Positions 1 through 64,000 of a DNA stretch of 64,000 bases are shown here, one piece after another. The position numbers were made by a program, and so were the translations under genes. The notes under the pieces were generated by a model. That model was not told where the DNA came from. It did not search any database and worked only from the letters and a program-made list of their open reading frames with translations. The DNA comes from Flavisolibacter sp. (GTDB lineage: Bacteria > Bacteroidota > Bacteroidia > Chitinophagales > Chitinophagaceae): NCBI GenBank assembly GCA_028288675.1, contig JAQBNG010000219.1, forward strand, positions 1 through 64,000, in the 5' to 3' direction. The first letter of the stretch is position 1. The number at the start of each line of letters is the position of its first letter.

Positions 1-639
1 ACAGTTGTTGCCGAAGCCAAAGAAATTTCAAGCCAGGGCGTGCCAGTAAGCATCACTACACATACGGCAGAAGCTGAATCCTTTTCAAAGCAGACTGTAA
101 CAAACCAGGTTGCCCCGCCAATTGCAAAAACTCCCATTGAAGAAAGAATAAAGCCTCAACCCAAAGCTGTAATAGCAGTGGCTCCTAAAATTGATTCAGT
201 AAAGAAAGTTGCCGTTTCAAAAGAACCAGAAACTAATTTAACTGCAATAAAAGATAATTCAACAACTGTCTCCACGAAGTCAATTAAAGAGGAAGAGGGG
301 AACGCAGCCAATGAGGAAGTTAAAAAACCAAAGAGTTCAAACTCCTCCCTGGAAATCACAGCCAATGATTATAAAGTTGGAATGCTTGGTGGTGTTAGCG
401 GATTGCAGATTTCAATAAGGAATAAAGGTTCTCAAAATATAGACAATGCACTAGTAGAAGTTGAATTTTTAAGGCCAAACGGGACGGTGGTAAAAACAGA
501 AATTTTAAGCGTACAAAACGTTGCTGTCGGCACATCTAAAACAATAGCAGTGCCATCAAGCAGTCGTGGGGTAAAGGTGCGCTACCGTGTAGTTAGCACG
601 AATGCAAAAGAAGAAATTATTGCCACTGACAATATGTAG
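1..639 (+). CDS. Hypothetical protein with C-terminal beta-sandwich-like domain (5' end outside window)
   Basis: The frame is open from base 1 without a stop. A GTG at 40 is only the first possible start inside the window, so the gene probably begins upstream. Roughly the first 100 visible residues are a low-complexity, Lys/Glu/Thr/Pro-rich stretch that looks like a flexible linker. The last ~90 residues alternate hydrophobic and polar positions (ISIRNKGSQNIDNALVEVEF), as in Ig-like or FxLYD-type domains that hold conserved non-covalent contacts. No membrane segment or catalytic motif is visible in this part. I do not recognise the family. The stop is followed by about 240 bases of spacer in which I see no gene. 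Confidence 0.6.
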   Translation, partial: TVVAEAKEISSQGVPVSITTHTAEAESFSKQTVTNQVAPPIAKTPIEERIKPQPKAVIAVAPKIDSVKKVAVSKEPETNLTAIKDNSTTVSTKSIKEEEGNAANEEVKKPKSSNSSLEITANDYKVGMLGGVSGLQISIRNKGSQNIDNALVEVEFLRPNGTVVKTEILSVQNVAVGTSKTIAVPSSSRGVKVRYRVVSTNAKEEIIATDNM

Positions 640-880
640 GTGATTTGACCTAGTTCAAAGTTGATAAATCAAGGCTGTACTTTGCCTCATAGTGGTAACA
701 ATGCAAAAGGGCGCACTTCCATTATTCAGGATAAACTTGCAGCAAGCCCGTACAACATATTCTTTCTGCTGGTTAAGACAGTTCACTTGACTTATTCCTG
801 TTCAAATAGAAAATGAAATTGGCTTTCGTTTCTGGAAGGGCATCTTATTTTAAATTTTAAGCTATTTTGCTTTCCTATTT

Positions 881-2395
881 ATGAAACAGATTTTATTATT
901 CGGGGCCGGAAAATCATCAGCAGCGATTATTGACTATTTTTTAGTAAATGCCTTGGCAGAAGAATGGCGCCTTACGGTTGTGGATGCGCAGCTAGAAACG
1001 ATAAAAGAAAAGACAGGTAATTCCCCTTACTGCACCGCAATAGCTTTTGATATAACTGATGAAGCAAAGAGGTATCACACCATTTTAGCGTCTCATATCG
1101 TAATCTCGCTCATGCCCCCTGCCCTTCATTATTTAATTGCAAAAGATTGTTTGAAAGCAAAGAAAAATTTATTGACAGCATCATACGTTGATGATAAAAT
1201 AAAGGCGTTGGAGCCGGAAATTAAAGAAGCTGATTTGCTGTTTTTATGTGAGATGGGCTTAGACCCAGGCATTGATCACATGAGTGCCAAAAAGTTGATT
1301 GATACTATTCATGCCGAGGGTGGAAAAATCACTTCTTTCTTATCGCATTGCGGCGGATTGGTAGCACCGGAAAGCGATGACAATCCCTGGCACTATAAAA
1401 TTAGCTGGAACCCAAAGAATGTAGTGATGGCGGGCAAAGCCGGCGCCATATATAAACAAGCAGGCGAAATAAAAGAACTGGAATATGAAGAACTGTTTGC
1501 AGAAAAAAGATATGTAGCTATCCCAAATAGCGAACCGCTTTGCTGGTACCCTAACCGGGATTCACTCTCTTATATTACTGTGTACGGCTTAGCAGAAACA
1601 GCAACTTTTATACGCACAACTTTACGCCACCCGGACTTTGTTTATGGCTGGAAAAATCTTATTGATTTAAAACTTACCAGCGAAGAAAAATTATATCAAA
1701 CCAATGGTAAAACACTGATGCAGTTTTTTAAAGAACACATGGATTTGAACGGGTTTGGCGAATGGCTTCAACAAAAATTACACGAACAATTTGATTCAAC
1801 TAAAACCCTGTTAAGTGAACTGGTGAATCTTGTGAAGCTGGAAGAAGAAGCTTCGAAAAAAGGGATTGAGCCGGTGGAAGAATTTATGATGGTTGATGAT
1901 AAGGGTGATTTGCAAAAAATAGATATTGATTACCTTAAAATAAGTGCAGCAGCTACGCTTGCCGATAAAATGCACGATGCCAACCTTACCCTTAAGCAAC
2001 TATTTTTTTTAGGCATGGATGATGAGGAAACAGTAATTAATAAAGGGCTGTGCAGTGCTGCAGATGTACTGCAAACAGCACTGGAAAACAAACTGATGCT
2101 GCAATTGAACGATAAAGACAGGGTAGTGATGCTACACGAAATAGAATATACTAAAGAGAAGAAAAACTACAAAGCCACCAGTACTTTTATTTTGGATGGA
2201 GAAGACGCTAAATATACAGCTATGGCTAAAACAGTAGGATTGCCGTTAGCCGTTGCTGCCAAAGCCATTTTGAAAGGAACGCTTTCGATTAAAGGCTTGC
2301 ATATTCCAATTATGAATGAAATCTATGAACCTGTACTCAAAGAGCTTTCATCTCACGGCATCACCTTTCAAGAAGAAACAACTGAAATAAAATGA
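881..2395 (+). CDS. Saccharopine dehydrogenase-like oxidoreductase
   Basis: A 504-residue protein that opens directly with a Rossmann fold: strand ILLFGAG followed by KSSAA (residues 4-15) is the dinucleotide-binding loop. The middle contains the family signature around LFLCEMGLDPGIDHM and SFLSHCGGL, as in the saccharopine reductase (LYS9-like) C-terminal domain. Members interconvert saccharopine with glutamate and aminoadipate semialdehyde in lysine metabolism. The true substrate here is not shown by sequence, since many bacterial homologues act on other amino-acid imines. The protein is cytosolic, with no signal peptide. Its stop overlaps the start of the next reading frame as ATGA, so the damaged cupin gene downstream was probably once co-translated with it. 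Confidence 0.85.
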   Translation: MKQILLFGAGKSSAAIIDYFLVNALAEEWRLTVVDAQLETIKEKTGNSPYCTAIAFDITDEAKRYHTILASHIVISLMPPALHYLIAKDCLKAKKNLLTASYVDDKIKALEPEIKEADLLFLCEMGLDPGIDHMSAKKLIDTIHAEGGKITSFLSHCGGLVAPESDDNPWHYKISWNPKNVVMAGKAGAIYKQAGEIKELEYEELFAEKRYVAIPNSEPLCWYPNRDSLSYITVYGLAETATFIRTTLRHPDFVYGWKNLIDLKLTSEEKLYQTNGKTLMQFFKEHMDLNGFGEWLQQKLHEQFDSTKTLLSELVNLVKLEEEASKKGIEPVEEFMMVDDKGDLQKIDIDYLKISAAATLADKMHDANLTLKQLFFLGMDDEETVINKGLCSAADVLQTALENKLMLQLNDKDRVVMLHEIEYTKEKKNYKATSTFILDGEDAKYTAMAKTVGLPLAVAAKAILKGTLSIKGLHIPIMNEIYEPVLKELSSHGITFQEETTEIK

Positions 2396-2695
2396 GCTTT
2401 CATCTAACTATTGAAAAAGCCAAAGAAGCTTTGTCACAGGCATCAGATCCATTTGTATTATTGATGAAGGACAAGACTATGCGGGTTGAATATTTTCCTC
2501 CAAAAGGAATAGATACACAGACACCACATTTGCAGGATGAGGTCTAACTAATTGCCTCTGGCAATTCGGAGTTTGTACGTGACGCCGAAACTATATGCTG
2601 CAATACCGGCGATGTATTATTTTGTGCCGGCAGGTATGACACATTGCTTTCAAAACTTTAGTATTGATTTTGCTACATGGGTTATCTTCTACTAA
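2392..2695 (+). pseudogene. Cupin-domain protein, broken by one nonsense codon and one +1 frameshift
   Basis: The ATG at 2392 overlaps the upstream stop (ATGA). Translation gives 51 codons ending in TAA at 2545-2547, where cupins normally have Tyr in the DEVY motif. The same frame continues as LIASGNSEFVRDAETI and NTGDVLF. The frame then shifts by one base in a TTTT run at 2620-2623 and continues as VPAGMTHCFQNFSIDFATW to a stop at 2693-2695. The recovered pieces make one collinear cupin: metal-binding HLQDE on strand one, GDVLFVPAGMTH on strand two. Two independent lesions favour a decayed gene over a single sequencing error. Its 3' end overlaps the convergent sirtuin gene by 4 bases. Confidence 0.8.
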
Positions 2696-3387
2696 TCCAT
2701 CAGCTTTTTTAACAGTGGCACTACTTCTTCCATTCCCTCTGTTGCGGGCTTTTCTATTACCGTTAAATTGCTAATACCGCTTGTGTAAGGGATCTTTTTA
2801 TCTATAATAAATTTTGGCAGGTACGGAGGAGCATAATTTACCAGTCCTGCTGCGGGATAAACCACTAATGATGTTCCCACGATCATAAAAATATCAGCAT
2901 TCAAAACCCGCTTTGCCGCTTCCTCCATCAGGGGCACCGGCTCTTCAAACCAAACAATATGCGGCCGAAGCTGTGCGCCATCTTCCGCCTTGTCGCCCAT
3001 TTTTATGTCGTTGTGTACAGCGTAAATCAACATTTCATTTTTTTCGCTGCGCATTTTAAATATTTCACCATGCAAATGCAGTATATTTTTTGAGCCTCCC
3101 CTTTCATGCAGGTCATCAATATTTTGTGTAATGATTTGTACATCAAAATCATCCTGCAACTGAGCTAGAATATAGTGCGCCTTATTCGGTTGCGCTTCTG
3201 CCACATTCTTTCGCCGGGCATTATAAAACTCTTGCACCAGCGCAGGGTTTCGCCGCCAGGCGGTTGCAGTGGCCACATCTTCCACATTATAACCTTCCCA
3301 TAATCCATCGCTGTCCCTGAATGTCTTTAGGCCGCTTTCTGCACTAATGCCTGCGCCGGTAAGCACTACTAATTTTTTTTTGTTCAT
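2692..3387 (-). CDS. cobB: Sir2-family NAD-dependent protein deacylase
   Basis: A 231-residue sirtuin, close to the usual bacterial length. Visible motifs are GAGISAESG (residues 11-19, NAD binding), FRD, TQNIDDLHERGGS (the Asn-Ile-Asp catalytic core) and LHGEIF with the catalytic His. YNARR carries the Tyr and Arg that mark class III (SIRT5/CobB-like) enzymes removing acidic acyl groups such as succinyl. The four-Cys zinc ribbon is absent, as in some bacterial class III sirtuins. It is cytosolic. It removes lysine acyl groups at the cost of NAD, producing nicotinamide and O-acyl-ADP-ribose. It is transcribed alone and converges on the broken cupin gene. Confidence 0.9.
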   Translation of the reverse strand: MNKKKLVVLTGAGISAESGLKTFRDSDGLWEGYNVEDVATATAWRRNPALVQEFYNARRKNVAEAQPNKAHYILAQLQDDFDVQIITQNIDDLHERGGSKNILHLHGEIFKMRSEKNEMLIYAVHNDIKMGDKAEDGAQLRPHIVWFEEPVPLMEEAAKRVLNADIFMIVGTSLVVYPAAGLVNYAPPYLPKFIIDKKIPYTSGISNLTVIEKPATEGMEEVVPLLKKLMD

Positions 3388-3594
3388 AAGCTAATTTATA
3401 AAATGACGGGCATTCTTCTTCATCATTAAACTAAAAAGCAATATTAGGAGTAGGCGCTTTAATTCACTTGATGATCAGGAATATAGGATGAATATTTGTT
3501 TGAACATATTTTATTGAAGGCATTATCAGAAGCAACTGTAAAGACCGGTTCAGTTTGGACTTTTTTTTGTTAGTCTGTTTATAAATGTAATAGC

Positions 3595-3834
3595 ATGCAA
3601 GATCAAACCTTTCAATTAGTACTGGCAGGCGTTCCGTATTTTATAAAAGCCGAGCCTTTTTCGTTCAATGATGAACCTCGTTTCAAAGTGAGCTACAATG
3701 GTGGCGATGAACACATCTTTGCCTGGGATGCAAGTATTAGCCGGTTATCGGCTATTGACGACGATGCCATTTCAATACCTGATGATCTGGAAGCAGCCAT
3801 TTCGTCAAGACTATTAATGTCCACAAAAGTATAA
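3595..3834 (+). CDS. Small conserved-looking hypothetical protein
   Basis: A 79-residue acidic protein with no signal peptide or membrane segment. It alternates strands (FQLVLAGVPYFIKAEP, FKVSYNGGDEHIFAWD) and ends with a short helix (DDLEAAISSRLL). I do not recognise the family. It is plausibly real because it is followed within 10 bases by a strong 16-bp hairpin terminator and is not antisense to anything. It stands alone between a divergent sirtuin and a convergent lipoprotein gene. Confidence 0.6.
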   Translation: MQDQTFQLVLAGVPYFIKAEPFSFNDEPRFKVSYNGGDEHIFAWDASISRLSAIDDDAISIPDDLEAAISSRLLMSTKV

Positions 3835-3843
3835 GGTGAGATT

Positions 3844-3884
3844 AAAACAAAAAAGCAGGGAGTTATCGCCTGCTTTTTTGTTTT
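3844..3884. terminator. Bidirectional rho-independent terminator
   Basis: A perfect 16-bp stem (3844-3859 pairing with 3869-3884) closes a 9-base loop. The outer stem is A/T-rich, so each strand ends in a U tract after a GCAGG/CCTGC core. It lies between the convergent genes at 3595-3834 and 3889-4296 and can serve both. Confidence 0.9.
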
Positions 3885-3888
3885 ACCG

Positions 3889-4296
3889 CTATCTTCTTTT
3901 TATAAAAAACACAGCGCTATCATTAATCCGGATTGAACTGAGAGAATCATTTAACCGTGCATATAATAACGCTTGCTCATTTGCATTTTCTTTTGTAAAA
4001 ATGTGCTTTGTCGCCGCATCAAACTTGTAGGAAATTATATCAGTATCATTTTTTGAACGGGTGAAAATTGAATCTTTGGTAAATTCAAAATTAACGCCTG
4101 CGGGGTCTTCGTTCATAGCAATTAAAGTAAGAATAAAAGCAAGGCTGGTATCTGTTCCCAGTGCGATTGAATCTAACTGCCATTTACCAATCATCGGATT
4201 CGAAATCAACGATGTTTCATCTTTAAACCGGTTGCACGAAGCAAAAAAAGCGATAAATATTGTTAGCAAAAAAAGATTAGAAATATTTCGTTCCAA
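3889..4296 (-). CDS. Lipoprotein with lipocalin-like domain
   Basis: 135 residues. The N-terminus is a type II signal peptide: hydrophobic run LFLLTIFIAFFAS then Cys21 in the lipobox FFASC. The mature part contains MIGKWQLDSIAL, which resembles the first strand of lipocalin-like domains in Bacteroidota lipoproteins (G-x-W). It is probably an outer- or inner-membrane-anchored periplasmic protein. No catalytic residues are evident and the ligand is unknown. It shares the bidirectional terminator with the small gene opposite. Confidence 0.7.
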   Translation of the reverse strand: MERNISNLFLLTIFIAFFASCNRFKDETSLISNPMIGKWQLDSIALGTDTSLAFILTLIAMNEDPAGVNFEFTKDSIFTRSKNDTDIISYKFDAATKHIFTKENANEQALLYARLNDSLSSIRINDSAVFFIKRR

Positions 4297-4388
4297 GCTG
4301 CAGGTATTAAAAATCTAAAAAGCATCTGTCAATTCTTAATACCCAAATTAAAAAATAGTGACCCTTTATTTGAACGTAAGAATAGTAA

Positions 4389-4799
4389 TTATTTCTCTCC
4401 TGCCATCTCCATCACAACTTTCCACTCTTCTTCTATTACCGATTGCACAGACAGCCGGCCAAGCCTGATTAATTCCATGATTTCTAAACGCTTCTCCTCC
4501 TTTATTACCTTAAGAGATACAGGCTTTTTTAATTTTCTCACTGGGGCTAAATCCACCACTACCCATGCTTCCTCATCAGTAGTTGGATCCTGGTAAGCCT
4601 CCTTCACTACTTTAGCAATTCCAACAATTTCCAACCCTTCATTGCTATGGTAAAAAAATACTTCATCCCCCTTCTTCATGGCTCGCAAATTATTACGGGC
4701 TGCATAGTTGCGAACGCCTTCCCAAAATGTCCGACCGTCTTTTACAAACTGATCCCAACTGTATTTAAACGGTTCTGATTTTACCAGCCAGTAAGCCAT
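4389..4799 (-). CDS. EVE domain protein (THYN1-like)
   Basis: A 136-residue single-domain protein starting MAYWLVKSEP. It contains the hallmark WEGVRNYAARNNLRAMKKGD and FFYHSNEGLEIVGIAKVV, which form the EVE/PUA-like pocket. EVE domains bind modified bases in DNA or RNA. The human homologue THYN1 and bacterial stand-alone forms share this core. The sequence does not show which modification is recognised. It is cytosolic and monocistronic, with no restriction enzyme or methylase nearby. Confidence 0.9.
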   Translation of the reverse strand: MAYWLVKSEPFKYSWDQFVKDGRTFWEGVRNYAARNNLRAMKKGDEVFFYHSNEGLEIVGIAKVVKEAYQDPTTDEEAWVVVDLAPVRKLKKPVSLKVIKEEKRLEIMELIRLGRLSVQSVIEEEWKVVMEMAGEK

Positions 4800-4968
4800 A
4801 ATGATTTATAGTTTGATGATTAGAAATTAATAGGTTGAAACACTTCGACAAAAAAGATTTTGAAGTTGCAAGAATAAATTTTTTTACTCTTTTAAATCCA
4901 ACTGTTTTCATCTGCCGTAATTATCTCCATCAAATAAAAAATGATTCCTTAACACAAAACCACTTAAA

Positions 4969-5541
4969 ATGAAAAAGATTTCTTTCGCCGCTATTGCCTT
5001 CACACTATGTGCTTTTACGGCATCTGCACAAACAAGTATGAAAATGAAAAATGAAACAACTGTGATGGTCGGGGGTGCAGCAATGTATCCTTCTAAAAAC
5101 ATTGTAGAAAACGCTGTTAACTCAAAAGATCATACAACTCTTGTAGCTGCCGTTACAGCTGCTGGCCTGGTAGAAACCTTAAAAAGCACAGGGCCATTTA
5201 CTGTATTTGCTCCTACAAATGCCGCCTTTGAAAAATTACCTGCGGGCACGGTTGATAATCTTGTAAAACCTGAGAATAAAACTACTTTGACTTCTATACT
5301 TACCTATCATGTGGTAGCAGGGAAAATGAACGCAAAAGATATTGCGAAAGCGATTAAAAAAGGCAATGGCAAAGCCGAATTAACTACAGTGCAAGGTGGT
5401 AAATTATGGGCTATGATGCAGGGAAACAACATAGTAATTAAAGATGAAAAAGGCGGTATGGCAAAAGTTACCATCCCCGATGTGAATCAGAGCAATGGCG
5501 TGATTCATGTGATAGATACAGTAGTAATGCCGGGTAAGTAA
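4969..5541 (+). CDS. Secreted fasciclin (FAS1) domain protein
   Basis: 190 residues. A signal peptide of about 21 residues ends at ASAQ. One FAS1 domain follows (~residues 45-188), with both signature blocks: FTVFAPTNAAFEKLPAGTV (H1 motif) and NGVIHVIDTVVMPG (H2 motif), plus the YHVVAGK strand between them. FAS1 domains mediate adhesion or protein contacts at the cell surface or in the periplasm and have no known catalysis. It is the shorter of two FAS1 genes in this window and is followed by a hairpin terminator. Confidence 0.9.
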   Translation: MKKISFAAIAFTLCAFTASAQTSMKMKNETTVMVGGAAMYPSKNIVENAVNSKDHTTLVAAVTAAGLVETLKSTGPFTVFAPTNAAFEKLPAGTVDNLVKPENKTTLTSILTYHVVAGKMNAKDIAKAIKKGNGKAELTTVQGGKLWAMMQGNNIVIKDEKGGMAKVTIPDVNQSNGVIHVIDTVVMPGK

Positions 5542-5592
5542 AGTAAAAAACACTACCTGATCTTAGCTTCAATTATTTGTTTAGCTTTTGCG

Positions 5593-5614
5593 GCCAACCT
5601 ATTTAAAGGTTGGC
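5593..5614 (+). terminator. Hairpin terminator after FAS1 gene
   Basis: A perfect 8-bp stem (5593-5600 with 5607-5614) and 6-base loop, followed by TGTTTTAT. It lies 52 bases after the FAS1 stop and before the cytochrome b gene. Confidence 0.7.
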
Positions 5615-5675
5615 TGTTTTATTGGTATAAAAGGTTTGTATTTTTAAACCTCTTTGCCTTTTAATAGATATCTGA

Positions 5676-6380
5676 ATGAAAAAAATTGTAATAAAGCACT
5701 CTCTCGCTATTCGTTGGTTTCATTGGATAAATTTTCCGGTATTAGCAGTAATGATCTGGAGCGGTTTACTTATCTATTGGGCCAATGATGTATATGCCAT
5801 TAAATCAGGAGGTAAAGATTTCATTAAGTTTTTCCCGCAATCATTTTATGAGGCGTTGAACCTTCCGTTTCGCTTAGCGGAAGGAATGGCTTACCATTTC
5901 TTTTTTATGTGGTTGTTTTTTATCAATGGCCTGCTGTATGTTTTATATGCTGCTTTCTCGGGCGAATGGAAATATCTTTTACCACAAAAAAGCTCCTGGA
6001 AAGAAGCCTGGCTAGTAGTGCTGCATGACCTGCGCATACGTAAAACAAAGCCGCCTCAAATAAAATATAATGCAGCACAACGAATTTCTTACACTGTGAT
6101 CATTGCTATGGGGCTGGGTTCTGTTATAACCGGGCTTGCCATTTACAAACCAATAACGTTTTCTTTTTTCACCACAATTTGCGGCGGCTATGAAGCAGCC
6201 CGGTTAGAGCATTTTATTTTAACCATTGGCTACTGCCTTTTTTTTCTCGTGCATGTTGTGCAAGTGATTTTTGCCGGCTGGAAAAATTTTCAAAGTATGA
6301 TTACCGGGTTTGATGTTTTAAAAAATTCAGCTGATGATAAAGAGATTCCTTCTACAATCAAAAAGCCTGTCAACTTATGA
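5676..6380 (+). CDS. Membrane cytochrome b561-type subunit (partner of molybdopterin oxidoreductase)
   Basis: 234 residues with about four to five membrane helices. Candidate haem-ligand His residues lie in the first helix (HSLAIRWFHWINF), in the helix MAYHFFFMWLFF and in the late helix pair (EHFILTIGYCLFFLVHVVQ). This is the layout of b-type cytochromes in thiosulfate reductase or Ni/Fe-hydrogenase families. It would pass quinol electrons across the inner membrane to a periplasmic redox partner. The next gene, a molybdopterin enzyme, overlaps it by 4 bases (ATGA), so the two probably form one complex. Confidence 0.85.
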   Translation: MKKIVIKHSLAIRWFHWINFPVLAVMIWSGLLIYWANDVYAIKSGGKDFIKFFPQSFYEALNLPFRLAEGMAYHFFFMWLFFINGLLYVLYAAFSGEWKYLLPQKSSWKEAWLVVLHDLRIRKTKPPQIKYNAAQRISYTVIIAMGLGSVITGLAIYKPITFSFFTTICGGYEAARLEHFILTIGYCLFFLVHVVQVIFAGWKNFQSMITGFDVLKNSADDKEIPSTIKKPVNL

Positions 6381-7132
6381 CTATGAAAGAAAAAGTTTTA
6401 ACCGAAAAACAAATTCTTACTAAAAGCCTTTTTGCTTTTGCTGTTTTTATCATTGGCATTTGCGCTGCTTATTTTATATGGAAAGGCTTGCGCAGCCAGG
6501 AAAAAGAGGCAGGTACAACTAAAATTTTACGTAAAAGTTATTTGGCCAACGAAGCTATTTTCAGCGGCTTGTTCAACGAAAAAGGCCTGGTGAAAACCTA
6601 TCCTGTTGCCGAAGCTGTAAAAGCTGTGAGAGTCAACGGTAACCTTGGTTTAACCGATGCATCTTTTGACCCTGTGGCCTGGAAGATGAAAGTGGTGAAA
6701 GCAGGCGGCGATACCCTTTTTATAAGTATAGACGATATAAAAAAATTACCCAAAACAGAAATAGTTTTTGATTTTAAATGTATTGAAGGCTGGAGCCAGA
6801 GAACATGGTGGGGCGGTGTAACCTTTGCCGATTTTGTAAAGCAAAATCGGTTGGAAAATGAAGTGCAAAAAACTTATGCAAGCTTGTCAACGCCCGATAA
6901 AAAATACTATGTGGGTATTGATATGCCGAGCATGATTCAGCCGCAGACCCTTTTATGTTACGAAATGAATGGCAAGCCCCTTCCGATGAACCAGGGCTAT
7001 CCTTTGCGTTTAATAATTCCTGTGAAATATGGGATCAAACATTTGAAACGAATCGGCACGTTGTATTTCAGTGATACCCGTCCGCCGGATTATTGGGCCG
7101 AAAGAGGTTATGATTATTATTCTGGACATTAA
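6377..7132 (+). CDS. Membrane-anchored sulfite-oxidase-family molybdopterin oxidoreductase
   Basis: 251 residues. One N-terminal membrane helix (~17-36, SLFAFAVFIIGICAAYFIW) is followed by an oxidoreductase molybdopterin-binding domain. FDFKCIEGWSQ places Cys135 as the molybdenum ligand, and LLCYEMNGKPLPMNQGYPLR and VPVKYG-like IIPVKYGIKHLKRI are the cofactor-binding strands seen in MsrP/YedY and sulfite oxidases. The active site should face the periplasm, fed by the overlapping cytochrome b gene upstream. The substrate is unknown; methionine sulfoxide or another S/N-oxide would fit the family. No twin-arginine motif precedes the helix, which is unusual for a periplasmic molybdoenzyme. Confidence 0.85.
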   Translation: MTMKEKVLTEKQILTKSLFAFAVFIIGICAAYFIWKGLRSQEKEAGTTKILRKSYLANEAIFSGLFNEKGLVKTYPVAEAVKAVRVNGNLGLTDASFDPVAWKMKVVKAGGDTLFISIDDIKKLPKTEIVFDFKCIEGWSQRTWWGGVTFADFVKQNRLENEVQKTYASLSTPDKKYYVGIDMPSMIQPQTLLCYEMNGKPLPMNQGYPLRLIIPVKYGIKHLKRIGTLYFSDTRPPDYWAERGYDYYSGH

Positions 7133-7962
7133 TGCAAAGCGCTTCGCATAGCCTTTACTTCTTCCACATCAATGGCGGCATTTGAATAACTTTCTTCACT
7201 CTTTTCAAAAGCGGGGTGAATAAATTCCATCCCGCTTCTTTGCTTGCTCCGCAACGAGGAATGAAATTCTACTGCGCCTGTTCTTTGAGCTATTTCTTTA
7301 ATATTCTCTTTGCGAACGCCACTCCCCGGCATGATGACAATTCTCGCATTAGCAGCCTTTATTAAATTAGCAATTAAATCTATCCCTTGTGGCGCTGCAG
7401 GTTGCTGACCGGAAGTTAATATCCGGGTGCAACCTATTTGAATTAATTGTTCCATTGCCTCAAAAGGTTCGGCACACCTGTCAAATGCCCGATGGAAAGT
7501 GACATCCATCGGGTAAGCCTCCGCAATAAGCTTTGCTGTTTTTCTTACAGGTAACGTTCCGTCTCTTTTTAGCATTCCGATCACTACTCCATCGCACCCT
7601 AAATCTTTGCATAAACGAACATCCTGAAGTATGATTTCATATTCTTCATCGGTATATAAAAAATCGCCGCCCCGCGGCCGAACAATGGGAAACAATTCTA
7701 TTGCAAAAACTTCCCTGCATTTTTTAATAGTGCCGTAAGAGGGTGTTGTTCCGCCTTCGGTTAAGGCAGCACATAGTTCAATTCTATCAGCCCCACCTTG
7801 TACGGCTGATTGTGTAGTGATAAAATCGGCAGTGGCTATTTCAATAATATAGTTGACCGGTTGAGTAGTTGACAAGTTGATTAGTTGATAGGTTAATGGG
7901 TGAGAACTGAGATATAAGATGTGAGACTGTAACGTTTGCTTTGTAATGAGATCGTGTCTCAC
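7129..7962 (-). CDS. cutC: CutC family protein
   Basis: The TIM-barrel body is clear: IEIATADFITTQSAVQGGAD, RIELCAALTEGGTTPSYG, VRPRGGDFLY, VTFHRAFD and ILTSGQ are CutC signatures. The family was linked to copper homeostasis in E. coli, but its biochemical role remains unsettled. The start is ambiguous. A GTG at 7962 overlaps the upstream stop (GTGA), but the first ~38 residues translate a repeat-like spacer tract and have no counterpart in normal CutC, which begins almost at IIEIATADF. A TTG at 7875 would give 248 residues, nearer the family length. The 3' end overlaps the convergent molybdoenzyme gene by 4 bases. Confidence 0.85.
   Translation of the reverse strand: MRHDLITKQTLQSHILYLSSHPLTYQLINLSTTQPVNYIIEIATADFITTQSAVQGGADRIELCAALTEGGTTPSYGTIKKCREVFAIELFPIVRPRGGDFLYTDEEYEIILQDVRLCKDLGCDGVVIGMLKRDGTLPVRKTAKLIAEAYPMDVTFHRAFDRCAEPFEAMEQLIQIGCTRILTSGQQPAAPQGIDLIANLIKAANARIVIMPGSGVRKENIKEIAQRTGAVEFHSSLRSKQRSGMEFIHPAFEKSEESYSNAAIDVEEVKAMRSALH
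7852..7900. repeat. GTTGAtTAGTTGA-type degenerate tandem tract
   Basis: A run of imperfect 7-10 base units around GTTGA/TTAG (GTTGACCGGTTGAGTAGTT and onward). Similar tracts occur at 27821-27890, 36981-37014 and 42428-42480. Here the tract sits inside the annotated 5' end of cutC, which suggests that part of that frame is spacer. Confidence 0.55.
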
Positions 7963-8969
7963 ATATAAATGCTCTTAGCATTATACACTTTACTTCCGGC
8001 TTTTGTTTGTACAGCATAAGTAAAATCTTTTTGCAAGGCATAACCTCCAAATTGACCTGCTTTGTTTACGGCAATGAATCCTACCTGTAAATCTTTTGCT
8101 TTTGTCCCGTGCTTTTTAATTATGCGTTCTACTGTTTTACGGCAAGCCAGTTCAGGCGACATACCCTGCCGCATTAGTTCTACAACTGTATGCGAACCGC
8201 AAATTTTTATTACCTCCTCTCCCACTCCAGTAGCCGTTGCAGCGCCAACTTCATTGTCAACAAAAAGGCCGGCCCCTATTATTGGCGAATCACCAACACG
8301 ACCACGCATTTTAAATGCCATACCACTAGTGGTACAGGCACCGCTTATATTGCCTGCGCTATCCATCGCAATCATGCCAATGGTGTCATGATTATTTATC
8401 TGTCCCGGCAAATTTTTCTTTGATTGCTGGTCCAATATATCAATAGATTGTTTAGGATCGTACTTTGCCTCCTTCATCCACTTCTTCCAGGTTTTTTCGC
8501 TTTCAGGCGTAAGTAAATTTTCTATTTTAAACCCACTGGCCAATGCGAATTGCAAAGCTCCTTCGCCTGCCAGTTGCACATGCGGCGTTTTGTCCATCAC
8601 CAGCCTGGCCACTTTTATGGGGTGCATAATACCTTCTAAAAACATCACAGCTCCGCAGTTACCCATTTCATCCATTATACAGGCATCAAGCGTTACTTTC
8701 CCGTCCCTGTCGGGCAAGCCGCCGTACCCAACACTTTGATCCAATGGATCGGCTTCAGGAACCTGTACACCTTTTTCCACCGCATCTACCGCACGACCGT
8801 TATTGCCAAGTACTTCCCATGCAGCCGCATTGGCTTTTGCGTTAGGCGCCCAGGTGCTAATTACAATCGGCTTATTTTTGGTCACTGTTCCATAAGCATA
8901 ACTGTTTCTAAACACAAGGGCAAAACTGCTTAAACCCGTGGTTTGCAAAAACTGGCGGCGGTTGAACAT
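7959..8969 (-). CDS. Isoaspartyl peptidase/N4-(beta-N-acetylglucosaminyl)-L-asparaginase
   Basis: A 336-residue Ntn-hydrolase precursor. The N-terminus MFNRRQFLQTTGLSSFALVF has a twin-arginine pattern, so Tat export to the periplasm is likely. NNHDTIGMIAMD contains Thr196, the nucleophile exposed by autoproteolysis between Asp and Thr. It is followed by CTTSGMAFKMRGRVGDSPIIGAG, the substrate pocket of glycosylasparaginases. The enzyme would cleave the GlcNAc-Asn bond of N-glycopeptides, or related beta-aspartyl bonds. Its stop overlaps the putative GTG of cutC. A divergent terC gene lies about 80 bases away. Confidence 0.9.
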   Translation of the reverse strand: MFNRRQFLQTTGLSSFALVFRNSYAYGTVTKNKPIVISTWAPNAKANAAAWEVLGNNGRAVDAVEKGVQVPEADPLDQSVGYGGLPDRDGKVTLDACIMDEMGNCGAVMFLEGIMHPIKVARLVMDKTPHVQLAGEGALQFALASGFKIENLLTPESEKTWKKWMKEAKYDPKQSIDILDQQSKKNLPGQINNHDTIGMIAMDSAGNISGACTTSGMAFKMRGRVGDSPIIGAGLFVDNEVGAATATGVGEEVIKICGSHTVVELMRQGMSPELACRKTVERIIKKHGTKAKDLQVGFIAVNKAGQFGGYALQKDFTYAVQTKAGSKVYNAKSIYM

Positions 8970-9051
8970 AAATTGTTGTATGATGTTTGATAGAAAGAGT
9001 TAAGAACGGACATGAAACTATAGCATTCCCTAAATAAATTCAAAAGAAAAA

Positions 9052-9828
9052 ATGATAACCTTAGCCCAGATTAATCTTACAGACCCAGGTGTAATCACTG
9101 CTTTATTAACGCTCACCGTTTTAGAAATCATTCTCGGAGTAGATAATATTATTTTCATTTCGATTGTATCCAACAAACTTCCTGTAGAGCAACAGCAACG
9201 GGCAAGAAATATCGGCTTATTCCTGGCAATGATATTTCGCATTGGTTTATTACTCACCATCAGTTTAATTATTCAATTAACTGACCCACTTTTTAATGTT
9301 CCGTTTTTAAAAAAAGACGACGCACCAATAGGCATTAGCTGGAAAGATCTGATATTGATTGCAGGGGGTATTTTCCTTGTCTTTAAAAGTACCCTTGAAA
9401 TTCACCACAAGCTGGAAAAAGTACAACCCCAGGCTTCTACGGCATCGGTGGCAAAAGCCGCATTTAGTTCGGTGATAGTTCAAATTGTTCTGGTGGATGC
9501 CGTGTTTTCTTTTGATTCCATTTTAACCGCTATTGGTTTAGTAGATGAAGTTTGGGTGATGATCGCCGCTGTAATTATCTCAATGACGATCATGATGTTG
9601 TTCGCCGGCGCTATCAGCCGTTTTATCAATAAACACCCCACTCTTCAAATACTAGCGCTTGCCTTTTTAATTATGATTGGAGTGATGCTTGTTGCAGAAG
9701 GCTTTCACCAACACTTCAATAAAAGTTACATATACATCGCTATCGCTTTTAGCCTGATTGTTGAAATGATTAATATGCGCTTACGCAAAAACCGGGAACC
9801 TGTAGACCTGAACAATGAAGAACTATAA
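9052..9828 (+). CDS. TerC/Alx family integral membrane protein
   Basis: 258 residues with about seven hydrophobic helices. The family core LTVLEIILGVDNIIFISIVSN and the second acidic helix VDAVFSFDSILTAIGLV are both present; their Asp and Glu residues line a metal path. TerC/Alx/YkoY proteins are manganese exporters or support metalation of secreted enzymes, and some are linked to tellurite resistance. No ter operon genes are near, so a general metal-handling role is more likely. The gene is monocistronic and divergent from the asparaginase gene. Confidence 0.9.
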   Translation: MITLAQINLTDPGVITALLTLTVLEIILGVDNIIFISIVSNKLPVEQQQRARNIGLFLAMIFRIGLLLTISLIIQLTDPLFNVPFLKKDDAPIGISWKDLILIAGGIFLVFKSTLEIHHKLEKVQPQASTASVAKAAFSSVIVQIVLVDAVFSFDSILTAIGLVDEVWVMIAAVIISMTIMMLFAGAISRFINKHPTLQILALAFLIMIGVMLVAEGFHQHFNKSYIYIAIAFSLIVEMINMRLRKNREPVDLNNEEL

Positions 9829-9905
9829 TGGCAATTTGACAGCAAATGTCTTCGGCCCTATATTTGATGTTTAAACATTGAATTTACATTTTATAAAAAT
9901 TATGT

Positions 9906-10463
9906 ATGAAAATCGAAATAATTTCAGGCAGTCCACGGCAGAGCAGCTCCACGCACAAAATTGCATTACACCTGCATAAATTGTTACACCAAAAAACTGA
10001 TCATGAGGTTGGTCTACTTGATGTGAGAACTTATCCTTTGCCCCTTTTACAAAAAGTATTTACGTCGGCTGATGATGCACCTGCAGAGTTTAAAGAGTTA
10101 GCACTGCGCATGTTTGCAGCAGATGCCTTTATCATTGTTACACCGGAGTACAATGGCAGCTACTCTCCTGCTATGCAAAATATGTTTGACCATTTTCCAA
10201 AGCAGCACCGCAAACCTTTTGGTTTAGTAACCGCTTCACCGGGCGCATTGGGGGGCATTCGCGCCGCTATGCAGCTGCAACAATTTGTGATGGCCCTGTT
10301 TGGCATTCCTTCGCCGTATATGCTTGTTACACCGCATAGTGATAAAAAATTTGACATGGAAGGAAATTTGGTGGATGAATCTTTCCAAAAAAGCGTTGAC
10401 ACATTTGTTAATGAATATTTGTGGCTTGCAGAAAAACTTGTGGAAGAAAAAGTAACAGCTTAG
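9906..10463 (+). CDS. NADPH-dependent FMN reductase family protein
   Basis: A 185-residue flavodoxin-like protein. ISGSPRQSSSTHKIA at the N-terminus is the phosphate-binding loop for FMN, and TPEYNGSYSPAMQNMFDHF is the second FMN motif of the family. PFGLVTASPGALGGIRA is the third loop. Members reduce FMN, quinones or azo dyes with NAD(P)H in the cytosol. The physiological acceptor cannot be told from sequence. It stands alone and is followed by a 336-base repeat-bearing spacer. Confidence 0.9.
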   Translation: MKIEIISGSPRQSSSTHKIALHLHKLLHQKTDHEVGLLDVRTYPLPLLQKVFTSADDAPAEFKELALRMFAADAFIIVTPEYNGSYSPAMQNMFDHFPKQHRKPFGLVTASPGALGGIRAAMQLQQFVMALFGIPSPYMLVTPHSDKKFDMEGNLVDESFQKSVDTFVNEYLWLAEKLVEEKVTA

Positions 10464-10799
10464 TTAATGTTGAATGTTTGACTCTTCTGAAATAATTTTT
10501 TGTCCTTAGCAGTAGTAGTAGTATCATCGTTTGTTGCGTCGCACTCTTCAGGGTTCTTATCGCAGTTCAGCAAATAAAAAACATAGAGACAGGGAGAACA
10601 TAGCGTTGCACTAAGAGCCTCCGTGTTACTTAGTGCCTTTATGCCTTAGTGGTTTAAAAAGATGATAGATGTTCTACTCCTGAACGGAGCGTCGCCACTG
10701 TTGCTTCATAGAAGTACAGAAGCCGGTCTGCAAAAATAAATTCCTGTTTAAATAGTCCTTCCCTGAATACATCAATCGTAAATTTCTTAAAATAAAATC
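10464..10799. other. Gene-free spacer carrying interspersed repeats
   Basis: No convincing reading frame. It holds one copy of the GTTGCGTCGCACTCTT element (10525-10575). Downstream is a CACTAAG/CTTAGTGCC-type stretch (about 10605-10660) that belongs to the common 'cactaaggcac...ttagtgcctttgtgg' spacer repeats seen in many bacteria. The last ~120 bases before pirin show nothing I recognise. Confidence 0.6.
10525..10575 (+). repeat. GTTGCGTCGCACTCTT element, copy A
   Basis: It matches copy B (32648-32697) over about 45 bases with only a few differences (core TTGTTGCGTCGCACTCTTCA, then GGTTCTTATCGC and TTCAGC). It also matches the inverted copy C (32812-32859). It is non-coding and lies between two plus-strand genes. 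Confidence 0.8.
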
Positions 10800-11513
10800 A
10801 TGAAATCAATACTTCACAAAGCTGCCACCCGGGGGCACGCTAGTCATGGCTGGCTGGATAGCTGGCACACCTTCAGCTTCGCTAATTATCACGAACCTAC
10901 ACGAATGCACTTTGGCACACTAAGAGTTTTAAATGACGATACGGTTGCAGCGGGCATGGGCTTCGGCAAACATCCGCACGACAACATGGAAATTATTTCC
11001 ATTCCATTAGAAGGCGACCTGGAACATGGAGACAATACGGGTACGAATGCAGTCATCCGCAAAGGCGATGTACAAATAATGAGTGCAGGCACCGGCATCG
11101 CTCACTCAGAAAAAAATAAGAACAGCGATAGGCCCGTAAAGTTTTTGCAGATATGGATTTTTCCAAATAAAAAAAATGTTGCACCTCGCTACGATCAGAA
11201 AACGTTTAGTGAAGCAGAGAAACAAAACAAGTTAGTAACCATTGTCTCTCCTTTAGGAACTGAGGACGGTGGCGTACAAATTCACCAGGATGCCTGGTTT
11301 AGCTTGGGCAAATTACAGAAAGGAACTTCGGTGGAATATGCAATAAAGAAAGAAGGCAATGGTGTGTATGCTTTTTTACTGGAAGGGGATGTAACCATCA
11401 ATGATATTGTTTTAAATAAAAGAGATGGACTTGGCATCAGTGAAGAAAAAAAATTATCCATTACGGCTGATTCCGATGCAGAACTCCTGCTGATGGAAGT
11501 GCCAATGAATTAA
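10800..11513 (+). CDS. Pirin family bicupin protein
   Basis: A 237-residue, two-cupin protein. The N-terminal cupin has the four metal ligands at canonical places: His58 and His60 in KHPHDNMEI, and His102 and Glu104 in TGIAHSE. GWLDSWHTFSFANYHEP is the family opening. Bacterial pirins act as quercetin 2,3-dioxygenases or bind metabolic enzymes and regulators; the role here cannot be fixed from sequence. The C-terminal cupin (from about residue 150) lacks an obvious metal set, as usual. It is followed by a hairpin terminator. Confidence 0.92.
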   Translation: MKSILHKAATRGHASHGWLDSWHTFSFANYHEPTRMHFGTLRVLNDDTVAAGMGFGKHPHDNMEIISIPLEGDLEHGDNTGTNAVIRKGDVQIMSAGTGIAHSEKNKNSDRPVKFLQIWIFPNKKNVAPRYDQKTFSEAEKQNKLVTIVSPLGTEDGGVQIHQDAWFSLGKLQKGTSVEYAIKKEGNGVYAFLLEGDVTINDIVLNKRDGLGISEEKKLSITADSDAELLLMEVPMN

Positions 11514-11663
11514 TATTAATAGGCGGGATGCAATTGGTATTTGTAACGTATCATTAATTGAAATTAAAATGGCTGGTTCAATGCAATTTTTATTAACTGA
11601 AACACCAGGTAGTCAAAAATAGAGCAGTCACCATCTCATAAGTGAGGGTCACGATAATAATGT

Positions 11664-11685
11664 AAACGAACCGACAGGTTCGTTT
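11664..11685 (+). terminator. Hairpin terminator after pirin gene
   Basis: A perfect 9-bp stem (11664-11672 with 11677-11685), 4-base loop GACA, and a T-run at its end. It sits about 150 bases after the pirin stop and 50 bases before the next start, so it insulates the following hydrolase gene. Confidence 0.85.
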
Positions 11686-11735
11686 TTAATGCACTAAACT
11701 TTTATCAATAACTTAGGCGACATAATTATTAACAC

Positions 11736-13631
11736 ATGAAGAAAATAGCTTCGCTGACGCTTTTGGTTCTTTCTTTTCTTGTTTCTTTCGCACAAACCAA
11801 TTCTTTAGACAGTGCCTGGGTACGTGAAAATTATTACAAAACAGAACGCATGATTCCCATGCGTGATGGCAAGAGCTTGTTTACTGCCATCTATATTCCC
11901 AAAGACACAACAGAAAAACATCCTTTTTTAATTCGTAGAACGCCCTACTCGTCTGCCCCCTATGGCGTGGCGAATTTCCCGGATGCTTTTTGGAACAGTT
12001 ACCATCGTTTGTACCTGCGGGAAAATTACATCATGGTGGTGCAGGATGTTCGTGGACGCTACATGAGCGAAGGAGAATTTGTAGATGTGCGTCCGTTTAA
12101 CCCGGCAAAAAAAGGCCTTGAAATTGACGAAGCCAGTGATACGTATGATGCCGTGGATTGGTTAATAAAAAATGTTCCGAATAATAATGGCAATGTTGGA
12201 GCATTTGGTATTTCATATCCAGGCTTTTATGCAACAATGGTAGCATTGAGCGGGCATCCTGCAGTGAAAGCGGTTAGCCCACAAGCTCCGGTAACCGATT
12301 GGTTTATGGGCGATGACTTTCATCACAACGGCGCCTTTATGCTGATGGATGGCTTTGGGTTTTATTCCGGCTTTGGCAAGCCGCGGCCTGTGCCAACAAC
12401 TGCTAATGCAAGAGGCTATGCCATTCCGGGCACCGACAACTATAATTTTTATTTAGAAACTGGAACGCTGAAGAATTTTGGAAAGTTAATGGGTGACAGT
12501 ATTCAATTCTGGAAAGATCTTTATGCACATCCAAACCTTGATGAATTTTGGAAGGCACGCAACACCCGGAATTTTGTGCAAAACATTCCTGCTGCAACCA
12601 ATACATTAATTGTAGGTGGACAATTTGATGCAGAAGATTTGTTCGGCGGCTGGAATTTATATAAGGCAATCGAAGCCAAGGCAAAGAACAATAATAAAAT
12701 TGTAATGGGTCCTTGGTTTCATGGCCAATGGGGCGGCCGTGGCGATGGCAGTAACCTAGGAAACATCAGGTTTGGAAGCAAAACATCAGAATGGTACCAG
12801 AACAATGTGGAAGTTCCATTTTTCAACTACCATTTAAAGGGCAAGGGTGATGCTACAAAGATTGCAGAAGCTACCGTGTTTTTTTCGGGCGAAAATAAGT
12901 GGAAGCAATTGCCACAATGGCCTCCAGCAAATGCACAAATTCAAAACCTCTACCTGCAGGCAAATGGTAGTTTAAGTTGGGGCAAACCAATTATATCAAA
13001 TTCCTTTACACAATACACCAGCGACCCGGCTAAGCCAGTTCCTTATACCGAGGATGTACATCTTAGTCGCACACGGGAATACATGACCGATGACCAGCGC
13101 TTTGCATCCCGAAGGCCTGACGTGATCACATTTCAAACGCCGGCTTTAGATGCTGACGTAACACTTGCAGGCCCGGTGAACGCAGCTTTATTTGCCTCGC
13201 TGTCTACAACAGATGCTGACTTCGTGGTAAAAATTATTGACGTGTTTCCTGATGATTTTAAGTATGAAGGCGATGTAATACAACCTAACCGTAGCGTTGG
13301 CGGCTCTTACCCTATGGGAGGTTATCAAATGCTGGTACGTGGTGAAATTATGCGGGGCAAGTTTCGAAAAAGCTTTGAGGCACCCTCACCTTTTATACCA
13401 AACAAAGTAGAAGAAGTTAAGTTTTATATTCCTGATGTAGCGCATACGTTTAAAAAAGGTCATCGCATGATGGTGCAAATTCAAAGCAGCTGGTTTCCGT
13501 TGGTTGATCGTAACCCGCAAAAGTTTGTAAACATTTACGAGGCTTCAGCAACTGACTTTCAGAAAGCTGATATAAAAATTTATCATAGCAGACAGTATCC
13601 ATCCAGCATTGAAGTGCAGGTGCTAAAGTGA
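11736..13631 (+). CDS. Exported CocE/NonD family (peptidase S15) hydrolase
   Basis: 631 residues with a signal peptide (~1-20, cleavage near SFAQ). An alpha/beta-hydrolase domain has the nucleophile Ser160 in GAFGISYPGFY, the acid Asp in VGGQFDAEDLFGG and the catalytic His in GPWFHGQW. A C-terminal jelly-roll (from ~residue 400, PAFT-like TFQTPALDADVTLAGP) is typical of X-Pro dipeptidyl-peptidase/cocaine esterase enzymes. It probably hydrolyses acyl or dipeptide bonds in the periplasm. The substrate is unknown; glutaryl-7-ACA acylase and alpha-amino-acid ester hydrolases share this layout. Strong terminators flank it on both sides. Confidence 0.9.
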   Translation: MKKIASLTLLVLSFLVSFAQTNSLDSAWVRENYYKTERMIPMRDGKSLFTAIYIPKDTTEKHPFLIRRTPYSSAPYGVANFPDAFWNSYHRLYLRENYIMVVQDVRGRYMSEGEFVDVRPFNPAKKGLEIDEASDTYDAVDWLIKNVPNNNGNVGAFGISYPGFYATMVALSGHPAVKAVSPQAPVTDWFMGDDFHHNGAFMLMDGFGFYSGFGKPRPVPTTANARGYAIPGTDNYNFYLETGTLKNFGKLMGDSIQFWKDLYAHPNLDEFWKARNTRNFVQNIPAATNTLIVGGQFDAEDLFGGWNLYKAIEAKAKNNNKIVMGPWFHGQWGGRGDGSNLGNIRFGSKTSEWYQNNVEVPFFNYHLKGKGDATKIAEATVFFSGENKWKQLPQWPPANAQIQNLYLQANGSLSWGKPIISNSFTQYTSDPAKPVPYTEDVHLSRTREYMTDDQRFASRRPDVITFQTPALDADVTLAGPVNAALFASLSTTDADFVVKIIDVFPDDFKYEGDVIQPNRSVGGSYPMGGYQMLVRGEIMRGKFRKSFEAPSPFIPNKVEEVKFYIPDVAHTFKKGHRMMVQIQSSWFPLVDRNPQKFVNIYEASATDFQKADIKIYHSRQYPSSIEVQVLK

Positions 13632-13709
13632 TCTTGTGAAGGAGAAGAAGATCAAGAATTTGGTTATGAGGGTTCGGTATATTGAAACAAAATCATCTCA
13701 TAAAGCAAA

Positions 13710-13732
13710 ATGCCCCGCTGATAGCGGGGCAT
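13710..13732. terminator. Bidirectional terminator
   Basis: A perfect 10-bp G+C-rich stem (13710-13719 with 13723-13732) with a 3-base loop, flanked by A/T on both sides. It separates the convergent hydrolase and FAS1 lipoprotein genes. Confidence 0.88.
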
Positions 13733-13756
13733 ATTTTATAGCAGGCAATCGTAAAG

Positions 13757-15067
13757 CTATTGTGGACGAAGCGCCTGGTCAATCACATGCAGCACACCAT
13801 TAACGTAATGTTGGTCACTTGTACCACCAGGGGCTGGTGTTGGGTTAATTAAAATGTTGGAATTAGATGTATTTGCTAAACCTTTAACTGTAGCAGCCGT
13901 AACACCTGTAGCTCCAAAAGTGGCCTGCACTGTAACTCCCGGGTGGGTCGGAATAGCAGTATTCAATAAAGTTTTTACGGGAAACGCAGTAGTAGGAATA
14001 TTTACGGAAAAAGTCCGCACACCTAATAGATGATAAACTACTAACCCTTTTACAGTTTGCGCGGTTAAAGCGCCATACAATGCAGGGTTAGAAAATACAG
14101 CAGGAGTTGAAGCTAAGGCAGTCGCTTGACCTTGCGCAATTGCCGGTGCTTGTTGCGCAGCCAATGCAGGCGCCTGGGCCGCAGCCTGGGCCGGCGTTGC
14201 ACCACCCGCTATTAACTGGGCGGTTATAACAGGTATAAGTTGTTGCGTCACTATTGGAATTAGCGCCAATGTAATTTGCCCGGTTAACGCCTGTTGAAAA
14301 GCAAGATTGCTTGGTGCAAATACGGTAAGGCTGGCTGCAGGGTTTAATAAAGCAGCTTGTAAAGTAGCAGCGGCAACCGTACCACTATCGGCTCTTTGAA
14401 TGGCCGCTTTTAAATACGTAAGGTTAGCATCTGCATTTATACGATCCCATAAAAATTGTTGCGGAGGAGCTACAACAGTTGCTGTTCTATGTATAACCCC
14501 ATTAGCCATTTGTATATCTGTCTGCGTCAATGGAGTATTATTTACCCAAAAATTTGTTGCTCTTTTTGAAGGAAACAGAGGCATCCGTAATCCTGGCGGC
14601 AGACTAGCTGATGGAACTGAAAGTACAAATAAACTCGGTTCCTGCGTATTTGGAAACGTCTCACTTATTACCCCACCTGTAAGCCTTTGGCCACCGACAA
14701 TATGGTAACGCAAAAGTGTATCAAGTTGGCCGGGCCTTAAAGTATTAAATGCCGCAGTGCTTGGAAAGCCAGATAATTGAAAAGCTGCATTTGTAGGGGC
14801 AAAGACAGTATACACTGCTGTACGGTCGGCAAGTAGTACGCTCAGGCTAGGACTCGCCGTGCTTGTACTGGCCCGGGTTATTGCAGCCTTCAAAAAAGTA
14901 AAGTTTGCATCATTATTAATTGTATCCAAGATGGTTCTTGTTGTAGATGATTCAGGAGCTGAAATGGGCACTGCATCAATCCTATCCTTATTGCAAGACG
15001 CAAATAATGTAATGGCTCCGGCCACTAGCAGTACCGGTTTGAATCGTTTATTTATGTTGAAATTCAT
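13757..15067 (-). CDS. Lipoprotein with two FAS1 domains
   Basis: 436 residues. The lipobox is LFASC (Cys25), so the protein is lipid-anchored. FAS1-1 spans ~38-200 (VYTVFAPTNAAFQLSGFP, YHIVGGQRL, NGVIHRTATVV). FAS1-2 spans ~205-435 (LTVFAPSNLAFQQAL, VYHLLGVRTF, NGVLHVIDQAL). The second domain is split by an Ala/Gln/Pro-rich insertion (~262-328) built of short AQA/AAQ-like units, predicted as amphipathic helix or disordered. The gene starts 30 bases after the TonB receptor stop, so both are likely co-transcribed and the lipoprotein may sit on or beside the receptor at the outer membrane. Confidence 0.88.
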   Translation of the reverse strand: MNFNINKRFKPVLLVAGAITLFASCNKDRIDAVPISAPESSTTRTILDTINNDANFTFLKAAITRASTSTASPSLSVLLADRTAVYTVFAPTNAAFQLSGFPSTAAFNTLRPGQLDTLLRYHIVGGQRLTGGVISETFPNTQEPSLFVLSVPSASLPPGLRMPLFPSKRATNFWVNNTPLTQTDIQMANGVIHRTATVVAPPQQFLWDRINADANLTYLKAAIQRADSGTVAAATLQAALLNPAASLTVFAPSNLAFQQALTGQITLALIPIVTQQLIPVITAQLIAGGATPAQAAAQAPALAAQQAPAIAQGQATALASTPAVFSNPALYGALTAQTVKGLVVYHLLGVRTFSVNIPTTAFPVKTLLNTAIPTHPGVTVQATFGATGVTAATVKGLANTSNSNILINPTPAPGGTSDQHYVNGVLHVIDQALRPQ

Positions 15068-15097
15068 ACTAAAAAATTAAGGTCAATAACAAATTAA

Positions 15098-17794
15098 TTA
15101 AAGCACATTGTAGGCGAAGCTTACATAATACAACCCGCCGATGCTTGGGTTACCAATGCCGGTGCGGAAGTATTGATTCAGCAAATTCATAGCGCCTACC
15201 TTAAATATGGATTTTATTTTTGAAGCTTTCAGACTAACGGCGGCATCAACCGTATGAAAGCTTGGCAAATCGCCCTGGGCAAAATCACTTTCATAATACA
15301 GGCTATTTTGCCAGCGCCAGGTAATATTGGCTCCTAATATATTATTAGGACCAAAACCAGTATTCGCTAGTGCTAATTGCGTACGTAAATCAGGCGTATT
15401 AAAAGAGGCTCTGAAACCAACTGGCACATCCTTTATCTTATCAGAAGAAAGATTACCTGATACTACAAAATTCTTTGGAAGTAAATATTCCGCACTTGCT
15501 CCCCATCCATAGGTTTTTACTTCCTGAGGTGAGTTTACAACTAATGAAAAACCTAAAGAGTCAGTTAGAGATATAATTCCATTTGGGTATTGTATTACAT
15601 CGCGGCGGGTAATAAAATCTTTATACTTGCCATAGTACCCATATACATCTATCAAAAGCTTTTTCTGAATCAGGGATTTATAACCAATTTCGAAAGATTT
15701 TACTGATTCAGGCTTTACTTCTTTATAAGGAATTCGCTCCGACTTATTTACAGGATTGTACCCCGTATTTTTAATCAGGTCATACTTTTCATATAGGGCA
15801 ACATTTGATCCAAGCAAACGGCCGGAACCTACAGCCAAGTCAATCCATTGTTGTTGTGTACTTGGAAAGCGGTAAGCGGTTTGAAACGATAGCCTTATGT
15901 TATGATCCTGCGCCGCTTTGATAACAGCGGTTATACGTGGTGTAAACCGGCCTTCAAAATTTTCATTTTTATCGTAGCGGGCAGAAGCTGTAAGCTTTAA
16001 GCGATCCTTGATAACATCTCTACCTACCTGAAGGTAACCGCCATATTCATTTATCTTAATCGGCTCGCCTTTTTTATCGGCAAATAAAGTACCCTCACTG
16101 TTTAGTACATATTGCTTCCAGTTGCCACCAACAATTATTTCCGCAAAAGGTATGATACTGCTGAAGTTATATTGGCCTTCCGCCATATACAAATCGCTTT
16201 TATCCAACAGTAATCCACCACCTTGTACAATTGGCTTTTTCCGCACCGAATCGAATATTGTATTAAACTGTGCAGAGTAAGGGGCAGGGCGCCCAACGTC
16301 GGCAACAGTACGTGCTGTATTGTGGGCTTCCAAATCTGGCCTGCCTGCCTGCTTTGCATTTAAGTAGGCAAATGCATATTGCTGATACCATGTAGTACTC
16401 GGTTTCCAAGCCTCATTAAACAAACGGGTAGTTACTGTAAGGTTATGGGATTCGCCGGCATTCTCTTGTGTAGTGTAGCCGCGGATAAACCAGTTTTTTG
16501 CATTGATCTCCACTTTATACTGGCCCACTTTCAAATCTTTCAGGGAGTAACGTTCTGCACCGGTATATATGGTGTTACCGGTACCCCAGTTACCCGCAAC
16601 AATTGCCTCGATATTTGAGGATAATTTATAGTGTATAGCACCAGATAATTTAAAATTTATAGTATTTGGGTTTGCTACCTGGTTTTCAGTGTAACCTGTT
16701 CGGGATACAGGAATATTTCCTGGTAAGGTGCTTATATAACCTGCAAGAAAAGGAACAGCCCCTGCTATGCTATTAAGAACTTTTGTTCGTAAATCAACGG
16801 AGGTTTCATCACCATAAACATTGATACCATCATAGTTGGGATCTGTTTCTCTTGTGCCTGCCACGATAGAACCTGTTGTACCCAAACGCTTGTAATTACG
16901 ATAGTCGCGGGCAAGCCAATCTTTTGCCTGAATTAATTCAGAACTTATTTTAAAAGCCAAACGTTCAGATATTTTTTGTCCCCAGCGTAGCGACCAGTTG
17001 TAGTAAGGCGAAACACCACGTTCTTTATCACCTATATGCATCATACCGGTTTTTACCTGGAAAGAAAGACCCTGGTACCGAAAGGGATTTTTACTGTTGA
17101 TCAGCAATGTTCCATTCATTCCACCGGGGCCATATAAAGCTGAGGAAGCACCAGGTAAAAGTTCCATACTTTCTACATCCAACTCGGTTAAGCCGATCAC
17201 ACTTCCTACTGAAAAGTTGAGGCCTGGTGCCTGGTTGTCCATTCCATCAACTATTTGGTTGAAACGAAGGTTACCACTACCTGAAAAGCCACGGGTGGTG
17301 GGCGTTCTAAAAGTAAGTGATGACGCTACGGCATCAACACCTTTTAAATTCGTAATAATGTCGTAATAATTAGCCACCGGCGCATTACGAATAGTGGCAG
17401 CACTTACTCTTTCTATACTTACCGGCGCTTCTAAGATCCGCTCCGGTGTGCGGCTTGCAGAAATAACAACTTCCTGCCCTATGATACTGGTAGGAACAAA
17501 ATTGACAATTACAGGGGAAGCTGCAGAAGTAACGGTTACTTCTTTTGTTTCGAAGCCAATAGCAGAAAAAACAAGTGTAACAGGCAATGCAGGTACTGTT
17601 ATCCTGAAGCCCCCGGAAGCATCGGTAACGGTTCCTTGTTCGCCACCTTTTACCTTAATAGATACAGCAGCTACTCTTTCTCCGCCCCCTGTAGCAAGAA
17701 CCTGCCCGGTAATAGGAACGCTTTGTGCCCATGATGGTAATGAAGAAATAATAAGTGCAAAAAACACAGTGCAATAGCGCAAGCCTTTTCTCAT
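15098..17794 (-). CDS. TonB-dependent outer-membrane receptor
   Basis: 898 residues. Signal peptide ~1-24 (ending SWAQ). A carboxypeptidase-regulatory-like beta domain (~27-105, VPITGQVLATGGGERVAAVS, GSF-like GGFRITVPAL) precedes the plug (~118-230: VVISASRTPERILEAPVSI, NAPVANYYDIITNLKGVD, LELLPGASSALYGPGGMNG-type TonB plug motif). A large beta-barrel follows and ends in an aromatic-rich last strand (YYVSFAYNVL). It would import a bulky ligand using TonB energy. The ligand is unknown. Its downstream partner is a FAS1 lipoprotein rather than a SusD protein. Confidence 0.93.
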   Translation of the reverse strand: MRKGLRYCTVFFALIISSLPSWAQSVPITGQVLATGGGERVAAVSIKVKGGEQGTVTDASGGFRITVPALPVTLVFSAIGFETKEVTVTSAASPVIVNFVPTSIIGQEVVISASRTPERILEAPVSIERVSAATIRNAPVANYYDIITNLKGVDAVASSLTFRTPTTRGFSGSGNLRFNQIVDGMDNQAPGLNFSVGSVIGLTELDVESMELLPGASSALYGPGGMNGTLLINSKNPFRYQGLSFQVKTGMMHIGDKERGVSPYYNWSLRWGQKISERLAFKISSELIQAKDWLARDYRNYKRLGTTGSIVAGTRETDPNYDGINVYGDETSVDLRTKVLNSIAGAVPFLAGYISTLPGNIPVSRTGYTENQVANPNTINFKLSGAIHYKLSSNIEAIVAGNWGTGNTIYTGAERYSLKDLKVGQYKVEINAKNWFIRGYTTQENAGESHNLTVTTRLFNEAWKPSTTWYQQYAFAYLNAKQAGRPDLEAHNTARTVADVGRPAPYSAQFNTIFDSVRKKPIVQGGGLLLDKSDLYMAEGQYNFSSIIPFAEIIVGGNWKQYVLNSEGTLFADKKGEPIKINEYGGYLQVGRDVIKDRLKLTASARYDKNENFEGRFTPRITAVIKAAQDHNIRLSFQTAYRFPSTQQQWIDLAVGSGRLLGSNVALYEKYDLIKNTGYNPVNKSERIPYKEVKPESVKSFEIGYKSLIQKKLLIDVYGYYGKYKDFITRRDVIQYPNGIISLTDSLGFSLVVNSPQEVKTYGWGASAEYLLPKNFVVSGNLSSDKIKDVPVGFRASFNTPDLRTQLALANTGFGPNNILGANITWRWQNSLYYESDFAQGDLPSFHTVDAAVSLKASKIKSIFKVGAMNLLNQYFRTGIGNPSIGGLYYVSFAYNVL

Positions 17795-17990
17795 ATTAAA
17801 TGAAGTTTTGTTTTGGAAATTGCCTTATTGAACAAATCGTTAGAATAATAAATTATAAGGTGTATTTCTGCCGGAAAAGTAAGCATTAGATTTTTCACCG
17901 GAAAAATTAATTTACCCCAATTTGAATAACTTGTTGAATTTTACTTCATCGTTTTTTTACGGTTTATAATTCACTAAATTAGTTTAGCTC

Positions 17991-18917
17991 ATGGCACAAT
18001 TTCAGTTTCCTAACCAAACCGGTTTTTACCAGGGTAAAGTAAGAGATGTTTATACTATTGACAATACAAGGCTGGTGATGATCGCCTCAGACCGGATATC
18101 GGCTTTCGATGTTATTCTTCCCAGGCATATTCCATACAAAGGGCAAGTACTGAACAGCATAGCTGCTTATATGCTTGATAGGACAAAAGATATTTGCACA
18201 AACTGGCTGCTTATCTCTCCCACACCAAATTCATCCATTGGTTATAAATGCGAACCGTTTAAGATTGAGGTGGTGGTTCGCGGTAATTTATGTGGCCATT
18301 CCTGGCGTACTTATTCTGATGGTACAAGAATTTTATGTGGTGCCTTATTACCTGATGGTTTAAAAGAATCGGATTATTTTCCCGAACCAATTATTACACC
18401 TTCTACAAAAGCCGATACAGGGCACGATGAAGACATTTCTGAAGAAGATATTTTGCGGCAAGGGTTAGCAGCTCCCGATGAATGGGAAACCATTAAAAAA
18501 TATGCGTTGCAATTATTTGCCCGTGGGAAAGAAATGGCCTTGCAGCAGGGTTTGATTCTAGCCGATACCAAATACGAGTTTGGTAAACGCAATGGTGAAG
18601 TTGTATTGATGGATGAAATTCATACGCCAGATTCCTCACGTTATTTTTATGCAGATGGTTTTAATGAAAGGCAAGCCGCAGGTGAAAAGCAAAAACAATT
18701 AAGCAAGGAGTTTGTTCGTGAGTGGCTGATACAAAATGAGTTCATGGGCAAAGAGGGGCAAACCGTACCTGATATGGGTGATGAATGGGTGGAGACTATT
18801 TCTAATAAATATATTGAGTTGTATGAAAAATTAACCGGTGTGCCCTTTAAGCCGATGGAGATGGAGGAAGAAGAAGTGTATGGAAAAATTGTAGAGGCTT
18901 TAGGGGAGTTAAAGTAA
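17991..18917 (+). CDS. purC: Phosphoribosylaminoimidazole-succinocarboxamide synthase
   Basis: A 308-residue SAICAR synthetase, the longer form related to the fungal/plant type. Motifs are YQGKVRDVY (ATP loop, ~13-21), SDRISAFDVILPRHIPYKG, VVVRGNLCGHSWRTY and LMDEIHTPDSSRYFYAD (metal and substrate site). The enzyme condenses CAIR with aspartate using ATP in purine synthesis and is cytosolic. It is transcribed alone, divergent from the TonB receptor gene with a ~195-base A+T-rich gap; I found no clear PurR-like operator there. Confidence 0.96.
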   Translation: MAQFQFPNQTGFYQGKVRDVYTIDNTRLVMIASDRISAFDVILPRHIPYKGQVLNSIAAYMLDRTKDICTNWLLISPTPNSSIGYKCEPFKIEVVVRGNLCGHSWRTYSDGTRILCGALLPDGLKESDYFPEPIITPSTKADTGHDEDISEEDILRQGLAAPDEWETIKKYALQLFARGKEMALQQGLILADTKYEFGKRNGEVVLMDEIHTPDSSRYFYADGFNERQAAGEKQKQLSKEFVREWLIQNEFMGKEGQTVPDMGDEWVETISNKYIELYEKLTGVPFKPMEMEEEEVYGKIVEALGELK

Positions 18918-19193
18918 GTTTTCTATTGTTAGAAATGCACTGCCATTTGACGCTTTCATTTCGTCTGTATGCAGATACTTAAAGAGTTTGTAACCCCTTG
19001 GATAATGTGAAAGGCATAGTTTTCACACACTCAAACTTTCCATTGCGCAAACGGCAATACAATAGAATCCAGTTTTGAAAGTATATAAATGAGTGCAATG
19101 AAGACAATTTGGTTAAGGTAGTTTTAATAGGTTTTTATAGACGCCCTGAAAATTTAATTATATAATGTAAATTGCCGATACCAAAAATTTAAT

Positions 19194-20282
19194 GTGCTTA
19201 CCACCTTTAACTTAGTTGCTATTTCAATGTGGTGCTGGTTGCTACCATTGTTGCCTCATACCATATCAAAAAAAGCATCTTTCGCTCCTATCGCTTCAGT
19301 TCCTTCACCGGGCTTATTTGATGTTGAAGACGTGCTTGAAATAAAACTTTCCGGAAACATAAGAGCCTTATTTAATAACCGGGCAAGCGATGCGGGATAT
19401 TATCCACTATTACTTACTTACAAGGAAACTAACAGGGATGTTTCCATCCCTTTAAAAGCAAAGACAAGAGGTAATTTCCGCAGGGATAGAGATAACTGTT
19501 TGTATCCTCCCATCCTGCTCAATTTTCAAAAGGCCAGTAACAAAAAAACACTTTTCCAGGAGCAGGATAAATTGAAACTGGTAATGCCGTGCCAGGGAGA
19601 TCAATATGTAATAAAAGAATACCTTGTTTATAAACTATATAACCTCATTACTCCAAAAAGTTATCGAACCCGGTTGGCTAAAGTGAGTTTTTATGATTCC
19701 GTCAAAAAAAAGGAAGTTGGCAATTTTTTTAGCTTTTTGATAGAAGAAGATGGCCAAATGGCAAAACGTAACGAAACCCATATTTTAGAGAAGAAGATGA
19801 TTCGTGGAGAAAGTACCGAAACAGAAACATTTTTAAAAATGGCTGTTTTTCAATACATGATCGGAAATACAGATTGGTCAGTGCCCTACTTACACAATAT
19901 TCGTATACTGGCTTTTGATTCTTCCACTATACCATCAGTAGTGCCCTACGATTTTGATCACGCAGGTATTGTAGATGCGCCTTACGCACTTCCTCCGGAG
20001 CAACTGGGACTAAGGTCTACACAGGATCGCCGGTTCCGTGGCTACTGCATTACAGACATGAAAACATTCGATCAGGTAGTTGCCGTATTTAACCGGCTGC
20101 GAAAAGATATTTATAATGTATATACTTCTTGCCCCTTGATAGATAGCCGCTATGTAGCTGCAACAACAAAATTTCTAGATGGCTTTTACGATACCATCAA
20201 TGATCCCAAAAAATCAAAGGCTGCTTTTTCCTATCCTTGTCAAAAAGGGATGCAGGTAGTAATAAAAGGATTGGATAATTAA
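19194..20282 (+). CDS. Exported protein with CotH/kinase-like features, family not assigned
   Basis: 362 residues. The N-terminus (~5-25) is hydrophobic and may be a signal peptide or anchor. The body contains a basic N-lobe-like part (IPLKAKTRGNFRRDRDNCLY; YVIKEYLVYKLYNLI). A later block, YMIGNTDWSVPYLHNI followed by VVPYDFDHAGIVDAPYA, resembles the catalytic and metal-binding motifs of CotH-type protein kinases (N/D near the loop, then DFDH in place of DFG). CotH kinases phosphorylate secreted proteins in spore formers. The match is by eye and the activity is unproven. It is isolated from other genes; the ~276-base spacer before it and the ~260-base spacer after it show nothing I can name. 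Confidence 0.6.
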   Translation: MLTTFNLVAISMWCWLLPLLPHTISKKASFAPIASVPSPGLFDVEDVLEIKLSGNIRALFNNRASDAGYYPLLLTYKETNRDVSIPLKAKTRGNFRRDRDNCLYPPILLNFQKASNKKTLFQEQDKLKLVMPCQGDQYVIKEYLVYKLYNLITPKSYRTRLAKVSFYDSVKKKEVGNFFSFLIEEDGQMAKRNETHILEKKMIRGESTETETFLKMAVFQYMIGNTDWSVPYLHNIRILAFDSSTIPSVVPYDFDHAGIVDAPYALPPEQLGLRSTQDRRFRGYCITDMKTFDQVVAVFNRLRKDIYNVYTSCPLIDSRYVAATTKFLDGFYDTINDPKKSKAAFSYPCQKGMQVVIKGLDN

Positions 20283-20544
20283 AACTTGTTATAATTAGCT
20301 TCCTCCCGGTGTTTCCTAAATCATCAAGGATACACTAATATGCTTTCCACTACCAATATTCTTTTCACTGGCATTCCAACCGCCTTTGCTTATTTCAATT
20401 AATCATTGTTTTCAATCCTCAGTAAAGCATTTGGCGAACTACAAGTTGAACCTACCTTTCCAATCTATTACCCTGCTCAAGCTTTGCCAAAGCCAGCGGC
20501 GCATCAATTTAAGAAGTATAACTTGCCAATGTATCCTTGCCGAT

Positions 20545-20910
20545 TTAACGGAAAGCAAAAAACACGGCTCCCACTAATAACAAAGCAGCTATTCCATGAT
20601 TATAAGTTAGCGTTTCACCGGTAAAAAATATTCGTGCAAAAACAACAAACACCACAAGCGTTATTACTTCCTGTATCACCTTTAATTGAAAGAGCGAAAA
20701 TGGCCCGCCGTTATTTTTAAAACCGGTTTTATTAGCCGGCACCTGAAAGCAGTATTCAAAAAATGCAAGGCCCCAGCTAACTAATATGATTGTAAATAAT
20801 CCTGCCTTTTTTAACCATCCCCATTGTTCAAATTTTAAATGGCCGTACCAGGCAAGCGTCATGAAGATGTTGGAGATAATGAGTAGCCCAATGGTGAGGA
20901 ATGCTTTCAT
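20545..20910 (-). CDS. DUF486/DMT-family small membrane protein
   Basis: 121 residues from the ATG at 20910; a longer in-frame start at 20961 adds a Cys/Trp-rich stretch unlike the family. Four membrane helices are visible: LTIGLLIISNIFMTLAWYGHL, LFTIILVSWGLAFFEYCFQ, VIQEVITLVVFVVFARIFF and GIAALLLVGAVFFAF. VPANKTG and the FQLKVIQE motif are typical of DUF486 proteins, which belong to the drug/metabolite transporter superfamily but have no known substrate. It lies 59 bases after the TPR gene stop and may be co-transcribed. Confidence 0.85.
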   Translation of the reverse strand: MKAFLTIGLLIISNIFMTLAWYGHLKFEQWGWLKKAGLFTIILVSWGLAFFEYCFQVPANKTGFKNNGGPFSLFQLKVIQEVITLVVFVVFARIFFTGETLTYNHGIAALLLVGAVFFAFR

Positions 20911-20969
20911 AAAACAAAAATAGCACCTCACCCACCTCCAGCAACTCGTAGAGCGGACCACGGTAAGGG

Positions 20970-21998
20970 TTAAAACCCTCCCGGCATTTTCTTTTCTGTT
21001 TTCAAATTATTCAGGCTTGGGTCCATAGCAATTGCTTTATCGCAAAGAGCACGACCGTTATCGGTTGCGCCTTTCTTTTGATAAGCCATGCCCATCATAT
21101 AAAGCGCCTCCGCTTTTTTATTATCAATGGCTAAAATCTTATTATAAAAGGTTATGGCATCATCATACTTGCCGGCATCATAACAGGCCTCTGCAATGGC
21201 ATCAATTAAACCAATATCTGTCGGACGTTTTTCAAGGGTTTGCTTCATCATCTCCAGCCCTTCGGCAAACTTGCCGGCGTTCATATAAGCTGTTGCCAGG
21301 TTTTGCATGTATTCGCCATCTTTTTTATAGCCTTTCTCTCCTGCTTCCAGCATGTATTTCAAAGCATTTGCATTATCGTTCATGCCATAATAAACCAGGG
21401 CAAGTTCATACACATAACGGTTGTTTGTTGGTGCTAAACTGATGGCTTTTTGAAAGTAAGGAATGGCCAGCTTAAAGTTCTGCATGTTGGTATAAGCCGT
21501 GGCCATTGTATGCGGGATTTCAGCATTTGTTGGATCGTCCTTAAATGCTGCCTCCAAATATTGGATTCCTTTTCCTAAATCATCCTGCTCGTAATAAGCA
21601 CGGCCAATGTAGAAATCAACCTTTTCCGAAGCGTCTGCTTTTTTTAGCAACTGCGCATATTTTATAGCATCATCCCATTGGCGCATGTTGAAGTTAAGGT
21701 TCATTAAGTTTTTATAGGTTAATGCTGACCTGTCACCTAAACTTTCGGCCTGCGCATATTTTTCCTTTGCCTTTGCGTAAAATTTTACTTCGGTGTAGGC
21801 GGCGGCCAGTTCATTAATCACCTGTTGATTTGTCTTATTAAAGCTGTATGCTTTTTCCAACTGCTTTACTACCTCCATACGGCGACCTTTGGCTTTTTCG
21901 TCCATGCCCTTTTGAAGATAAAAAGAGGAACTGTCTGATTGTGCGAAAGAGGAAATTGCAAAGGCACACATTGCTGTGGCTAAACTGATTTTATACAT
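20970..21998 (-). CDS. Exported tetratricopeptide-repeat protein
   Basis: 342 residues from the ATG at 21998, chosen because it opens with a clean signal peptide (MYKISLATAMCAFAISSFAQ); an upstream ATG at 22097 would place this peptide internally. About seven to eight TPR units follow (for example AFKDDPTNAEIPHTMATAY, ISLAPTNNRYVYELALVYYG, ILAIDNKKAEALYMMGMAYQ), each with the small/large residue pattern of the helix pair. It is probably a periplasmic scaffold for protein contacts. No partner domain or enzyme is attached. Neighbours are the DUF486 gene downstream and glgB upstream on the same strand, about 180 bases away. Confidence 0.85.
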   Translation of the reverse strand: MYKISLATAMCAFAISSFAQSDSSSFYLQKGMDEKAKGRRMEVVKQLEKAYSFNKTNQQVINELAAAYTEVKFYAKAKEKYAQAESLGDRSALTYKNLMNLNFNMRQWDDAIKYAQLLKKADASEKVDFYIGRAYYEQDDLGKGIQYLEAAFKDDPTNAEIPHTMATAYTNMQNFKLAIPYFQKAISLAPTNNRYVYELALVYYGMNDNANALKYMLEAGEKGYKKDGEYMQNLATAYMNAGKFAEGLEMMKQTLEKRPTDIGLIDAIAEACYDAGKYDDAITFYNKILAIDNKKAEALYMMGMAYQKKGATDNGRALCDKAIAMDPSLNNLKTEKKMPGGF

Positions 21999-22181
21999 AG
22001 GATAGGTTGATGTTTTACTGCGCCAAAATAAAACGAATCTTTGAAAACATTGGTATAAACCGATGGAAATAATAAAAACAAATCCTAAAAATTTCATCCT
22101 CCATTTTTAAAAGGTTGATGGCTGAGGACGCCGCCAACTGCATCAATACAAATATTTCATTACCATTTATGTACCAACTGC

Positions 22182-24206
22182 TTACTTTAAAACAATGCCT
22201 GACAGCGGCGGCAATTTGATTACCAATGTGTAGTTATTTTCAGTTCCTGGCATTGATGTACATTCAACACTTGTATTTATATATTCCCCTGTTCCCCAAA
22301 ATTCAGTACTGTCAGAATTAAAAACTTCTTGTTTGTACTGCTTGTTTACTGTTACCTGCCAACGTGTTTTAGGAACCGGGTTCAGGTTTAAAATAACCAG
22401 CAGATCATCAGTATCCTTTTTCCCTTTACGTTTATACACAAGTACGCAATCGTCACGATGGTTCAGGTTCACCCACTCAAAGCCAAAGTGGTTAAACTGG
22501 TTTTCGTACAGCGCCGGCTCATCTTTTAATAAGTGATTTAGAGCTTTTATGCAATTCTGCATTTTGCGATGCGGCTCGAACTCAAGCAGGTGCCATTGAA
22601 GCTCCGATTTATAATTCCATTCGGATGTTTGGCCGAGTTCATTACCCATAAATAAAAGCTTGGCACCTGGGTGCGTCCACATATAGGTATACAAGGCACG
22701 CAGGTTGGCAAACTTCTGCCATTCATCGCCCGGCATCTTATACAACATGGGGCTTTTGCCATGTACAACTTCATCATGGCTAAGCGGCAGCATAAAATTT
22801 TCATCGTAGTAATACGCCATACTGAATGAAAACTTATCCTGGTGCGCAGAGCGAAAGAAGGGATCTATTTTAAAGTAATTCAGCGTGTCGTGCATCCATC
22901 CCATCATCCACTTCATACCAAAGCCTAAGCCACCTGCAAATGTAGGATTCGTGATACCAGGCCAATCAGTAGATTCTTCGGCAATGGTTTGCACATCCGG
23001 GAAATCACGATAAATAGTTTCATTCAGATCTTTGATAAAAGCAATGGCTTCTATATTGCCATTGCTGCCAAACTCATTGAGATCCCACTCCCCTTCTTTG
23101 CGTGAGTAATCTAACCGCAAAATAGATGAAACTGCATCTACCCTAATACCATCTATGTGAAAAAGAGCAAACCAAAAATGGGCGCTGCTGATCAAAAAAG
23201 ATTTGACCTCTCCCCTTTTATAATTGAATATATAAGAATTCCAATCGGGATGAAAGCCTTTGCGCATATCAGCATACTCATAGGTATGCGTGCCATCAAA
23301 CATATACAAGCCATGGGCATCGTACGGAAAATGCGAAGGCACCCAATCGAGAATAACGCCAATATCTGCCTGGTGTAATTTATCAATCATACGCATGAAA
23401 CCTTCAGGTTCGCCAAAACGGGAAGTAGGTGCAAAAAAGCCGGTGCATTGGTAGCCCCAGCTTCCATCAAAAGGATGCTCCATTACAGGCATAAACTCAA
23501 CATGGGTAAAGCCCAGGTTTTTTATATAAGGTACAAGGCGCTCTGTAATTTGTTCGTACGTATTATAGGTTTCTTCATCGGCAGCATTGGGCCGCATCCA
23601 GCTTGCCAGGTGCAGTTCATACACACTCCATGGAGCATCCAGTGCATTTTTAGCTTTACGCTTTTGCATCCACTCTTCATCATTCCAATGATAATGGAGG
23701 TTCCAGGTAATGGTTGATGTTGCAGGACGCTTCTCCCAGTAAGAAGCGAATGGATCGCCTTTTACGGTGATCCTTCCAAGAAAGCCGGTTATGTGATACT
23801 TATATAATTCGCCCATTGCCACGCCGGGAACAAAGCCTTCCCAAATGCCGCTGTTATCCCAACGCGGCTGAAGCTGATGCGCAGTAGCATCCCAATTATT
23901 AAAATTACCGATGACCGACACCTGTGTAGCATTTGGCGCCCAAACACAGAAATAAAATCCATCACGGTCTAACACCGACATGCGTTTGGAACCGAACTTT
24001 TTGTATAGTGAATAATTGGTTCCTGCCTGGAAAGTTTTTACATCATCATCATATAAAATCGAATAATTCCAAACAGGCAGCGATGTATCAACAAAATTTT
24101 TATCCTCATACCGCTCTGTAACTACCGCTATTGCATCACCTTCTTTTACATTCATCGCTTTAGGTGATTTCTCTGTGGATTTAAATTCTTCCTGCATCAT
24201 AGACAC
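22182..24206 (-). CDS. glgB: 1,4-alpha-glucan branching enzyme
   Basis: A 674-residue GH13_9 enzyme. An N-terminal CBM48 (~65-165: DGFYFCVWAPNATQVSVIGNFNNW) is followed by a TIM barrel with nucleophile Asp357 in IDGIRVDAVSS, acid/base Glu410 in IAEESTDWPG and the third Asp in LPLSHDEVVHGK, then a C-terminal beta domain. It cuts alpha-1,4 chains and re-attaches them as alpha-1,6 branches in glycogen synthesis. It is slightly shorter than enteric GlgB (no second N-terminal module). The glgC/glgA genes lie about 7-10 kb away on the same strand. It is divergent from the OMP gene with a 76-base gap. Confidence 0.96.
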   Translation of the reverse strand: MSMMQEEFKSTEKSPKAMNVKEGDAIAVVTERYEDKNFVDTSLPVWNYSILYDDDVKTFQAGTNYSLYKKFGSKRMSVLDRDGFYFCVWAPNATQVSVIGNFNNWDATAHQLQPRWDNSGIWEGFVPGVAMGELYKYHITGFLGRITVKGDPFASYWEKRPATSTITWNLHYHWNDEEWMQKRKAKNALDAPWSVYELHLASWMRPNAADEETYNTYEQITERLVPYIKNLGFTHVEFMPVMEHPFDGSWGYQCTGFFAPTSRFGEPEGFMRMIDKLHQADIGVILDWVPSHFPYDAHGLYMFDGTHTYEYADMRKGFHPDWNSYIFNYKRGEVKSFLISSAHFWFALFHIDGIRVDAVSSILRLDYSRKEGEWDLNEFGSNGNIEAIAFIKDLNETIYRDFPDVQTIAEESTDWPGITNPTFAGGLGFGMKWMMGWMHDTLNYFKIDPFFRSAHQDKFSFSMAYYYDENFMLPLSHDEVVHGKSPMLYKMPGDEWQKFANLRALYTYMWTHPGAKLLFMGNELGQTSEWNYKSELQWHLLEFEPHRKMQNCIKALNHLLKDEPALYENQFNHFGFEWVNLNHRDDCVLVYKRKGKKDTDDLLVILNLNPVPKTRWQVTVNKQYKQEVFNSDSTEFWGTGEYINTSVECTSMPGTENNYTLVIKLPPLSGIVLK

Positions 24207-24282
24207 TTATTTTTACCATTCACGTAAAGTTAACAACACCAAAAGTCTTTGCTCCTTAAATTGTTCATCCAACTACCAACAT

Positions 24283-27021
24283 ATGAGAAAGCTTTTTACA
24301 GCTGTACTGCTAATAGCATTTTCCCAAATTATTTTTGCTCAGTCGCCCCTCAAAGGAGTAATAAAAGATACGCTTGAAAAAAGGCTCCTGTCAAATGCCG
24401 TGGTTACTCTATTGAAGAAGGACTCTTCCCTATACAAATTTACCCGTACCGATAAAGCCGGTGCTTTTCAAATAGCCGATGTGCAACCGGGGAGTTACCT
24501 CCTTTTAGTAACCTACCCAAAGTTTGCTGATTATGCTGAAGACGTAGCCGTTAAAACTGAGCCAACCGACTTAGGCATTATCGCTCTTACACAACGGAGC
24601 CATTTACTGCAAAATGTTATTATTAAAAATGCCGGTGCTATCCGGATTAAAGGTGACACCACTGAATTTGTAGCGGATAGCTTTAAAGTGAGAGAAGGTG
24701 CCACGGTTGAAGAGTTGCTGAAAAAACTTCCGGGCTTCCAGGTAAACAGCAAAGGAGAAATTACCGCACAAGGACAAAAAGTGCAAAAGGTTTTGGTGGA
24801 TGGGGAAGAATTTTTTGGTGACGACCCTACAATGGCAACAAAAAACATCGGGGCTAAAGCTGTTGATAAGATACAAGTGTTTGATACAAAAACCGACCAG
24901 CAACAACTGACGGGAATCTCTACCGGCACTGAAGGAAAAACAGTTAATATAAAGCTTAAAGAAGACCAGAAAAAAGGGGGGTTTGGTAAATATTCGGTTG
25001 CCTCAGACTTTAAGCGTTTACACGACGTCAACCTATTATATAACCGTTTTGTAGGAAAAAAGAAATTGTCACTATACGGTACAAAAAGCAGCACTACCAC
25101 CGGCAGCATTAATTGGGAAGACCAACGAAAGCTTGGCCTGAACGATTATGAATTTGATGAAGTAGCAGGCTATTACACAAGCTTTGGAAGCTACGACCAG
25201 ACTTTTGATAACTGGAGTTTGCGTGGCCTGCCCGACGCTTACACAGCAGGCGGTTTATACTCCAACCGCTTTGGTGCCGATAAGCAAAGCGTCAATACCT
25301 CTTATCGCTATAACCGTTTAGGAACACAGAATGCAGGTTCCATCATCACCCAAAATATTTTGCCGGATACTTTATTTTATACCAATCAATATACCAAATC
25401 CAGGGGCCTTAATGAACAGCATGCTTTTACCGGCAAGTGGGAGTATAAAATAGATTCCTTCAACACTCTAAAATTCAATTCATCGGCTACCCGAAAGATC
25501 ACTACTTATTATACCGAGACAAGAACAGAATCGCTTAGTGAAGAAAGAGATACCGTAAATACTGGCAACCGCATAAATGAGGGAAGAAATACCCGCCTGC
25601 AAAACGATAATCAACTTCAATATAAGCGCCTGTTTAAAAAGACGGGCCGGCAACTGATTGCCACACTGCGTTTTAACCTGGTGGATGACGATGGCATCGG
25701 CATACTGAATTATAATAACCGTTTCTATAAATCAAATGTTTTTGACTCAGCCGAATTATCAGATCAGCAAAAAATTAATAAGGGTCATTCAGAAACGTTA
25801 GGTGGAAAGATTACATACGCCGAACCTGTCAGCACAAAACTTTCGATTATATCAGAATATAGTTACAACAGGAATATAGCTTCGTCTAATCGAACTACGC
25901 TTGAAAAAGGAAGCAGCGGTAAATATGAAGATTTCCTTGACTCGCTAAGTAATAATTTTGATATGACAGCACTATCACACAGCGGCAGCCTTATCAGCCG
26001 ATTTGCTACAAAAAAATTCCAGGCCTCTCTCGGGTCGGGTATTTCAGCGGTACAATTAAATTTGCTTAATAAAGATGATGGCACTCAAAGGAGATACAAT
26101 TTTCTTAACCTCACACCGCAATCTTCGGTGAGCTATACAATCAAGCCTAATAATTCGGTACGATTGAATTACAGGGGTAATACCGTACAACCAAATATTG
26201 AGCAATTGCAGCCACTTAGCAATAACAATGATCCGCTTAACATTATAATTGGTAATCCCAACCTTGAGGTAGGCTTTCGTCATAACATGTCACTCTCATA
26301 TAGCTTTTATAAACTGCTTAGTCAAACCAGTATGTGGACCTCTTTCAATTACAACACCACTCAAAATGCCATCACAAATATCGTCACAATCAGCAATGGT
26401 AAGAAGGTTTCCATGCCGGTAAATGTCAATGGTAATCGTAACTGGAATTTCTGGGGTGAATGGAACAAAGGTGAAGGCGAAAAAAAATTAAATTATAGTG
26501 TGGCTATTAATGGCAGCGGGGGTATTTACAACAATTTTATTAATGGATTTGCCAATCGTACCACCTCGTCGAATTTCACAGTTGAGGCTGGGCTGCGCTA
26601 CGAAGTTGATCAAAAATGGAATTTGTATATAAGGCCTAAAATAGGATATAGCCGTTCCCTTTCCTCACTGAATACCGCTGCTAAAACAAGCTACCTCACT
26701 TATGGTGGCCGGAGTGAAGGTTATATAAAATTGCCGGGCAATTTTGAATTGAAATCTGATATTGACCTTGATTGGCAGCAGCGTATTACTGCCTTTGCAG
26801 GTAACCCTAATCTTACTATTTGGAACGCGGAATTAAATAAGAAGATTTTCAAAAACAAATCCGGTATTGTATCATTATTAGCAAGAGATATTTTAAACAG
26901 TAACCGTGGATATACCCGTACTATTAATAGCAACTTTATTAACGAAGAACGTTACTTAAGAGTTAGTCAATACTTTATGCTGAAGTTTGAGTGGAGCTTT
27001 AATAAGATGGGTGGACAGTAA
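24283..27021 (+). CDS. Outer-membrane beta-barrel family protein (OMP_b-brl_3 type)
   Basis: 912 residues from the ATG at 24283, which opens a signal peptide (MRKLFTAVLLIAFSQIIFAQ); the longer frame reaches back into glgB antisense. A carboxypeptidase-regulatory-like domain (~21-105) precedes a plug-like part (GATVEELLKKLPGFQVNSKG, KVLVDGEEFFGDDPTMATKN) typical of the family. A long beta-barrel follows, ending YFMLKFEWSFNK. Such proteins resemble TonB receptors but are usually paired with GLPGLI proteins, as here 62 bases downstream. The pair's role (peptide or metal handling at the envelope) is unproven. Confidence 0.9.
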   Translation: MRKLFTAVLLIAFSQIIFAQSPLKGVIKDTLEKRLLSNAVVTLLKKDSSLYKFTRTDKAGAFQIADVQPGSYLLLVTYPKFADYAEDVAVKTEPTDLGIIALTQRSHLLQNVIIKNAGAIRIKGDTTEFVADSFKVREGATVEELLKKLPGFQVNSKGEITAQGQKVQKVLVDGEEFFGDDPTMATKNIGAKAVDKIQVFDTKTDQQQLTGISTGTEGKTVNIKLKEDQKKGGFGKYSVASDFKRLHDVNLLYNRFVGKKKLSLYGTKSSTTTGSINWEDQRKLGLNDYEFDEVAGYYTSFGSYDQTFDNWSLRGLPDAYTAGGLYSNRFGADKQSVNTSYRYNRLGTQNAGSIITQNILPDTLFYTNQYTKSRGLNEQHAFTGKWEYKIDSFNTLKFNSSATRKITTYYTETRTESLSEERDTVNTGNRINEGRNTRLQNDNQLQYKRLFKKTGRQLIATLRFNLVDDDGIGILNYNNRFYKSNVFDSAELSDQQKINKGHSETLGGKITYAEPVSTKLSIISEYSYNRNIASSNRTTLEKGSSGKYEDFLDSLSNNFDMTALSHSGSLISRFATKKFQASLGSGISAVQLNLLNKDDGTQRRYNFLNLTPQSSVSYTIKPNNSVRLNYRGNTVQPNIEQLQPLSNNNDPLNIIIGNPNLEVGFRHNMSLSYSFYKLLSQTSMWTSFNYNTTQNAITNIVTISNGKKVSMPVNVNGNRNWNFWGEWNKGEGEKKLNYSVAINGSGGIYNNFINGFANRTTSSNFTVEAGLRYEVDQKWNLYIRPKIGYSRSLSSLNTAAKTSYLTYGGRSEGYIKLPGNFELKSDIDLDWQQRITAFAGNPNLTIWNAELNKKIFKNKSGIVSLLARDILNSNRGYTRTINSNFINEERYLRVSQYFMLKFEWSFNKMGGQ

Positions 27022-27082
27022 TAAGAGCAGGCAATATGCAGTACGCAGTTTGCAGTAAGAAATCAAATTAAAAAGATCAGTT

Positions 27083-27820
27083 ATGAAAAAAATATTCGTT
27101 GCAACTTTATTAATGGCTTCCGGTTTTGCGGGCAATAGCCAGGAAACATTTCACAGTGCAGTAAAAATAGAATTTGAGAAAGTGGTGTATGTGCGCCAGC
27201 AATATAAGGAGTTGAGCCCTGAGTGGTATGAAATGGCAAAGAACCAGTTACCGGAACAATCGGTGAATTACTACCAGTTTATTGGAGACACGGAAAAATC
27301 ATTTTTTAAAGAAAGTAAAGAAGCGCCGGTAAATCCGCGTAGCTGGTACCAGCCGGTTGCCGATAAAAATGTTGTTTATAATGATTTTAAAGCAGGTAAA
27401 ACCATTACGCAAAAACCTGTGTTTGAAGAAACCTTTTTAATGGAAGACAGCTTACTAAAAATTAAATGGAAATTGACGGCTGATACAAGAACTATTGCCG
27501 GTTATGATTGCCGCAAAGCCGTTGGCTTTATTGATGATACCGTTGCCGTATTTGCATTCTACACCGATGAACTTTTAATGACAGGCGGCCCCGAAGGAAT
27601 TCATGGACTGCCGGGAATGATACTTGGTGTTGGCGTTCCGCGATTGCATACAACATGGTTTGCAACTAAAATTGAAGTTAATGGTGTAAATACCAGTACT
27701 ATAATTCCAGCTACAAAAGGTAAAAAAGTTGACCGTAAAAAAATGATTACTGCTTTAGATGATGTTTTAAAAAACTGGGGCAAGCACGGACGTAGTATGG
27801 TTTTAAATTTTGTGATATAA
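27083..27820 (+). CDS. GLPGLI family protein
   Basis: 245 residues. Signal peptide ~1-19 (MKKIFVATLLMASGFAGNSQ). The name-giving motif is EGIHGLPGMILGVGVPRLHTTW, with Met in place of the second Leu/Ile position. DCRKAVGF and AFYTDELLMTGGPEG are conserved strands of the family. These periplasmic or surface proteins are specific to Bacteroidota and have no known enzymatic function. The gene directly follows the OMP_b-brl_3 barrel gene, the usual partnership, which suggests a two-component envelope complex. Confidence 0.9.
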   Translation: MKKIFVATLLMASGFAGNSQETFHSAVKIEFEKVVYVRQQYKELSPEWYEMAKNQLPEQSVNYYQFIGDTEKSFFKESKEAPVNPRSWYQPVADKNVVYNDFKAGKTITQKPVFEETFLMEDSLLKIKWKLTADTRTIAGYDCRKAVGFIDDTVAVFAFYTDELLMTGGPEGIHGLPGMILGVGVPRLHTTWFATKIEVNGVNTSTIIPATKGKKVDRKKMITALDDVLKNWGKHGRSMVLNFVI

Positions 27821-27890
27821 GTTTAGTTGATTGGTTTATTAGTTTATTTGTGATCGATGCTTTGACTAATTAACCAGTTAACTGATTAAC
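27821..27890. repeat. Palindromic GTTGATTGGTT/AACCAGTTAAC tract between convergent genes
   Basis: The left arm 27821-27842 (GTTTAGTTGATTGGTTTATT) and right arm 27866-27890 (ending AACTGATTAAC) are imperfect reverse complements and could fold into a hairpin. It belongs to the same spacer family as 7852-7900 and 42428-42480. It fills the convergent gap and may act as a terminator for both sides. Confidence 0.6.
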
Positions 27891-27897
27891 CGAATAT

Positions 27898-29775
27898 CTA
27901 TCTCCCCAACTCTAAAATCCAAATTGATTTCCCCGGTACCTTCCACTCTGGCACCGTTAAATCAGCCGTCCAGCCAGCATTAATATTTCTTGCTTTTGTA
28001 AAGCCTGCGGTTCTTTCTAAAAAGCGCTCCGGATTGATCGTCTTTTCATCATTACTTGTATTCATCACCACCATTACCGTTTGTTTACTATCGTAACGGA
28101 AATAAGTGTAAACCCAATCTTCCGGAACGAATTGCATAAGTTTCCCGGTTTTTATTGCCGATGAAGCTTTGCGAAAATTGGCGATGGTTTTTGTCCAACC
28201 GAATACTTCGTTCTCTTTATCGGTTCTTCCTTGTGCTGTAAATTTATTTTGCGCATCTTCCTTCCAGCCTCCATAAAAATCGCCACGAAGCCAACCGTCC
28301 GGGTTAGAAGCGCCTTTCATTAATATCTCTGTACCATAATACATTTGGGGAATTCCACGTGTTGTAAGCAGCCACCCGAGACCCATTTTCAATTTATCTA
28401 CGTCTTCACCTACCACGGTTAAAAATCTTGTTATGTCGTGATTATCTAAAAACACCACCTGTTTTTCAGGATGCTGATAAACAAAATCATTAGCAAGTGT
28501 CTGGTATAATTTGTTTACGCCTTCTGTCCATCCGAAGGGCTGTGTAAGAGCCGGAGCAATGCCATAAAAGATGGTTTGAAAATCTGTTACTGCCGGAAGG
28601 TTACTTTTAAAGCGGACGTTGTTTAAATTATTTTCTGTGAAATAGGCTTGGTTCAAAACGCCATGTACCATCGTCTCTCCAAACATCATCATCTTTGGAT
28701 ATTCATCAAATAAGGCCTTGTTGCAACGATTCATAAATTCCAGGTCGTTGTAGATGTAAGTATCAATCCGCCACGCATCTACACCAAATTCCTCTACACA
28801 CCAGATCGCATTTTGAATTAAGAAATTGGCAACGTATGGGTTACCCTGGTTAAGGTCAGGCATCTGCTGTGTGAACCAACCATCGCTCATAACTCTTTCA
28901 TCTTTCTTAGATGCATAATTATCCATCAAAGGAGCGTCTTTGTAAGTTGTATTGGTGTACTTTGGAAATTGATGAACCCAATCTTTCATCGGCATATCCT
29001 GTATAAAAAAATTGTATAGGCCACAATGATTATACACTGCATCCTGAACCAACTTCATTCCCCGCTTATGTAGTTCGCCGCTTAGCTTTTTATATGTTTC
29101 ATTGCCGCCATGTCGTGCATCCACTTTGTAATGATTGGTAATGGCATAACCATGTTCTGTGCGATTAGGCATGTCGTTATCTATTACAGGCGTCATCCAT
29201 AAAGAGGTAATACCCAAATCCTGCAAATAATCTAAATGATTAATGACACCTTGAAGATCGCCACCATGACGGTGATACATAGAGTCGCGGTTAAGCGATT
29301 GATCTTTATATCCGGGAAGTTTATCGTTGGTAACATCGCCGTTAGCAAAGCGGTCTGGCATTAATAAATAAACAAAGTCAGATGATGAAAGCCCTTGGGC
29401 AAACTGCGTTCCCTTGCCAGCACGGCGTGGTTTTAATTCAAGCGACACTTTCCTCCATTCAGATGGGACAATCCCGCCAAGAGAAATGGTAACTGTTTGG
29501 GGTTTTGCATTTGGAGCAATTGCCAGGTCTAAGAACAAATACTTCCGGTTTTCTACTTTATTTATTTTGATAATTCTTACATCGGGTGATGAAGACGTGG
29601 CAACCAACTTATCAACTGCAAGCATTTTAGTAGAACCCGTCTCATGCAACATCAATTGCAGCTTTGTATTCTTCATCCCTACCCACCAATGCGATGGATA
29701 AATTTCTACACTTTGTTGTGCATGTAAAAAACTTACAAAGCAGCTGCTCATTAATATTGCTATTATCTTTTTCAT
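27898..29775 (-). CDS. Exported GH13 alpha-amylase/neopullulanase-like enzyme
   Basis: 625 residues. Signal peptide ~1-20 (CFVSFLHAQ). An N-terminal beta domain (~21-125) precedes the GH13 barrel: DYLQDLGITSLWMTPV, DAVYNHCG, nucleophile Asp in VDAWRIDTY, acid/base Glu in MMFGETMVHG and the third Asp in FLDNHDITRF. A C-terminal beta domain closes the protein. The layout matches periplasmic neopullulanase/cyclomaltodextrinase (SusA-like) enzymes that break down maltodextrins. It begins 4 bases after the SLC45-type transporter stop, so both are one transcript: digestion outside, uptake of products inside. Confidence 0.92.
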   Translation of the reverse strand: MKKIIAILMSSCFVSFLHAQQSVEIYPSHWWVGMKNTKLQLMLHETGSTKMLAVDKLVATSSSPDVRIIKINKVENRKYLFLDLAIAPNAKPQTVTISLGGIVPSEWRKVSLELKPRRAGKGTQFAQGLSSSDFVYLLMPDRFANGDVTNDKLPGYKDQSLNRDSMYHRHGGDLQGVINHLDYLQDLGITSLWMTPVIDNDMPNRTEHGYAITNHYKVDARHGGNETYKKLSGELHKRGMKLVQDAVYNHCGLYNFFIQDMPMKDWVHQFPKYTNTTYKDAPLMDNYASKKDERVMSDGWFTQQMPDLNQGNPYVANFLIQNAIWCVEEFGVDAWRIDTYIYNDLEFMNRCNKALFDEYPKMMMFGETMVHGVLNQAYFTENNLNNVRFKSNLPAVTDFQTIFYGIAPALTQPFGWTEGVNKLYQTLANDFVYQHPEKQVVFLDNHDITRFLTVVGEDVDKLKMGLGWLLTTRGIPQMYYGTEILMKGASNPDGWLRGDFYGGWKEDAQNKFTAQGRTDKENEVFGWTKTIANFRKASSAIKTGKLMQFVPEDWVYTYFRYDSKQTVMVVMNTSNDEKTINPERFLERTAGFTKARNINAGWTADLTVPEWKVPGKSIWILELGR

Positions 29776-29779
29776 ACAA

Positions 29780-31183
29780 TTAAACTGAGCGTTCCTCAGT
29801 AATTTTTAATTCGGTTGCTAAGTCATCATACTCATTTCCTTTCTTATCATCCTTAATAAAAAGGAAACAGATCAAGGCTGCCAGGATCATAAGAAAGCCT
29901 CCGCACTGAACAGCAAGCAGGCGGTCATTATTTAGCAGGTTATTCATCACCCATTTAAATCCTAACGAGGCCATGATCTCTGGCAGTACAATAAAAAAGT
30001 TGAAGATGCCCATATATATACCAATCTTGCCGGCAGGCAAAACCCCGCCTAGCATAGCATATGGCATTGATAAAATGCTGGCCCAGGCAATTCCCACGCC
30101 GGTCATGCATACAAACAGCATGTTTTTATCGGTAACAAAGGCTACACTGATCAAACCTGCAGCACCGGCCAATAAGCAAATGGAGTGTGTTATTCTTCTT
30201 CCTAATTTATCAGCAATTGATGGAAGCACAAAAGCAAAGGCGAAAGTCACTACATTATAAAATGCTAAGGTGAGGCCCGCAAAGTCTTTTCCATTACCAA
30301 AAGCAGTATCCGTATCGCTGGTAGCACCAAACACGTTGTAGGCAACAGCTACGGAATAATAAAACCACATCAAAAACAAGCCGGGCCAGGTAAAGAATTG
30401 CACCAGGGATATCATCCTCATTTTTGGTGGCATGTTACCAATAGCAGAAAAAATTTCTCGTACGCCACCGCCAAAACCCTTGTTCGATTCCTGCACTTTT
30501 TCCTTGTGAGGTAAATCAGCAGGCGGATATTCCTTTGTAGTAAAAACAGTATATAAAACAGCAGCTAAAAAAAAGAATGCACCAATGTAAAATGAGAATC
30601 TTACGTTATCGGCAATGATCCCTTTGGCAGCGGTGTTTTGCATACCAAACCAATTACGTAATAGCCAAGGTAAAGATGAAGCAATGCATCCTCCTAAACC
30701 TATCATTAAGCTTTGCATTACAAACCCACGATTCAATTGGCTGTTAGGAAGCTTGTCGGCTACAAAGGCCCTGAAAGGTTCCATTGCAACGTTGCCAAAT
30801 ACGTCAAGTACCCAAAGCAAGCCCGCCGCCATCCATAAGGCACTGCTATTTGGCATTATGATCAGAGCTATTGAGCTAAACACAGCGCCAATAAAAAAAT
30901 AAGGGCGGCGGCGCCCCCATTTCGGGTGCCATGTTCTATCACTCAGGTAACCAATAATAGGTTGAACAATTAAGCCGGTTAACGGCGCTGCTAAAAACAA
31001 TAAAGGGATATCATCCGGGCTGGCACCTAACACATCGTAGATAGGTCCCATGTTAGCCCGCTGCAGGTCCCAGCCAAATTGGATTCCGAAGAACCCGACG
31101 CTCATATTTATAATTTGAGAAAGGGAGAGTTTAGGCTTACGTATCGGATCAAGCCGTTCAGTAGTGGTAGTGGCCATAAGCAA
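29780..31183 (-). CDS. SLC45-type MFS sugar (maltose-like) transporter
   Basis: 467 residues and about twelve membrane helices. The opening LSLSQIINMSVGFFGIQFGW, then LQRANMGPIYDVLGA and GYLSDRTWHPKWGRRRPYF (the loop 2-3 MFS motif), is typical of the Bacteroidota group annotated as maltose/alpha-glucoside importers related to SLC45. It would carry sugar with protons through the inner membrane. The next gene, 4 bases away, encodes a periplasmic GH13 enzyme, which fits uptake of maltose or maltodextrin. Upstream glgC is on the same strand 83 bases away with a hairpin between. An ATG two codons later is an alternative start. Confidence 0.88.
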   Translation of the reverse strand: MLMATTTTERLDPIRKPKLSLSQIINMSVGFFGIQFGWDLQRANMGPIYDVLGASPDDIPLLFLAAPLTGLIVQPIIGYLSDRTWHPKWGRRRPYFFIGAVFSSIALIIMPNSSALWMAAGLLWVLDVFGNVAMEPFRAFVADKLPNSQLNRGFVMQSLMIGLGGCIASSLPWLLRNWFGMQNTAAKGIIADNVRFSFYIGAFFFLAAVLYTVFTTKEYPPADLPHKEKVQESNKGFGGGVREIFSAIGNMPPKMRMISLVQFFTWPGLFLMWFYYSVAVAYNVFGATSDTDTAFGNGKDFAGLTLAFYNVVTFAFAFVLPSIADKLGRRITHSICLLAGAAGLISVAFVTDKNMLFVCMTGVGIAWASILSMPYAMLGGVLPAGKIGIYMGIFNFFIVLPEIMASLGFKWVMNNLLNNDRLLAVQCGGFLMILAALICFLFIKDDKKGNEYDDLATELKITEERSV

Positions 31184-31205
31184 TCATTAGTTTGATTGCC
31201 AAGAT

Positions 31206-31242
31206 AAGAAGGAAATGTGTATTGAAAACACACTTCCTTCTT
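31206..31242. terminator. Hairpin between glgC and the MFS gene
   Basis: Fifteen-base arms (31206-31220 and 31228-31242) pair with a single mismatch, which is a G-U pair in minus-strand RNA. The hairpin lies about 25 bases downstream of the glgC stop and may weaken read-through from glgC into the transporter gene. The T-run is clearer on the plus strand, so its effect in the minus direction is uncertain. Confidence 0.5.
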
Positions 31243-31266
31243 TTATGTTGATAGTGCGGTTATAAC

Positions 31267-32541
31267 TTACGCACCTAGTGTAAATCCATTAGGAAGAACA
31301 GCACCTTTCTTTATTACGACAATACCTTCTTTGATGGTAAATAAAGTTGAATCATCATCCGCTAAATGCGGGCCGCCAATAATTCGGACGTCATCTCCTA
31401 TCCGGCAGTTTTTATCAATGATAACGTTTTGAATAAAACACCGGTTGCCGATACCTAACTGCGGAACCCCGTGTTCCTGCGCATGGGCAATGTCTTCGAT
31501 GGTTTCATAATAATCGCTGCCCATTATATAGGCGCACATTACGGTAGTATCGTGGCCAACACGGGCACGAATACCAATAATGCTGTCTTCTATGTGTGCC
31601 GCATTTACAATACAGCCATCAGCCAGTATGGTGCGGTCTAAACGAGTGCCACTGACTTTTGCAGGCGGCAACATCCGGGCACGGGTGTAGATAGTGCGAT
31701 TGTTGTCGAACAGGTTAAACTCAGGCAAATCTTTAGTAAGCGCAAGGTTGGCATGGAAAAAGGCAGGAATGTTCCCGATGTCTTCCCAATAGCCTTCGTA
31801 TTGATAAGAAGCTACTTTGTAATGTTCAATTGAATCGGGAATTATTTCTTTACCAAAATCGGTGGCATGTGCGTGTTCTTCCTGCAGTAGATCAAACAGC
31901 AATTGCCTGTTGAATATATAAATGCCCATTGAAGCAAGGTAGTCTTTGCCTTTAGCGTGCATCTCTTCACCCGTATCACTTACCCAGTCTTCAAGGCCAC
32001 TTTTTGGCTTTTCGGTAAACGAAGTAATCATGCCATCGGTGATTTTGCAAATGCCAAAGTCGGAGGCTTCTTTTGCCGTAACAGGTATGGTAGCAATAGT
32101 TATGTCGGCACCTGCTTCCTTGTGCGCTGTCAGCATTTCCTGAAAATCTATTTGATATAACTGGTCGCCGGAAAGAATGAGTACATACTCACTGTCAAAC
32201 GGGGCAATGTGCCTCAAGCCTTGCCGCACAGCATCTGCCGTTCCCTGGTACCACGCAGGGTTATCAGGCGTTTGTTCAGCTGCAAGAATGTCAACAAAAG
32301 CTGATGAAAAAGCACTGAAATGATACGTGTTTTTAATGTGCCTGTTAAGCGATGCCGAATTGTACATGGTAAGTACAAACATGCGGGTAATACCGGAGTT
32401 GAGGCAGTTGGAAATCGGTATGTCTACCAAACGATATTTACCTGCAATGGGTACTGCCGGCTTGCTGCGGCTTGTTGTAAGGGGTTGCAACCTTGTGCCT
32501 GCACCGCCACCTAAGATCACTGATAACATTTGTCTGCTCAT
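31267..32541 (-). CDS. glgC: Glucose-1-phosphate adenylyltransferase
   Basis: 424 residues, the usual length. The nucleotidyltransferase opening VILGGGAGTRLQPLTTSRSK (~8-27) gives the GGGxGTRL ATP/pyrophosphate loop with PAVPIAGKYRLVDIPISNC after it. WYQGTADAVRQ and YEGYWEDIGNIPAF are substrate motifs, and a left-handed beta-helix of hexapeptide-like repeats forms the C-terminus. It makes ADP-glucose from ATP and glucose-1-phosphate, the committed step of glycogen synthesis, in the cytosol. Its gene lies between glgA and the sugar-uptake genes on the same strand; a 409-base repeat-rich spacer separates it from glgA. Confidence 0.96.
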   Translation of the reverse strand: MSRQMLSVILGGGAGTRLQPLTTSRSKPAVPIAGKYRLVDIPISNCLNSGITRMFVLTMYNSASLNRHIKNTYHFSAFSSAFVDILAAEQTPDNPAWYQGTADAVRQGLRHIAPFDSEYVLILSGDQLYQIDFQEMLTAHKEAGADITIATIPVTAKEASDFGICKITDGMITSFTEKPKSGLEDWVSDTGEEMHAKGKDYLASMGIYIFNRQLLFDLLQEEHAHATDFGKEIIPDSIEHYKVASYQYEGYWEDIGNIPAFFHANLALTKDLPEFNLFDNNRTIYTRARMLPPAKVSGTRLDRTILADGCIVNAAHIEDSIIGIRARVGHDTTVMCAYIMGSDYYETIEDIAHAQEHGVPQLGIGNRCFIQNVIIDKNCRIGDDVRIIGGPHLADDDSTLFTIKEGIVVIKKGAVLPNGFTLGA

Positions 32542-32647
32542 ATAACAATCGGTATTAAAATTTGAAAAATTGGTATTGGTTAATAAAGTATGCTTAGGTA
32601 ATTATCATATTGTATTTTTTGTACCAGGCTAAGGGCTACTATCTGCT

Positions 32648-32697
32648 TTTGTTGCGTCGCACTCTTCAAGGTTCTTATCGCTATTCAGCTTAATAAA
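32648..32697 (+). repeat. GTTGCGTCGCACTCTT element, copy B
   Basis: Same orientation as copy A (10525-10575) and nearly identical to it across TTTGTTGCGTCGCACTCTTC and GGTTCTTATCGC. It forms the left arm of an inverted pair with copy C. Confidence 0.85.
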
Positions 32698-32811
32698 CCA
32701 CAAAGGCACGGAGGTGCACAGAAAAAAACTCTTTGTGTCACTGTATTTTAAAAAGTTCTCGCACCTTCACCTGTCTTTGCCCCTTTTTGTTCTTTGCATG
32801 AACCTCTCCCT

Positions 32812-32859
32812 GCTGCATAGCGATCAGAATGTACAAGAGTGCGACGCAACAGACGATGA
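32812..32859 (-). repeat. GTTGCGTCGCACTCTT element, copy C (inverted)
   Basis: The reverse complement matches copies A and B over 48 bases with about eight differences (core AGAGTGCGACGCAAC). With copy B it forms a ~212-base unit with inverted ends, 32648-32859. Confidence 0.8.
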
Positions 32860-32950
32860 CCTGAAAAACTTTTGCCGGTACAAAAAAATTTATTCCAAAG
32901 AACTAACTGCAAAAAACTGTACGTCAATTTGTGAAACCGTGAACGGTAAA

Positions 32951-34372
32951 CTATCGCGTTATCGATTCATACACTTTAATATATTCTGCCGCCGATGCAT
33001 CCCATGAATGGTCTATGTGCATCATATAGCTGCGCATCCAGGTATATAAATCTTTTTTGTTCTGGTACAAATCTATTGCCCGGCCAACACTGTATGTTAT
33101 ATCGCTAACCGTAGCATGATTAAAACGTATGCCATATCCCTGCCACTCCCCAAAATCCCTCACTGTATCTTTTAAGCCGCCGGTGCTGCGTACCATTGGC
33201 ACGGTGCCATAACGCAGGGCATACATCTGGTTTAACCCGCAAGGCTCTACACGACTTGGCATTAATAAAAAATCGGCGCCGGCATACATCAGGTGGCTAA
33301 GAGTTTCGTTGTAACCGATGTGGGTATTGACATAGCCACTGAACTGGTGCTTTACTTCCTCTAACCGGTTTTCAACATCGCTCTCGCCGGAACCCAATAT
33401 TAAAAAATTTGCGGCCCCATGGTGATGGTAAATTGACGAACGAATTGCGTCTGGCAATATATCAGCCGCCTTCTCTCCCACTAACCTTCCAATGAACGTT
33501 ATCAGCGGCTTTTCAACATCAAGACCGAACATGCCGCACAATTCTTTTTTATTTTTACGCTTGCCTTCCTTCACCAAATGGTCGTCATAATTCTTAGCGA
33601 TCATGCTGTCTTTTGATGGATCCCAAACATCAGCGTCAATGCCATTTAAAATGCCAATGCTTTTCCCCTGCTCATATTGTATCAGGTTTTGAACACCATT
33701 CGCTTCATAGCGTAGTTCGTTGAGATAGCTCTTGCTGACCGTAGTTACTTTGGATGAACATTTAATAGCGGAAGCAAGGGGGTTAATTAATTTATCCCAG
33801 TCTAACATGCCCCATTTATAAGTATCATATGCTGGCAATAAGTGCTGCTGGCCCCAGTCGAACTGTCCCTGGTACTGCGCATTATGAATAGTAAATACAG
33901 TGGGAATATTGGCTAAATTTTTAAATGAATAACAATATTGGAACATGAATGGAATTAAGCCGGTATGATGATCATGGCAATGAACAACATCGGGCTGATA
34001 ACTCCACTTACTCATCCAATCACATACGGCTATCTGGAAAGCAATGAAGCGTCGTGTATCATCATCGTAACCATAGATTTTTTCCCTGTCGAGCAGGCCA
34101 TTTATATCAACAAGGTATAATTCAAAACCGAGCTTATTCGTCTTCTCTCTTATAACAGAATAATTAAAATAGTGTGGGCCTGAATTCTGGCTTCCTTCAT
34201 GAACTAACTCCCATTCATTCTGGAATAAAAATTTGGTGCGGTACATCGGCATTACAACTTTAGCCACATGACCTAATTCGTTTTGATACTTTGGCAAAGC
34301 GCCAACTACATCGCCCAAACCACCTGCTTTGGCTACAGGAAAACATTCTGCCGATACGTGTATAATCTCCAT
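32951..34372 (-). CDS. glgA: Glycogen synthase (ADP-glucose, GT5)
   Basis: 473 residues, usual length. The N-terminus HVSAECFPVAKAGGLGDVVG has the Lys15-Ala-Gly-Gly-Leu ADP-glucose motif. VVHCHDHHTGLIPF is the N-lobe acceptor region, and the C-lobe has FIGRLVGEKAADIL and MPSRVEPCGLNQMYALRYGT with the E-x7-E nucleotide-sugar motif. The enzyme extends alpha-1,4-glucan chains with ADP-glucose from GlgC. It is upstream of glgC on the same strand and divergent from the FucP-type transporter gene (117-base gap). Confidence 0.96.
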   Translation of the reverse strand: MEIIHVSAECFPVAKAGGLGDVVGALPKYQNELGHVAKVVMPMYRTKFLFQNEWELVHEGSQNSGPHYFNYSVIREKTNKLGFELYLVDINGLLDREKIYGYDDDTRRFIAFQIAVCDWMSKWSYQPDVVHCHDHHTGLIPFMFQYCYSFKNLANIPTVFTIHNAQYQGQFDWGQQHLLPAYDTYKWGMLDWDKLINPLASAIKCSSKVTTVSKSYLNELRYEANGVQNLIQYEQGKSIGILNGIDADVWDPSKDSMIAKNYDDHLVKEGKRKNKKELCGMFGLDVEKPLITFIGRLVGEKAADILPDAIRSSIYHHHGAANFLILGSGESDVENRLEEVKHQFSGYVNTHIGYNETLSHLMYAGADFLLMPSRVEPCGLNQMYALRYGTVPMVRSTGGLKDTVRDFGEWQGYGIRFNHATVSDITYSVGRAIDLYQNKKDLYTWMRSYMMHIDHSWDASAAEYIKVYESITR

Positions 34373-34489
34373 AACTTATAACATCCTGAGTTGAAGGTAT
34401 AGCAAATTCTTTTTCAACAAATTTGTGACACTAATTTTTCTATGAAGTAAACTTATTACTTTCAGCGTTCAAATAAATTTACCCGCTGT

Positions 34490-35998
34490 ATGAATCAACA
34501 AACAAAATGGTCGCAATTTGGAGTGCTTATTTCAGTGTTTTTTTTCTGGGGATTCGTAGCAGCCAGTAATGATATTCTGATCCCGGTTTTTAAAGAAAAA
34601 CTCAACCTGGAGCAGTGGCAATCACAAATGATTTCATTAGCATTTTATTTTGCGTACACAGTGGGTTCTATAATTTATTATTTGATTGGTAAAGCAAGAG
34701 GTGGTGATATATTAAACCAGTTGGGTTATAAAAATGGCATTGCATTGGGGCTATGCATATCTGCCCTGGGAACTTTATTATTTTATCCTGCTGCTAACTC
34801 TGCATCGTTCGGATTAATGATCACCGGGTTGTTTATAGTAGGATTAGGCTTCTCTCTTCAGCAGACTGCCGCAAACCCATTAGCTATTGTGATGGGACCT
34901 AGAAACACCTCTTCACAACGACTGAGTTTAGCCGGTGGTATCAATAATTTTGGCACAACCATAGGACCGCTTATTGTCAGTATCGCCATATTCGGTTCGG
35001 TAGGAGGCGCGACATCAAGTATTGCCGACATCAGCGCTGTAAAAACTCCGTATCTTATTTTAGGAGCTGCCTTTTTATTAGCTGCAGCGGTATTTAAATT
35101 CTCATCGGTTCCCAATAAGATTCCGTTAGAGGATGACACGGTAAAAGTTGCTACTCCAACTGATGTTTCTGATTCTTTAAAACTTTCAGGGCCCGTAAAA
35201 AAAGGTGCTATAAATTACTCACAGCTTGCACTTGGTATGATAGGCATTTTTGTGTATGTAGGTGTTGAAGTTTCAACTGCATCAAACTTGCCCGAGTTTA
35301 TGAAGCAGCATGTAAAAACCGCCGATGGCTTGCCCTTCCCTACCGAAAATGTTGCGCCTTATGTTTCGCTTTTCTGGGCCAGCTTGATGATTGGCAGGTG
35401 GACATCTTCAGTTGGTGCTTTTGGTGTTGGGAAAAGCGCTCAGTCAATTCTTCGTTTTATCATGCCTTATATTGCATTTGGCGTGTTTTTATTAGTGAAC
35501 AAAATTGCTAATCATGACCTTACCCCTTTCTATATCTATGCTGTAGTTATTATCGCCCTAATTATCGGCGATCTGTTAAGCAAAGGCAACCCTGCCCGCC
35601 AACTCTTAATTTTTTCTTTGCTTGGTATTACTGCCTTAATTGTAGGCATGCTTGCAGACGGAATGATTAGTGTGTACGCCTTCATCAGTGTCGGGCTTTT
35701 TTGCTCAACACTATGGCCCTGCATTTTTACACTTGCTATCGCAGGTTTAGGGAAACATACAAACGAAGGCTCCAGCTTTTTAATTATGATGATTATGGGT
35801 GGTGGTTTCATCAGTTTGCTGCAAGGTGTTGTTGCTGACGAGGGACTGCTTGGCATTCAATACTCTTATATTGTTGGCGTTTTATGCTTTGCCTACCTGG
35901 CTTTTTATGCCATCCGTGCAAAAGCTATTTTGAAAGCACAAGGGATTGACTTTGATAAACAAGATGGCGATTCACTACAATTTGAAAATAAACATTAA
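34490..35998 (+). CDS. FucP/GluP-type MFS sugar:proton symporter
   Basis: 502 residues and about twelve helices. FFFWGFVAASNDILIPVFKE with LEQWQSQMISLAFYFAYTVG is the opening of the fucose/glucose/galactose symporter family, and LGFSLQQTAANPLAIVMGPR with RLSLAGGINNFGTTIGP is its conserved helix 4-5 region. It would import a hexose with protons. The stop overlaps the glucokinase start (TAATG), so glucose is the likely substrate: import followed at once by phosphorylation. The route continues to glucose-6-phosphate for the nearby glycogen genes. Confidence 0.92.
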   Translation: MNQQTKWSQFGVLISVFFFWGFVAASNDILIPVFKEKLNLEQWQSQMISLAFYFAYTVGSIIYYLIGKARGGDILNQLGYKNGIALGLCISALGTLLFYPAANSASFGLMITGLFIVGLGFSLQQTAANPLAIVMGPRNTSSQRLSLAGGINNFGTTIGPLIVSIAIFGSVGGATSSIADISAVKTPYLILGAAFLLAAAVFKFSSVPNKIPLEDDTVKVATPTDVSDSLKLSGPVKKGAINYSQLALGMIGIFVYVGVEVSTASNLPEFMKQHVKTADGLPFPTENVAPYVSLFWASLMIGRWTSSVGAFGVGKSAQSILRFIMPYIAFGVFLLVNKIANHDLTPFYIYAVVIIALIIGDLLSKGNPARQLLIFSLLGITALIVGMLADGMISVYAFISVGLFCSTLWPCIFTLAIAGLGKHTNEGSSFLIMMIMGGGFISLLQGVVADEGLLGIQYSYIVGVLCFAYLAFYAIRAKAILKAQGIDFDKQDGDSLQFENKH

Positions 35999-36972
35999 TG
36001 CTTGACCTCTCAAACGAATTCGCCATTGGTATTGACATTGGCGGCACTAACACAAAATATGGTTTGGTAAACCACCGCGGTGAAATCTTACAAAAAGGCG
36101 AAATAAAAACGGATGCTTACCTCGAGGTGGAAGACTTTGTTGATGCGTTATATGATGTGCTCACTCCCATCATCAAAGAAAATGTGGAAGACGGCAAAGT
36201 AAAAGGTATTGGGGTTGGAGCACCCAACGGAAATTTTTATACCGGTACTATCGAGTATGCGCCTAACCTGCACTGGAAAGGCATCGTGCCTGTTACTAAA
36301 TTGGTAACGGCGAAATTCGGTTTGCCATCCGCATTAACCAATGACGCAAATGCTGCGGCCGTTGGCGAAATGAATTATGGTGCCGCCCGTGGCATGCGTG
36401 ACTTTATCATGATTACCCTTGGCACCGGCGTTGGAAGCGGCATCGTGGCTAACGGACAATTAATTCTTGGCCATGATGGCTTTGCGGGAGAGTTGGGACA
36501 TACGGTTATTCGGCCGGGTGGAAGAAAGCACTGGTCAACCAAACTGGATGGTTCTCTGGAAGCTTATTGTTCTGCAACGGGTATTGTAATGACGGCAAAG
36601 GAACTGATGGAAAACAATCCTGGTGTTGATTGCATGATGCGGAAGATTGATGACAAAGAACTAGACTCAAAGTGCATTTTTGAATGTGCTGAAAAAGGTG
36701 ATGCGCTGGCTTTGGAAACTTATCGTTTTACAGGACAAATATTGGGCGAAGCATTAGCCAACTTTATCATGTTTTCATCGCCGCAGGCCATTGTACTTTT
36801 TGGCGGGGTTATTAAAGCCGGCGATTTTATTATGAACCCAACAAGGGAACATATGGAACTAAACCTCCTGCCTATTTTTCAAAATAAGGTGAAGCTTGTT
36901 TTCAGTGAATTGAAGGAAGCCGATGCAGCTATATTAGGCGCCAGTGCCTTAGTATGGGATCTAAGGGAATGA
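35998..36972 (+). CDS. ROK family glucokinase
   Basis: 324 residues. GIDIGGTNTKYG (11-22) is the ATP phosphate-1 motif, LTNDANAAAVGEMNYGAARG holds the catalytic Asp, TLGTGVGSGIV is phosphate-2, and GELGHTVIRPGG carries the sugar-binding Glu and His. The CxCGxxGC zinc motif normally found just after GH is replaced by KHWSTKLDGS, so structural zinc is probably absent. The enzyme phosphorylates glucose (or a related hexose) in the cytosol. It is translationally coupled to the FucP-type importer by a TAATG overlap. ROK repressors are excluded because there is no DNA-binding domain. Confidence 0.92.
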   Translation: MLDLSNEFAIGIDIGGTNTKYGLVNHRGEILQKGEIKTDAYLEVEDFVDALYDVLTPIIKENVEDGKVKGIGVGAPNGNFYTGTIEYAPNLHWKGIVPVTKLVTAKFGLPSALTNDANAAAVGEMNYGAARGMRDFIMITLGTGVGSGIVANGQLILGHDGFAGELGHTVIRPGGRKHWSTKLDGSLEAYCSATGIVMTAKELMENNPGVDCMMRKIDDKELDSKCIFECAEKGDALALETYRFTGQILGEALANFIMFSSPQAIVLFGGVIKAGDFIMNPTREHMELNLLPIFQNKVKLVFSELKEADAAILGASALVWDLRE

Positions 36973-36980
36973 ATGACGAG

Positions 36981-37014
36981 TAGCTAATTGCTAGTGTGCT
37001 GATTAGCTGATTAA
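36981..37014. repeat. GCTAATTGCTAG/CTGATTAGCTGATT tract
   Basis: A short A+T-rich tract of imperfect TAGCTAATTGCTAG and GATTAGCTGATT units in the convergent gap between the glucokinase and NAGPA genes. It resembles the other GTTGATTAG-type spacers and may aid termination. Confidence 0.45.
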
Positions 37015-37031
37015 AAAGGATGCAAATAAAA

Positions 37032-38015
37032 TTATTTTTTGGCTTTAATGATGAATACGGCAGGTACAGCTCTTTGTCCTTCTTTATCAGAAGGCTTGAT
37101 GGTTTCTTTACCATTTATTAAAAGGCAGGAGCTGCCGCCTCCATCAAGGTTCAGGGCTTCCACACAACCTAGGTCTTTTAAAATTTGCGCTTCCTGTGTA
37201 AGTGTTGCACCACCTGCAAGTTTGTTTCTCCCTTCTACTACAAGTATGATTAGTTTGTTATCTTTTGTATAACCCATTGCCGTACGGGGATGCTTGTCAT
37301 TAATGGCTTTGCCGGTGAATTTGTACTCCTCATTATTTGTGATTCTTATATTTCCATCGTAGAGAAGAACAGGCCCACCACCAATGGCAGTTTGCACTTT
37401 CCATTTGTCTTTAATACCATACCGTTTTTCTGTTTTGGGATAATGATGTAACCAAGGAGCAAAAGTAAATTTCGACATTCCATCATATTCATCCCGCCTA
37501 TAGACAGGATTCCATTCGTGTGCTACAGGCGTTTTCATAAATGAGTCATTATAAATCCAAGTCACATCCGCTTCACGTTTTTTTGAAATACCGATTGCAC
37601 TCCCTAAGTGCTTTATATAAGGTAATGAATCGCTCTTTAATTTATGGACATGCACATCATAGCTTACACTCTTACCATCTTTGATTACCGTATTCAAATT
37701 CCTACCAGTTTCAAACGAGAAAAAAGTGCCATTTACTACAACTAATGGTGAAGCATTCTTTTCAAAAAATTTTGTTGGAGTAAGTCTTCTGTTCAATGTG
37801 GTATCGGTTGTAAAATCTAAACGCTTATCCTTCAAATCTGCAATTATATAAAAGGCACGGAATGGGGCTGTATCAATGGGCGTCGCTGTATAATAAACAT
37901 GTATCGATTTAGGCAAAGGCTGGTATAATGAGTCAACATTTTGCCAACTAATAGCGTTTTGCGAAATGGAAGTAAACGGTAAGAGAAAGAGTAAATAAAG
38001 AAGTGTTTTTTTCAT
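37032..38015 (-). CDS. Exported phosphodiester glycosidase (NAGPA domain) protein
   Basis: 327 residues from the ATG at 38015, which begins a signal peptide (MKKTLLYLLFLLPFTSISQ); a longer frame to 38120 has no signal. The NAGPA domain is recognised by PLVVVNGTFFSFETGRNLNT, KVQTAIGGGPVLLYDGN, HPRTAMGYTKDNKLIILVVEGR and CVEALNLDGGGSSCLLINGK, which hold conserved Asn, Arg, Asp and Gly residues. The family hydrolyses GlcNAc-1-phosphodiesters in animals. Bacterial members act on envelope or capsule phospho-sugars. The start overlaps the stop of the T9SS lectin gene (ATGA), so the two are co-translated. Confidence 0.88.
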   Translation of the reverse strand: MKKTLLYLLFLLPFTSISQNAISWQNVDSLYQPLPKSIHVYYTATPIDTAPFRAFYIIADLKDKRLDFTTDTTLNRRLTPTKFFEKNASPLVVVNGTFFSFETGRNLNTVIKDGKSVSYDVHVHKLKSDSLPYIKHLGSAIGISKKREADVTWIYNDSFMKTPVAHEWNPVYRRDEYDGMSKFTFAPWLHHYPKTEKRYGIKDKWKVQTAIGGGPVLLYDGNIRITNNEEYKFTGKAINDKHPRTAMGYTKDNKLIILVVEGRNKLAGGATLTQEAQILKDLGCVEALNLDGGGSSCLLINGKETIKPSDKEGQRAVPAVFIIKAKK

Positions 38016-39916
38016 CGTATCAATGTAATGGTTCCTTTCAAAACCATGGGTTGTGACAAAAGATTTATCGCGTTGATAAACCATACATAAGTTCCGGCGG
38101 GAGCATCCTTCGCACCCCACCCCTTACCTGTATCTTTCGTTTGAAACATTAGCTGTCCCCACCGGTTAAACACGGCAAATTGCTTTAGCTCTTTTATACC
38201 TACATAAACCGGGAGCAGCACCTCATTTCTTCCATCTCCGTTAGGTGTAAAAGCAGAAGGTACATAAATAGCTGGCCCGGTAAATACTTTAATCGAAAGT
38301 GTATCATTGGCTATGCAGCCTTCAGGTGTAGTAACCGTCAGAACATAAGACTGATCGCTATTCAATGTGGCATCAGGGTTTGAGACCATTGGGTTAGATA
38401 AATAAAGTGGTGGCGACCATAAAAAATTTCCATTCCCTGTACCCGTTAAACGAAATGGATAGCCACTCATTACAGTTGTATCGTTACCCGAAGAAGCGGA
38501 AGCCGCATTTATTTTTACAGCCTGAAAAGCAGTATCAGAATTACAACCATTGCTTGCCATTGCTGATAAAGCAATTCTATAATTTCCCTTCTTTGAATAT
38601 GAGTATCGTGCATTTTGAGTGAAAGCTTTTTGTCCATCGCCGAAGTTCCAGTTCCACCCTGTTATCGTTGTTGCCGCATCAAGTTGCAAGCCTGTAAATT
38701 GTATGTCGGTATTTACACAACCATCAACAACCTGTGCCTGAATTTGCGGGGCAGGCTTTATAATAAAATCGGCAACGGCTGAAGCGGGGATGCCACAATT
38801 ATACAATGATGCAGCCGCCAATTCAAGGGCATGACTTCCTACGGTCAAATTGCTAAGAGAAGGAAGCGAATTAGTTGCGGCACCACCATCCAGCTTCCAT
38901 TGAAAGGAAACTCCTACCGTGGCTGTATCAAACCGTAATCGTGGCAACTTAAGAAAACAAGTATCGTACACAGCTAAAGAAGCAATAGGAGGCGAAGCAA
39001 TGACCAGTGTTTTTTCCGTTTCGTTTTCGCAGCCATCAAGACCCTTGATCTTTAACTTCACCTGGTAGGTGCCGGCAGTATTATAAATATGTGGCGGCGG
39101 ATTTTGTAAAATGCTGGTGACACCATCACCAAAGCTCCAGTTATAATTGACAACGGGTGCAAACGAAACAGAGGAGCTGCTGAAGTTTACTGCACTGTCT
39201 TTACAAGCTGTGTTGTTCCCTGCGTTTGTATTTATAACTGGATCAAGCGCTGTACAAAACTGTTGCAGGTTTACAGATCCGCCGGTGGCGCCGGTAAAAC
39301 CCCAATAAACATTTGGGTCTCCGTTAAAAATACCTGCTACTAAATCGGTTTGCTTTTCCAGTCGCAGCACACCATCAAAATAGGTGCGCAGCCAATGTGT
39401 AGATGCATCCCACGTGATGCGTAACTGGTGCCAGTTGCAATCTTCCACATTATCGCTTGTTGCAGAAATTTGAATTGGCCCGGCAAGGTCGCCGCTATGA
39501 TTGATGTTTCCGTTTGCCTGAATACTGATATGATCGTAGGTGGGATCGTTGAGGTTTGTATTTTGCCAGGTATCTAAAGCAATACCAATAGAAGGACTGA
39601 CACCGCCAAAGCCCATCCCTTCTCCTGTAGAACCAATACTTGTGCTGATGGGTTGCAAAATAAATACGATTCCGTCGGCGCCGTTGGCATCACTGCAACC
39701 AAGGTTTACGTTGAACCAATAATCGAAAGAAGTTGAGAGATTTATTTTGTTACTGTTCCAAACGCTTCCGCTTTGTGTTTGAGTTGCAGGTGTTAGCGTA
39801 TAACAATTGCAGGAGTTTTTTTGCGCCGAACCGTTAAGGATGTATTGCGAAAAAACCGGCTCATAAACCAGGAGAGACAGCAAAAAAACAAGGGACCGTT
39901 TACAGAAGGAATTCAC
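38012..39916 (-). CDS. T9SS type B secreted protein with L-type lectin and PKD domains
   Basis: 634 residues. Signal peptide ~1-23 (VYEPVFSQ). A legume-like (L-type) lectin domain (~25-230: SFDYWFNVNLGCSDANGADG, WHQLRITWDASTHWLRTYFDG) is followed by PKD repeats (YNWSFGDGVTSILQ; WNWNFGDGQKAFTQ). The last ~75 residues (YVPSAFTPNGDGRNEVLLP, FAVFNRWGQLMFQT, GWGAKDAPAGTYVW) form a gliding-motility-type C-terminal domain. This tail directs export through the type IX system and surface attachment. The lectin suggests glycan binding. It is upstream of, and translationally coupled to, the NAGPA-domain gene, so both may act on surface polysaccharide. Confidence 0.93.
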   Translation of the reverse strand: MNSFCKRSLVFLLSLLVYEPVFSQYILNGSAQKNSCNCYTLTPATQTQSGSVWNSNKINLSTSFDYWFNVNLGCSDANGADGIVFILQPISTSIGSTGEGMGFGGVSPSIGIALDTWQNTNLNDPTYDHISIQANGNINHSGDLAGPIQISATSDNVEDCNWHQLRITWDASTHWLRTYFDGVLRLEKQTDLVAGIFNGDPNVYWGFTGATGGSVNLQQFCTALDPVINTNAGNNTACKDSAVNFSSSSVSFAPVVNYNWSFGDGVTSILQNPPPHIYNTAGTYQVKLKIKGLDGCENETEKTLVIASPPIASLAVYDTCFLKLPRLRFDTATVGVSFQWKLDGGAATNSLPSLSNLTVGSHALELAAASLYNCGIPASAVADFIIKPAPQIQAQVVDGCVNTDIQFTGLQLDAATTITGWNWNFGDGQKAFTQNARYSYSKKGNYRIALSAMASNGCNSDTAFQAVKINAASASSGNDTTVMSGYPFRLTGTGNGNFLWSPPLYLSNPMVSNPDATLNSDQSYVLTVTTPEGCIANDTLSIKVFTGPAIYVPSAFTPNGDGRNEVLLPVYVGIKELKQFAVFNRWGQLMFQTKDTGKGWGAKDAPAGTYVWFINAINLLSQPMVLKGTITLIR

Positions 39917-39946
39917 TCCTTAAAAATAGGAAACTAAGCCTTTAGA

Positions 39947-40080
39947 AATGTAAAATATAAAATGCAAAACCGCAGAATATAAAAGTAAGAGGCACCTTAT
40001 TGGTCTAAGAAGTAAGTCTCATAAAGACTTTTGCTAAAAACAGCTTTAGATTTTACATTTTATATTCTGCATTTTACATT
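39947..40080. repeat. AATGTAAAATATAAAATGC-type repeat pair
   Basis: Left copy 39947-39984 and right copy 40051-40080 (inverted) share the units AATGTAAAAT and GCAGAATATAAAA in rearranged order. They occupy the 181-base spacer upstream of the T9SS gene and downstream of lipA. No gene is visible there. Confidence 0.55.
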
Positions 40081-40097
40081 CCACTGTTTTACATCCA

Positions 40098-41012
40098 CTA
40101 TCGTCCGCCTTCCCACTCTTTTCTTCCAAGGCCGGCAACTACATGCCGCTCACTGTGGTAAGAGGAACGAACAAGCGGCCCGCTTTCTACATAATCTAAT
40201 CCAAGGCTGTACCCGATTTCACGGTATTCAGCAAATTCATCGGGGTGCGCAAAACGCTGTACAGGTAAATGTTTTTTTGTAGGTTGAAGATATTGTCCAA
40301 GCGTTACTACATCGCATCCTGCATTAGCTAGATCCTGCAGGGTTTGAATCACTTCTTCTTTCGTCTCACCCAAGCCAAGCATGATTCCGCTTTTTGTGCG
40401 CATGCCACCTTGTTTAAGTGTGCTTATAACTTCCATGCTTCGCCAGTATTTTGCCTGGATGCGCACTTGCCTTGTAAGTCGTTCAGCCGTTTCTATATTA
40501 TGAGAAACAACATCGGGAGCTGCCTCTATAATTCTTTGGATCTGGTCTTTCTGGCCCTTAAAATCCGGGATCAACGTTTCTAACGTTGTATTAGGATTTA
40601 GTGCTTTTACTGATTTAATTGTATTGTACCAAACAATAGAACCGCCATCTTTTAATTCATCCCGGTCAACCGAAGTGATCACCGCATGTTTTACTTTCAT
40701 CAGGAAGATGGCCTCGGCAACACGCTGCGGTTCATCCCAGTCAACTGCATCCGGCCTTCCTGTTGCCACTGCACAAAAACCGCAACTGCGGGTACAAACA
40801 TTACCTAAGATCATAAAGGTGGCTGTTCCGGCTCCCCAGCATTCGCCCATGTTAGGACAGTTACCGCTCTCGCAAATAGTATGCAGCTTATGAGTATCAA
40901 CCAGGCTGCGCACATTTTTATAACTCTCGCCAATTGGCAATTTCACACGAAGCCAATCGGGCTTGCTTCTTCTTGCCGGTTCAATCGCTGATACTATTGG
41001 AAGTTCGATCAT
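40098..41012 (-). CDS. lipA: Lipoyl synthase
   Basis: A 304-residue radical SAM enzyme. The auxiliary 4Fe-4S cluster Cys are 47, 52 and 58 ([12 protein letters not shown]). The SAM cluster Cys are 73, 77 and 80 (CTRSCGFC). The end contains RSSYHSE with the Ser that ligates the auxiliary cluster. It inserts two sulfur atoms into octanoyl groups on lipoyl domains of pyruvate and 2-oxoglutarate dehydrogenases. Cytosolic, usual length. lipB is not adjacent. A 91-base spacer with a GTGAATGGT/ACCATTCAC inverted repeat separates it from the next gene upstream. Confidence 0.97.
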
Positions 41013-41027
41013 GTAAGTAAGTAAATA

Positions 41028-41087
41028 GTGAATGGTTATGATGAATGCTGAGTAGCGAACTATTAACTGTTCCTATTCACCATTCAC
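41028..41087. repeat. GTGAATGGT inverted repeat in spacer
   Basis: GTGAATGGT (41028-41036) and ACCATTCAC (41079-41087) are perfect 9-base inverted arms in the gap between the 276-residue outer-membrane-protein gene and lipA. The flanking units GAATAG/ATTCAC resemble further spacer repeats common in Bacteroidota. Confidence 0.5.
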
Positions 41088-41103
41088 AAGCTTGCAAATT
41101 TAG

Positions 41104-41895
41104 TTATTTGCGCTTACCAAAAACGAAGGCAACGTGCCCCTGAAAAAACATGCTGGAAGGTGCACTGTAAACAAGCTGCGGAATTTTAGAAGCGTAATAA
41201 TCGAGGCTGATTCCTATTTCAAGGGCCTGGATAGATTCATTATAGCGTCCAAAGTCGAAGCGCAAAGCCGCTTTTACATAAGCGCCGGGCTTCACTTTTA
41301 ATTCATTCCATCCTTTGGTAAAGCCCGATCCACCTGTGATTTCAGAAGGTGATAAAAATTGTAAACTATCTTTTGAGTCATATTTTACATCGGCTCCACT
41401 TCTTTCTTTTACATAATAAGGTTTTAATAAACCTAGTGATAAGCCACCCTGAACAATGCCTAATACTGCTACACCATTTTTATTTCCTTTTTGGCCAAAA
41501 ACATACTGCTGTCCAAAGCCCAGCTTTGCCTGGTAAAAATTGTTGATCTTGCCAAAAACAAAAGAATTAGAAAAGAAAGCCTGGCCGGATGATTTTTCTT
41601 CTTTACGATGTTTGATTTCAGTAATCTCTAATACATAAAGGTTTGTCCAACGGGCAGAGCGGCTACGGCCTAGTTCCAGAAAAGCTCCGTAGCCATTGGT
41701 GCGCAACTGTACGCCGCCGGCAGTATGTTTTGCAAAAGAAAGTACGCCTTCTTCATTTTGTTTCAGTAAAGCATTGCGGCGCTTCTGTTCATCTGATCTG
41801 CGTTCTTTTTTTGTTAGTTTTTTTCCAGTCGAATCCTGGGCAAAGGAGTAAAAACTTATGAGGGCTGCAATTGTAATAAGAATAATTTTTTTCAC
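41104..41895 (-). CDS. Outer-membrane beta-barrel-like protein, unknown function
   Basis: 263 residues from a GTG at 41895, chosen because it begins a proper signal peptide (KKIILITIAALISFYSFAQ); a longer frame to 41934 adds residues before the signal and runs toward the divergent osmC gene. After a short basic, Lys/Arg-rich stretch (KKLTKKERRSDEQKRR), the body is rich in alternating strands (FLELGRSRSARWTNLYVLEI, NFYQAKLGFGQQYVFGQKG) and ends with FQGHVAFVFGKRK. This suggests a small outer-membrane barrel. I do not recognise a named family and no ligand can be inferred. Confidence 0.7.
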   Translation of the reverse strand: MKKIILITIAALISFYSFAQDSTGKKLTKKERRSDEQKRRNALLKQNEEGVLSFAKHTAGGVQLRTNGYGAFLELGRSRSARWTNLYVLEITEIKHRKEEKSSGQAFFSNSFVFGKINNFYQAKLGFGQQYVFGQKGNKNGVAVLGIVQGGLSLGLLKPYYVKERSGADVKYDSKDSLQFLSPSEITGGSGFTKGWNELKVKPGAYVKAALRFDFGRYNESIQALEIGISLDYYASKIPQLVYSAPSSMFFQGHVAFVFGKRK

Positions 41896-41940
41896 TGCGA
41901 TAGATATATGGGGTTGAAACGTAAATTTAGGCAAAAAAGT

Positions 41941-42354
41941 ATGACGTCAACTGTTGAATACGAAGGTGATTTACGAACAACCTGCACACATCTTCAGTCC
42001 GCTAATTCTTTTGAAACCGATGCTCCTTTGGATAACAATGGAAAAGGCGAAAGGTTTTCGCCAACGGACCTGATGGCTACTTCCCTTGCCACCTGCATGA
42101 TTACAGTGATGGGGATTAAAGCCCGTTCAATGGGTTTCGATTTGAATGGGGTAAAAATAGAAGTGGAGAAATTGATGAAGGCAGAACCACGCAGGGTTGG
42201 CGGGATTAACTTATTCTTTCACTTTCCCGAACCCATGAAAAGCCTCGATGAAAAATCGAAACAGATATTGAAGCATGTTGGCAATACCTGTCCTGTGCAA
42301 CACAGCCTTCACCCGGATATAGAAGTGAGGGTGGATTGGGGAGAATGGGGATAA
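41941..42354 (+). CDS. OsmC family protein
   Basis: 137 residues from the ATG at 41941 (MTSTVEYEGDLRTTCTHLQS), which matches the usual family start; an upstream ATG at 41908 is less likely. SPTDLMATSLATCMITVMGI carries the first redox Cys, and GNTCPVQHSLHPDIEVRVDW carries the second. These two Cys reduce organic hydroperoxides in OsmC/Ohr proteins. The GKGERFSPTDL form resembles YhfA-like OsmC proteins whose substrate is less certain. Cytosolic. Followed by a repeat tract and recF. Confidence 0.88.
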   Translation: MTSTVEYEGDLRTTCTHLQSANSFETDAPLDNNGKGERFSPTDLMATSLATCMITVMGIKARSMGFDLNGVKIEVEKLMKAEPRRVGGINLFFHFPEPMKSLDEKSKQILKHVGNTCPVQHSLHPDIEVRVDWGEWG

Positions 42355-42427
42355 AGGAGACATAATTCAGGGGCAGCAGATATTGGCAATAAGCAATTTG
42401 CAATCCTGGATCAATCAAACACGCCTC

Positions 42428-42480
42428 TTATCAATTCACCGGTTAACTTACCAACGTATCAACCAATTAACTTATCAACC
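42428..42480. repeat. GGTTAACTTACCAACG/CAACCAATTAACTTATCAACC tract
   Basis: Imperfect units of the pattern TTATCAA/CCGGTTAAC/CCAATTAAC, the reverse-complement type of the 7852-7900 tract. It ends directly at the putative TTG start of recF and may hide its ribosome-binding region. Confidence 0.55.
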
Positions 42481-42482
42481 TC

Positions 42483-43568
42483 TTGCCCCTCTCGCTCAAC
42501 TCGATATCAATCATTCAGTTTAAAAATTATCCTCATCAGCGATATCAATTTACTGAGCGTATCATTGGTATTTGCGGACGAAATGGAGTGGGTAAAACCA
42601 ACCTGCTTGACGCCATTCATTACCTATGTTTTACCAAAAGTTATTTTTCAAGGAGCGATGCGGTAAATGTGTATCATGGCAGCCAGGGCTTTAGATTAGA
42701 AGGCTATCTTTCACTAAATGGCAAAGAAGAAAAAGCAGTTTGCATTTTGCGGGAAACCGGACGTAAAGAATTTTCGCTGAACGATGAACTCTATACCCGG
42801 TTTTCGAAACATATTGGCCGTTATCCTTGTGTGGTAATAGCACCGGATGATGTTGAATTAATTATCGGTGGCAGTGAAGAACGGCGAAAATTTATTGATA
42901 CCATTCTTTCTCAATTAGACCCGGCTTACTTACAGGCTTTAATAAACTACACAAAAATTTTACAGCAACGGAATTCCTTCCTTCGTTCGCTAAGTGATGG
43001 CTATGCAAAAGATTTTTCGGTGTTGGATATTTTAGATGAACAGTTGGCAAAAGAGGGATCTGTTGTTTTTCAAAAAAGAGATGGCTTTTTAAAAAACTTT
43101 CTGCCTGTGGCACAACAAAAATATGCGCAGATAAGCCAACAGCAGGAGCCGATTAGCCTGAGTTATGAAACAGAGTTGCATACACTGAATATGGAGGAAT
43201 TGCTAAAGCTTACCCGCCAGAAAGATATTGTTGTACAGCGTACCAGCGGTGGTGTACACCGCGATGAACTGGGCTTTAATTTAGGAGCGCAGACGTTTAA
43301 GAGCGTTGCCTCGCAGGGGCAGCGTAAAAGTTTGTTATTTGCTTTGAAACTGGCTGAGATGGAGATACTGAAAAAAGAGAAAGGCTTTCCCCCGCTCCTT
43401 TTACTGGATGATGTTTTTGAAAAGCTGGATGAAGAACGGATATCTAATCTTTTGGCTAACGTTTGTACCGACGAGCAGATGCAGATTTTTATCACCGATA
43501 CAAATTGCAAACGGTTAGAAGATGGACTTCAAAAGATTGGGCAACGGGTACAGATGGTAAGATTGTAA
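42483..43568 (+). CDS. recF: DNA replication and repair protein RecF
   Basis: 361 residues, the usual length. The P-loop GRNGVGKTN lies at 32-40; LLLLDDVFEKLDEERI is Walker B with the following Asp. FKSVASQGQRKSLLFALKLAE is the ABC-ATPase signature. HRDELGF is also conserved. RecF loads RecA with RecO and RecR at gaps. The start is a TTG at 42483; no ATG lies upstream of the conserved IIQFKNY motif. It is not next to dnaA/dnaN, as often in Bacteroidota. Confidence 0.95.
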   Translation: MPLSLNSISIIQFKNYPHQRYQFTERIIGICGRNGVGKTNLLDAIHYLCFTKSYFSRSDAVNVYHGSQGFRLEGYLSLNGKEEKAVCILRETGRKEFSLNDELYTRFSKHIGRYPCVVIAPDDVELIIGGSEERRKFIDTILSQLDPAYLQALINYTKILQQRNSFLRSLSDGYAKDFSVLDILDEQLAKEGSVVFQKRDGFLKNFLPVAQQKYAQISQQQEPISLSYETELHTLNMEELLKLTRQKDIVVQRTSGGVHRDELGFNLGAQTFKSVASQGQRKSLLFALKLAEMEILKKEKGFPPLLLLDDVFEKLDEERISNLLANVCTDEQMQIFITDTNCKRLEDGLQKIGQRVQMVRL

Positions 43569-43730
43569 CAACGTTTATTTTTTGAATTTAAGTATGATAT
43601 CAAACTATGATTACAGGGACAAAGACAATCAGTCCTCCTTCCTGTTTTTAATAGTAATCTGCCCCAATAGTTGACAGGCTCTCTACATAAAAATTGCCTG
43701 GCACCGATATGATCGAATAAAAAGCAGGAG

Positions 43731-45416
43731 TCACTTCACCTGCAATAAGTCTGCTTTAGATAACCAGCCTTTAGATGTTTGTCCTTCGTGATTTTTGTAG
43801 ACGACATAAATAAAACCATCTTTTTCATCCAATGGTTTTAGTACAGCATTATTCCAATGAGTGATAAACGCCTGCCGTTTTGTAGTTTCATCAGGCTCAT
43901 CGTGGAAGTAAGCTTTGTTACGCACCTTGTACCGGGAACCTCCCGCATCATTTTCTTCATCAGTATTGTCACCGGCAGGCGTTGTTTCTTCTTTTATGAC
44001 CGCAACCTGTTTTGCTGCTCCTGGATTTTTTTGTGCATCCGCTTTAGCTTTTTGTCTGACAACGATTAAAGAATCAGCCACCTCTTTTTTTCGCTCCCGG
44101 CTTGTGACCTTTTTTATAGAGCTACTGTTGTCAGGACGCCTGGCTGTATTGGCGTCATTTGCTACCGAAGCCGAATCACCACCAGGTACGATGGTACCGG
44201 TTTGGGCACTACTTACAACTGATTTGTTGGCAAGCATACTATATACAGCCAGGCATCCAACCAGGAAAGCTATAACCAGCACTGCTGTAAATGCAGACCT
44301 TGACACAGTTTTCTTGTCGCTATGACCAGTTAATGCTGATGGCCGCCTGATAGTTGTTTTAAAAGCCTGCAATTCGCTATCCTGCTTCAAAACAATTGCT
44401 TTTAAGTCTTCTAATTCCTCCTCCTTTCTTTGCAATTCCGCTTCTTTATTATTAAGCAGGGCTCGCCATTTTTTATCCTCGCCCTTTACCAGCCCAAGGA
44501 CTTCGGCCGTATGTATCCGGTGGTGAGAAATAAAATTGTGTAGCTCCATTCCATTAGCATACCGGTCTTCAGTCTTCTTTTGAAGACATTTATGGATCAC
44601 AGAAATAATCCATTCCGGGACCTGCATTTCCCAGGCCCTTTGTTCTGCAGTCCAATCAGCAGGGAGATTTATTCTGCGAAGTGCAAGTGCATCCGGGGGC
44701 TCCATTTCCATGTGTGCCACCATTACTTTATTCCGGGCCGTTTCGCTGCCACCATTTAAAGGAAAGGGAACCACACCTGCAACCAATTCGTAAAGTACGA
44801 TGCCGAAACTATACACATCGGTTTCAAAATACATCCTGCCTTCATTCTGTTCCGGGGCCATAAATTCAATAGCGCCTGCATGCCGCAAAGACGATCTTCT
44901 TTCTTCATCTGATAAAATAGCCAGGCCGAAATCAAGGAGAACATAATTACCTGTCTGCTGGTTGTATTTTACGTTGTTGCTTTTAATATCTCCATGTTTT
45001 ACCTCCAGCTTGTGACAATGTGCAAGCGCATGTGATAACTGGTCAGCAACTTTAATAATTTCCTTGATGGTAAAAACGGGAGAGTGCGGGGGCTTCAGCA
45101 ATTCGCCTAAATCAGGGCCTTCAATAAATTCCATTTCAATATAAGGGAAGCCGCCTGTTTCGCTTATACCGGAACTCAAAATTTTTACAATATTCGGATT
45201 AGGTACCTCGCCTACCCTTTGAAGTTTTTTTACTTCATTAATAAAATCACGGTAATGCTTATTTTCTTCATCCTGTGAAAAAATGGGTGTAGGCAATAAT
45301 TTTATAGCGGTAATAATCTCGCCTACCCGCCTTCCCTTATAAACAGACCCCTGGCCGCCGGATTTAATGGCGCCCATGTTTTCAAGGCCTTCGGATATGG
45401 TAAATACTTTTGACAT
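43731..45416 (-). CDS. Membrane-anchored Ser/Thr protein kinase (PknB-like)
   Basis: 561 residues. Kinase domain ~8-300: glycine loop GGQGSVYKG (20-28), Lys39 in AIKLL, catalytic HGDIKSNN (His141, Asp143), DFGLA (162-166) and MAPEQ. HGD replaces HRD, so it is a non-RD kinase. A coiled coil (~320-352) precedes one membrane helix (~375-395, AFTAVLVIAFLVGCLAVYSM). The extracytoplasmic part is Ser/Lys/Asp-rich, then ends in an SH3-like domain (~500-561, FIYVVYKNHEG, KGWLSKADL) that may sense the wall. It is the last gene of the SEDS-PBP/PP2C/FHA operon, where it would phosphorylate Thr sites read by the FHA proteins. Confidence 0.93.
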   Translation of the reverse strand: MSKVFTISEGLENMGAIKSGGQGSVYKGRRVGEIITAIKLLPTPIFSQDEENKHYRDFINEVKKLQRVGEVPNPNIVKILSSGISETGGFPYIEMEFIEGPDLGELLKPPHSPVFTIKEIIKVADQLSHALAHCHKLEVKHGDIKSNNVKYNQQTGNYVLLDFGLAILSDEERRSSLRHAGAIEFMAPEQNEGRMYFETDVYSFGIVLYELVAGVVPFPLNGGSETARNKVMVAHMEMEPPDALALRRINLPADWTAEQRAWEMQVPEWIISVIHKCLQKKTEDRYANGMELHNFISHHRIHTAEVLGLVKGEDKKWRALLNNKEAELQRKEEELEDLKAIVLKQDSELQAFKTTIRRPSALTGHSDKKTVSRSAFTAVLVIAFLVGCLAVYSMLANKSVVSSAQTGTIVPGGDSASVANDANTARRPDNSSSIKKVTSRERKKEVADSLIVVRQKAKADAQKNPGAAKQVAVIKEETTPAGDNTDEENDAGGSRYKVRNKAYFHDEPDETTKRQAFITHWNNAVLKPLDEKDGFIYVVYKNHEGQTSKGWLSKADLLQVK

Positions 45417-45475
45417 TTGTGAAATTAGATTGCAGATACCAAAACAAAGTTGCGTCCTGATTTATTTCTTACCTG

Positions 45476-46258
45476 TTAGCTATTCTCGTAAGTAAATTTC
45501 AAGAGGGCAGTTTCCCCCAAAACAATCTGGTCGCCTTCGGCTAAATGGTGCCCCACCTTTGTAGTTTGCAAGCGTATGATGGCACCATCTTCTGCTTGCA
45601 CTTTTATTTTATTACGTGGAGGTACCCCACCTTCATCAGGATATAAAAAAAAGGCGCCGGTGTCTTTATTCCACTCGATATGTGCGTGTTGGCGGCTAAT
45701 AAATTTGTTGCTTTTATCCTGGCTTGCTGATGAAAAAGCGATGGTGTTCTCCCGCATAAAACCTTCATCTGTTTGCACCTTTTTTTCGCGGCCAATACAT
45801 ACCTTCCCTCCTGTTGATGTCAGCGTATATTTTTCTTTATCGGCTTCTCCGTTTACGACTTGTATGTAGGCCGTTGTTTGTGTTGTAAGTACCGGTTGCT
45901 TTCGGGTAGAAACGTGCAAGGCAAACGGCAGGTCTTTTGCTTTTACAGCTTCTGCCGGCAATTCCTCTACAAACAAAGTCTCCATCGTCCAAGTTGGTGG
46001 TAGCTCAATAGCATAGTCATCAGCAATGCGTTGGACCTCTTCTCTGAATTTGCTTTCATCATCTATAAACAAGGCCGCTTCGTACAAATGGCGCTCATCT
46101 GCCGGAGGCGCTAAAAAAGCTTGCAGCCCTTTAATATTTGCACCCTCACCACCTTCCCAACGTTTTAATTGGTCTTTAATAAATTGTAACAAGCTTTGCC
46201 TGAGCGCCTTCACATCAGGGGCAGCTGCATCTCCTTTTTGTTTAAATAAATCGAACAT
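45476..46258 (-). CDS. FHA domain protein
   Basis: 260 residues, no membrane helix. The N-terminal part (~1-115) is an alpha/beta domain (LRQSLLQFIKDQLKRWEG, FREEVQRIADDYAIELP) similar in position to the N-domain of actinobacterial FhaA. The C-terminal FHA domain has KVCIGREKK (glycine-arginine of the phosphothreonine pocket), KFISRQHAHIEW (Ser-Arg-x-His) and GGVPPRNKIKV. FHA domains bind phospho-Thr peptides, so this is a likely reader of the kinase encoded 59 bases downstream. It lies 57 bases after the SEDS-PBP gene, in the same operon. Confidence 0.9.
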   Translation of the reverse strand: MFDLFKQKGDAAAPDVKALRQSLLQFIKDQLKRWEGGEGANIKGLQAFLAPPADERHLYEAALFIDDESKFREEVQRIADDYAIELPPTWTMETLFVEELPAEAVKAKDLPFALHVSTRKQPVLTTQTTAYIQVVNGEADKEKYTLTSTGGKVCIGREKKVQTDEGFMRENTIAFSSASQDKSNKFISRQHAHIEWNKDTGAFFLYPDEGGVPPRNKIKVQAEDGAIIRLQTTKVGHHLAEGDQIVLGETALLKFTYENS

Positions 46259-46315
46259 AGTACTGGTGAGCTTATGGCCCTTTTATATTATTCAAGAAAC
46301 AGTCCAAAATCTTTG

Positions 46316-49300
46316 TTAGTTCAATTTTTCCCCAAAGCTTTTAATGTAGCCATACTTCTGCAAAACAGGTATAATGTGAGAACCCGCCAAACGAACTGCA
46401 ACGCTGGAGCCCTTGGTTTTTTCGATACGGATACACACCACAGTATGACCAGGACCTTTTCCCTTTGGTGCAAAAAAGACATACCACCCATCATTGATCC
46501 TCTCATCTTTTAAAATACGTTCCGGGGTACCGGTTTTGCCTGCCACAAAAATGCCGAGGCGTTCTTTTTTCCCTGCACTTTGCTCTTTCATATACTTTGT
46601 CATTAAGCCGGCAGCGGCGGCATCTTTCAAAAGAGGAACACCTTGTTCAAGACGAAGTGTTGAATCACTGACTTTCATCACATACCGGCTATGCATCATT
46701 ACACCGCCATTGGCAATGCCGGATGCTACACGAGCCATTGCTGCAGGTGTTGCAATAAGTTCGCCTTGCCCCCATGCCATGCCTGAAATTCCACGGCCCC
46801 TGGTGCGGCGTATATTGTTTTTGTTGTAAGAGCGGATACTGGCAAACTCTGTCTTACGCCAGGTATCCATCCACTTTTGCTGCTGGCCGTTATTAGCTAA
46901 ATCACCATCATAAAAATAACCGCCAACGCCGCGAAGAAATAAGCCGGCCTTCATATAAATGTTTGCCATCTCCTCCTCTAATCTTTCTTCATTAGCCAAG
47001 CGGATAAAGAAGGGATTGTTGGAGCGAACAATACCACGTTGGATAGAAATATTTCCTGATTCATCGGGCTCTTCTCCCTTCACCCGGATCAGATCGCCGG
47101 GACGAACATTGATCGTTTTTTTAGATGCGGCCTCTGTTCCTAATTTGTTAAACGCCGCGGACGCCGTTATTAATTTAGCAGTGGAACCGGGTTGCGACGC
47201 ATAAGCAAAGCCAATGTCTTTTGTAGTGATAAAATAAGGAAGCCGGTTTAACTCTGAATTTGTCAAAGTCATTCGATCCATATCAGTTACCGGTGGCGCC
47301 GGGTACATGGCCGATGCCAAAACATCGCCTGTATTATCTTCCATCACCACCACAGAAATACGGCTGTTCTTCAAGGTATCTAAAGTTTGTAATGCTGCCT
47401 GGAGGTCCGTTTGTAAAGCAGCATCAATTGTCATTTGCACATCGCGGTTCTGGTCTTTGAACGAGTCCACGGCTTTACTGTTGATACCTGCTAAAAGTAA
47501 AGGAGCAAGCGCACTAAAATCTCTTTTGGCTACCGTCATTTCTGTTTCTGTTCTTGGCAAAAAGCGGTTTTCTCTAAAGCGGCTTGCAATTACATTAAAT
47601 TTTGTTTCCGGTGCAGGAAACCCCCTTAATTCCGCCATATGTTCGTACTCGGCGAAATAGCCGTTAGTACCACCCATAAATGCGCCTGTGTTCATATCAC
47701 CTGTCCAGAAAAATGCCTGCTCGTAAAAAGGATAATACCGGTCTAAACGCTTGCGGGATAAAGATTGCAGGTTAACCGGATCTAGTCCTGCAGCTATAAG
47801 TGAATCCTGTTGTTGCAGAAATGAATCAGGATCACCTGTTGCCAAAACCCTTCCTTTTCTATCCAATAAATTGCCGGCACCCAAGCGGTTCATTAAAATC
47901 GCTATGCGGGGATTATAGCTGAACATTCTTGCGCCGCTCCTATCTGCAACCAAGGCCGGTTGCGTTACCCATCTACTGTTATTAAAAAGATACTGCCCAA
48001 CATTTATCCCTAACAAAACAACACCCACTAAAGCAGCAACCAATGCAGGCATAATATTACGGTCTTGCTGACGGGAGATAAACTTCATTTGCACCGCCGA
48101 ACCTTGCACAATAGAAGCTGACAATAAAAAGCCGGCAGCCATCATGTTGGCGATAAGCGATGAGCCACCATAACTCATAAACGGCAGCGATACACCCGAT
48201 AATGGCAGGGCGCCAACAGAGCCTCCGGCAATCAAAAGAAACTGTACAAATGTGGAGATGCCTATTCCGGCGCAGAGATAAAAAAGAAATGGTGTTCCTG
48301 TTTGCCGGCCAATTAAAATAGCACGATGCACGTATAAAAGGAAAACAATAAACACACAAATAATTCCGGCCCAACCAAACTCTTCTCCCATTGATGGAAG
48401 GATCATATCCGTATGCGCTTCAGGAATTGTTTTAGCAAAGCCTTCGCCGATACCCTGGCCTTCTACACCACCGCTGCTCATGGCCCACAAGCCATTTGCA
48501 ATCTGGTCGCCACCAAATACTTCGTTATCCCATGGGTTCTGCCAGATAGCCTTTCTGTCTACCAGCCGTTGAACTGGACCGGGAAAAACCTTTTCGATGT
48601 AAGGCACCTTATCTAACAAAAGAAAACCGGCCATTACTACCATAAGCATGATGGCTGATTCGGTAAGTTGCTTTTTTATAAATAAGATGGCAAGAAGTAA
48701 TAAGCCAACGGTGATACCTGTTGCCAATAAAATATCGTTACCGGTAAGCCAGATGGAAACTGCATAAACGGCGGCGGTTCCTACAGCATACATAAAGTCG
48801 CCCCGCGAAAAGGAAAACAGGATAATAAATGTAAAACAAGCTACCATAGCCGGGCCTAAATCTCCAAGAATCAAAAACAGAAGTATAGTACCCAGAATGG
48901 CTATCAAAGCAAAACCAAAGAACTGCCAGCGCTTTTGCCAGCGGCCGTATTCAGAGATAAATCTTTCATTGGTGGCAAAAAATCCGGCAAGGAAAACAAC
49001 GATCAAAAATTTTACGATCTCGCTGGGCTGAAAACCAAAGAGGTTCACTTTTACACCACTGCCTTCAGGTCCTGTACCAAATAAAATGGTCATTAGCAAT
49101 AAGCCCATTGCGCCAATTGCCCACGGCCAGCCATTAGCTGCTTTGCTATTTCTTTTAAATACGAACAGGCGAAATAAACCCGAATCGGTAGTAAACTTTC
49201 GCAGGTTAAAAAGAAGAATAATAAAGATGCCTGCAATGCCGCCACCAAAATAAAAGATAGAACTCCTGCCGAGGAAGCGGTCACGCAAAGGATCTTGTAA

Positions 49301-50383
49301 TGACAATAAGGTTAAGAATGATATACCTGTCAGTAACATCACAACCGGCAGTAGCAGTTGATCAGCCGACGGAAACCGAAAGGAAAGGAAAAGATGCAAT
49401 AGGAAAAATCCTGCAAAGAAGGAAATCATTATGATCCAATACCATTTTTCCACGTCGTCCGGCGTGCGTACAATGAGTGCTTTTTCCTTGCGCAGGTTAT
49501 TAAAATCGCGGGTAGCAAAAAGCTTTATTTTATGCGGTGATTGTATAAAACTAAAGGACGCATCTTCTTCCAGGCCCTGTACGCCTTTTGCGCCTCCAAA
49601 TTGAAAACCAGGCTTTAGCGGAAGCACTTCAAAAGCCTTATCTGTTGGCAGGCCTTCAAAAGAAAATTTACCGTTGTTATCTGTGCGGGCATAAGCCAGT
49701 AAAGAAATTAATTGACGATTATTAGAAGAATCAACATGATAAACTTTCAGTAGTGTAGTTGATGAATCTCGTACCGTACGGCCCTCATCTTCTACGGCAT
49801 CGCTATACAAACTATCCTGCGGCAAAATCATTTGAAGCCGCACTAAAACGCCGCTGCTAACCGACTTGTCCTGCGTTTGAATAGTACCACTAATTGCATG
49901 CTTTCCTAAGCCTACATTTACTGTGGGAGGCAAGGTGGGCGGCGCTGTTTTTTCTCTGTCGAAACGCAGGGAATCGTTACCGCTAAAACCAATTAATAAC
50001 CTGGCCACTTTGGCTCTTTTACGAAAAGCTTCACCTCCGCTTGTGTAGGCATCTTCTGTACTTAATTCAAAAGATCTTTTATTAAGTTCACCAATATTAT
50101 CCATTTCCTTGATACCCTGAAACCCTTGTTCTGCAACGCTTCTGATCAACTCTATATCCTGCGGGTCTTCAAAATAAAATCCTTTTTGCAGTAAACCTGC
50201 CAGGTTCGCGGCCCTATCCCCTTTGTTTAAATTGATCATGGAACCATCGCTTAACCGCTTCGGTACCTCTTTAAAATCTTTCTGCAATACGGAGAATAAT
50301 TGCAGAAAAAGATAAAGCAGTACTGCACCAATAGCGAGTAAAAAAATGCGTTCCAAATTCCTGCTGCGAATCGCTGAAGCCAT
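46316..50383 (-). CDS. SEDS glycosyltransferase (RodA/FtsW) fused to class B PBP transpeptidase
   Basis: 1355 residues in one frame. Helix 1 (~12-30) leads to a periplasmic domain (~31-315) containing a carboxypeptidase-regulatory-like fold (AISGTIQTQDKSVSSGVLVR, ARTDNNGKFSFEGLP). Ten or so helices (~316-765) form a SEDS polymerase with GIGEGFAKTIPEAHTDMIL, where Asp659 is the conserved catalytic Asp. A further helix (~779-800) is the bPBP anchor, then the pedestal motif NLLDRKGRVLA (Asp841) and a transpeptidase with Ser1067 in GSTAK, SNN at 1121 and Lys1283 in KTGT. Both activities look intact: it would polymerise and crosslink glycan from lipid II. It starts 7 bases after the PP2C stop. Confidence 0.95.
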   Translation of the reverse strand: MASAIRSRNLERIFLLAIGAVLLYLFLQLFSVLQKDFKEVPKRLSDGSMINLNKGDRAANLAGLLQKGFYFEDPQDIELIRSVAEQGFQGIKEMDNIGELNKRSFELSTEDAYTSGGEAFRKRAKVARLLIGFSGNDSLRFDREKTAPPTLPPTVNVGLGKHAISGTIQTQDKSVSSGVLVRLQMILPQDSLYSDAVEDEGRTVRDSSTTLLKVYHVDSSNNRQLISLLAYARTDNNGKFSFEGLPTDKAFEVLPLKPGFQFGGAKGVQGLEEDASFSFIQSPHKIKLFATRDFNNLRKEKALIVRTPDDVEKWYWIIMISFFAGFFLLHLFLSFRFPSADQLLLPVVMLLTGISFLTLLSLQDPLRDRFLGRSSIFYFGGGIAGIFIILLFNLRKFTTDSGLFRLFVFKRNSKAANGWPWAIGAMGLLLMTILFGTGPEGSGVKVNLFGFQPSEIVKFLIVVFLAGFFATNERFISEYGRWQKRWQFFGFALIAILGTILLFLILGDLGPAMVACFTFIILFSFSRGDFMYAVGTAAVYAVSIWLTGNDILLATGITVGLLLLAILFIKKQLTESAIMLMVVMAGFLLLDKVPYIEKVFPGPVQRLVDRKAIWQNPWDNEVFGGDQIANGLWAMSSGGVEGQGIGEGFAKTIPEAHTDMILPSMGEEFGWAGIICVFIVFLLYVHRAILIGRQTGTPFLFYLCAGIGISTFVQFLLIAGGSVGALPLSGVSLPFMSYGGSSLIANMMAAGFLLSASIVQGSAVQMKFISRQQDRNIMPALVAALVGVVLLGINVGQYLFNNSRWVTQPALVADRSGARMFSYNPRIAILMNRLGAGNLLDRKGRVLATGDPDSFLQQQDSLIAAGLDPVNLQSLSRKRLDRYYPFYEQAFFWTGDMNTGAFMGGTNGYFAEYEHMAELRGFPAPETKFNVIASRFRENRFLPRTETEMTVAKRDFSALAPLLLAGINSKAVDSFKDQNRDVQMTIDAALQTDLQAALQTLDTLKNSRISVVVMEDNTGDVLASAMYPAPPVTDMDRMTLTNSELNRLPYFITTKDIGFAYASQPGSTAKLITASAAFNKLGTEAASKKTINVRPGDLIRVKGEEPDESGNISIQRGIVRSNNPFFIRLANEERLEEEMANIYMKAGLFLRGVGGYFYDGDLANNGQQQKWMDTWRKTEFASIRSYNKNNIRRTRGRGISGMAWGQGELIATPAAMARVASGIANGGVMMHSRYVMKVSDSTLRLEQGVPLLKDAAAAGLMTKYMKEQSAGKKERLGIFVAGKTGTPERILKDERINDGWYVFFAPKGKGPGHTVVCIRIEKTKGSSVAVRLAGSHIIPVLQKYGYIKSFGEKLN

Positions 50384-50390
50384 GCTTGTT

Positions 50391-51788
50391 TTATTTTCGG
50401 GTCGAATCTTTTTTAATAAGAAAAGTATCTCTGAGAGTTCCGGATAATGTATCGTTAAGTGGTAATAAAATACTTTGCTGTACCGGCACTATGCTGTTTT
50501 GAAAAACCACATTTTTTAGCTGCAGTCCGCCGCTTTGCGTTGCTATCGCGATTTCAAAATCTTTAAAAGTCATGTTTTCCAGCAACAGGTATTTATTATT
50601 GGCAGTTATATAAAATGCAGGGCCGGTGTATGACGAATCTGCCTGGAGTACAAGCCCTGCGCCATCTATATGCAGTGAATCCTGGCGAATGAAAATCGTA
50701 TCGCCAAGCACGGTAATCTTGCCAAAAACAGAGTCCGTTAACATCAGCGTTCGGGGCGCAATGGCTACACTGTCAGCCAATAGTTTTTCGGCAGCGTTTG
50801 GCGCTTTTTGTACAATTGTCTGAAGCGGTTTTGTTAGTTCTTTGTTCTTTGTCCATAACCACCAGCAACCTCCTGCAAGCAGCAGTGATAATAACGTAAG
50901 TATCCAAACTGCATTGCTGCTTTTTTGCTTTGAAACCTCTATTGGCACTTCCTTGCTTTGACCAATATCGGTGATTGCAATTGGTTCATTAGCCTGAGTC
51001 TTTTTTGTGATGGCAGGTTTTGTTGCTTCTAATTTTAGTGGCTTTTTGTTATTCCTTACCAGCACAGCCGTGATGTTATCTTTTCCGCCAGCACTGTTAG
51101 CGGCCTCAATTAATATATTTCCTTTTTCCGGTAAACTTTTAGCCGACAGAAGTATCGCTGTCATCTCTTCATTGTTTACCATATCCGTTAAGCCATCACT
51201 ACATAACAACAATAAATCGCGGGGTAAAAAAGGCGATGAACCGGTTTCGATATAATCTGAATCCAAAGCAATATTGCCATCAAATCCCAATGCTTTATTG
51301 ATCTCATTTCGTTTGGGGTGAAGCATAGCCTCTTTTTCGGATAGCCGTCCGCTGTCTTCTAAAAAGCCTACGAAAGAATGGTCTTTTGTCACCTTAACCA
51401 ATGAACCGTCACGCAACAGGTACATGCGGGTATCGCCTACATGAGCGTAATAAAATTGATTCGCTTCAACATCCACTAAAGCCACAGTTAACACACAGGC
51501 CATGTTTGCGCTGCGGCCTTCTTTTTGTTTCTCTAAATAGATGTTCTGATTAGCCTGCCATACTGCTTTTCTCAAAGCCTGGGTAGCATCAGTAAAGGGT
51601 TTTTGCATTTCCCTGAGAATAGTTTCCTGTGCAATAGCCGCCGCTATTTCTCCCCCCTCATAACCGCCCACGCCATCAATAACACAGGCAAGCACCCAAC
51701 CGTTAGGCACCTTTTGAGCAATAAAAGTATCTTCATTATTATCCCTAAGCTTGCCCGTATCGGTAATGCCAAAAAAATTATCCGCCAT
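50391..51788 (-). CDS. PP2C-type Ser/Thr phosphatase with membrane helix and extracytoplasmic tail
   Basis: 465 residues. Phosphatase domain ~1-245: GKLRDNNED (metal Asp), VIDGVGGYEGGE (Asp38-Gly39), LLCSDGLTDM and GGKDNITAVLV are the metal-binding motifs of PP2C. A membrane helix lies at ~290-312 (AVWILTLLSLLLAGGCWWLW). The outer ~150 residues are strand-rich (VFGKITVLGDTIFIRQDSLH, LENMTFKDFEIAIATQSGGL) and look like a short parallel beta-helix. It would reverse the kinase's phosphorylations. Its start overlaps the stop of the 33-residue peptide gene. Compared with PstP, the helix is present but the outer part is larger and different. Confidence 0.93.
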   Translation of the reverse strand: MADNFFGITDTGKLRDNNEDTFIAQKVPNGWVLACVIDGVGGYEGGEIAAAIAQETILREMQKPFTDATQALRKAVWQANQNIYLEKQKEGRSANMACVLTVALVDVEANQFYYAHVGDTRMYLLRDGSLVKVTKDHSFVGFLEDSGRLSEKEAMLHPKRNEINKALGFDGNIALDSDYIETGSSPFLPRDLLLLCSDGLTDMVNNEEMTAILLSAKSLPEKGNILIEAANSAGGKDNITAVLVRNNKKPLKLEATKPAITKKTQANEPIAITDIGQSKEVPIEVSKQKSSNAVWILTLLSLLLAGGCWWLWTKNKELTKPLQTIVQKAPNAAEKLLADSVAIAPRTLMLTDSVFGKITVLGDTIFIRQDSLHIDGAGLVLQADSSYTGPAFYITANNKYLLLENMTFKDFEIAIATQSGGLQLKNVVFQNSIVPVQQSILLPLNDTLSGTLRDTFLIKKDSTRK

Positions 51789-51879
51789 TCTTTTTATGTG
51801 TGGTTTTTATTTCAGCAAAATGGGCAATAAAGAGGCAAATACAAATGCCCAACAGTACCAAAGAAATAATTGCTGTCAT
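51778..51879 (-). CDS. 33-residue single-pass membrane peptide in the kinase/PBP operon
   Basis: ATG at 51879, stop TAA at 51778-51780. The ATG lies 2 bases after the stop of the FHA-like gene, and the frame overlaps the PP2C start by 11 bases, so it fills the only gap in a tightly packed operon. The product starts MTAIISLVLLGICICLFIAH, a single hydrophobic helix of about 18 residues, then FAEIKTTHKKNGG, a basic tail. By the positive-inside rule the C-terminus would be cytoplasmic. No family is known to me. The spacing is what supports it as a real gene; it could instead be a leader that couples translation of the PP2C gene. Confidence 0.6.
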   Translation of the reverse strand: MTAIISLVLLGICICLFIAHFAEIKTTHKKNGG

Positions 51880-51881
51880 AA

Positions 51882-52892
51882 TCAGGGTTTAAAAATATTG
51901 ACACCTACAATACCATTGAGTAAGATGCGTGAATTAAAGGGCAGTTCGGTCCATTGTGGCGAGGCATCTTCACTCCGGGCTATTTCTTTTTCATTCACCA
52001 CCGTCTTTTCCCCAAACGAAGCGAGGTGTAACTTATTATCATCACGGTTAAAACGGATTCTTAAATGCGGGGTATTCACCCAGTCTGATGGAATACGAAA
52101 AAAGTTTTCCGTTTCACTTTTTTCTTCTTTGCCTGATACTACAATATCATCGGCCTGCATAAAATATTCTATTTTTTTGCCGGCATATTCTTTATCAGGA
52201 ATTATTGTTTCTAACCGCGCAAAAGCATTACGGTTGACAGGTTCTAATCCCCCGGGTCCCCTTGTTAATGGAGAAGCACCGCCCGGGGTACTTTTAACCT
52301 GTCGCTCATCATATTTAAAATCCTCTCGGAATGGCACTTCAAAGTAGCCATCACTGTAAAAATGAAAGTCTTTTAATATATCAGGATTAATGTCAAAGGT
52401 TTGCGCAATACCCGTCTGGCGTGGAATATAAGTCACACGGAGATTCTCGTCTTTTTGTTCTGACTTATTACTGTCCGGTAAAAGTTTACCAATGAAACTT
52501 AAATCACCTTGCGGGTAATCCGGGTTGGCTACAAATCGAAAAATCCACCGGTTGGCAGACGGCTCAACGGTTTTGCCAAGTGCCCTGTATTCTTTTAATA
52601 ATTCATAAAACTTTTTTACTGACTCATGTACAATCAAACCGAAAATCCCTTTTTTATTGTCCATGAAAACCTTGTAATCATCGGGGTTGAAGCAGATGAT
52701 ATACTCATGATAAAAAACTACGCGGCCCGCAAAAGAAAGCTGGCCAATAGATTCCTTAAATTTTTGAATGATGTATTGATAGACATTATCTGAGGTCAAC
52801 ACAGGCACGGTTTGCTCGTCGGGCTCTCTGCCGCTTTTTACAAAAAAGTCGTGAAGGCCAATACGCTGCCAAAAGGTTTGCTTTGATTTCAT
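51882..52892 (-). CDS. FHA-like protein with FhaA-type N-domain (degenerate FHA)
   Basis: 336 residues, cytosolic. The N-terminal ~130 residues (IIQKFKESIGQLSFAGRVVF, YIICFNPDDYKVFMDNKKG, FGLIVHESVKKFYELLKE) resemble in layout the N-domain of FhaA. The C-terminal ~80 residues (HLRIRFNRDDNKLHLASFGE, KTVVNEKEI, LPFNSRILLNGIVGVNIF) have the strand order of an FHA domain. The usual GRxx and SxxH phosphopeptide residues are not visible, so phospho-Thr binding is doubtful. It is the first gene of the operon, 2 bases ahead of the 33-residue peptide. Homology to FhaA is inferred mainly from context and strand pattern. Confidence 0.65.
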   Translation of the reverse strand: MKSKQTFWQRIGLHDFFVKSGREPDEQTVPVLTSDNVYQYIIQKFKESIGQLSFAGRVVFYHEYIICFNPDDYKVFMDNKKGIFGLIVHESVKKFYELLKEYRALGKTVEPSANRWIFRFVANPDYPQGDLSFIGKLLPDSNKSEQKDENLRVTYIPRQTGIAQTFDINPDILKDFHFYSDGYFEVPFREDFKYDERQVKSTPGGASPLTRGPGGLEPVNRNAFARLETIIPDKEYAGKKIEYFMQADDIVVSGKEEKSETENFFRIPSDWVNTPHLRIRFNRDDNKLHLASFGEKTVVNEKEIARSEDASPQWTELPFNSRILLNGIVGVNIFKP

Positions 52893-53234
52893 TGAGATGA
52901 GTTAGGCTTCAAATTTACGTGTTCCGTTTATAGAAGTGAGGTGCTGAAGATGAAGAAAAAGAAATGAGCCATAAAGCCAAAATTTTATCCCGATCCTTAT
53001 TGCTATTTAAACAGTGGAAGTGGAACAGCTTCGCAAAATTTTTCAAAAAGGACCGGCTAACGAAAACGATCCATTTTGACTTTATTAATAAATAGTGCAT
53101 CGCGTCATTTTCAGGCGAATCAATGTTGATACTAATCCAGGTCAATGATCTTTAAATGAAGAGTTCGGGTTTATGAACTGGTGTGATGGCATCAGAATTG
53201 AAACGTCGTCCACTACAAATCACATCGAACGAAC
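52893..53234. other. Divergent control region between kinase/PBP operon and glgX operon
   Basis: 342 bases with no credible gene. It must hold both promoters. On the minus strand TAAATTTG (52910-52917) fits the Bacteroidota -7 box. Nothing comparably clear is seen for the glgX side, and no operator-like palindrome was found by eye. Confidence 0.6.
52910..52917 (-). promoter_or_regulatory. Possible Bacteroidota -7 box (TAnnTTTG)
   Basis: TAAATTTG on the minus strand, about 17 bases ahead of the start codon of the FHA-like gene, which implies a very short leader. A good TTTG -33 box at the expected spacing is not seen, so this is tentative. Confidence 0.35.
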
Positions 53235-55361
53235 ATGAAGATGACTCAATTTCCCGGCTTCCCTTTTCCATTGGGTGCCAACTGGGATGGGCAAGGTATC
53301 AACTTCGCCCTATACAGCGAGAACGCAACTGCTGTCGAACTTTGCCTTTTTTCGGAACCGGATCTGGAAAGAGAATCCTTACGCATACGCATTAATGAAC
53401 GCAGTAATCACGTATGGCATGTATATATTCCTGGGCTTCTTCCCGGCCAGCTTTATGGCTACAGGGTTTATGGTCCATATGAACCTCAAAACGGACATCG
53501 CTTTAATCCTAACAAGCTATTAATTGATCCATACGCAAAAGCTATCTCCGGCACTATAAAATGGAATGATGCACTTTTTGGGTATGAAGTTGGACACCCT
53601 GACGAAGACCTGAGCTTTAACGATGAAGACAGTGCGCCGTATGTAGCGAAGTCGGTTGTTATTGACCCCCGCTTCGATTGGGAAGGCGATAAACTCCCAC
53701 GCATTCCCTACCACAGAACTATTATTTATGAGGCGCATGTAAGAGGTCTTACAAAAACGCATCCCGGTATACCGGAAGAGCTTCGCGGTACATATGCTGC
53801 TATCGGTCATCCTGTAACAATTCAATATTTAAAAGAGTTAGGCATTACCGCCATTGAGCTAATGCCTGTGCATCATTTTTTGCAGGATAAGTTTTTAGTG
53901 GATAAAGGCCTTTCTAACTATTGGGGCTATAACACCATTGGGTTTTTTGCGCCGGATATACGCTATGCCAGTCAGAAAGAACATGGTGCGCAAGTGAATG
54001 AATTTAAACAGATGGTAAAGGAACTTCATAAAGCAGGTATTGAAGTGATCCTCGATGTAGTGTATAATCATACGGCAGAAGGAAACCAGATGGGGGCCAC
54101 CGTGTCGTTTCGTGGTGTTGACAATGCGGGTAACTACCGCCTTACAGATGATAAGAGGTATTACATGGATTATACAGGCACCGGCAACACGCTAAATGCC
54201 AAAATGCCAAGTGTAATGCGCCTGATCATGGACAGCCTGCGCTACTGGATCTTAGAAATGCACGTGGATGGTTTCCGTTTTGATCTGGCAGCATCATTAG
54301 CCAGGGAGCTTCATGCGGTTGACCGGTTGGGCTCCTTTTTTCAGATCATGCACCAGGATCCAATCATCTCCCAGGTGAAATTAATTGCAGAACCATGGGA
54401 TATTGGCGAAGGCGGTTACCAGGTTGGTAATTTCCCACCGGGATGGGCGGAATGGAATGGCAAGTACCGCGATTGCATTCGTGATTACTGGCGCGGTGCC
54501 GATAGTATGTTGGGTGAGTTTGCACAACGCTTTACCGGCAGCCCCGATCTCTACCAGGAAGACTATCGCAGCCCCACGGCCAGCATTAATTTTATTACAG
54601 CGCATGACGGATTTACGCTGAATGACCTCGTATCGTATAACGAAAAACATAATGAGGCCAACGGCGAAAATAATAACGACGGTGAAAGTCATAACCGCAG
54701 CTGGAATTGTGGTGCAGAAGGGGATACAGATGATGCGGGGATTATTGCGTTGCGGCATAAGCAGCGCCGTAACTTGTTAACTACGCTTTTCTTCTCACAA
54801 GGAGTGCCAATGTTGGTAGCGGGTGATGAGTTAGGGCGAACACAAAAAGGAAATAATAACGCCTATTGCCAGGACAATGAACTCTCATGGATCAACTGGG
54901 AAAATGTAGACACGGAGTTATTAACCTACACTAAAAAACTTATTCATTTTTGTAAAAGACATCCTGTTTTTAACAGGCGACGGTGGTTTAAGGGACAGCC
55001 AATAAAAGGCATTGGCCTGGAAGACATTGCCTGGTTTAAACCCGATGGAGCGGAAATGAGTGAAGAAGCCTGGCAGCAGGATTATGCCAAGAGCTTAGGC
55101 ATTTACTTAAATGGACGCGGCATACATTCCGTAGGTCCAAAAGGCGAGCAGATTGTGGACGATAATTTTTACCTGATTTTCAATGCGCATCATGATCCCC
55201 TATCGTTTAAACTGCCGCCAAAAAAATTTGGTATGAAGTGGACGAAGGTATTAGACACCAACTTGAATTACCTGGAAGAAACAGGCGAAAAACACAAGGC
55301 CGGTGACGAAGTAAATGTAGAAGCCCGTTCCGTGGTAGTAATGAAAAACGAAATTGGTTAG
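53235..55361 (+). CDS. glgX: Glycogen debranching protein (isoamylase type)
   Basis: A 708-residue GH13_11 enzyme. CBM48 ~5-100 (FPLGANWDGQGINFALYSEN, GYRVYGPYEPQNGHRFNPN) precedes the barrel: EVILDVVYNHTAEGNQMG, nucleophile Asp in VDGFRFDLAAS, Glu in LIAEPWDIGEGGYQVGNFPP and Asp in FITAHDGFTLNDLVSYNEKH. The ENNNDGESHNRSWNCGAEG block is diagnostic for GlgX/isoamylase. It removes alpha-1,6 branches from glycogen or limit dextrin and frees linear maltodextrin. treZ starts 3 bases after its stop and treY-malQ follows, so its products feed trehalose formation. Confidence 0.95.
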   Translation: MKMTQFPGFPFPLGANWDGQGINFALYSENATAVELCLFSEPDLERESLRIRINERSNHVWHVYIPGLLPGQLYGYRVYGPYEPQNGHRFNPNKLLIDPYAKAISGTIKWNDALFGYEVGHPDEDLSFNDEDSAPYVAKSVVIDPRFDWEGDKLPRIPYHRTIIYEAHVRGLTKTHPGIPEELRGTYAAIGHPVTIQYLKELGITAIELMPVHHFLQDKFLVDKGLSNYWGYNTIGFFAPDIRYASQKEHGAQVNEFKQMVKELHKAGIEVILDVVYNHTAEGNQMGATVSFRGVDNAGNYRLTDDKRYYMDYTGTGNTLNAKMPSVMRLIMDSLRYWILEMHVDGFRFDLAASLARELHAVDRLGSFFQIMHQDPIISQVKLIAEPWDIGEGGYQVGNFPPGWAEWNGKYRDCIRDYWRGADSMLGEFAQRFTGSPDLYQEDYRSPTASINFITAHDGFTLNDLVSYNEKHNEANGENNNDGESHNRSWNCGAEGDTDDAGIIALRHKQRRNLLTTLFFSQGVPMLVAGDELGRTQKGNNNAYCQDNELSWINWENVDTELLTYTKKLIHFCKRHPVFNRRRWFKGQPIKGIGLEDIAWFKPDGAEMSEEAWQQDYAKSLGIYLNGRGIHSVGPKGEQIVDDNFYLIFNAHHDPLSFKLPPKKFGMKWTKVLDTNLNYLEETGEKHKAGDEVNVEARSVVVMKNEIG

Positions 55362-55364
55362 GCA

Positions 55365-57194
55365 ATGGAGGCGATAAGCATTAATAAAAGAGGCATAGGT
55401 GTTAACTTTTTAGATGATGGAAAAGCGTCGGTTATAGTATGGTCGCCGACCGCAAATAAAGTTGTGTTGGTAGTGAACGAAGAAGAAATAGAATTAAGTA
55501 AGAAAGATTATGGATATTGGGAGAATGTCACCCATAAGATTAAGGAAGGCAGCCGTTATAAAATAAGTGTTGACGACAAAGATCCTCTCCCCGACCCTGC
55601 TTCTCTTTCACAACCTGATGGTGTGCATGCCCAATCGGAAGCGATCAACCCGGCAAATTTTAACTGGAGTGACGGAGCCTGGAAAAACATTCCGTTGGAA
55701 GAATACATCATCTATGAATTACACACCGGTACATTTACCGATGAAGGCACATTTGCAGGTATTGAAGCAAGGCTTGACTATCTAAAAGAACTTGGTATAA
55801 CGGCTATTGAAATTATGCCGGTGGCGCAGTTTCCGGGAAGCCGTAACTGGGGTTATGATGGTGTGTTTCCATTTGCTGTGCAGGATTCTTACGGAGGTGC
55901 AAAAGGTTTGCAGGATCTCGTAAATGCCTGCCATCAAAAAGGGCTTGCTGTTATTTTAGATGTAGTGTATAATCACCTGGGGCCGGAGGGTGCTTACCTC
56001 GGCGCTTACGGTCCATACTTTACCGATAAATATAAAACGCCCTGGGGACCGGCTATCAATTTCGATGATGAATATTGTGATGGTGTACGCCGCTATTTTA
56101 TAGAAAACGCTTTGATGTGGTTCAGGGATTTTCACATAGATGCTTTGCGGTTAGATGCTGTACATGCGATCAAAGATTTAAGCCCTGTCCATATTCTGCA
56201 GGAAATAAAATTACATGTGGACCGGTTGATGGAAGAAACCGGGAGAACACATTATCTGATTACAGAACTTGATTTAAATGACACCCGTTTCATTAAGCCA
56301 ATTGCAAATGGAGGCTATGGAATGGATGCCCAATGGATAGATGAATTTCACCATGCCTTACGCTCAACTGCCACAGGGGAAAGCACAGGCTATTACTCCG
56401 ACTTTTCCGGAATTGAGCACTTGGCCAAGGCCTACAAAGATGCTTATGTCTATGATGGCCAATGGTCGCCGCACCGCAAGAAAACCTTTGGTGTAAAAGC
56501 CGCGGAAGCAGGGGGCAGTCAATTCATCGTCTTTTCGCAAAACCACGACCAGGTAGGCAACCGTATGTTGGGCGAACGCACCAGCACGTTGGTAAGTTTT
56601 GAAATGCAGAAGTTGATGGCTGGAGCCGTATTGGTATCTCCCTTTTTGCCTATGTTTTTTATGGGCGAAGAATGGAGTGAACGAAATCCTTTTCTCTACT
56701 TCGTTTCGCATGGCGACAAAGATTTATGCGAAGCCGTACGTAAAGGCCGCAAAGAAGAATTTGCCGCGTTTCATTTAGAAGGCGAAGCACCAGACCCTGT
56801 ATCGGAAGAAACCTTCCTGAATTCAAAATTGCAATGGAACTTAATTGGAGACAGCCATCATAAATTGATGTTTGATTATTATAAGACCTTCATCAGCCTG
56901 CGTAAAAAACATCCGGCTTTAAAGCATCTTAATAGAAAAGCAATAAGCGTTGAAGTTGATAAGGAAGCCAAAACCTTAGTACTTCACCGGTGGCATAATG
57001 ACGCAGCTATTTTCGCTTTTCTGAATTTTTCGAAAGAACAACAAACTATCCCATTTGCAAATGCCGGCAGTTTCACGATCATTTTAGATTCAGCAGATAA
57101 AAAGTGGAATGGCTCAGACACTTCAATCGTAAATCAAAACTCTATTTCAATCCAACCCGAAAGCCTCATTTTACTATCAACCAATAATTATTAA
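55365..57194 (+). CDS. treZ: Malto-oligosyltrehalose trehalohydrolase
   Basis: A 609-residue GH13 enzyme. A short N-terminal beta domain (~10-95, DGKASVIVWSPTANKVVLVV) precedes a barrel with the TreZ pattern WGYDGVFPFAVQDSYGG, DVVYNHLGPEGAYLGAYGPY and FTDKYKTPWGPAINFDD. Catalytic residues lie in DALRLDAVHAI (Asp), LITELDLNDTRF (Glu) and SQNHDQVGNRMLGER (Asp). It cleaves maltooligosyl-trehalose to release trehalose. It is 3 bases behind glgX and 30 bases ahead of the treY-malQ fusion, which makes its substrate: a complete glycogen-to-trehalose route (TreY/TreZ) in one transcript. Confidence 0.95.
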   Translation: MEAISINKRGIGVNFLDDGKASVIVWSPTANKVVLVVNEEEIELSKKDYGYWENVTHKIKEGSRYKISVDDKDPLPDPASLSQPDGVHAQSEAINPANFNWSDGAWKNIPLEEYIIYELHTGTFTDEGTFAGIEARLDYLKELGITAIEIMPVAQFPGSRNWGYDGVFPFAVQDSYGGAKGLQDLVNACHQKGLAVILDVVYNHLGPEGAYLGAYGPYFTDKYKTPWGPAINFDDEYCDGVRRYFIENALMWFRDFHIDALRLDAVHAIKDLSPVHILQEIKLHVDRLMEETGRTHYLITELDLNDTRFIKPIANGGYGMDAQWIDEFHHALRSTATGESTGYYSDFSGIEHLAKAYKDAYVYDGQWSPHRKKTFGVKAAEAGGSQFIVFSQNHDQVGNRMLGERTSTLVSFEMQKLMAGAVLVSPFLPMFFMGEEWSERNPFLYFVSHGDKDLCEAVRKGRKEEFAAFHLEGEAPDPVSEETFLNSKLQWNLIGDSHHKLMFDYYKTFISLRKKHPALKHLNRKAISVEVDKEAKTLVLHRWHNDAAIFAFLNFSKEQQTIPFANAGSFTIILDSADKKWNGSDTSIVNQNSISIQPESLILLSTNNY

Positions 57195-57224
57195 TCATTC
57201 ATTATTAATTATTAATTCTTCATC

Positions 57225-60200
57225 ATGTTCAATCCTATCTCAACATATCGCATTCAGTTTCATAAAGGATTCACCTTTCAAAATTTCCAGGCTATCATTC
57301 CCTACCTGCAGCAGCTGGGTGTAACCACCATTTATGCTTCTCCCATTTTTGAGGCAGTCCCCGGTAGCGTTCATGGCTACGACTGTACTAATCCTTTAGT
57401 CATCAATCCAGAAATTGGAACACTTGATGAATTAAGGGCGATCAGCAAACAGCTAAAAGAATACGGCATGGGGTGGCTGCAGGATATTGTTCCAAATCAC
57501 ATGGCATATCATCACAATAACAAGTGGTTGATGGATGTACTGGAGAATGGTGAAGCATCGGAGTATGCGCCCTTCTTTGATATTACCTGGAACAGCCGTA
57601 ACAACGAAAAATTGATGGTTCCTTTTCTAGGCAAAACTTTAAATGAAGTCATTAATGATGGAGAACTAAAAGTTATCATACAAGATGACAAGCCAATGTT
57701 TGATTATTACGGCGCTTGCTATCCATTGTCTGAGGCATCCATCAAACAATTTATTACAGCAGATCACGACATCAACAATGATAAGGCAGCTTTGCTTCAA
57801 TTAGCGCAGTCGCAACACTATCGCCTATGCCACTGGCAAGAAACAGATAACCAAATCAACTACCGTCGGTTCTTTACTGTAAATGGTTTGATCTGTGTGA
57901 ACATCCATAACGAGAACGTGTTTAATAAGCATCATTCCTTTATTAAGCAATTAGTAGACGAAGGCATATTTCAAGGCCTGCGTATTGACCACATCGACGG
58001 TTTGCAAAACCCAACTGAATATTTGCATCGTCTAAGAAAGTTGGCAGGCGATGAGGTCTATATCACCGTAGAAAAGATATTAGAGCCGGGTGAAGCATTA
58101 CCCTCCTATTGGCCTTTGCAAGGCAGTACCGGCTATGATTTTTTATCAGACAGCAATAACCTTTTTACTACTAAAACTGCGGAGAAAACCTTTACCGACT
58201 ATTATCAGAATCTTACTGCTAATTATGCTTCCATCCACCAACAGTTGCGGGATAAAAAAGCGCATATCTTATCGGAACACATGAATGGCGAATTGGAAAA
58301 TTTATATCGCTTATTTCGCAGTCTGAATGTGGTTGACAAAAGGGCAACGTCCGGCATTCCCACAGATGATTTAAAATCGGCATTAGGTGAGTTCTTAATT
58401 CAATGCCCTGTGTATCGCTATTACGGTTCCAGCTTTCCTTTGAATAACGAGGAAGAAGCTGCCATTAAAAAAATACTGTCTCATTTAAAAAAAAGTGGAG
58501 AATCAAAAGAAGCTGTAGCCATTTTAGAAACCATCTTTCTGCACAAACCACATGAGGGAAATAAGGAATTAAATAACCGCATAGCGCAATTCTATATGCG
58601 TTGTATGCAGTTTACCGGGCCCCTAATGGCTAAGGGCGTAGAGGACACTTTGATGTACACATACAACCGTTTCATCGGGCATAACGAGGTTGGCGATTCC
58701 CCCGAAGCGTTTGGACTCCATCCGCAGGAATTTCACCAGCGTATGCTCAGGCGCCAGCAACAATGGCCACTAAGTATGAGCGGCACATCTACACATGATA
58801 CAAAACGTGGTGAGGACGTAAGGGCACGGTTAAATGTGCTGACTGACTTAGAAGATGAGTGGCTTGCTAAGGTGGAAGAATGGCGGGAACTAAACCAGGA
58901 TCTCAAAGGAGATGGCGCACCTGATGGCAATGACGAATACTTAATTTACCAGGCACTGATCGGGCACTATTCAACAGACGATGAGGATGATTTTAAAGAC
59001 CGGGTGCAAGAGTACCTCCAAAAAGCATTACGGGAAGCAAAAATCCATTCTAACTGGACGACACCTGATGAGGAATATGAGTCCGCAACCAAAGCATTCG
59101 CTGTTGCCTTATTAAATAAAGAAAGGCCATTCTGGAAAAGTTTCGAGGAGTTTATAGGTAAGGTATATCAGCATGGTATGATCAATTCTCTTTCGCAGGT
59201 TTTATTAAAAACAACGTTGCCAGGCGTACCCGATGTTTACCAGGGTTGCGAGTTATGGGATCTTAGTTTTGTTGATCCTGACAACCGCCGTGCCGTTGAT
59301 TTTGAAAAGCGTAAAGCTTTCCTCGATAGCTTTGAAAATGGTGGCGATGATCTGTTACCCACCCTTTGGAAAGAATCAAGTGGAGCTATAAAACTTTGGC
59401 TTACGCAACAAATGCTGGCTATCAGGAAAACAGATGCCGGGTTGTTTTCAGAAGGCGATTATTTACCACTGAAAACAGAAGGAAAGTACAAAGAACATGT
59501 TTTTGCATTTGCCAGAAAGCAAGGTGAAAAAACGTACTTACTCGCACTGCCACTTCATACTGCTACTTTATGTAAAGAAGATAGTAGCTTCTTTAAAATT
59601 AACTGGGAGGATACCCGTATTGTTTTGCCTAAAGAATTTGGTGGCTTTAGCGATTTACTAAGTGGCAGCAGCATTGCAAAAAGCGAAGGGTTACTGGCAA
59701 AAAACCTGTTCAAAAAATTCACTGTTGCCATACTAAAAGGCAGGGAGGCAGCTAAGCAAAGAGGCGCAGGAATTTTAGCACATATAACATCCTTGCCTTC
59801 TCATTTTGGCGTTGGCGATCTAGGGCCTGGAGCAAAATCGTTTGCCGATTTCCTGCACCGCAGCGGGCAAAAATATTGGCAACTGTTACCCCTCAATCCT
59901 ACAGAGGAAGGGCAAGGCTATTCACCTTACAGTGCCTTATCAAGCAAAGCCGGATGGCCGCTATTAATTTCACCGGAAGCTTTAGTAAAAGAAGGTTTGC
60001 TGAAGCCCGATGAGTTAACCGCTCATCATCTGCCAAATGAATCAAATGTTGATTATGCAGTATCAGGAACTGAAAAAGAAGCATTATTAGCAACGGCATT
60101 TGAAGCATTTTTAGCAGCACCTGATTCTCCATTGCAAAAAGACTTTAACCAGTTTTGTGAAAAAGAAAAATCCTGGTTAGATGATTTCGCCCTCTTCACA

Positions 60201-61253
60201 TTTCTAAAAAAAGAACACAAAGGTTTGCCCTGGTATGAGTGGCCATCGGAATTAAAAATGCGTGAAGAAGAAGCGCTGAAAACTGTTAGAGTAAACAACT
60301 GGGAAACGATTAAAAAAATAAAATGGAACCAGTTCATTTTTACAAAACAATGGAGCAGCTTAAAAACCTATTGCAATAACCGCAACATAAAGCTCATTGG
60401 CGATATGCCGTTTTATGTATCGTACGACTCGGCAGATGTATGGGCAGACCAGGAGCTTTTTGCTTTAAATGAAGCTGGTGAACGTTCTGGCATCGCCGGT
60501 GTGCCTCCCGATTCTTTCAGCGCTGATGGCCAGTTGTGGGGCATGCCCACCTTTAATTGGGAGCGAATGAAAGAGGACGGCTACCAATGGTGGATTCAAC
60601 GCCTTCGCAAAAACATGGAACTCTTCGACATCACAAGGCTTGACCACTTCAGGGCTTTTGAAGCCTACTGGAAGGTGCCGGCCGGCGAAGAAACAGCGAA
60701 GAACGGAACGTGGGTACAAGGGCCGGCAAGTGATTTCTTTAAAGCTATGCAAAAGGAGTTTGGCGCATTACCGTTTGTAGCGGAAGACCTGGGGGATATA
60801 AATGAAGCTGTTTTAAATCTTCGCGATGAATCTAATCTCCCCGGAATGAAAGTGCTGCAATTTGCCTTTGGCGATGACATGTCTCAGTCGGACTATATAC
60901 CGCACAACTATGAAAAAAACTTTTTGGTTTATACTGGTACACACGATAACAACACGACCGTTGGCTGGTGGCGTACAGAAGCGGATGACAGCATGAAGCA
61001 ACGTATAAAAAAATACTCAGGTTGCGATGTGGACGAAAAAAATGTACATATGACATTAGGAAGGCTGGCGTACAGTTCCGTAGCCGACATTGCCATACTA
61101 CCGGTGCAGGATGTATTAGGTTTAGATGAAACGGCGAGAATGAATGTGCCATCATCTGCTAATAATAATTGGGCTTGGCGGTTGGTGCAAGGGCAATTAA
61201 ATGGAAACGTGGAGAAGATGTTGAGCGAATGGGTGCAGTTGTACAATAGATAA
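57225..61253 (+). CDS. Fused malto-oligosyltrehalose synthase (TreY) and 4-alpha-glucanotransferase (MalQ)
   Basis: 1342 residues in one frame. TreY part ~1-840: STYRIQFHKGFTFQNFQAII, then Asp255 in LRIDHIDG, Glu283 in VEKILEPGE and Asp525 in STHDTKRGED; it turns the reducing end of maltodextrins into a trehalose unit. MalQ part ~845-1342: RGAGILAHITSLPSHFGVGD, YSPYSALSSKAG, nucleophile Asp1140 in ITRLDHFRAF, Glu1187 in VAEDLGD and Asp1241 in GTHDNNTTVGWW; it re-shuffles alpha-1,4 chains. Both parts have usual length and complete active sites. The joint lies near residue 840-848. The MalQ part could lengthen short dextrins left by TreY/TreZ so they can be reused. Confidence 0.95.
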   Translation: MFNPISTYRIQFHKGFTFQNFQAIIPYLQQLGVTTIYASPIFEAVPGSVHGYDCTNPLVINPEIGTLDELRAISKQLKEYGMGWLQDIVPNHMAYHHNNKWLMDVLENGEASEYAPFFDITWNSRNNEKLMVPFLGKTLNEVINDGELKVIIQDDKPMFDYYGACYPLSEASIKQFITADHDINNDKAALLQLAQSQHYRLCHWQETDNQINYRRFFTVNGLICVNIHNENVFNKHHSFIKQLVDEGIFQGLRIDHIDGLQNPTEYLHRLRKLAGDEVYITVEKILEPGEALPSYWPLQGSTGYDFLSDSNNLFTTKTAEKTFTDYYQNLTANYASIHQQLRDKKAHILSEHMNGELENLYRLFRSLNVVDKRATSGIPTDDLKSALGEFLIQCPVYRYYGSSFPLNNEEEAAIKKILSHLKKSGESKEAVAILETIFLHKPHEGNKELNNRIAQFYMRCMQFTGPLMAKGVEDTLMYTYNRFIGHNEVGDSPEAFGLHPQEFHQRMLRRQQQWPLSMSGTSTHDTKRGEDVRARLNVLTDLEDEWLAKVEEWRELNQDLKGDGAPDGNDEYLIYQALIGHYSTDDEDDFKDRVQEYLQKALREAKIHSNWTTPDEEYESATKAFAVALLNKERPFWKSFEEFIGKVYQHGMINSLSQVLLKTTLPGVPDVYQGCELWDLSFVDPDNRRAVDFEKRKAFLDSFENGGDDLLPTLWKESSGAIKLWLTQQMLAIRKTDAGLFSEGDYLPLKTEGKYKEHVFAFARKQGEKTYLLALPLHTATLCKEDSSFFKINWEDTRIVLPKEFGGFSDLLSGSSIAKSEGLLAKNLFKKFTVAILKGREAAKQRGAGILAHITSLPSHFGVGDLGPGAKSFADFLHRSGQKYWQLLPLNPTEEGQGYSPYSALSSKAGWPLLISPEALVKEGLLKPDELTAHHLPNESNVDYAVSGTEKEALLATAFEAFLAAPDSPLQKDFNQFCEKEKSWLDDFALFTFLKKEHKGLPWYEWPSELKMREEEALKTVRVNNWETIKKIKWNQFIFTKQWSSLKTYCNNRNIKLIGDMPFYVSYDSADVWADQELFALNEAGERSGIAGVPPDSFSADGQLWGMPTFNWERMKEDGYQWWIQRLRKNMELFDITRLDHFRAFEAYWKVPAGEETAKNGTWVQGPASDFFKAMQKEFGALPFVAEDLGDINEAVLNLRDESNLPGMKVLQFAFGDDMSQSDYIPHNYEKNFLVYTGTHDNNTTVGWWRTEADDSMKQRIKKYSGCDVDEKNVHMTLGRLAYSSVADIAILPVQDVLGLDETARMNVPSSANNNWAWRLVQGQLNGNVEKMLSEWVQLYNR

Positions 61254-61256
61254 AAA

Positions 61257-61283
61257 GAAGTCCTGCTAAATTAGCAGGACTTC
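61257..61283. terminator. Bidirectional terminator after treY-malQ
   Basis: A perfect 11-bp stem (61257-61267 with 61273-61283) and 5-base loop, 3 bases after the treY-malQ stop. It sits between convergent genes and can end both transcripts. Confidence 0.88.
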
Positions 61284-61303
61284 CAACTTAAAAGTTTACT
61301 TTT

Positions 61304-61702
61304 TTAGTGCGTACTTAATGTTCTTCCGTCATTAGCCTTGCTGTGATGAGGACCATACTGCGGTTGGGTTTTTGTTAGCAGCGAAGCTCCTATTTCAAAA
61401 ATACCCAGCACCAGGTGCGGCACATAAACATAATCGGCAAAGCCAAATATCCACGGCGATGCTGCAAGCAAAATACCCCCTACCAAATCAAGTGTCAAGT
61501 GAGTACGCATTGAGATGCCTTTGGTGGCCCCTAGCTCGTAATCGGTCATCAAACTGTAGATGATTGTACCGGCGCCTAATATTACAGGCACCCATGTTTC
61601 AGCACCACCACGATCAAAATCGAAAAGCCACGGCGCAGCAATCAGCAGCGCTCCCATAATGTAGTCCAGATAGCCATGGACTTTTGTCGGTATTAATCTC
61701 AT
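61304..61702 (-). CDS. SPW-repeat membrane protein
   Basis: 132 residues, four membrane helices in two repeats. Each repeat has the namesake motif: LLIAAPWLFDFDRGG in repeat one (Ala in place of Ser) and LLAASPWIFGFADY in repeat two. The N-terminus MRLIPTKVHGYLDYIMGAL is typical of the family. SPW proteins are small integral membrane proteins of unknown function, often near stress or metabolic genes. The gene is convergent to the trehalose operon and divergent from an alcohol dehydrogenase gene. Confidence 0.9.
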   Translation of the reverse strand: MRLIPTKVHGYLDYIMGALLIAAPWLFDFDRGGAETWVPVILGAGTIIYSLMTDYELGATKGISMRTHLTLDLVGGILLAASPWIFGFADYVYVPHLVLGIFEIGASLLTKTQPQYGPHHSKANDGRTLSTH

Positions 61703-61890
61703 ATTTTTAAAATTTGATTCAGCGTTTCCTGATTCATAATACGTGCCATAGTACTTATGAAGAGATTAAAAATTTTTTGTATCTCATCTGTTGCTATTCT
61801 TAAAACAATCTAACTTTAAACATCTCCCACCTCCTTGAACCAAACTACTCCTGGCCTTATTTAAACATTCCTCACCACTAAAAATTTTTT

Positions 61891-62976
61891 ATGTTAGAAA
61901 CACAAGACAAAACTGCTGAAGCGGTTTCAGAAACAATTATGTCAAACTCTTATGCGGCACAAAACGCAAGCTCCGGCCTTGCTCCCTTTAGTTTCGAGAG
62001 AAAGGCCCCGGGCCCACACGATGTACAAATTGAAATAAAGTATTGTGGTGTTTGTCATACTGATATTCATTTTGTACGCAACGATTGGGGTATGTCTATT
62101 TATCCGCTGGTACCTGGGCATGAGATTGTTGGGGTAGTGACGAATGTAGGCACTCATGTAAAAAAATATAAAGAAGGTGACCTTGTTGGTGTTGGCTGTT
62201 TGGTTGACTCTTGTCGTGTGTGTGATAATTGTAACGAAGGGCTGCAACAATATTGCTTAAATGGTATGGTACTCACGTATAGCGTCATAGCAAAAGATGG
62301 CAAAACAGTAACCATGGGCGGGTACTCAAATAATATCGTGGTGGACCAGGATTTTGTTTTAAAAGTTTCCGATAAGCTTCCCTTGCATGCGGTGGCACCG
62401 CTGCTCTGCGCTGGCATTACTACCTATTCTCCTTTACGTAAATGGAAGATTGGCAAAGGCCACAAGATCGGCATCGTTGGCCTTGGCGGGTTAGGTCACA
62501 TGGCTGTGAAATTTGCTGTCTCGTTCGGCGCCGAGGTAACAGTGCTTAGTACATCGCCAGCGAAAAAAGAGGATGCCATCCGGTTAGGCGCACACAAATT
62601 TGTAGTAACCAAAGATGAAGAGCAGGTGCAAAAAGTAGCAGGCTCTTTTGATTTTGTTATAGATACAATATCATCGGCGCATGATTATAATTTATACATC
62701 AATATGTTGAAAACAGATGGTACTATCATTTGTCTCGGTGCGCCGCCGGAACCTGCACAGGTAGCAATGTTCGGGTTACTGTTTCAAAGAAGAATGGTAG
62801 CAGGTTCTTTAATCGGGGGTATTCCTGAAACCCAGGAAATGCTTGACTACTGTGCGGAACATAACATTACATCGGATGTGGAAGTGATAGATATGAAAGA
62901 TATCAATGGTGCTTATCAGCGCATGGAAAAAAGCGATGTGAAATACCGCTTTGTGATTGATATGGCTACATTATAG
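61891..62976 (+). CDS. Zinc-dependent NAD(P) alcohol dehydrogenase (YahK/cinnamyl-ADH type)
   Basis: 361 residues. Catalytic zinc site: Cys52 in CGVCHTD and His77-Glu78 in GHEIVG. Structural zinc: Cys108, 111, 114 and 122 (SCRVCDNCNEGLQQYC). NAD(P) loop: GIVGLGGLGHMAVK, followed by VLSTSPAKK, where the lack of an acidic residue suggests NADPH preference. The family reduces aldehydes broadly in the cytosol. Compared with YahK the start at 61891 adds about 16 residues; a second ATG at 61939 would give the usual length (345). A hairpin terminator follows. Confidence 0.93.
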   Translation: MLETQDKTAEAVSETIMSNSYAAQNASSGLAPFSFERKAPGPHDVQIEIKYCGVCHTDIHFVRNDWGMSIYPLVPGHEIVGVVTNVGTHVKKYKEGDLVGVGCLVDSCRVCDNCNEGLQQYCLNGMVLTYSVIAKDGKTVTMGGYSNNIVVDQDFVLKVSDKLPLHAVAPLLCAGITTYSPLRKWKIGKGHKIGIVGLGGLGHMAVKFAVSFGAEVTVLSTSPAKKEDAIRLGAHKFVVTKDEEQVQKVAGSFDFVIDTISSAHDYNLYINMLKTDGTIICLGAPPEPAQVAMFGLLFQRRMVAGSLIGGIPETQEMLDYCAEHNITSDVEVIDMKDINGAYQRMEKSDVKYRFVIDMATL

Positions 62977-62996
62977 TATCAACATTAATTTTTTGC

Positions 62997-63018
62997 AAAG
63001 CTGCTTTCGGGCAGCTTT
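62997..63018 (+). terminator. Hairpin terminator after alcohol dehydrogenase
   Basis: A perfect 8-bp stem (62997-63004 with 63011-63018), 6-base loop and a run of T immediately after. It lies 20 bases past the stop. Confidence 0.9.
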
Positions 63019-63096
63019 TTTATTTCCACCCTAATGTTTTCCACATTAGCCAAAAATTTTAGCAATACCGCTTACTTTGTAAAAAATAACCCGCCA

Positions 63097-64000
63097 ATGG
63101 CTACGCACATAAAATGTCCTCATTGCTCAAATGCTTTTGATGTAGAAGATGTATTGTCGAATGATGCAGAGCAAAAAATAAAGATTGAGTACGAAAAAAA
63201 ATACCAGCAATCGCTTACACAAATAGAAAGCGAACGAAAAAAATTGGGCGACCTGGAGGAAGAGTTTGAAAAAAAGCGCAAGCAAACAAATGAGATTTTT
63301 CAACAAAAGCTGCTGCAGGAGAAACAAAAATTAGAAGCGCAGGCCCAAGCCGACCGTATTAAAATGGAAGCCGATCTGCAACAACAACTACGCAAATCCA
63401 TATCACAGGATTTTGAAAATCAACTACGCATTTTAAAAGAATCCGATAAAGAAAAAGACGAAAAATTAAAAACGGCGCAGCAAAAGGAACTCGACTTCTT
63501 ACGTAAAGAACAGGAATTGAAGAGCAGGGAAAACGAACTGGAAATCACACTTCAGAAAAAACTCGTGCAGGAACGAATCACGTTGCAAGAGCAGATTCGC
63601 AAAGAAGAAGAGCAACGGGGTTCTATAAAAGAAGAAGAGCACCTGTTTAAAATGAAAGACCTGCAGATGCAACTGGAAGACCAGAAGCGGTTGATAGAAG
63701 AAATGAAACGCAAGGCGGAACAAGGTTCCATGCAGCGGCAGGGTGAAGTGCAGGAGTTATTACTGGAGGAATTATTAAAAGATCATTTTCCGTTTGATGT
63801 GATTGGCGAAGTAGGTAAAGGAGTTGAGGGTGCCGACTGCATTCAAACCGTACGTAACCACTTAGGTACCGATTGTGGTAAAATTATTTTTGAAAGTAAA
63901 CGGACGAAAACATTTCAAAGCGGGTGGATAGAAAAATTGAAAGCAGATATGCGAAGTAAAGGCGCTGATGTTGCCATTTTGGTAACGCAGGTGTACCCGA
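63097..64000 (+). CDS. DUF2130 family protein (3' end outside window)
   Basis: The ATG at 63097 opens a frame that runs off the window after 301 codons. It starts MATHIKCPHCSNAFDVEDV, a half zinc-ribbon (CPHC). A long Glu/Lys/Gln-rich coiled coil follows (~25-220). The domain starting near residue 225 (LLEELLKDHFPFDVIGEVGK, GADCIQTVRNHLG, KIIFESKRTKTFQSGWIEKL, KGADVAILVTQVYP) is the DUF2130 core. Its Glu-x-Lys in IFESKR and the spacing resemble PD-(D/E)xK nucleases. The function of the family is unproven; a role on nucleic acid is inference. Confidence 0.88.
   Translation, partial: MATHIKCPHCSNAFDVEDVLSNDAEQKIKIEYEKKYQQSLTQIESERKKLGDLEEEFEKKRKQTNEIFQQKLLQEKQKLEAQAQADRIKMEADLQQQLRKSISQDFENQLRILKESDKEKDEKLKTAQQKELDFLRKEQELKSRENELEITLQKKLVQERITLQEQIRKEEEQRGSIKEEEHLFKMKDLQMQLEDQKRLIEEMKRKAEQGSMQRQGEVQELLLEELLKDHFPFDVIGEVGKGVEGADCIQTVRNHLGTDCGKIIFESKRTKTFQSGWIEKLKADMRSKGADVAILVTQVYP

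Follow-up and report, generated by a model that had tools for sequence, protein, structure and literature searches.

Six adjacent genes in a Flavisolibacter-like genome appear to encode a dedicated peptidoglycan synthase, the third of this genome, and a phospho-switch that belongs to it; the block probably shares its descent with the actinobacterial fhaA-fhaB-pstP-rodA-pbpA-pkn cluster. The window (the whole 64,000-nucleotide stretch of DNA that was analysed) carried on its minus strand, according to the list of open reading frames, genes for FHA1, a 33-aa membrane peptide, a PP2C phosphatase, a SEDS::PBP fusion, FHA2 and a membrane Ser/Thr kinase. The original prediction of six closely packed genes with these products was confirmed by the open reading frames, Pfam and a fold model of FHA1, and the coordinates gave the same intergenic gaps that it had listed (2, -11, 7, 57 and 59 bases, from FHA1 to the kinase). 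The features of the block are:

51882..52892, minus strand: FHA1, 336 aa, FhaA-like, with an FhaA_N-like N-domain (about residues 28-135) and a degenerate FHA domain (219-336)
51778..51879, minus strand: micropeptide, 33 aa, a single transmembrane (TM) segment, in the place of actinobacterial fhaB
50391..51788, minus strand: PP2C phosphatase, 465 aa, with a cytosolic domain, a TM segment (about 293-311) and an extracytoplasmic tail
46316..50383, minus strand: SEDS::class B PBP single-chain synthase, 1355 aa, assigned from Pfam, a structure model and a residue census
49448..50284, minus strand: N-terminal extracytoplasmic part of the synthase, residues 34-312, between TM1 and TM2 by hydropathy
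48110..49363, minus strand: SEDS glycosyltransferase part, residues 341-758 (TIGR02210), with the putative catalytic Asp659 in HTD
46397..47356, minus strand: transpeptidase domain, residues 1010-1329 (PF00905), with SxxK Ser1067, SxN 1121-1123 and KTG 1283-1285
45476..46258, minus strand: FHA2, 260 aa, PF00498, with canonical phospho-Thr-binding FHA residues
43731..45416, minus strand: membrane Ser/Thr kinase, 561 aa, PF00069, with a TM segment (about 378-396) and an extracytoplasmic C-terminal tail

The SEDS polymerase and the class B PBP are, judged by sequence, one chain with intact catalytic motifs. Pfam detected FTSW_RODA_SPOVE (7e-45) and Transpeptidase (3e-21) in the same chain, and a structure model of residues 156-1355 had a pLDDT of 83.4 and a pTM of 0.69. 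The SEDS HTD Asp was kept in all 91 distinct rows, and Asp659 of the window occupies the same HTD place as D297 of E. coli FtsW as described in PMC8765783. The window has SxxK, SxN and KTG, as do 91/91 distinct rows, save that the KTG Thr was Thr in 81 and Ser in 10. The transpeptidase domain gave VIA Z scores of 35.9 to PBP3 and 33.5 to PbpA, and PF13620 (CarboxypepD_reg) was detected in the counterparts of the N-terminal part in two deep relatives, L154 and L156. The synthase has the catalytic motifs of both halves and the fold of the PBP half in common with RodA-PBP2 and FtsW-FtsI, but it scored far below the cut-offs of both the RodA equivalog TIGR02210 (138 vs. 336.7) and the FtsW equivalog TIGR02614 (153.2 vs. 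337.5). Contigs C96 and C45 of this genome carry separate SEDS and transpeptidase genes; because these SEDS genes are of the RodA and FtsW types, the fused protein would be a third SEDS/bPBP synthase beside both pairs.

A natural SEDS-PBP fusion in a single open reading frame was noted by Nygaard et al. (2023; PMC10449877), citing the Rhodococcus RHA1 genome paper, and the fusion as such is already in print. As described there, polymerase and transpeptidase are in one open reading frame, as in the window; set against that description, what differs in the window is the Bacteroidota host, the putative phospho-switch operon and the N-terminal part. A single chain that combines polymerase and transpeptidase, and in one relative the phosphatase too, makes the block a system for testing how a phospho-switch acts on a one-polypeptide synthase.

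The components of the putative switch retained the residues expected of their families, with FHA1 as the exception discussed below. The PP2C matched PP2C_2 (4e-16) and scored 210 bits with the Stp1/IreP model (cut-off 230), and six metal-site or motif residues were found in 82/82 distinct rows of at least 400 aa; its TM segment was placed by hydropathy. FHA2 matched PF00498 (2.4e-4), and R157, S188, R189 and H191 (GR and SRxH) were present in 89/89 distinct rows. The kinase matched Pkinase (PF00069, 7e-34) with its active-site residues kept, showed no PASTA domain at E<=1 and scored 142 bits with NF033483 (cut-off 450). Neither the C-terminal tail of the kinase nor the extracytoplasmic tail of the PP2C had a Pfam match, and a by-eye likeness of kinase tails to SH3 and of the PP2C tail to a beta-helix is not claimed. 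A second kinase, on another contig of the same genome, was sister to the cluster kinase of a relative. In two Firmicutes records the PP2C stands beside the kinase, a point of likeness to the block, but there the kinase is a PASTA kinase and no SEDS, PBP or FHA is annotated in the record stretches.

From these parts we infer phospho-control of the synthase. The membrane kinase or kinases may sense the envelope with their extracytoplasmic tails. The cytosolic targets that they would phosphorylate lie close to the synthase and may be FHA1 or FHA2, the micropeptide tail or synthase loops. FHA2 would dock on phospho-Thr, FHA1 and the micropeptide would form a scaffold at the membrane, and the PP2C would reverse the mark. 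SEDS and PBP are covalently held at 1:1, so control would have to target what the synthase does or where it is located rather than the pairing of the two enzymes. Ser/Thr kinase control of SEDS-bPBP synthases has been studied mainly in actinobacteria and Firmicutes. The block places a seemingly related control system in a diderm phylum, in culturable genera such as Mucilaginibacter, Pedobacter and Flavisolibacter.

The gene order, the first point on which the original prediction was open to refutation, proved to be conserved in relatives. Of 80 named loci, 74 had the whole core order FHA1-peptide-PP2C-SEDS::PBP-FHA2, which argues that the arrangement is more than chance, and it was preserved across two families. 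Five of the six incomplete loci lie at contig ends, and the sixth (L060) has the fused gene as two adjacent open reading frames. Median core gaps were 3, -8, -0.5 and 51 bases. Kinases flank the core, which is kept while they vary in number, place and clade; in L153 a kinase is fused to FHA. The fused synthase was patchily spread (15/395 Bacteroidota genomes), and rearranged relatives of the block include one on a Spirosoma plasmid. The deeper relatives, five in all, lie outside the window's class; relatives there have the fused synthase in common, along with a short TM open reading frame. In one of the five (L158, genome G233) the PP2C is fused to SEDS::PBP, and the core elements of L156 and L158 are in the same order; in L154, L155 and L157, our own profiles found neither a PP2C nor a kinase within the 18 kb covered. 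A search of open-licence PubMed Central papers found nothing relevant on this cluster in Bacteroidota.

FHA1 had no Pfam match, and its affiliation was derived from structure and profile comparisons. The C-domain had an FHA fold in the AlphaFold model, with VIA Z scores up to 14.5, and 12.0 to the FHA domain of FhaA (3oun); when the FHA1 profile was run against PDB sequences, three weak matches came back, two of them FHA proteins. The VIA comparison took in the FHA half only, so the lack of an FhaA_N structure among its matches is uninformative. Whole-protein hhalign against FhaA proteins covered just the FHA half; the N-domain matched FhaA_N after this region had been selected and cut out, with an hhalign score of 32.1 (probability 60%) that 0/100 column shuffles reached. 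The Ser of SRxH is not kept in FHA1 (Thr in the window; Thr 48, Ser 19, Ala 12, Asn 3 and Lys 1 among 83 distinct rows), and the H and N were retained in 83/83. Because the Ser-Arg pair is lost, the idea that FHA1 reads phospho-Thr in the usual way was rejected.

FhaA_N (PF12401), a feature of actinobacterial FhaA, was also found in the deep Bacteroidota forms. It occurred in 4/395 Bacteroidota genomes, and these four all belong to the 15 that have the fused synthase (Fisher p 1.4e-6); each had one FhaA_N gene directly upstream of the fused gene, with the PP2C between them in L156. The L154 protein passed the cut-off of the model and that of L156 was just below it; half of the eight matches in the four genomes are located elsewhere than near the fused gene. 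G233, the remaining deep genome, had no match to the Pfam FhaA_N model, and the N-part of FHA2 had none to FhaA_N. On the actinobacterial loci our own FhaA_N profile gave no more than weak matches (best E 0.017 and 0.046), and a search of plasmids with the L156 FhaA protein found nothing.

The likeness to the actinobacterial fhaA-fhaB-pstP-rodA-pbpA-pknA-pknB cluster, a block known for growth control, was originally drawn from the parts list and extended to the order (FhaA-like protein, TM piece, PP2C, SEDS, bPBP and later kinase). The actinobacterial sample comprised three clusters, from plasmid records; L169 had a lone PP2C by our own profiles. PP2C, SEDS, bPBP and kinase follow in this order on one strand in both systems, with FHA2 between PBP and kinase in the window. 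Actinobacterial FhaB holds TM segment and FHA domain in one protein, whereas the window has the 33-aa TM peptide there and the FHA domain in a separate gene after the synthase. The window differs further in its fused SEDS and bPBP, its kinase without PASTA and the extra N-terminal extracytoplasmic part of its synthase.

The original choice between transfer and convergent assembly shifted towards common descent, owing to the FhaA_N evidence, the matching places of the core genes and the SEDS tree, in which the fused SEDS grouped with the RodA of the actinobacterial cluster (100/97; SH-aLRT 96 without two long rows). The other trees fit an independent joining of PP2C, FHA, kinase, SEDS and bPBP in the two phyla. 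The kinase and PP2C trees, which carry long-branch warnings, showed no specific tie to actinobacterial proteins, and the kinases scanned, which are not PASTA kinases and differ from PknB in their tails, clustered apart from PknA and PknB. In the PBP tree, from which the genome's L199 and L202 were missing because our profile did not match them, PbpA of actinobacteria paired with a separate PBP encoded by this genome (SH-aLRT 85) and not with the fused PBPs; AU tests also left three other SEDS groupings unrejected (p 0.125-0.166). Convergence nevertheless looks unlikely, because four of the five deep relatives have an FhaA_N protein just upstream, the N-domain of FHA1 is FhaA_N-like and the SEDS grouping is 100/97; the core elements are in matching order as well, and FhaA_N stands first in the deep loci and is absent, among the 395 genomes, from all those without the fused synthase.

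Compatible with relation by descent is an ancient operon that predates both phyla, was lost in most Bacteroidota and then moved sideways inside the phylum, a history that we consider possible but short of probable. The fused synthase and short TM open reading frame common to relatives outside the window's class, the patchy spread and the Spirosoma plasmid copy favor it over recent transfer, as does the G+C content of the block genes (0.41-0.44), which is close to that of the window (0.416) and so gives no sign of recent import here. The patchiness, however, would result just as readily from a single transfer that then spread, and the trees are unrooted. It is quite improbable that the phospho-genes serve another purpose, such as phage defence or stress sensing, and are merely co-transcribed with the synthase. 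When five block proteins were scanned against defence models, the kinase scored with the kinase models mad6 (E 1.5e-42) and PD-T4-6 (4.5e-42), but it matched 34 models at E<=0.01, so these scores probably reflect the kinase fold, and only the PP2C among the other four matched, weakly (3.1e-6). The fusion of PP2C to the synthase in L158 and the order preserved over two families also speak against a separate purpose.

The micropeptide gene, between those for FHA1 and PP2C, occupies the position of actinobacterial fhaB, and its product resembles the membrane segment of FhaB. In 81 sequences including the window the F and K of the peptide's tail were invariant (81/81), dN/dS was below 1 in 1282/1282 usable pairs, and similar short open reading frames were present in the rearranged and deep loci. 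We tentatively suggest that the micropeptide could correspond to the membrane part of FhaB as a separate peptide, and be a so far overlooked subunit that kinase-controlled SEDS-bPBP synthases of two phyla cannot do without; it would be fused to FHA as FhaB in Actinobacteria and stand apart in Bacteroidota with FHA2 acting in trans. Its TM helix and short basic tail would lie on the SEDS/PBP helices, with a conserved Ser/Thr as phospho-docking site. The peptide is small enough for annotation to miss and is a concrete candidate for a missing small subunit.

Scans for transcription signals found no excess over chance. A sigma-70 scan found 22 promoter-like sites against 19.1 in shuffles, and terminator-like sites numbered 12 against 12.0. 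The Bacteroidota promoter consensus TTTG/TAnnTTTG matched the window at two sites, both outside the block, against a mean of 5.0 by chance. The two largest gaps, on either side of FHA2, leave room for internal promoters.

Open reading frame calls on the window bore out the six minus-strand genes of the original prediction (43731-52892) and their spacing, and their G+C content (0.41-0.44) was that of the window (0.416). The central gene of the block encodes SEDS::PBP, a single unbroken chain of 1355 amino acids joining a SEDS polymerase to a class B penicillin-binding protein (PBP). Its layout, with transmembrane (TM) positions from hydropathy alone, is as follows:

TM segment 1
extracytoplasmic part
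TM segment 2
residues ~341-758, SEDS polymerase
another TM segment
residues 1010-1329, class B PBP transpeptidase

An AlphaFold model of residues 156-1355 had a mean pLDDT of 83.4 and a pTM of 0.69. By VIA, the PBP half of the model resembled PBP3 structures (364 residues aligned at rmsd 2.9, Z 35.9) and M. tuberculosis PbpA (356 residues at rmsd 3.4, Z 33.5). A profile comparison matched the SEDS half to solved FtsW and RodA sequences, the top score being 131.6 bits for an FtsW, with 85 bits for E. coli RodA.

Active-site residues were counted in length-filtered family rows, which are related to one another and not independent; the window was present twice per family and one copy was removed from the counts. 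The SEDS HTD aspartate, counterpart of E. coli FtsW D297 through the run H295, T296, D297 mentioned in PMC8765783, was kept in 91 of 91 rows, as were the PBP residues of SxxK and SxN; KTG kept its Lys and Gly in every row, with Thr (81) or Ser (10) between them. Six metal-site or motif residues of PP2C were present in 82/82 rows of at least 400 amino acids, which excludes L152, L153 and L156 among others. Kinase rows kept the catalytic Asp (134/135), the DFG Asp (135/135) and the ATP-site Lys (127/135). FHA2 kept Arg157, Ser188, Arg189 and His191 in 89/89 rows; FHA1 kept His and Asn in 83/83 rows and did not keep the Ser-Arg pair.

Gene order was conserved in relatives. All 15 relatives with a whole fused gene shared the order FHA1, PP2C, SEDS::PBP, FHA2 with at least one kinase, and 13 had a micropeptide ORF of at least 30 amino acids; for one of the other two, the named record L062 shows a 29-amino acid ORF. 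The whole core (FHA1-micropeptide-PP2C-SEDS::PBP-FHA2) was present in 74 of the 80 named loci analyzed, the best 80 of 240 tblastn candidates; the incomplete cores lay at contig ends (L063, L072, L097, L106, and L123) or had the fused gene as two ORFs (L060). The kinase stood after the core in 27 of the 74, before it in 15 and on both sides in 30, and the two loci where no kinase was seen (L069 and L113) are at a contig start. A rearranged order, FHA1-PP2C-kinase-kinase-SEDS::PBP-FHA2, was found on a Spirosoma plasmid and in two further relatives. Another kinase, encoded on contig C250 of the window's own genome, is the sister (98/98) of the one located downstream in Flavisolibacter longurius L055. 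Contig C34 (8099-10121), likewise outside the block, has an additional PP2C scoring 104.7 bits next to a partial kinase match (40.5 bits). Two adjacent ORFs, from a real split or a sequencing error, represent the L060 synthase (266 and 1159 amino acids) and the first kinase of L057 (201 and 415). In Paraflavisolibacter caeni, a 1134-amino acid ORF lies between SEDS::PBP and FHA2 in L040, and the same gap is 4247 bases in L062.

In all 81 micropeptide sequences a TM helix leads into a tail with invariant F and K, and in 79 the tail also has a Ser or Thr. Of the 1282 usable pairs, a set of non-independent comparisons, every one had a dN/dS below 1. By a fixed criterion, eight of nine rearranged or deep loci, not independent since L154, L155, and L157 are near-copies, had a short hydrophobic ORF between FHA1/FhaA and the next gene; base shuffles of those gaps yielded one in 0.2 to 9%. 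The criterion missed the ninth, L158, where a 30-amino acid ORF starting on the preceding gene's stop was found by eye. In actinobacteria this position is taken by fhaB, which encodes a TM helix and short juxtamembrane segment, then an FHA domain. The likeness to FhaB is one of position and was judged by eye, the peptides being too short for a statistical homology test.

The fused gene was detected in 18 of 58 related genomes: the window's own, 15/17 from the same genus, 2/17 from elsewhere in the family and 0/23 from elsewhere in the order. The two same-genus genomes without it are 62% and 78% complete, and contig ends truncate the match in two of the 18 (G004 and G017). In a sample of 395 genomes spread evenly over the phylum, 15, own genome counted, matched at E<=1e-60; in ten of these the match spans most of the profile, and in the five deep ones it covers the middle. 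The 240 candidates that passed tblastn of named genomes are not necessarily all fused; titles among the best 80 include Segetibacter, Ferruginibacter, Mucilaginibacter, Pedobacter, and Bacteroidota MAGs, and the nearest are F. longurius and F. nicotianae (Chitinophagaceae; fused protein 78-80% identical). On a 137-kb plasmid, Spirosoma oryzicola has a copy that covers 97% of the fused protein at 38.7% identity; among 28 matching plasmid records no other reaches 80% coverage. The window's genome also has two separate pairs of adjoining transpeptidase and SEDS genes (contigs C96 and C45), which clade, adjacency and scores assign as putative PBP2-RodA and FtsI-FtsW.

The deep relatives, fused-synthase loci outside the window's class, have an FhaA-type gene first. 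In L154 this gene passes both Pfam models, FhaA_N and FHA. L156 has an FhaA_N gene (21.7 bits, cut-off 25), PP2C, SEDS::PBP and HEPN-FHA; L158 has an FhaA-like ORF, recognized from alignment and by eye, then PP2C::SEDS::PBP as a single 1384-amino acid chain, then HEPN-FHA. HEPN_Swt1 is N-terminal in these FHA2 counterparts (L156 10435-11805, E 1.5e-25; L158 11479-12753, 7.4e-22). L153, the most divergent family relative, has a kinase with its own C-terminal FHA (13654-15042; Pkinase 1e-45, FHA 3.4e-10). Four of the 395 genomes had FhaA_N, three above cut-off, and all four belong to the 15 that carry the fused synthase; half of their eight matches adjoin the fused gene and the rest lie at other sites. 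Among 14 control genomes, C. glutamicum alone matched. The FHA1 N-domain scored 32.1 (probability 60%, E 8.8e-5 for a single comparison) against a set of six FhaA_N sequences that includes one from outside a cluster, and the maximum of 100 column shuffles was 21.3. Joint action of the parts is best supported, indirectly, by two fusions, PP2C::SEDS::PBP and kinase::FHA, each seen once.

The actinobacterial fha-pstP-rodA-pbpA-pkn cluster is well known, and it quite probably shares descent with the Bacteroidota block. Three such clusters were found in plasmid records (Tsukamurella, Nonomuraea, and Nocardia); that of Tsukamurella is annotated as DUF3662+FHA, FHA, SEDS, PBP, two kinases and crgA, and its PP2C was found by profile. 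In a SEDS tree of 54 sequences, a branch (100/97) placed 19 fused proteins and the three actinobacterial cluster RodA on one side and 28 Bacteroidota FtsW/RodA-type and four plasmid SEDS on the other, and it persisted after removal of the two longest rows (SH-aLRT 96). However, AU tests did not reject the other SEDS groupings tried (p 0.125 to 0.166), and the transpeptidase tree, where actinobacterial PbpA grouped with one of the own genome's PBPs, counts against this tie. The PP2Cs of all Bacteroidota forms were one clade (100/99), for which no specific actinobacterial tie was found in the PP2C tree.

In the proposed mechanism the kinase would phosphorylate targets near the synthase, where FHA2 would dock, FHA1 and the micropeptide would scaffold and PP2C would reverse the modification; these steps are drawn by analogy with the actinobacterial system and with roles of Hanks kinases, PP2C and FHA domains described in PMC3989709 and PMC11898655. 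PMC10449877 already notes a naturally occurring SEDS-PBP ORF, citing the Rhodococcus RHA1 genome; searches of open-licence papers turned up no account of the Bacteroidota block or the micropeptide. Divergent from the FHA1 gene are GlgX, TreZ and TreY::MalQ (53235-61253, plus strand), by sequence a predicted trehalose-from-glycogen set, in which TreY::MalQ is a 1342-amino acid single-chain fusion (TIGR02401 over 4-837, malQ over 843-1342).
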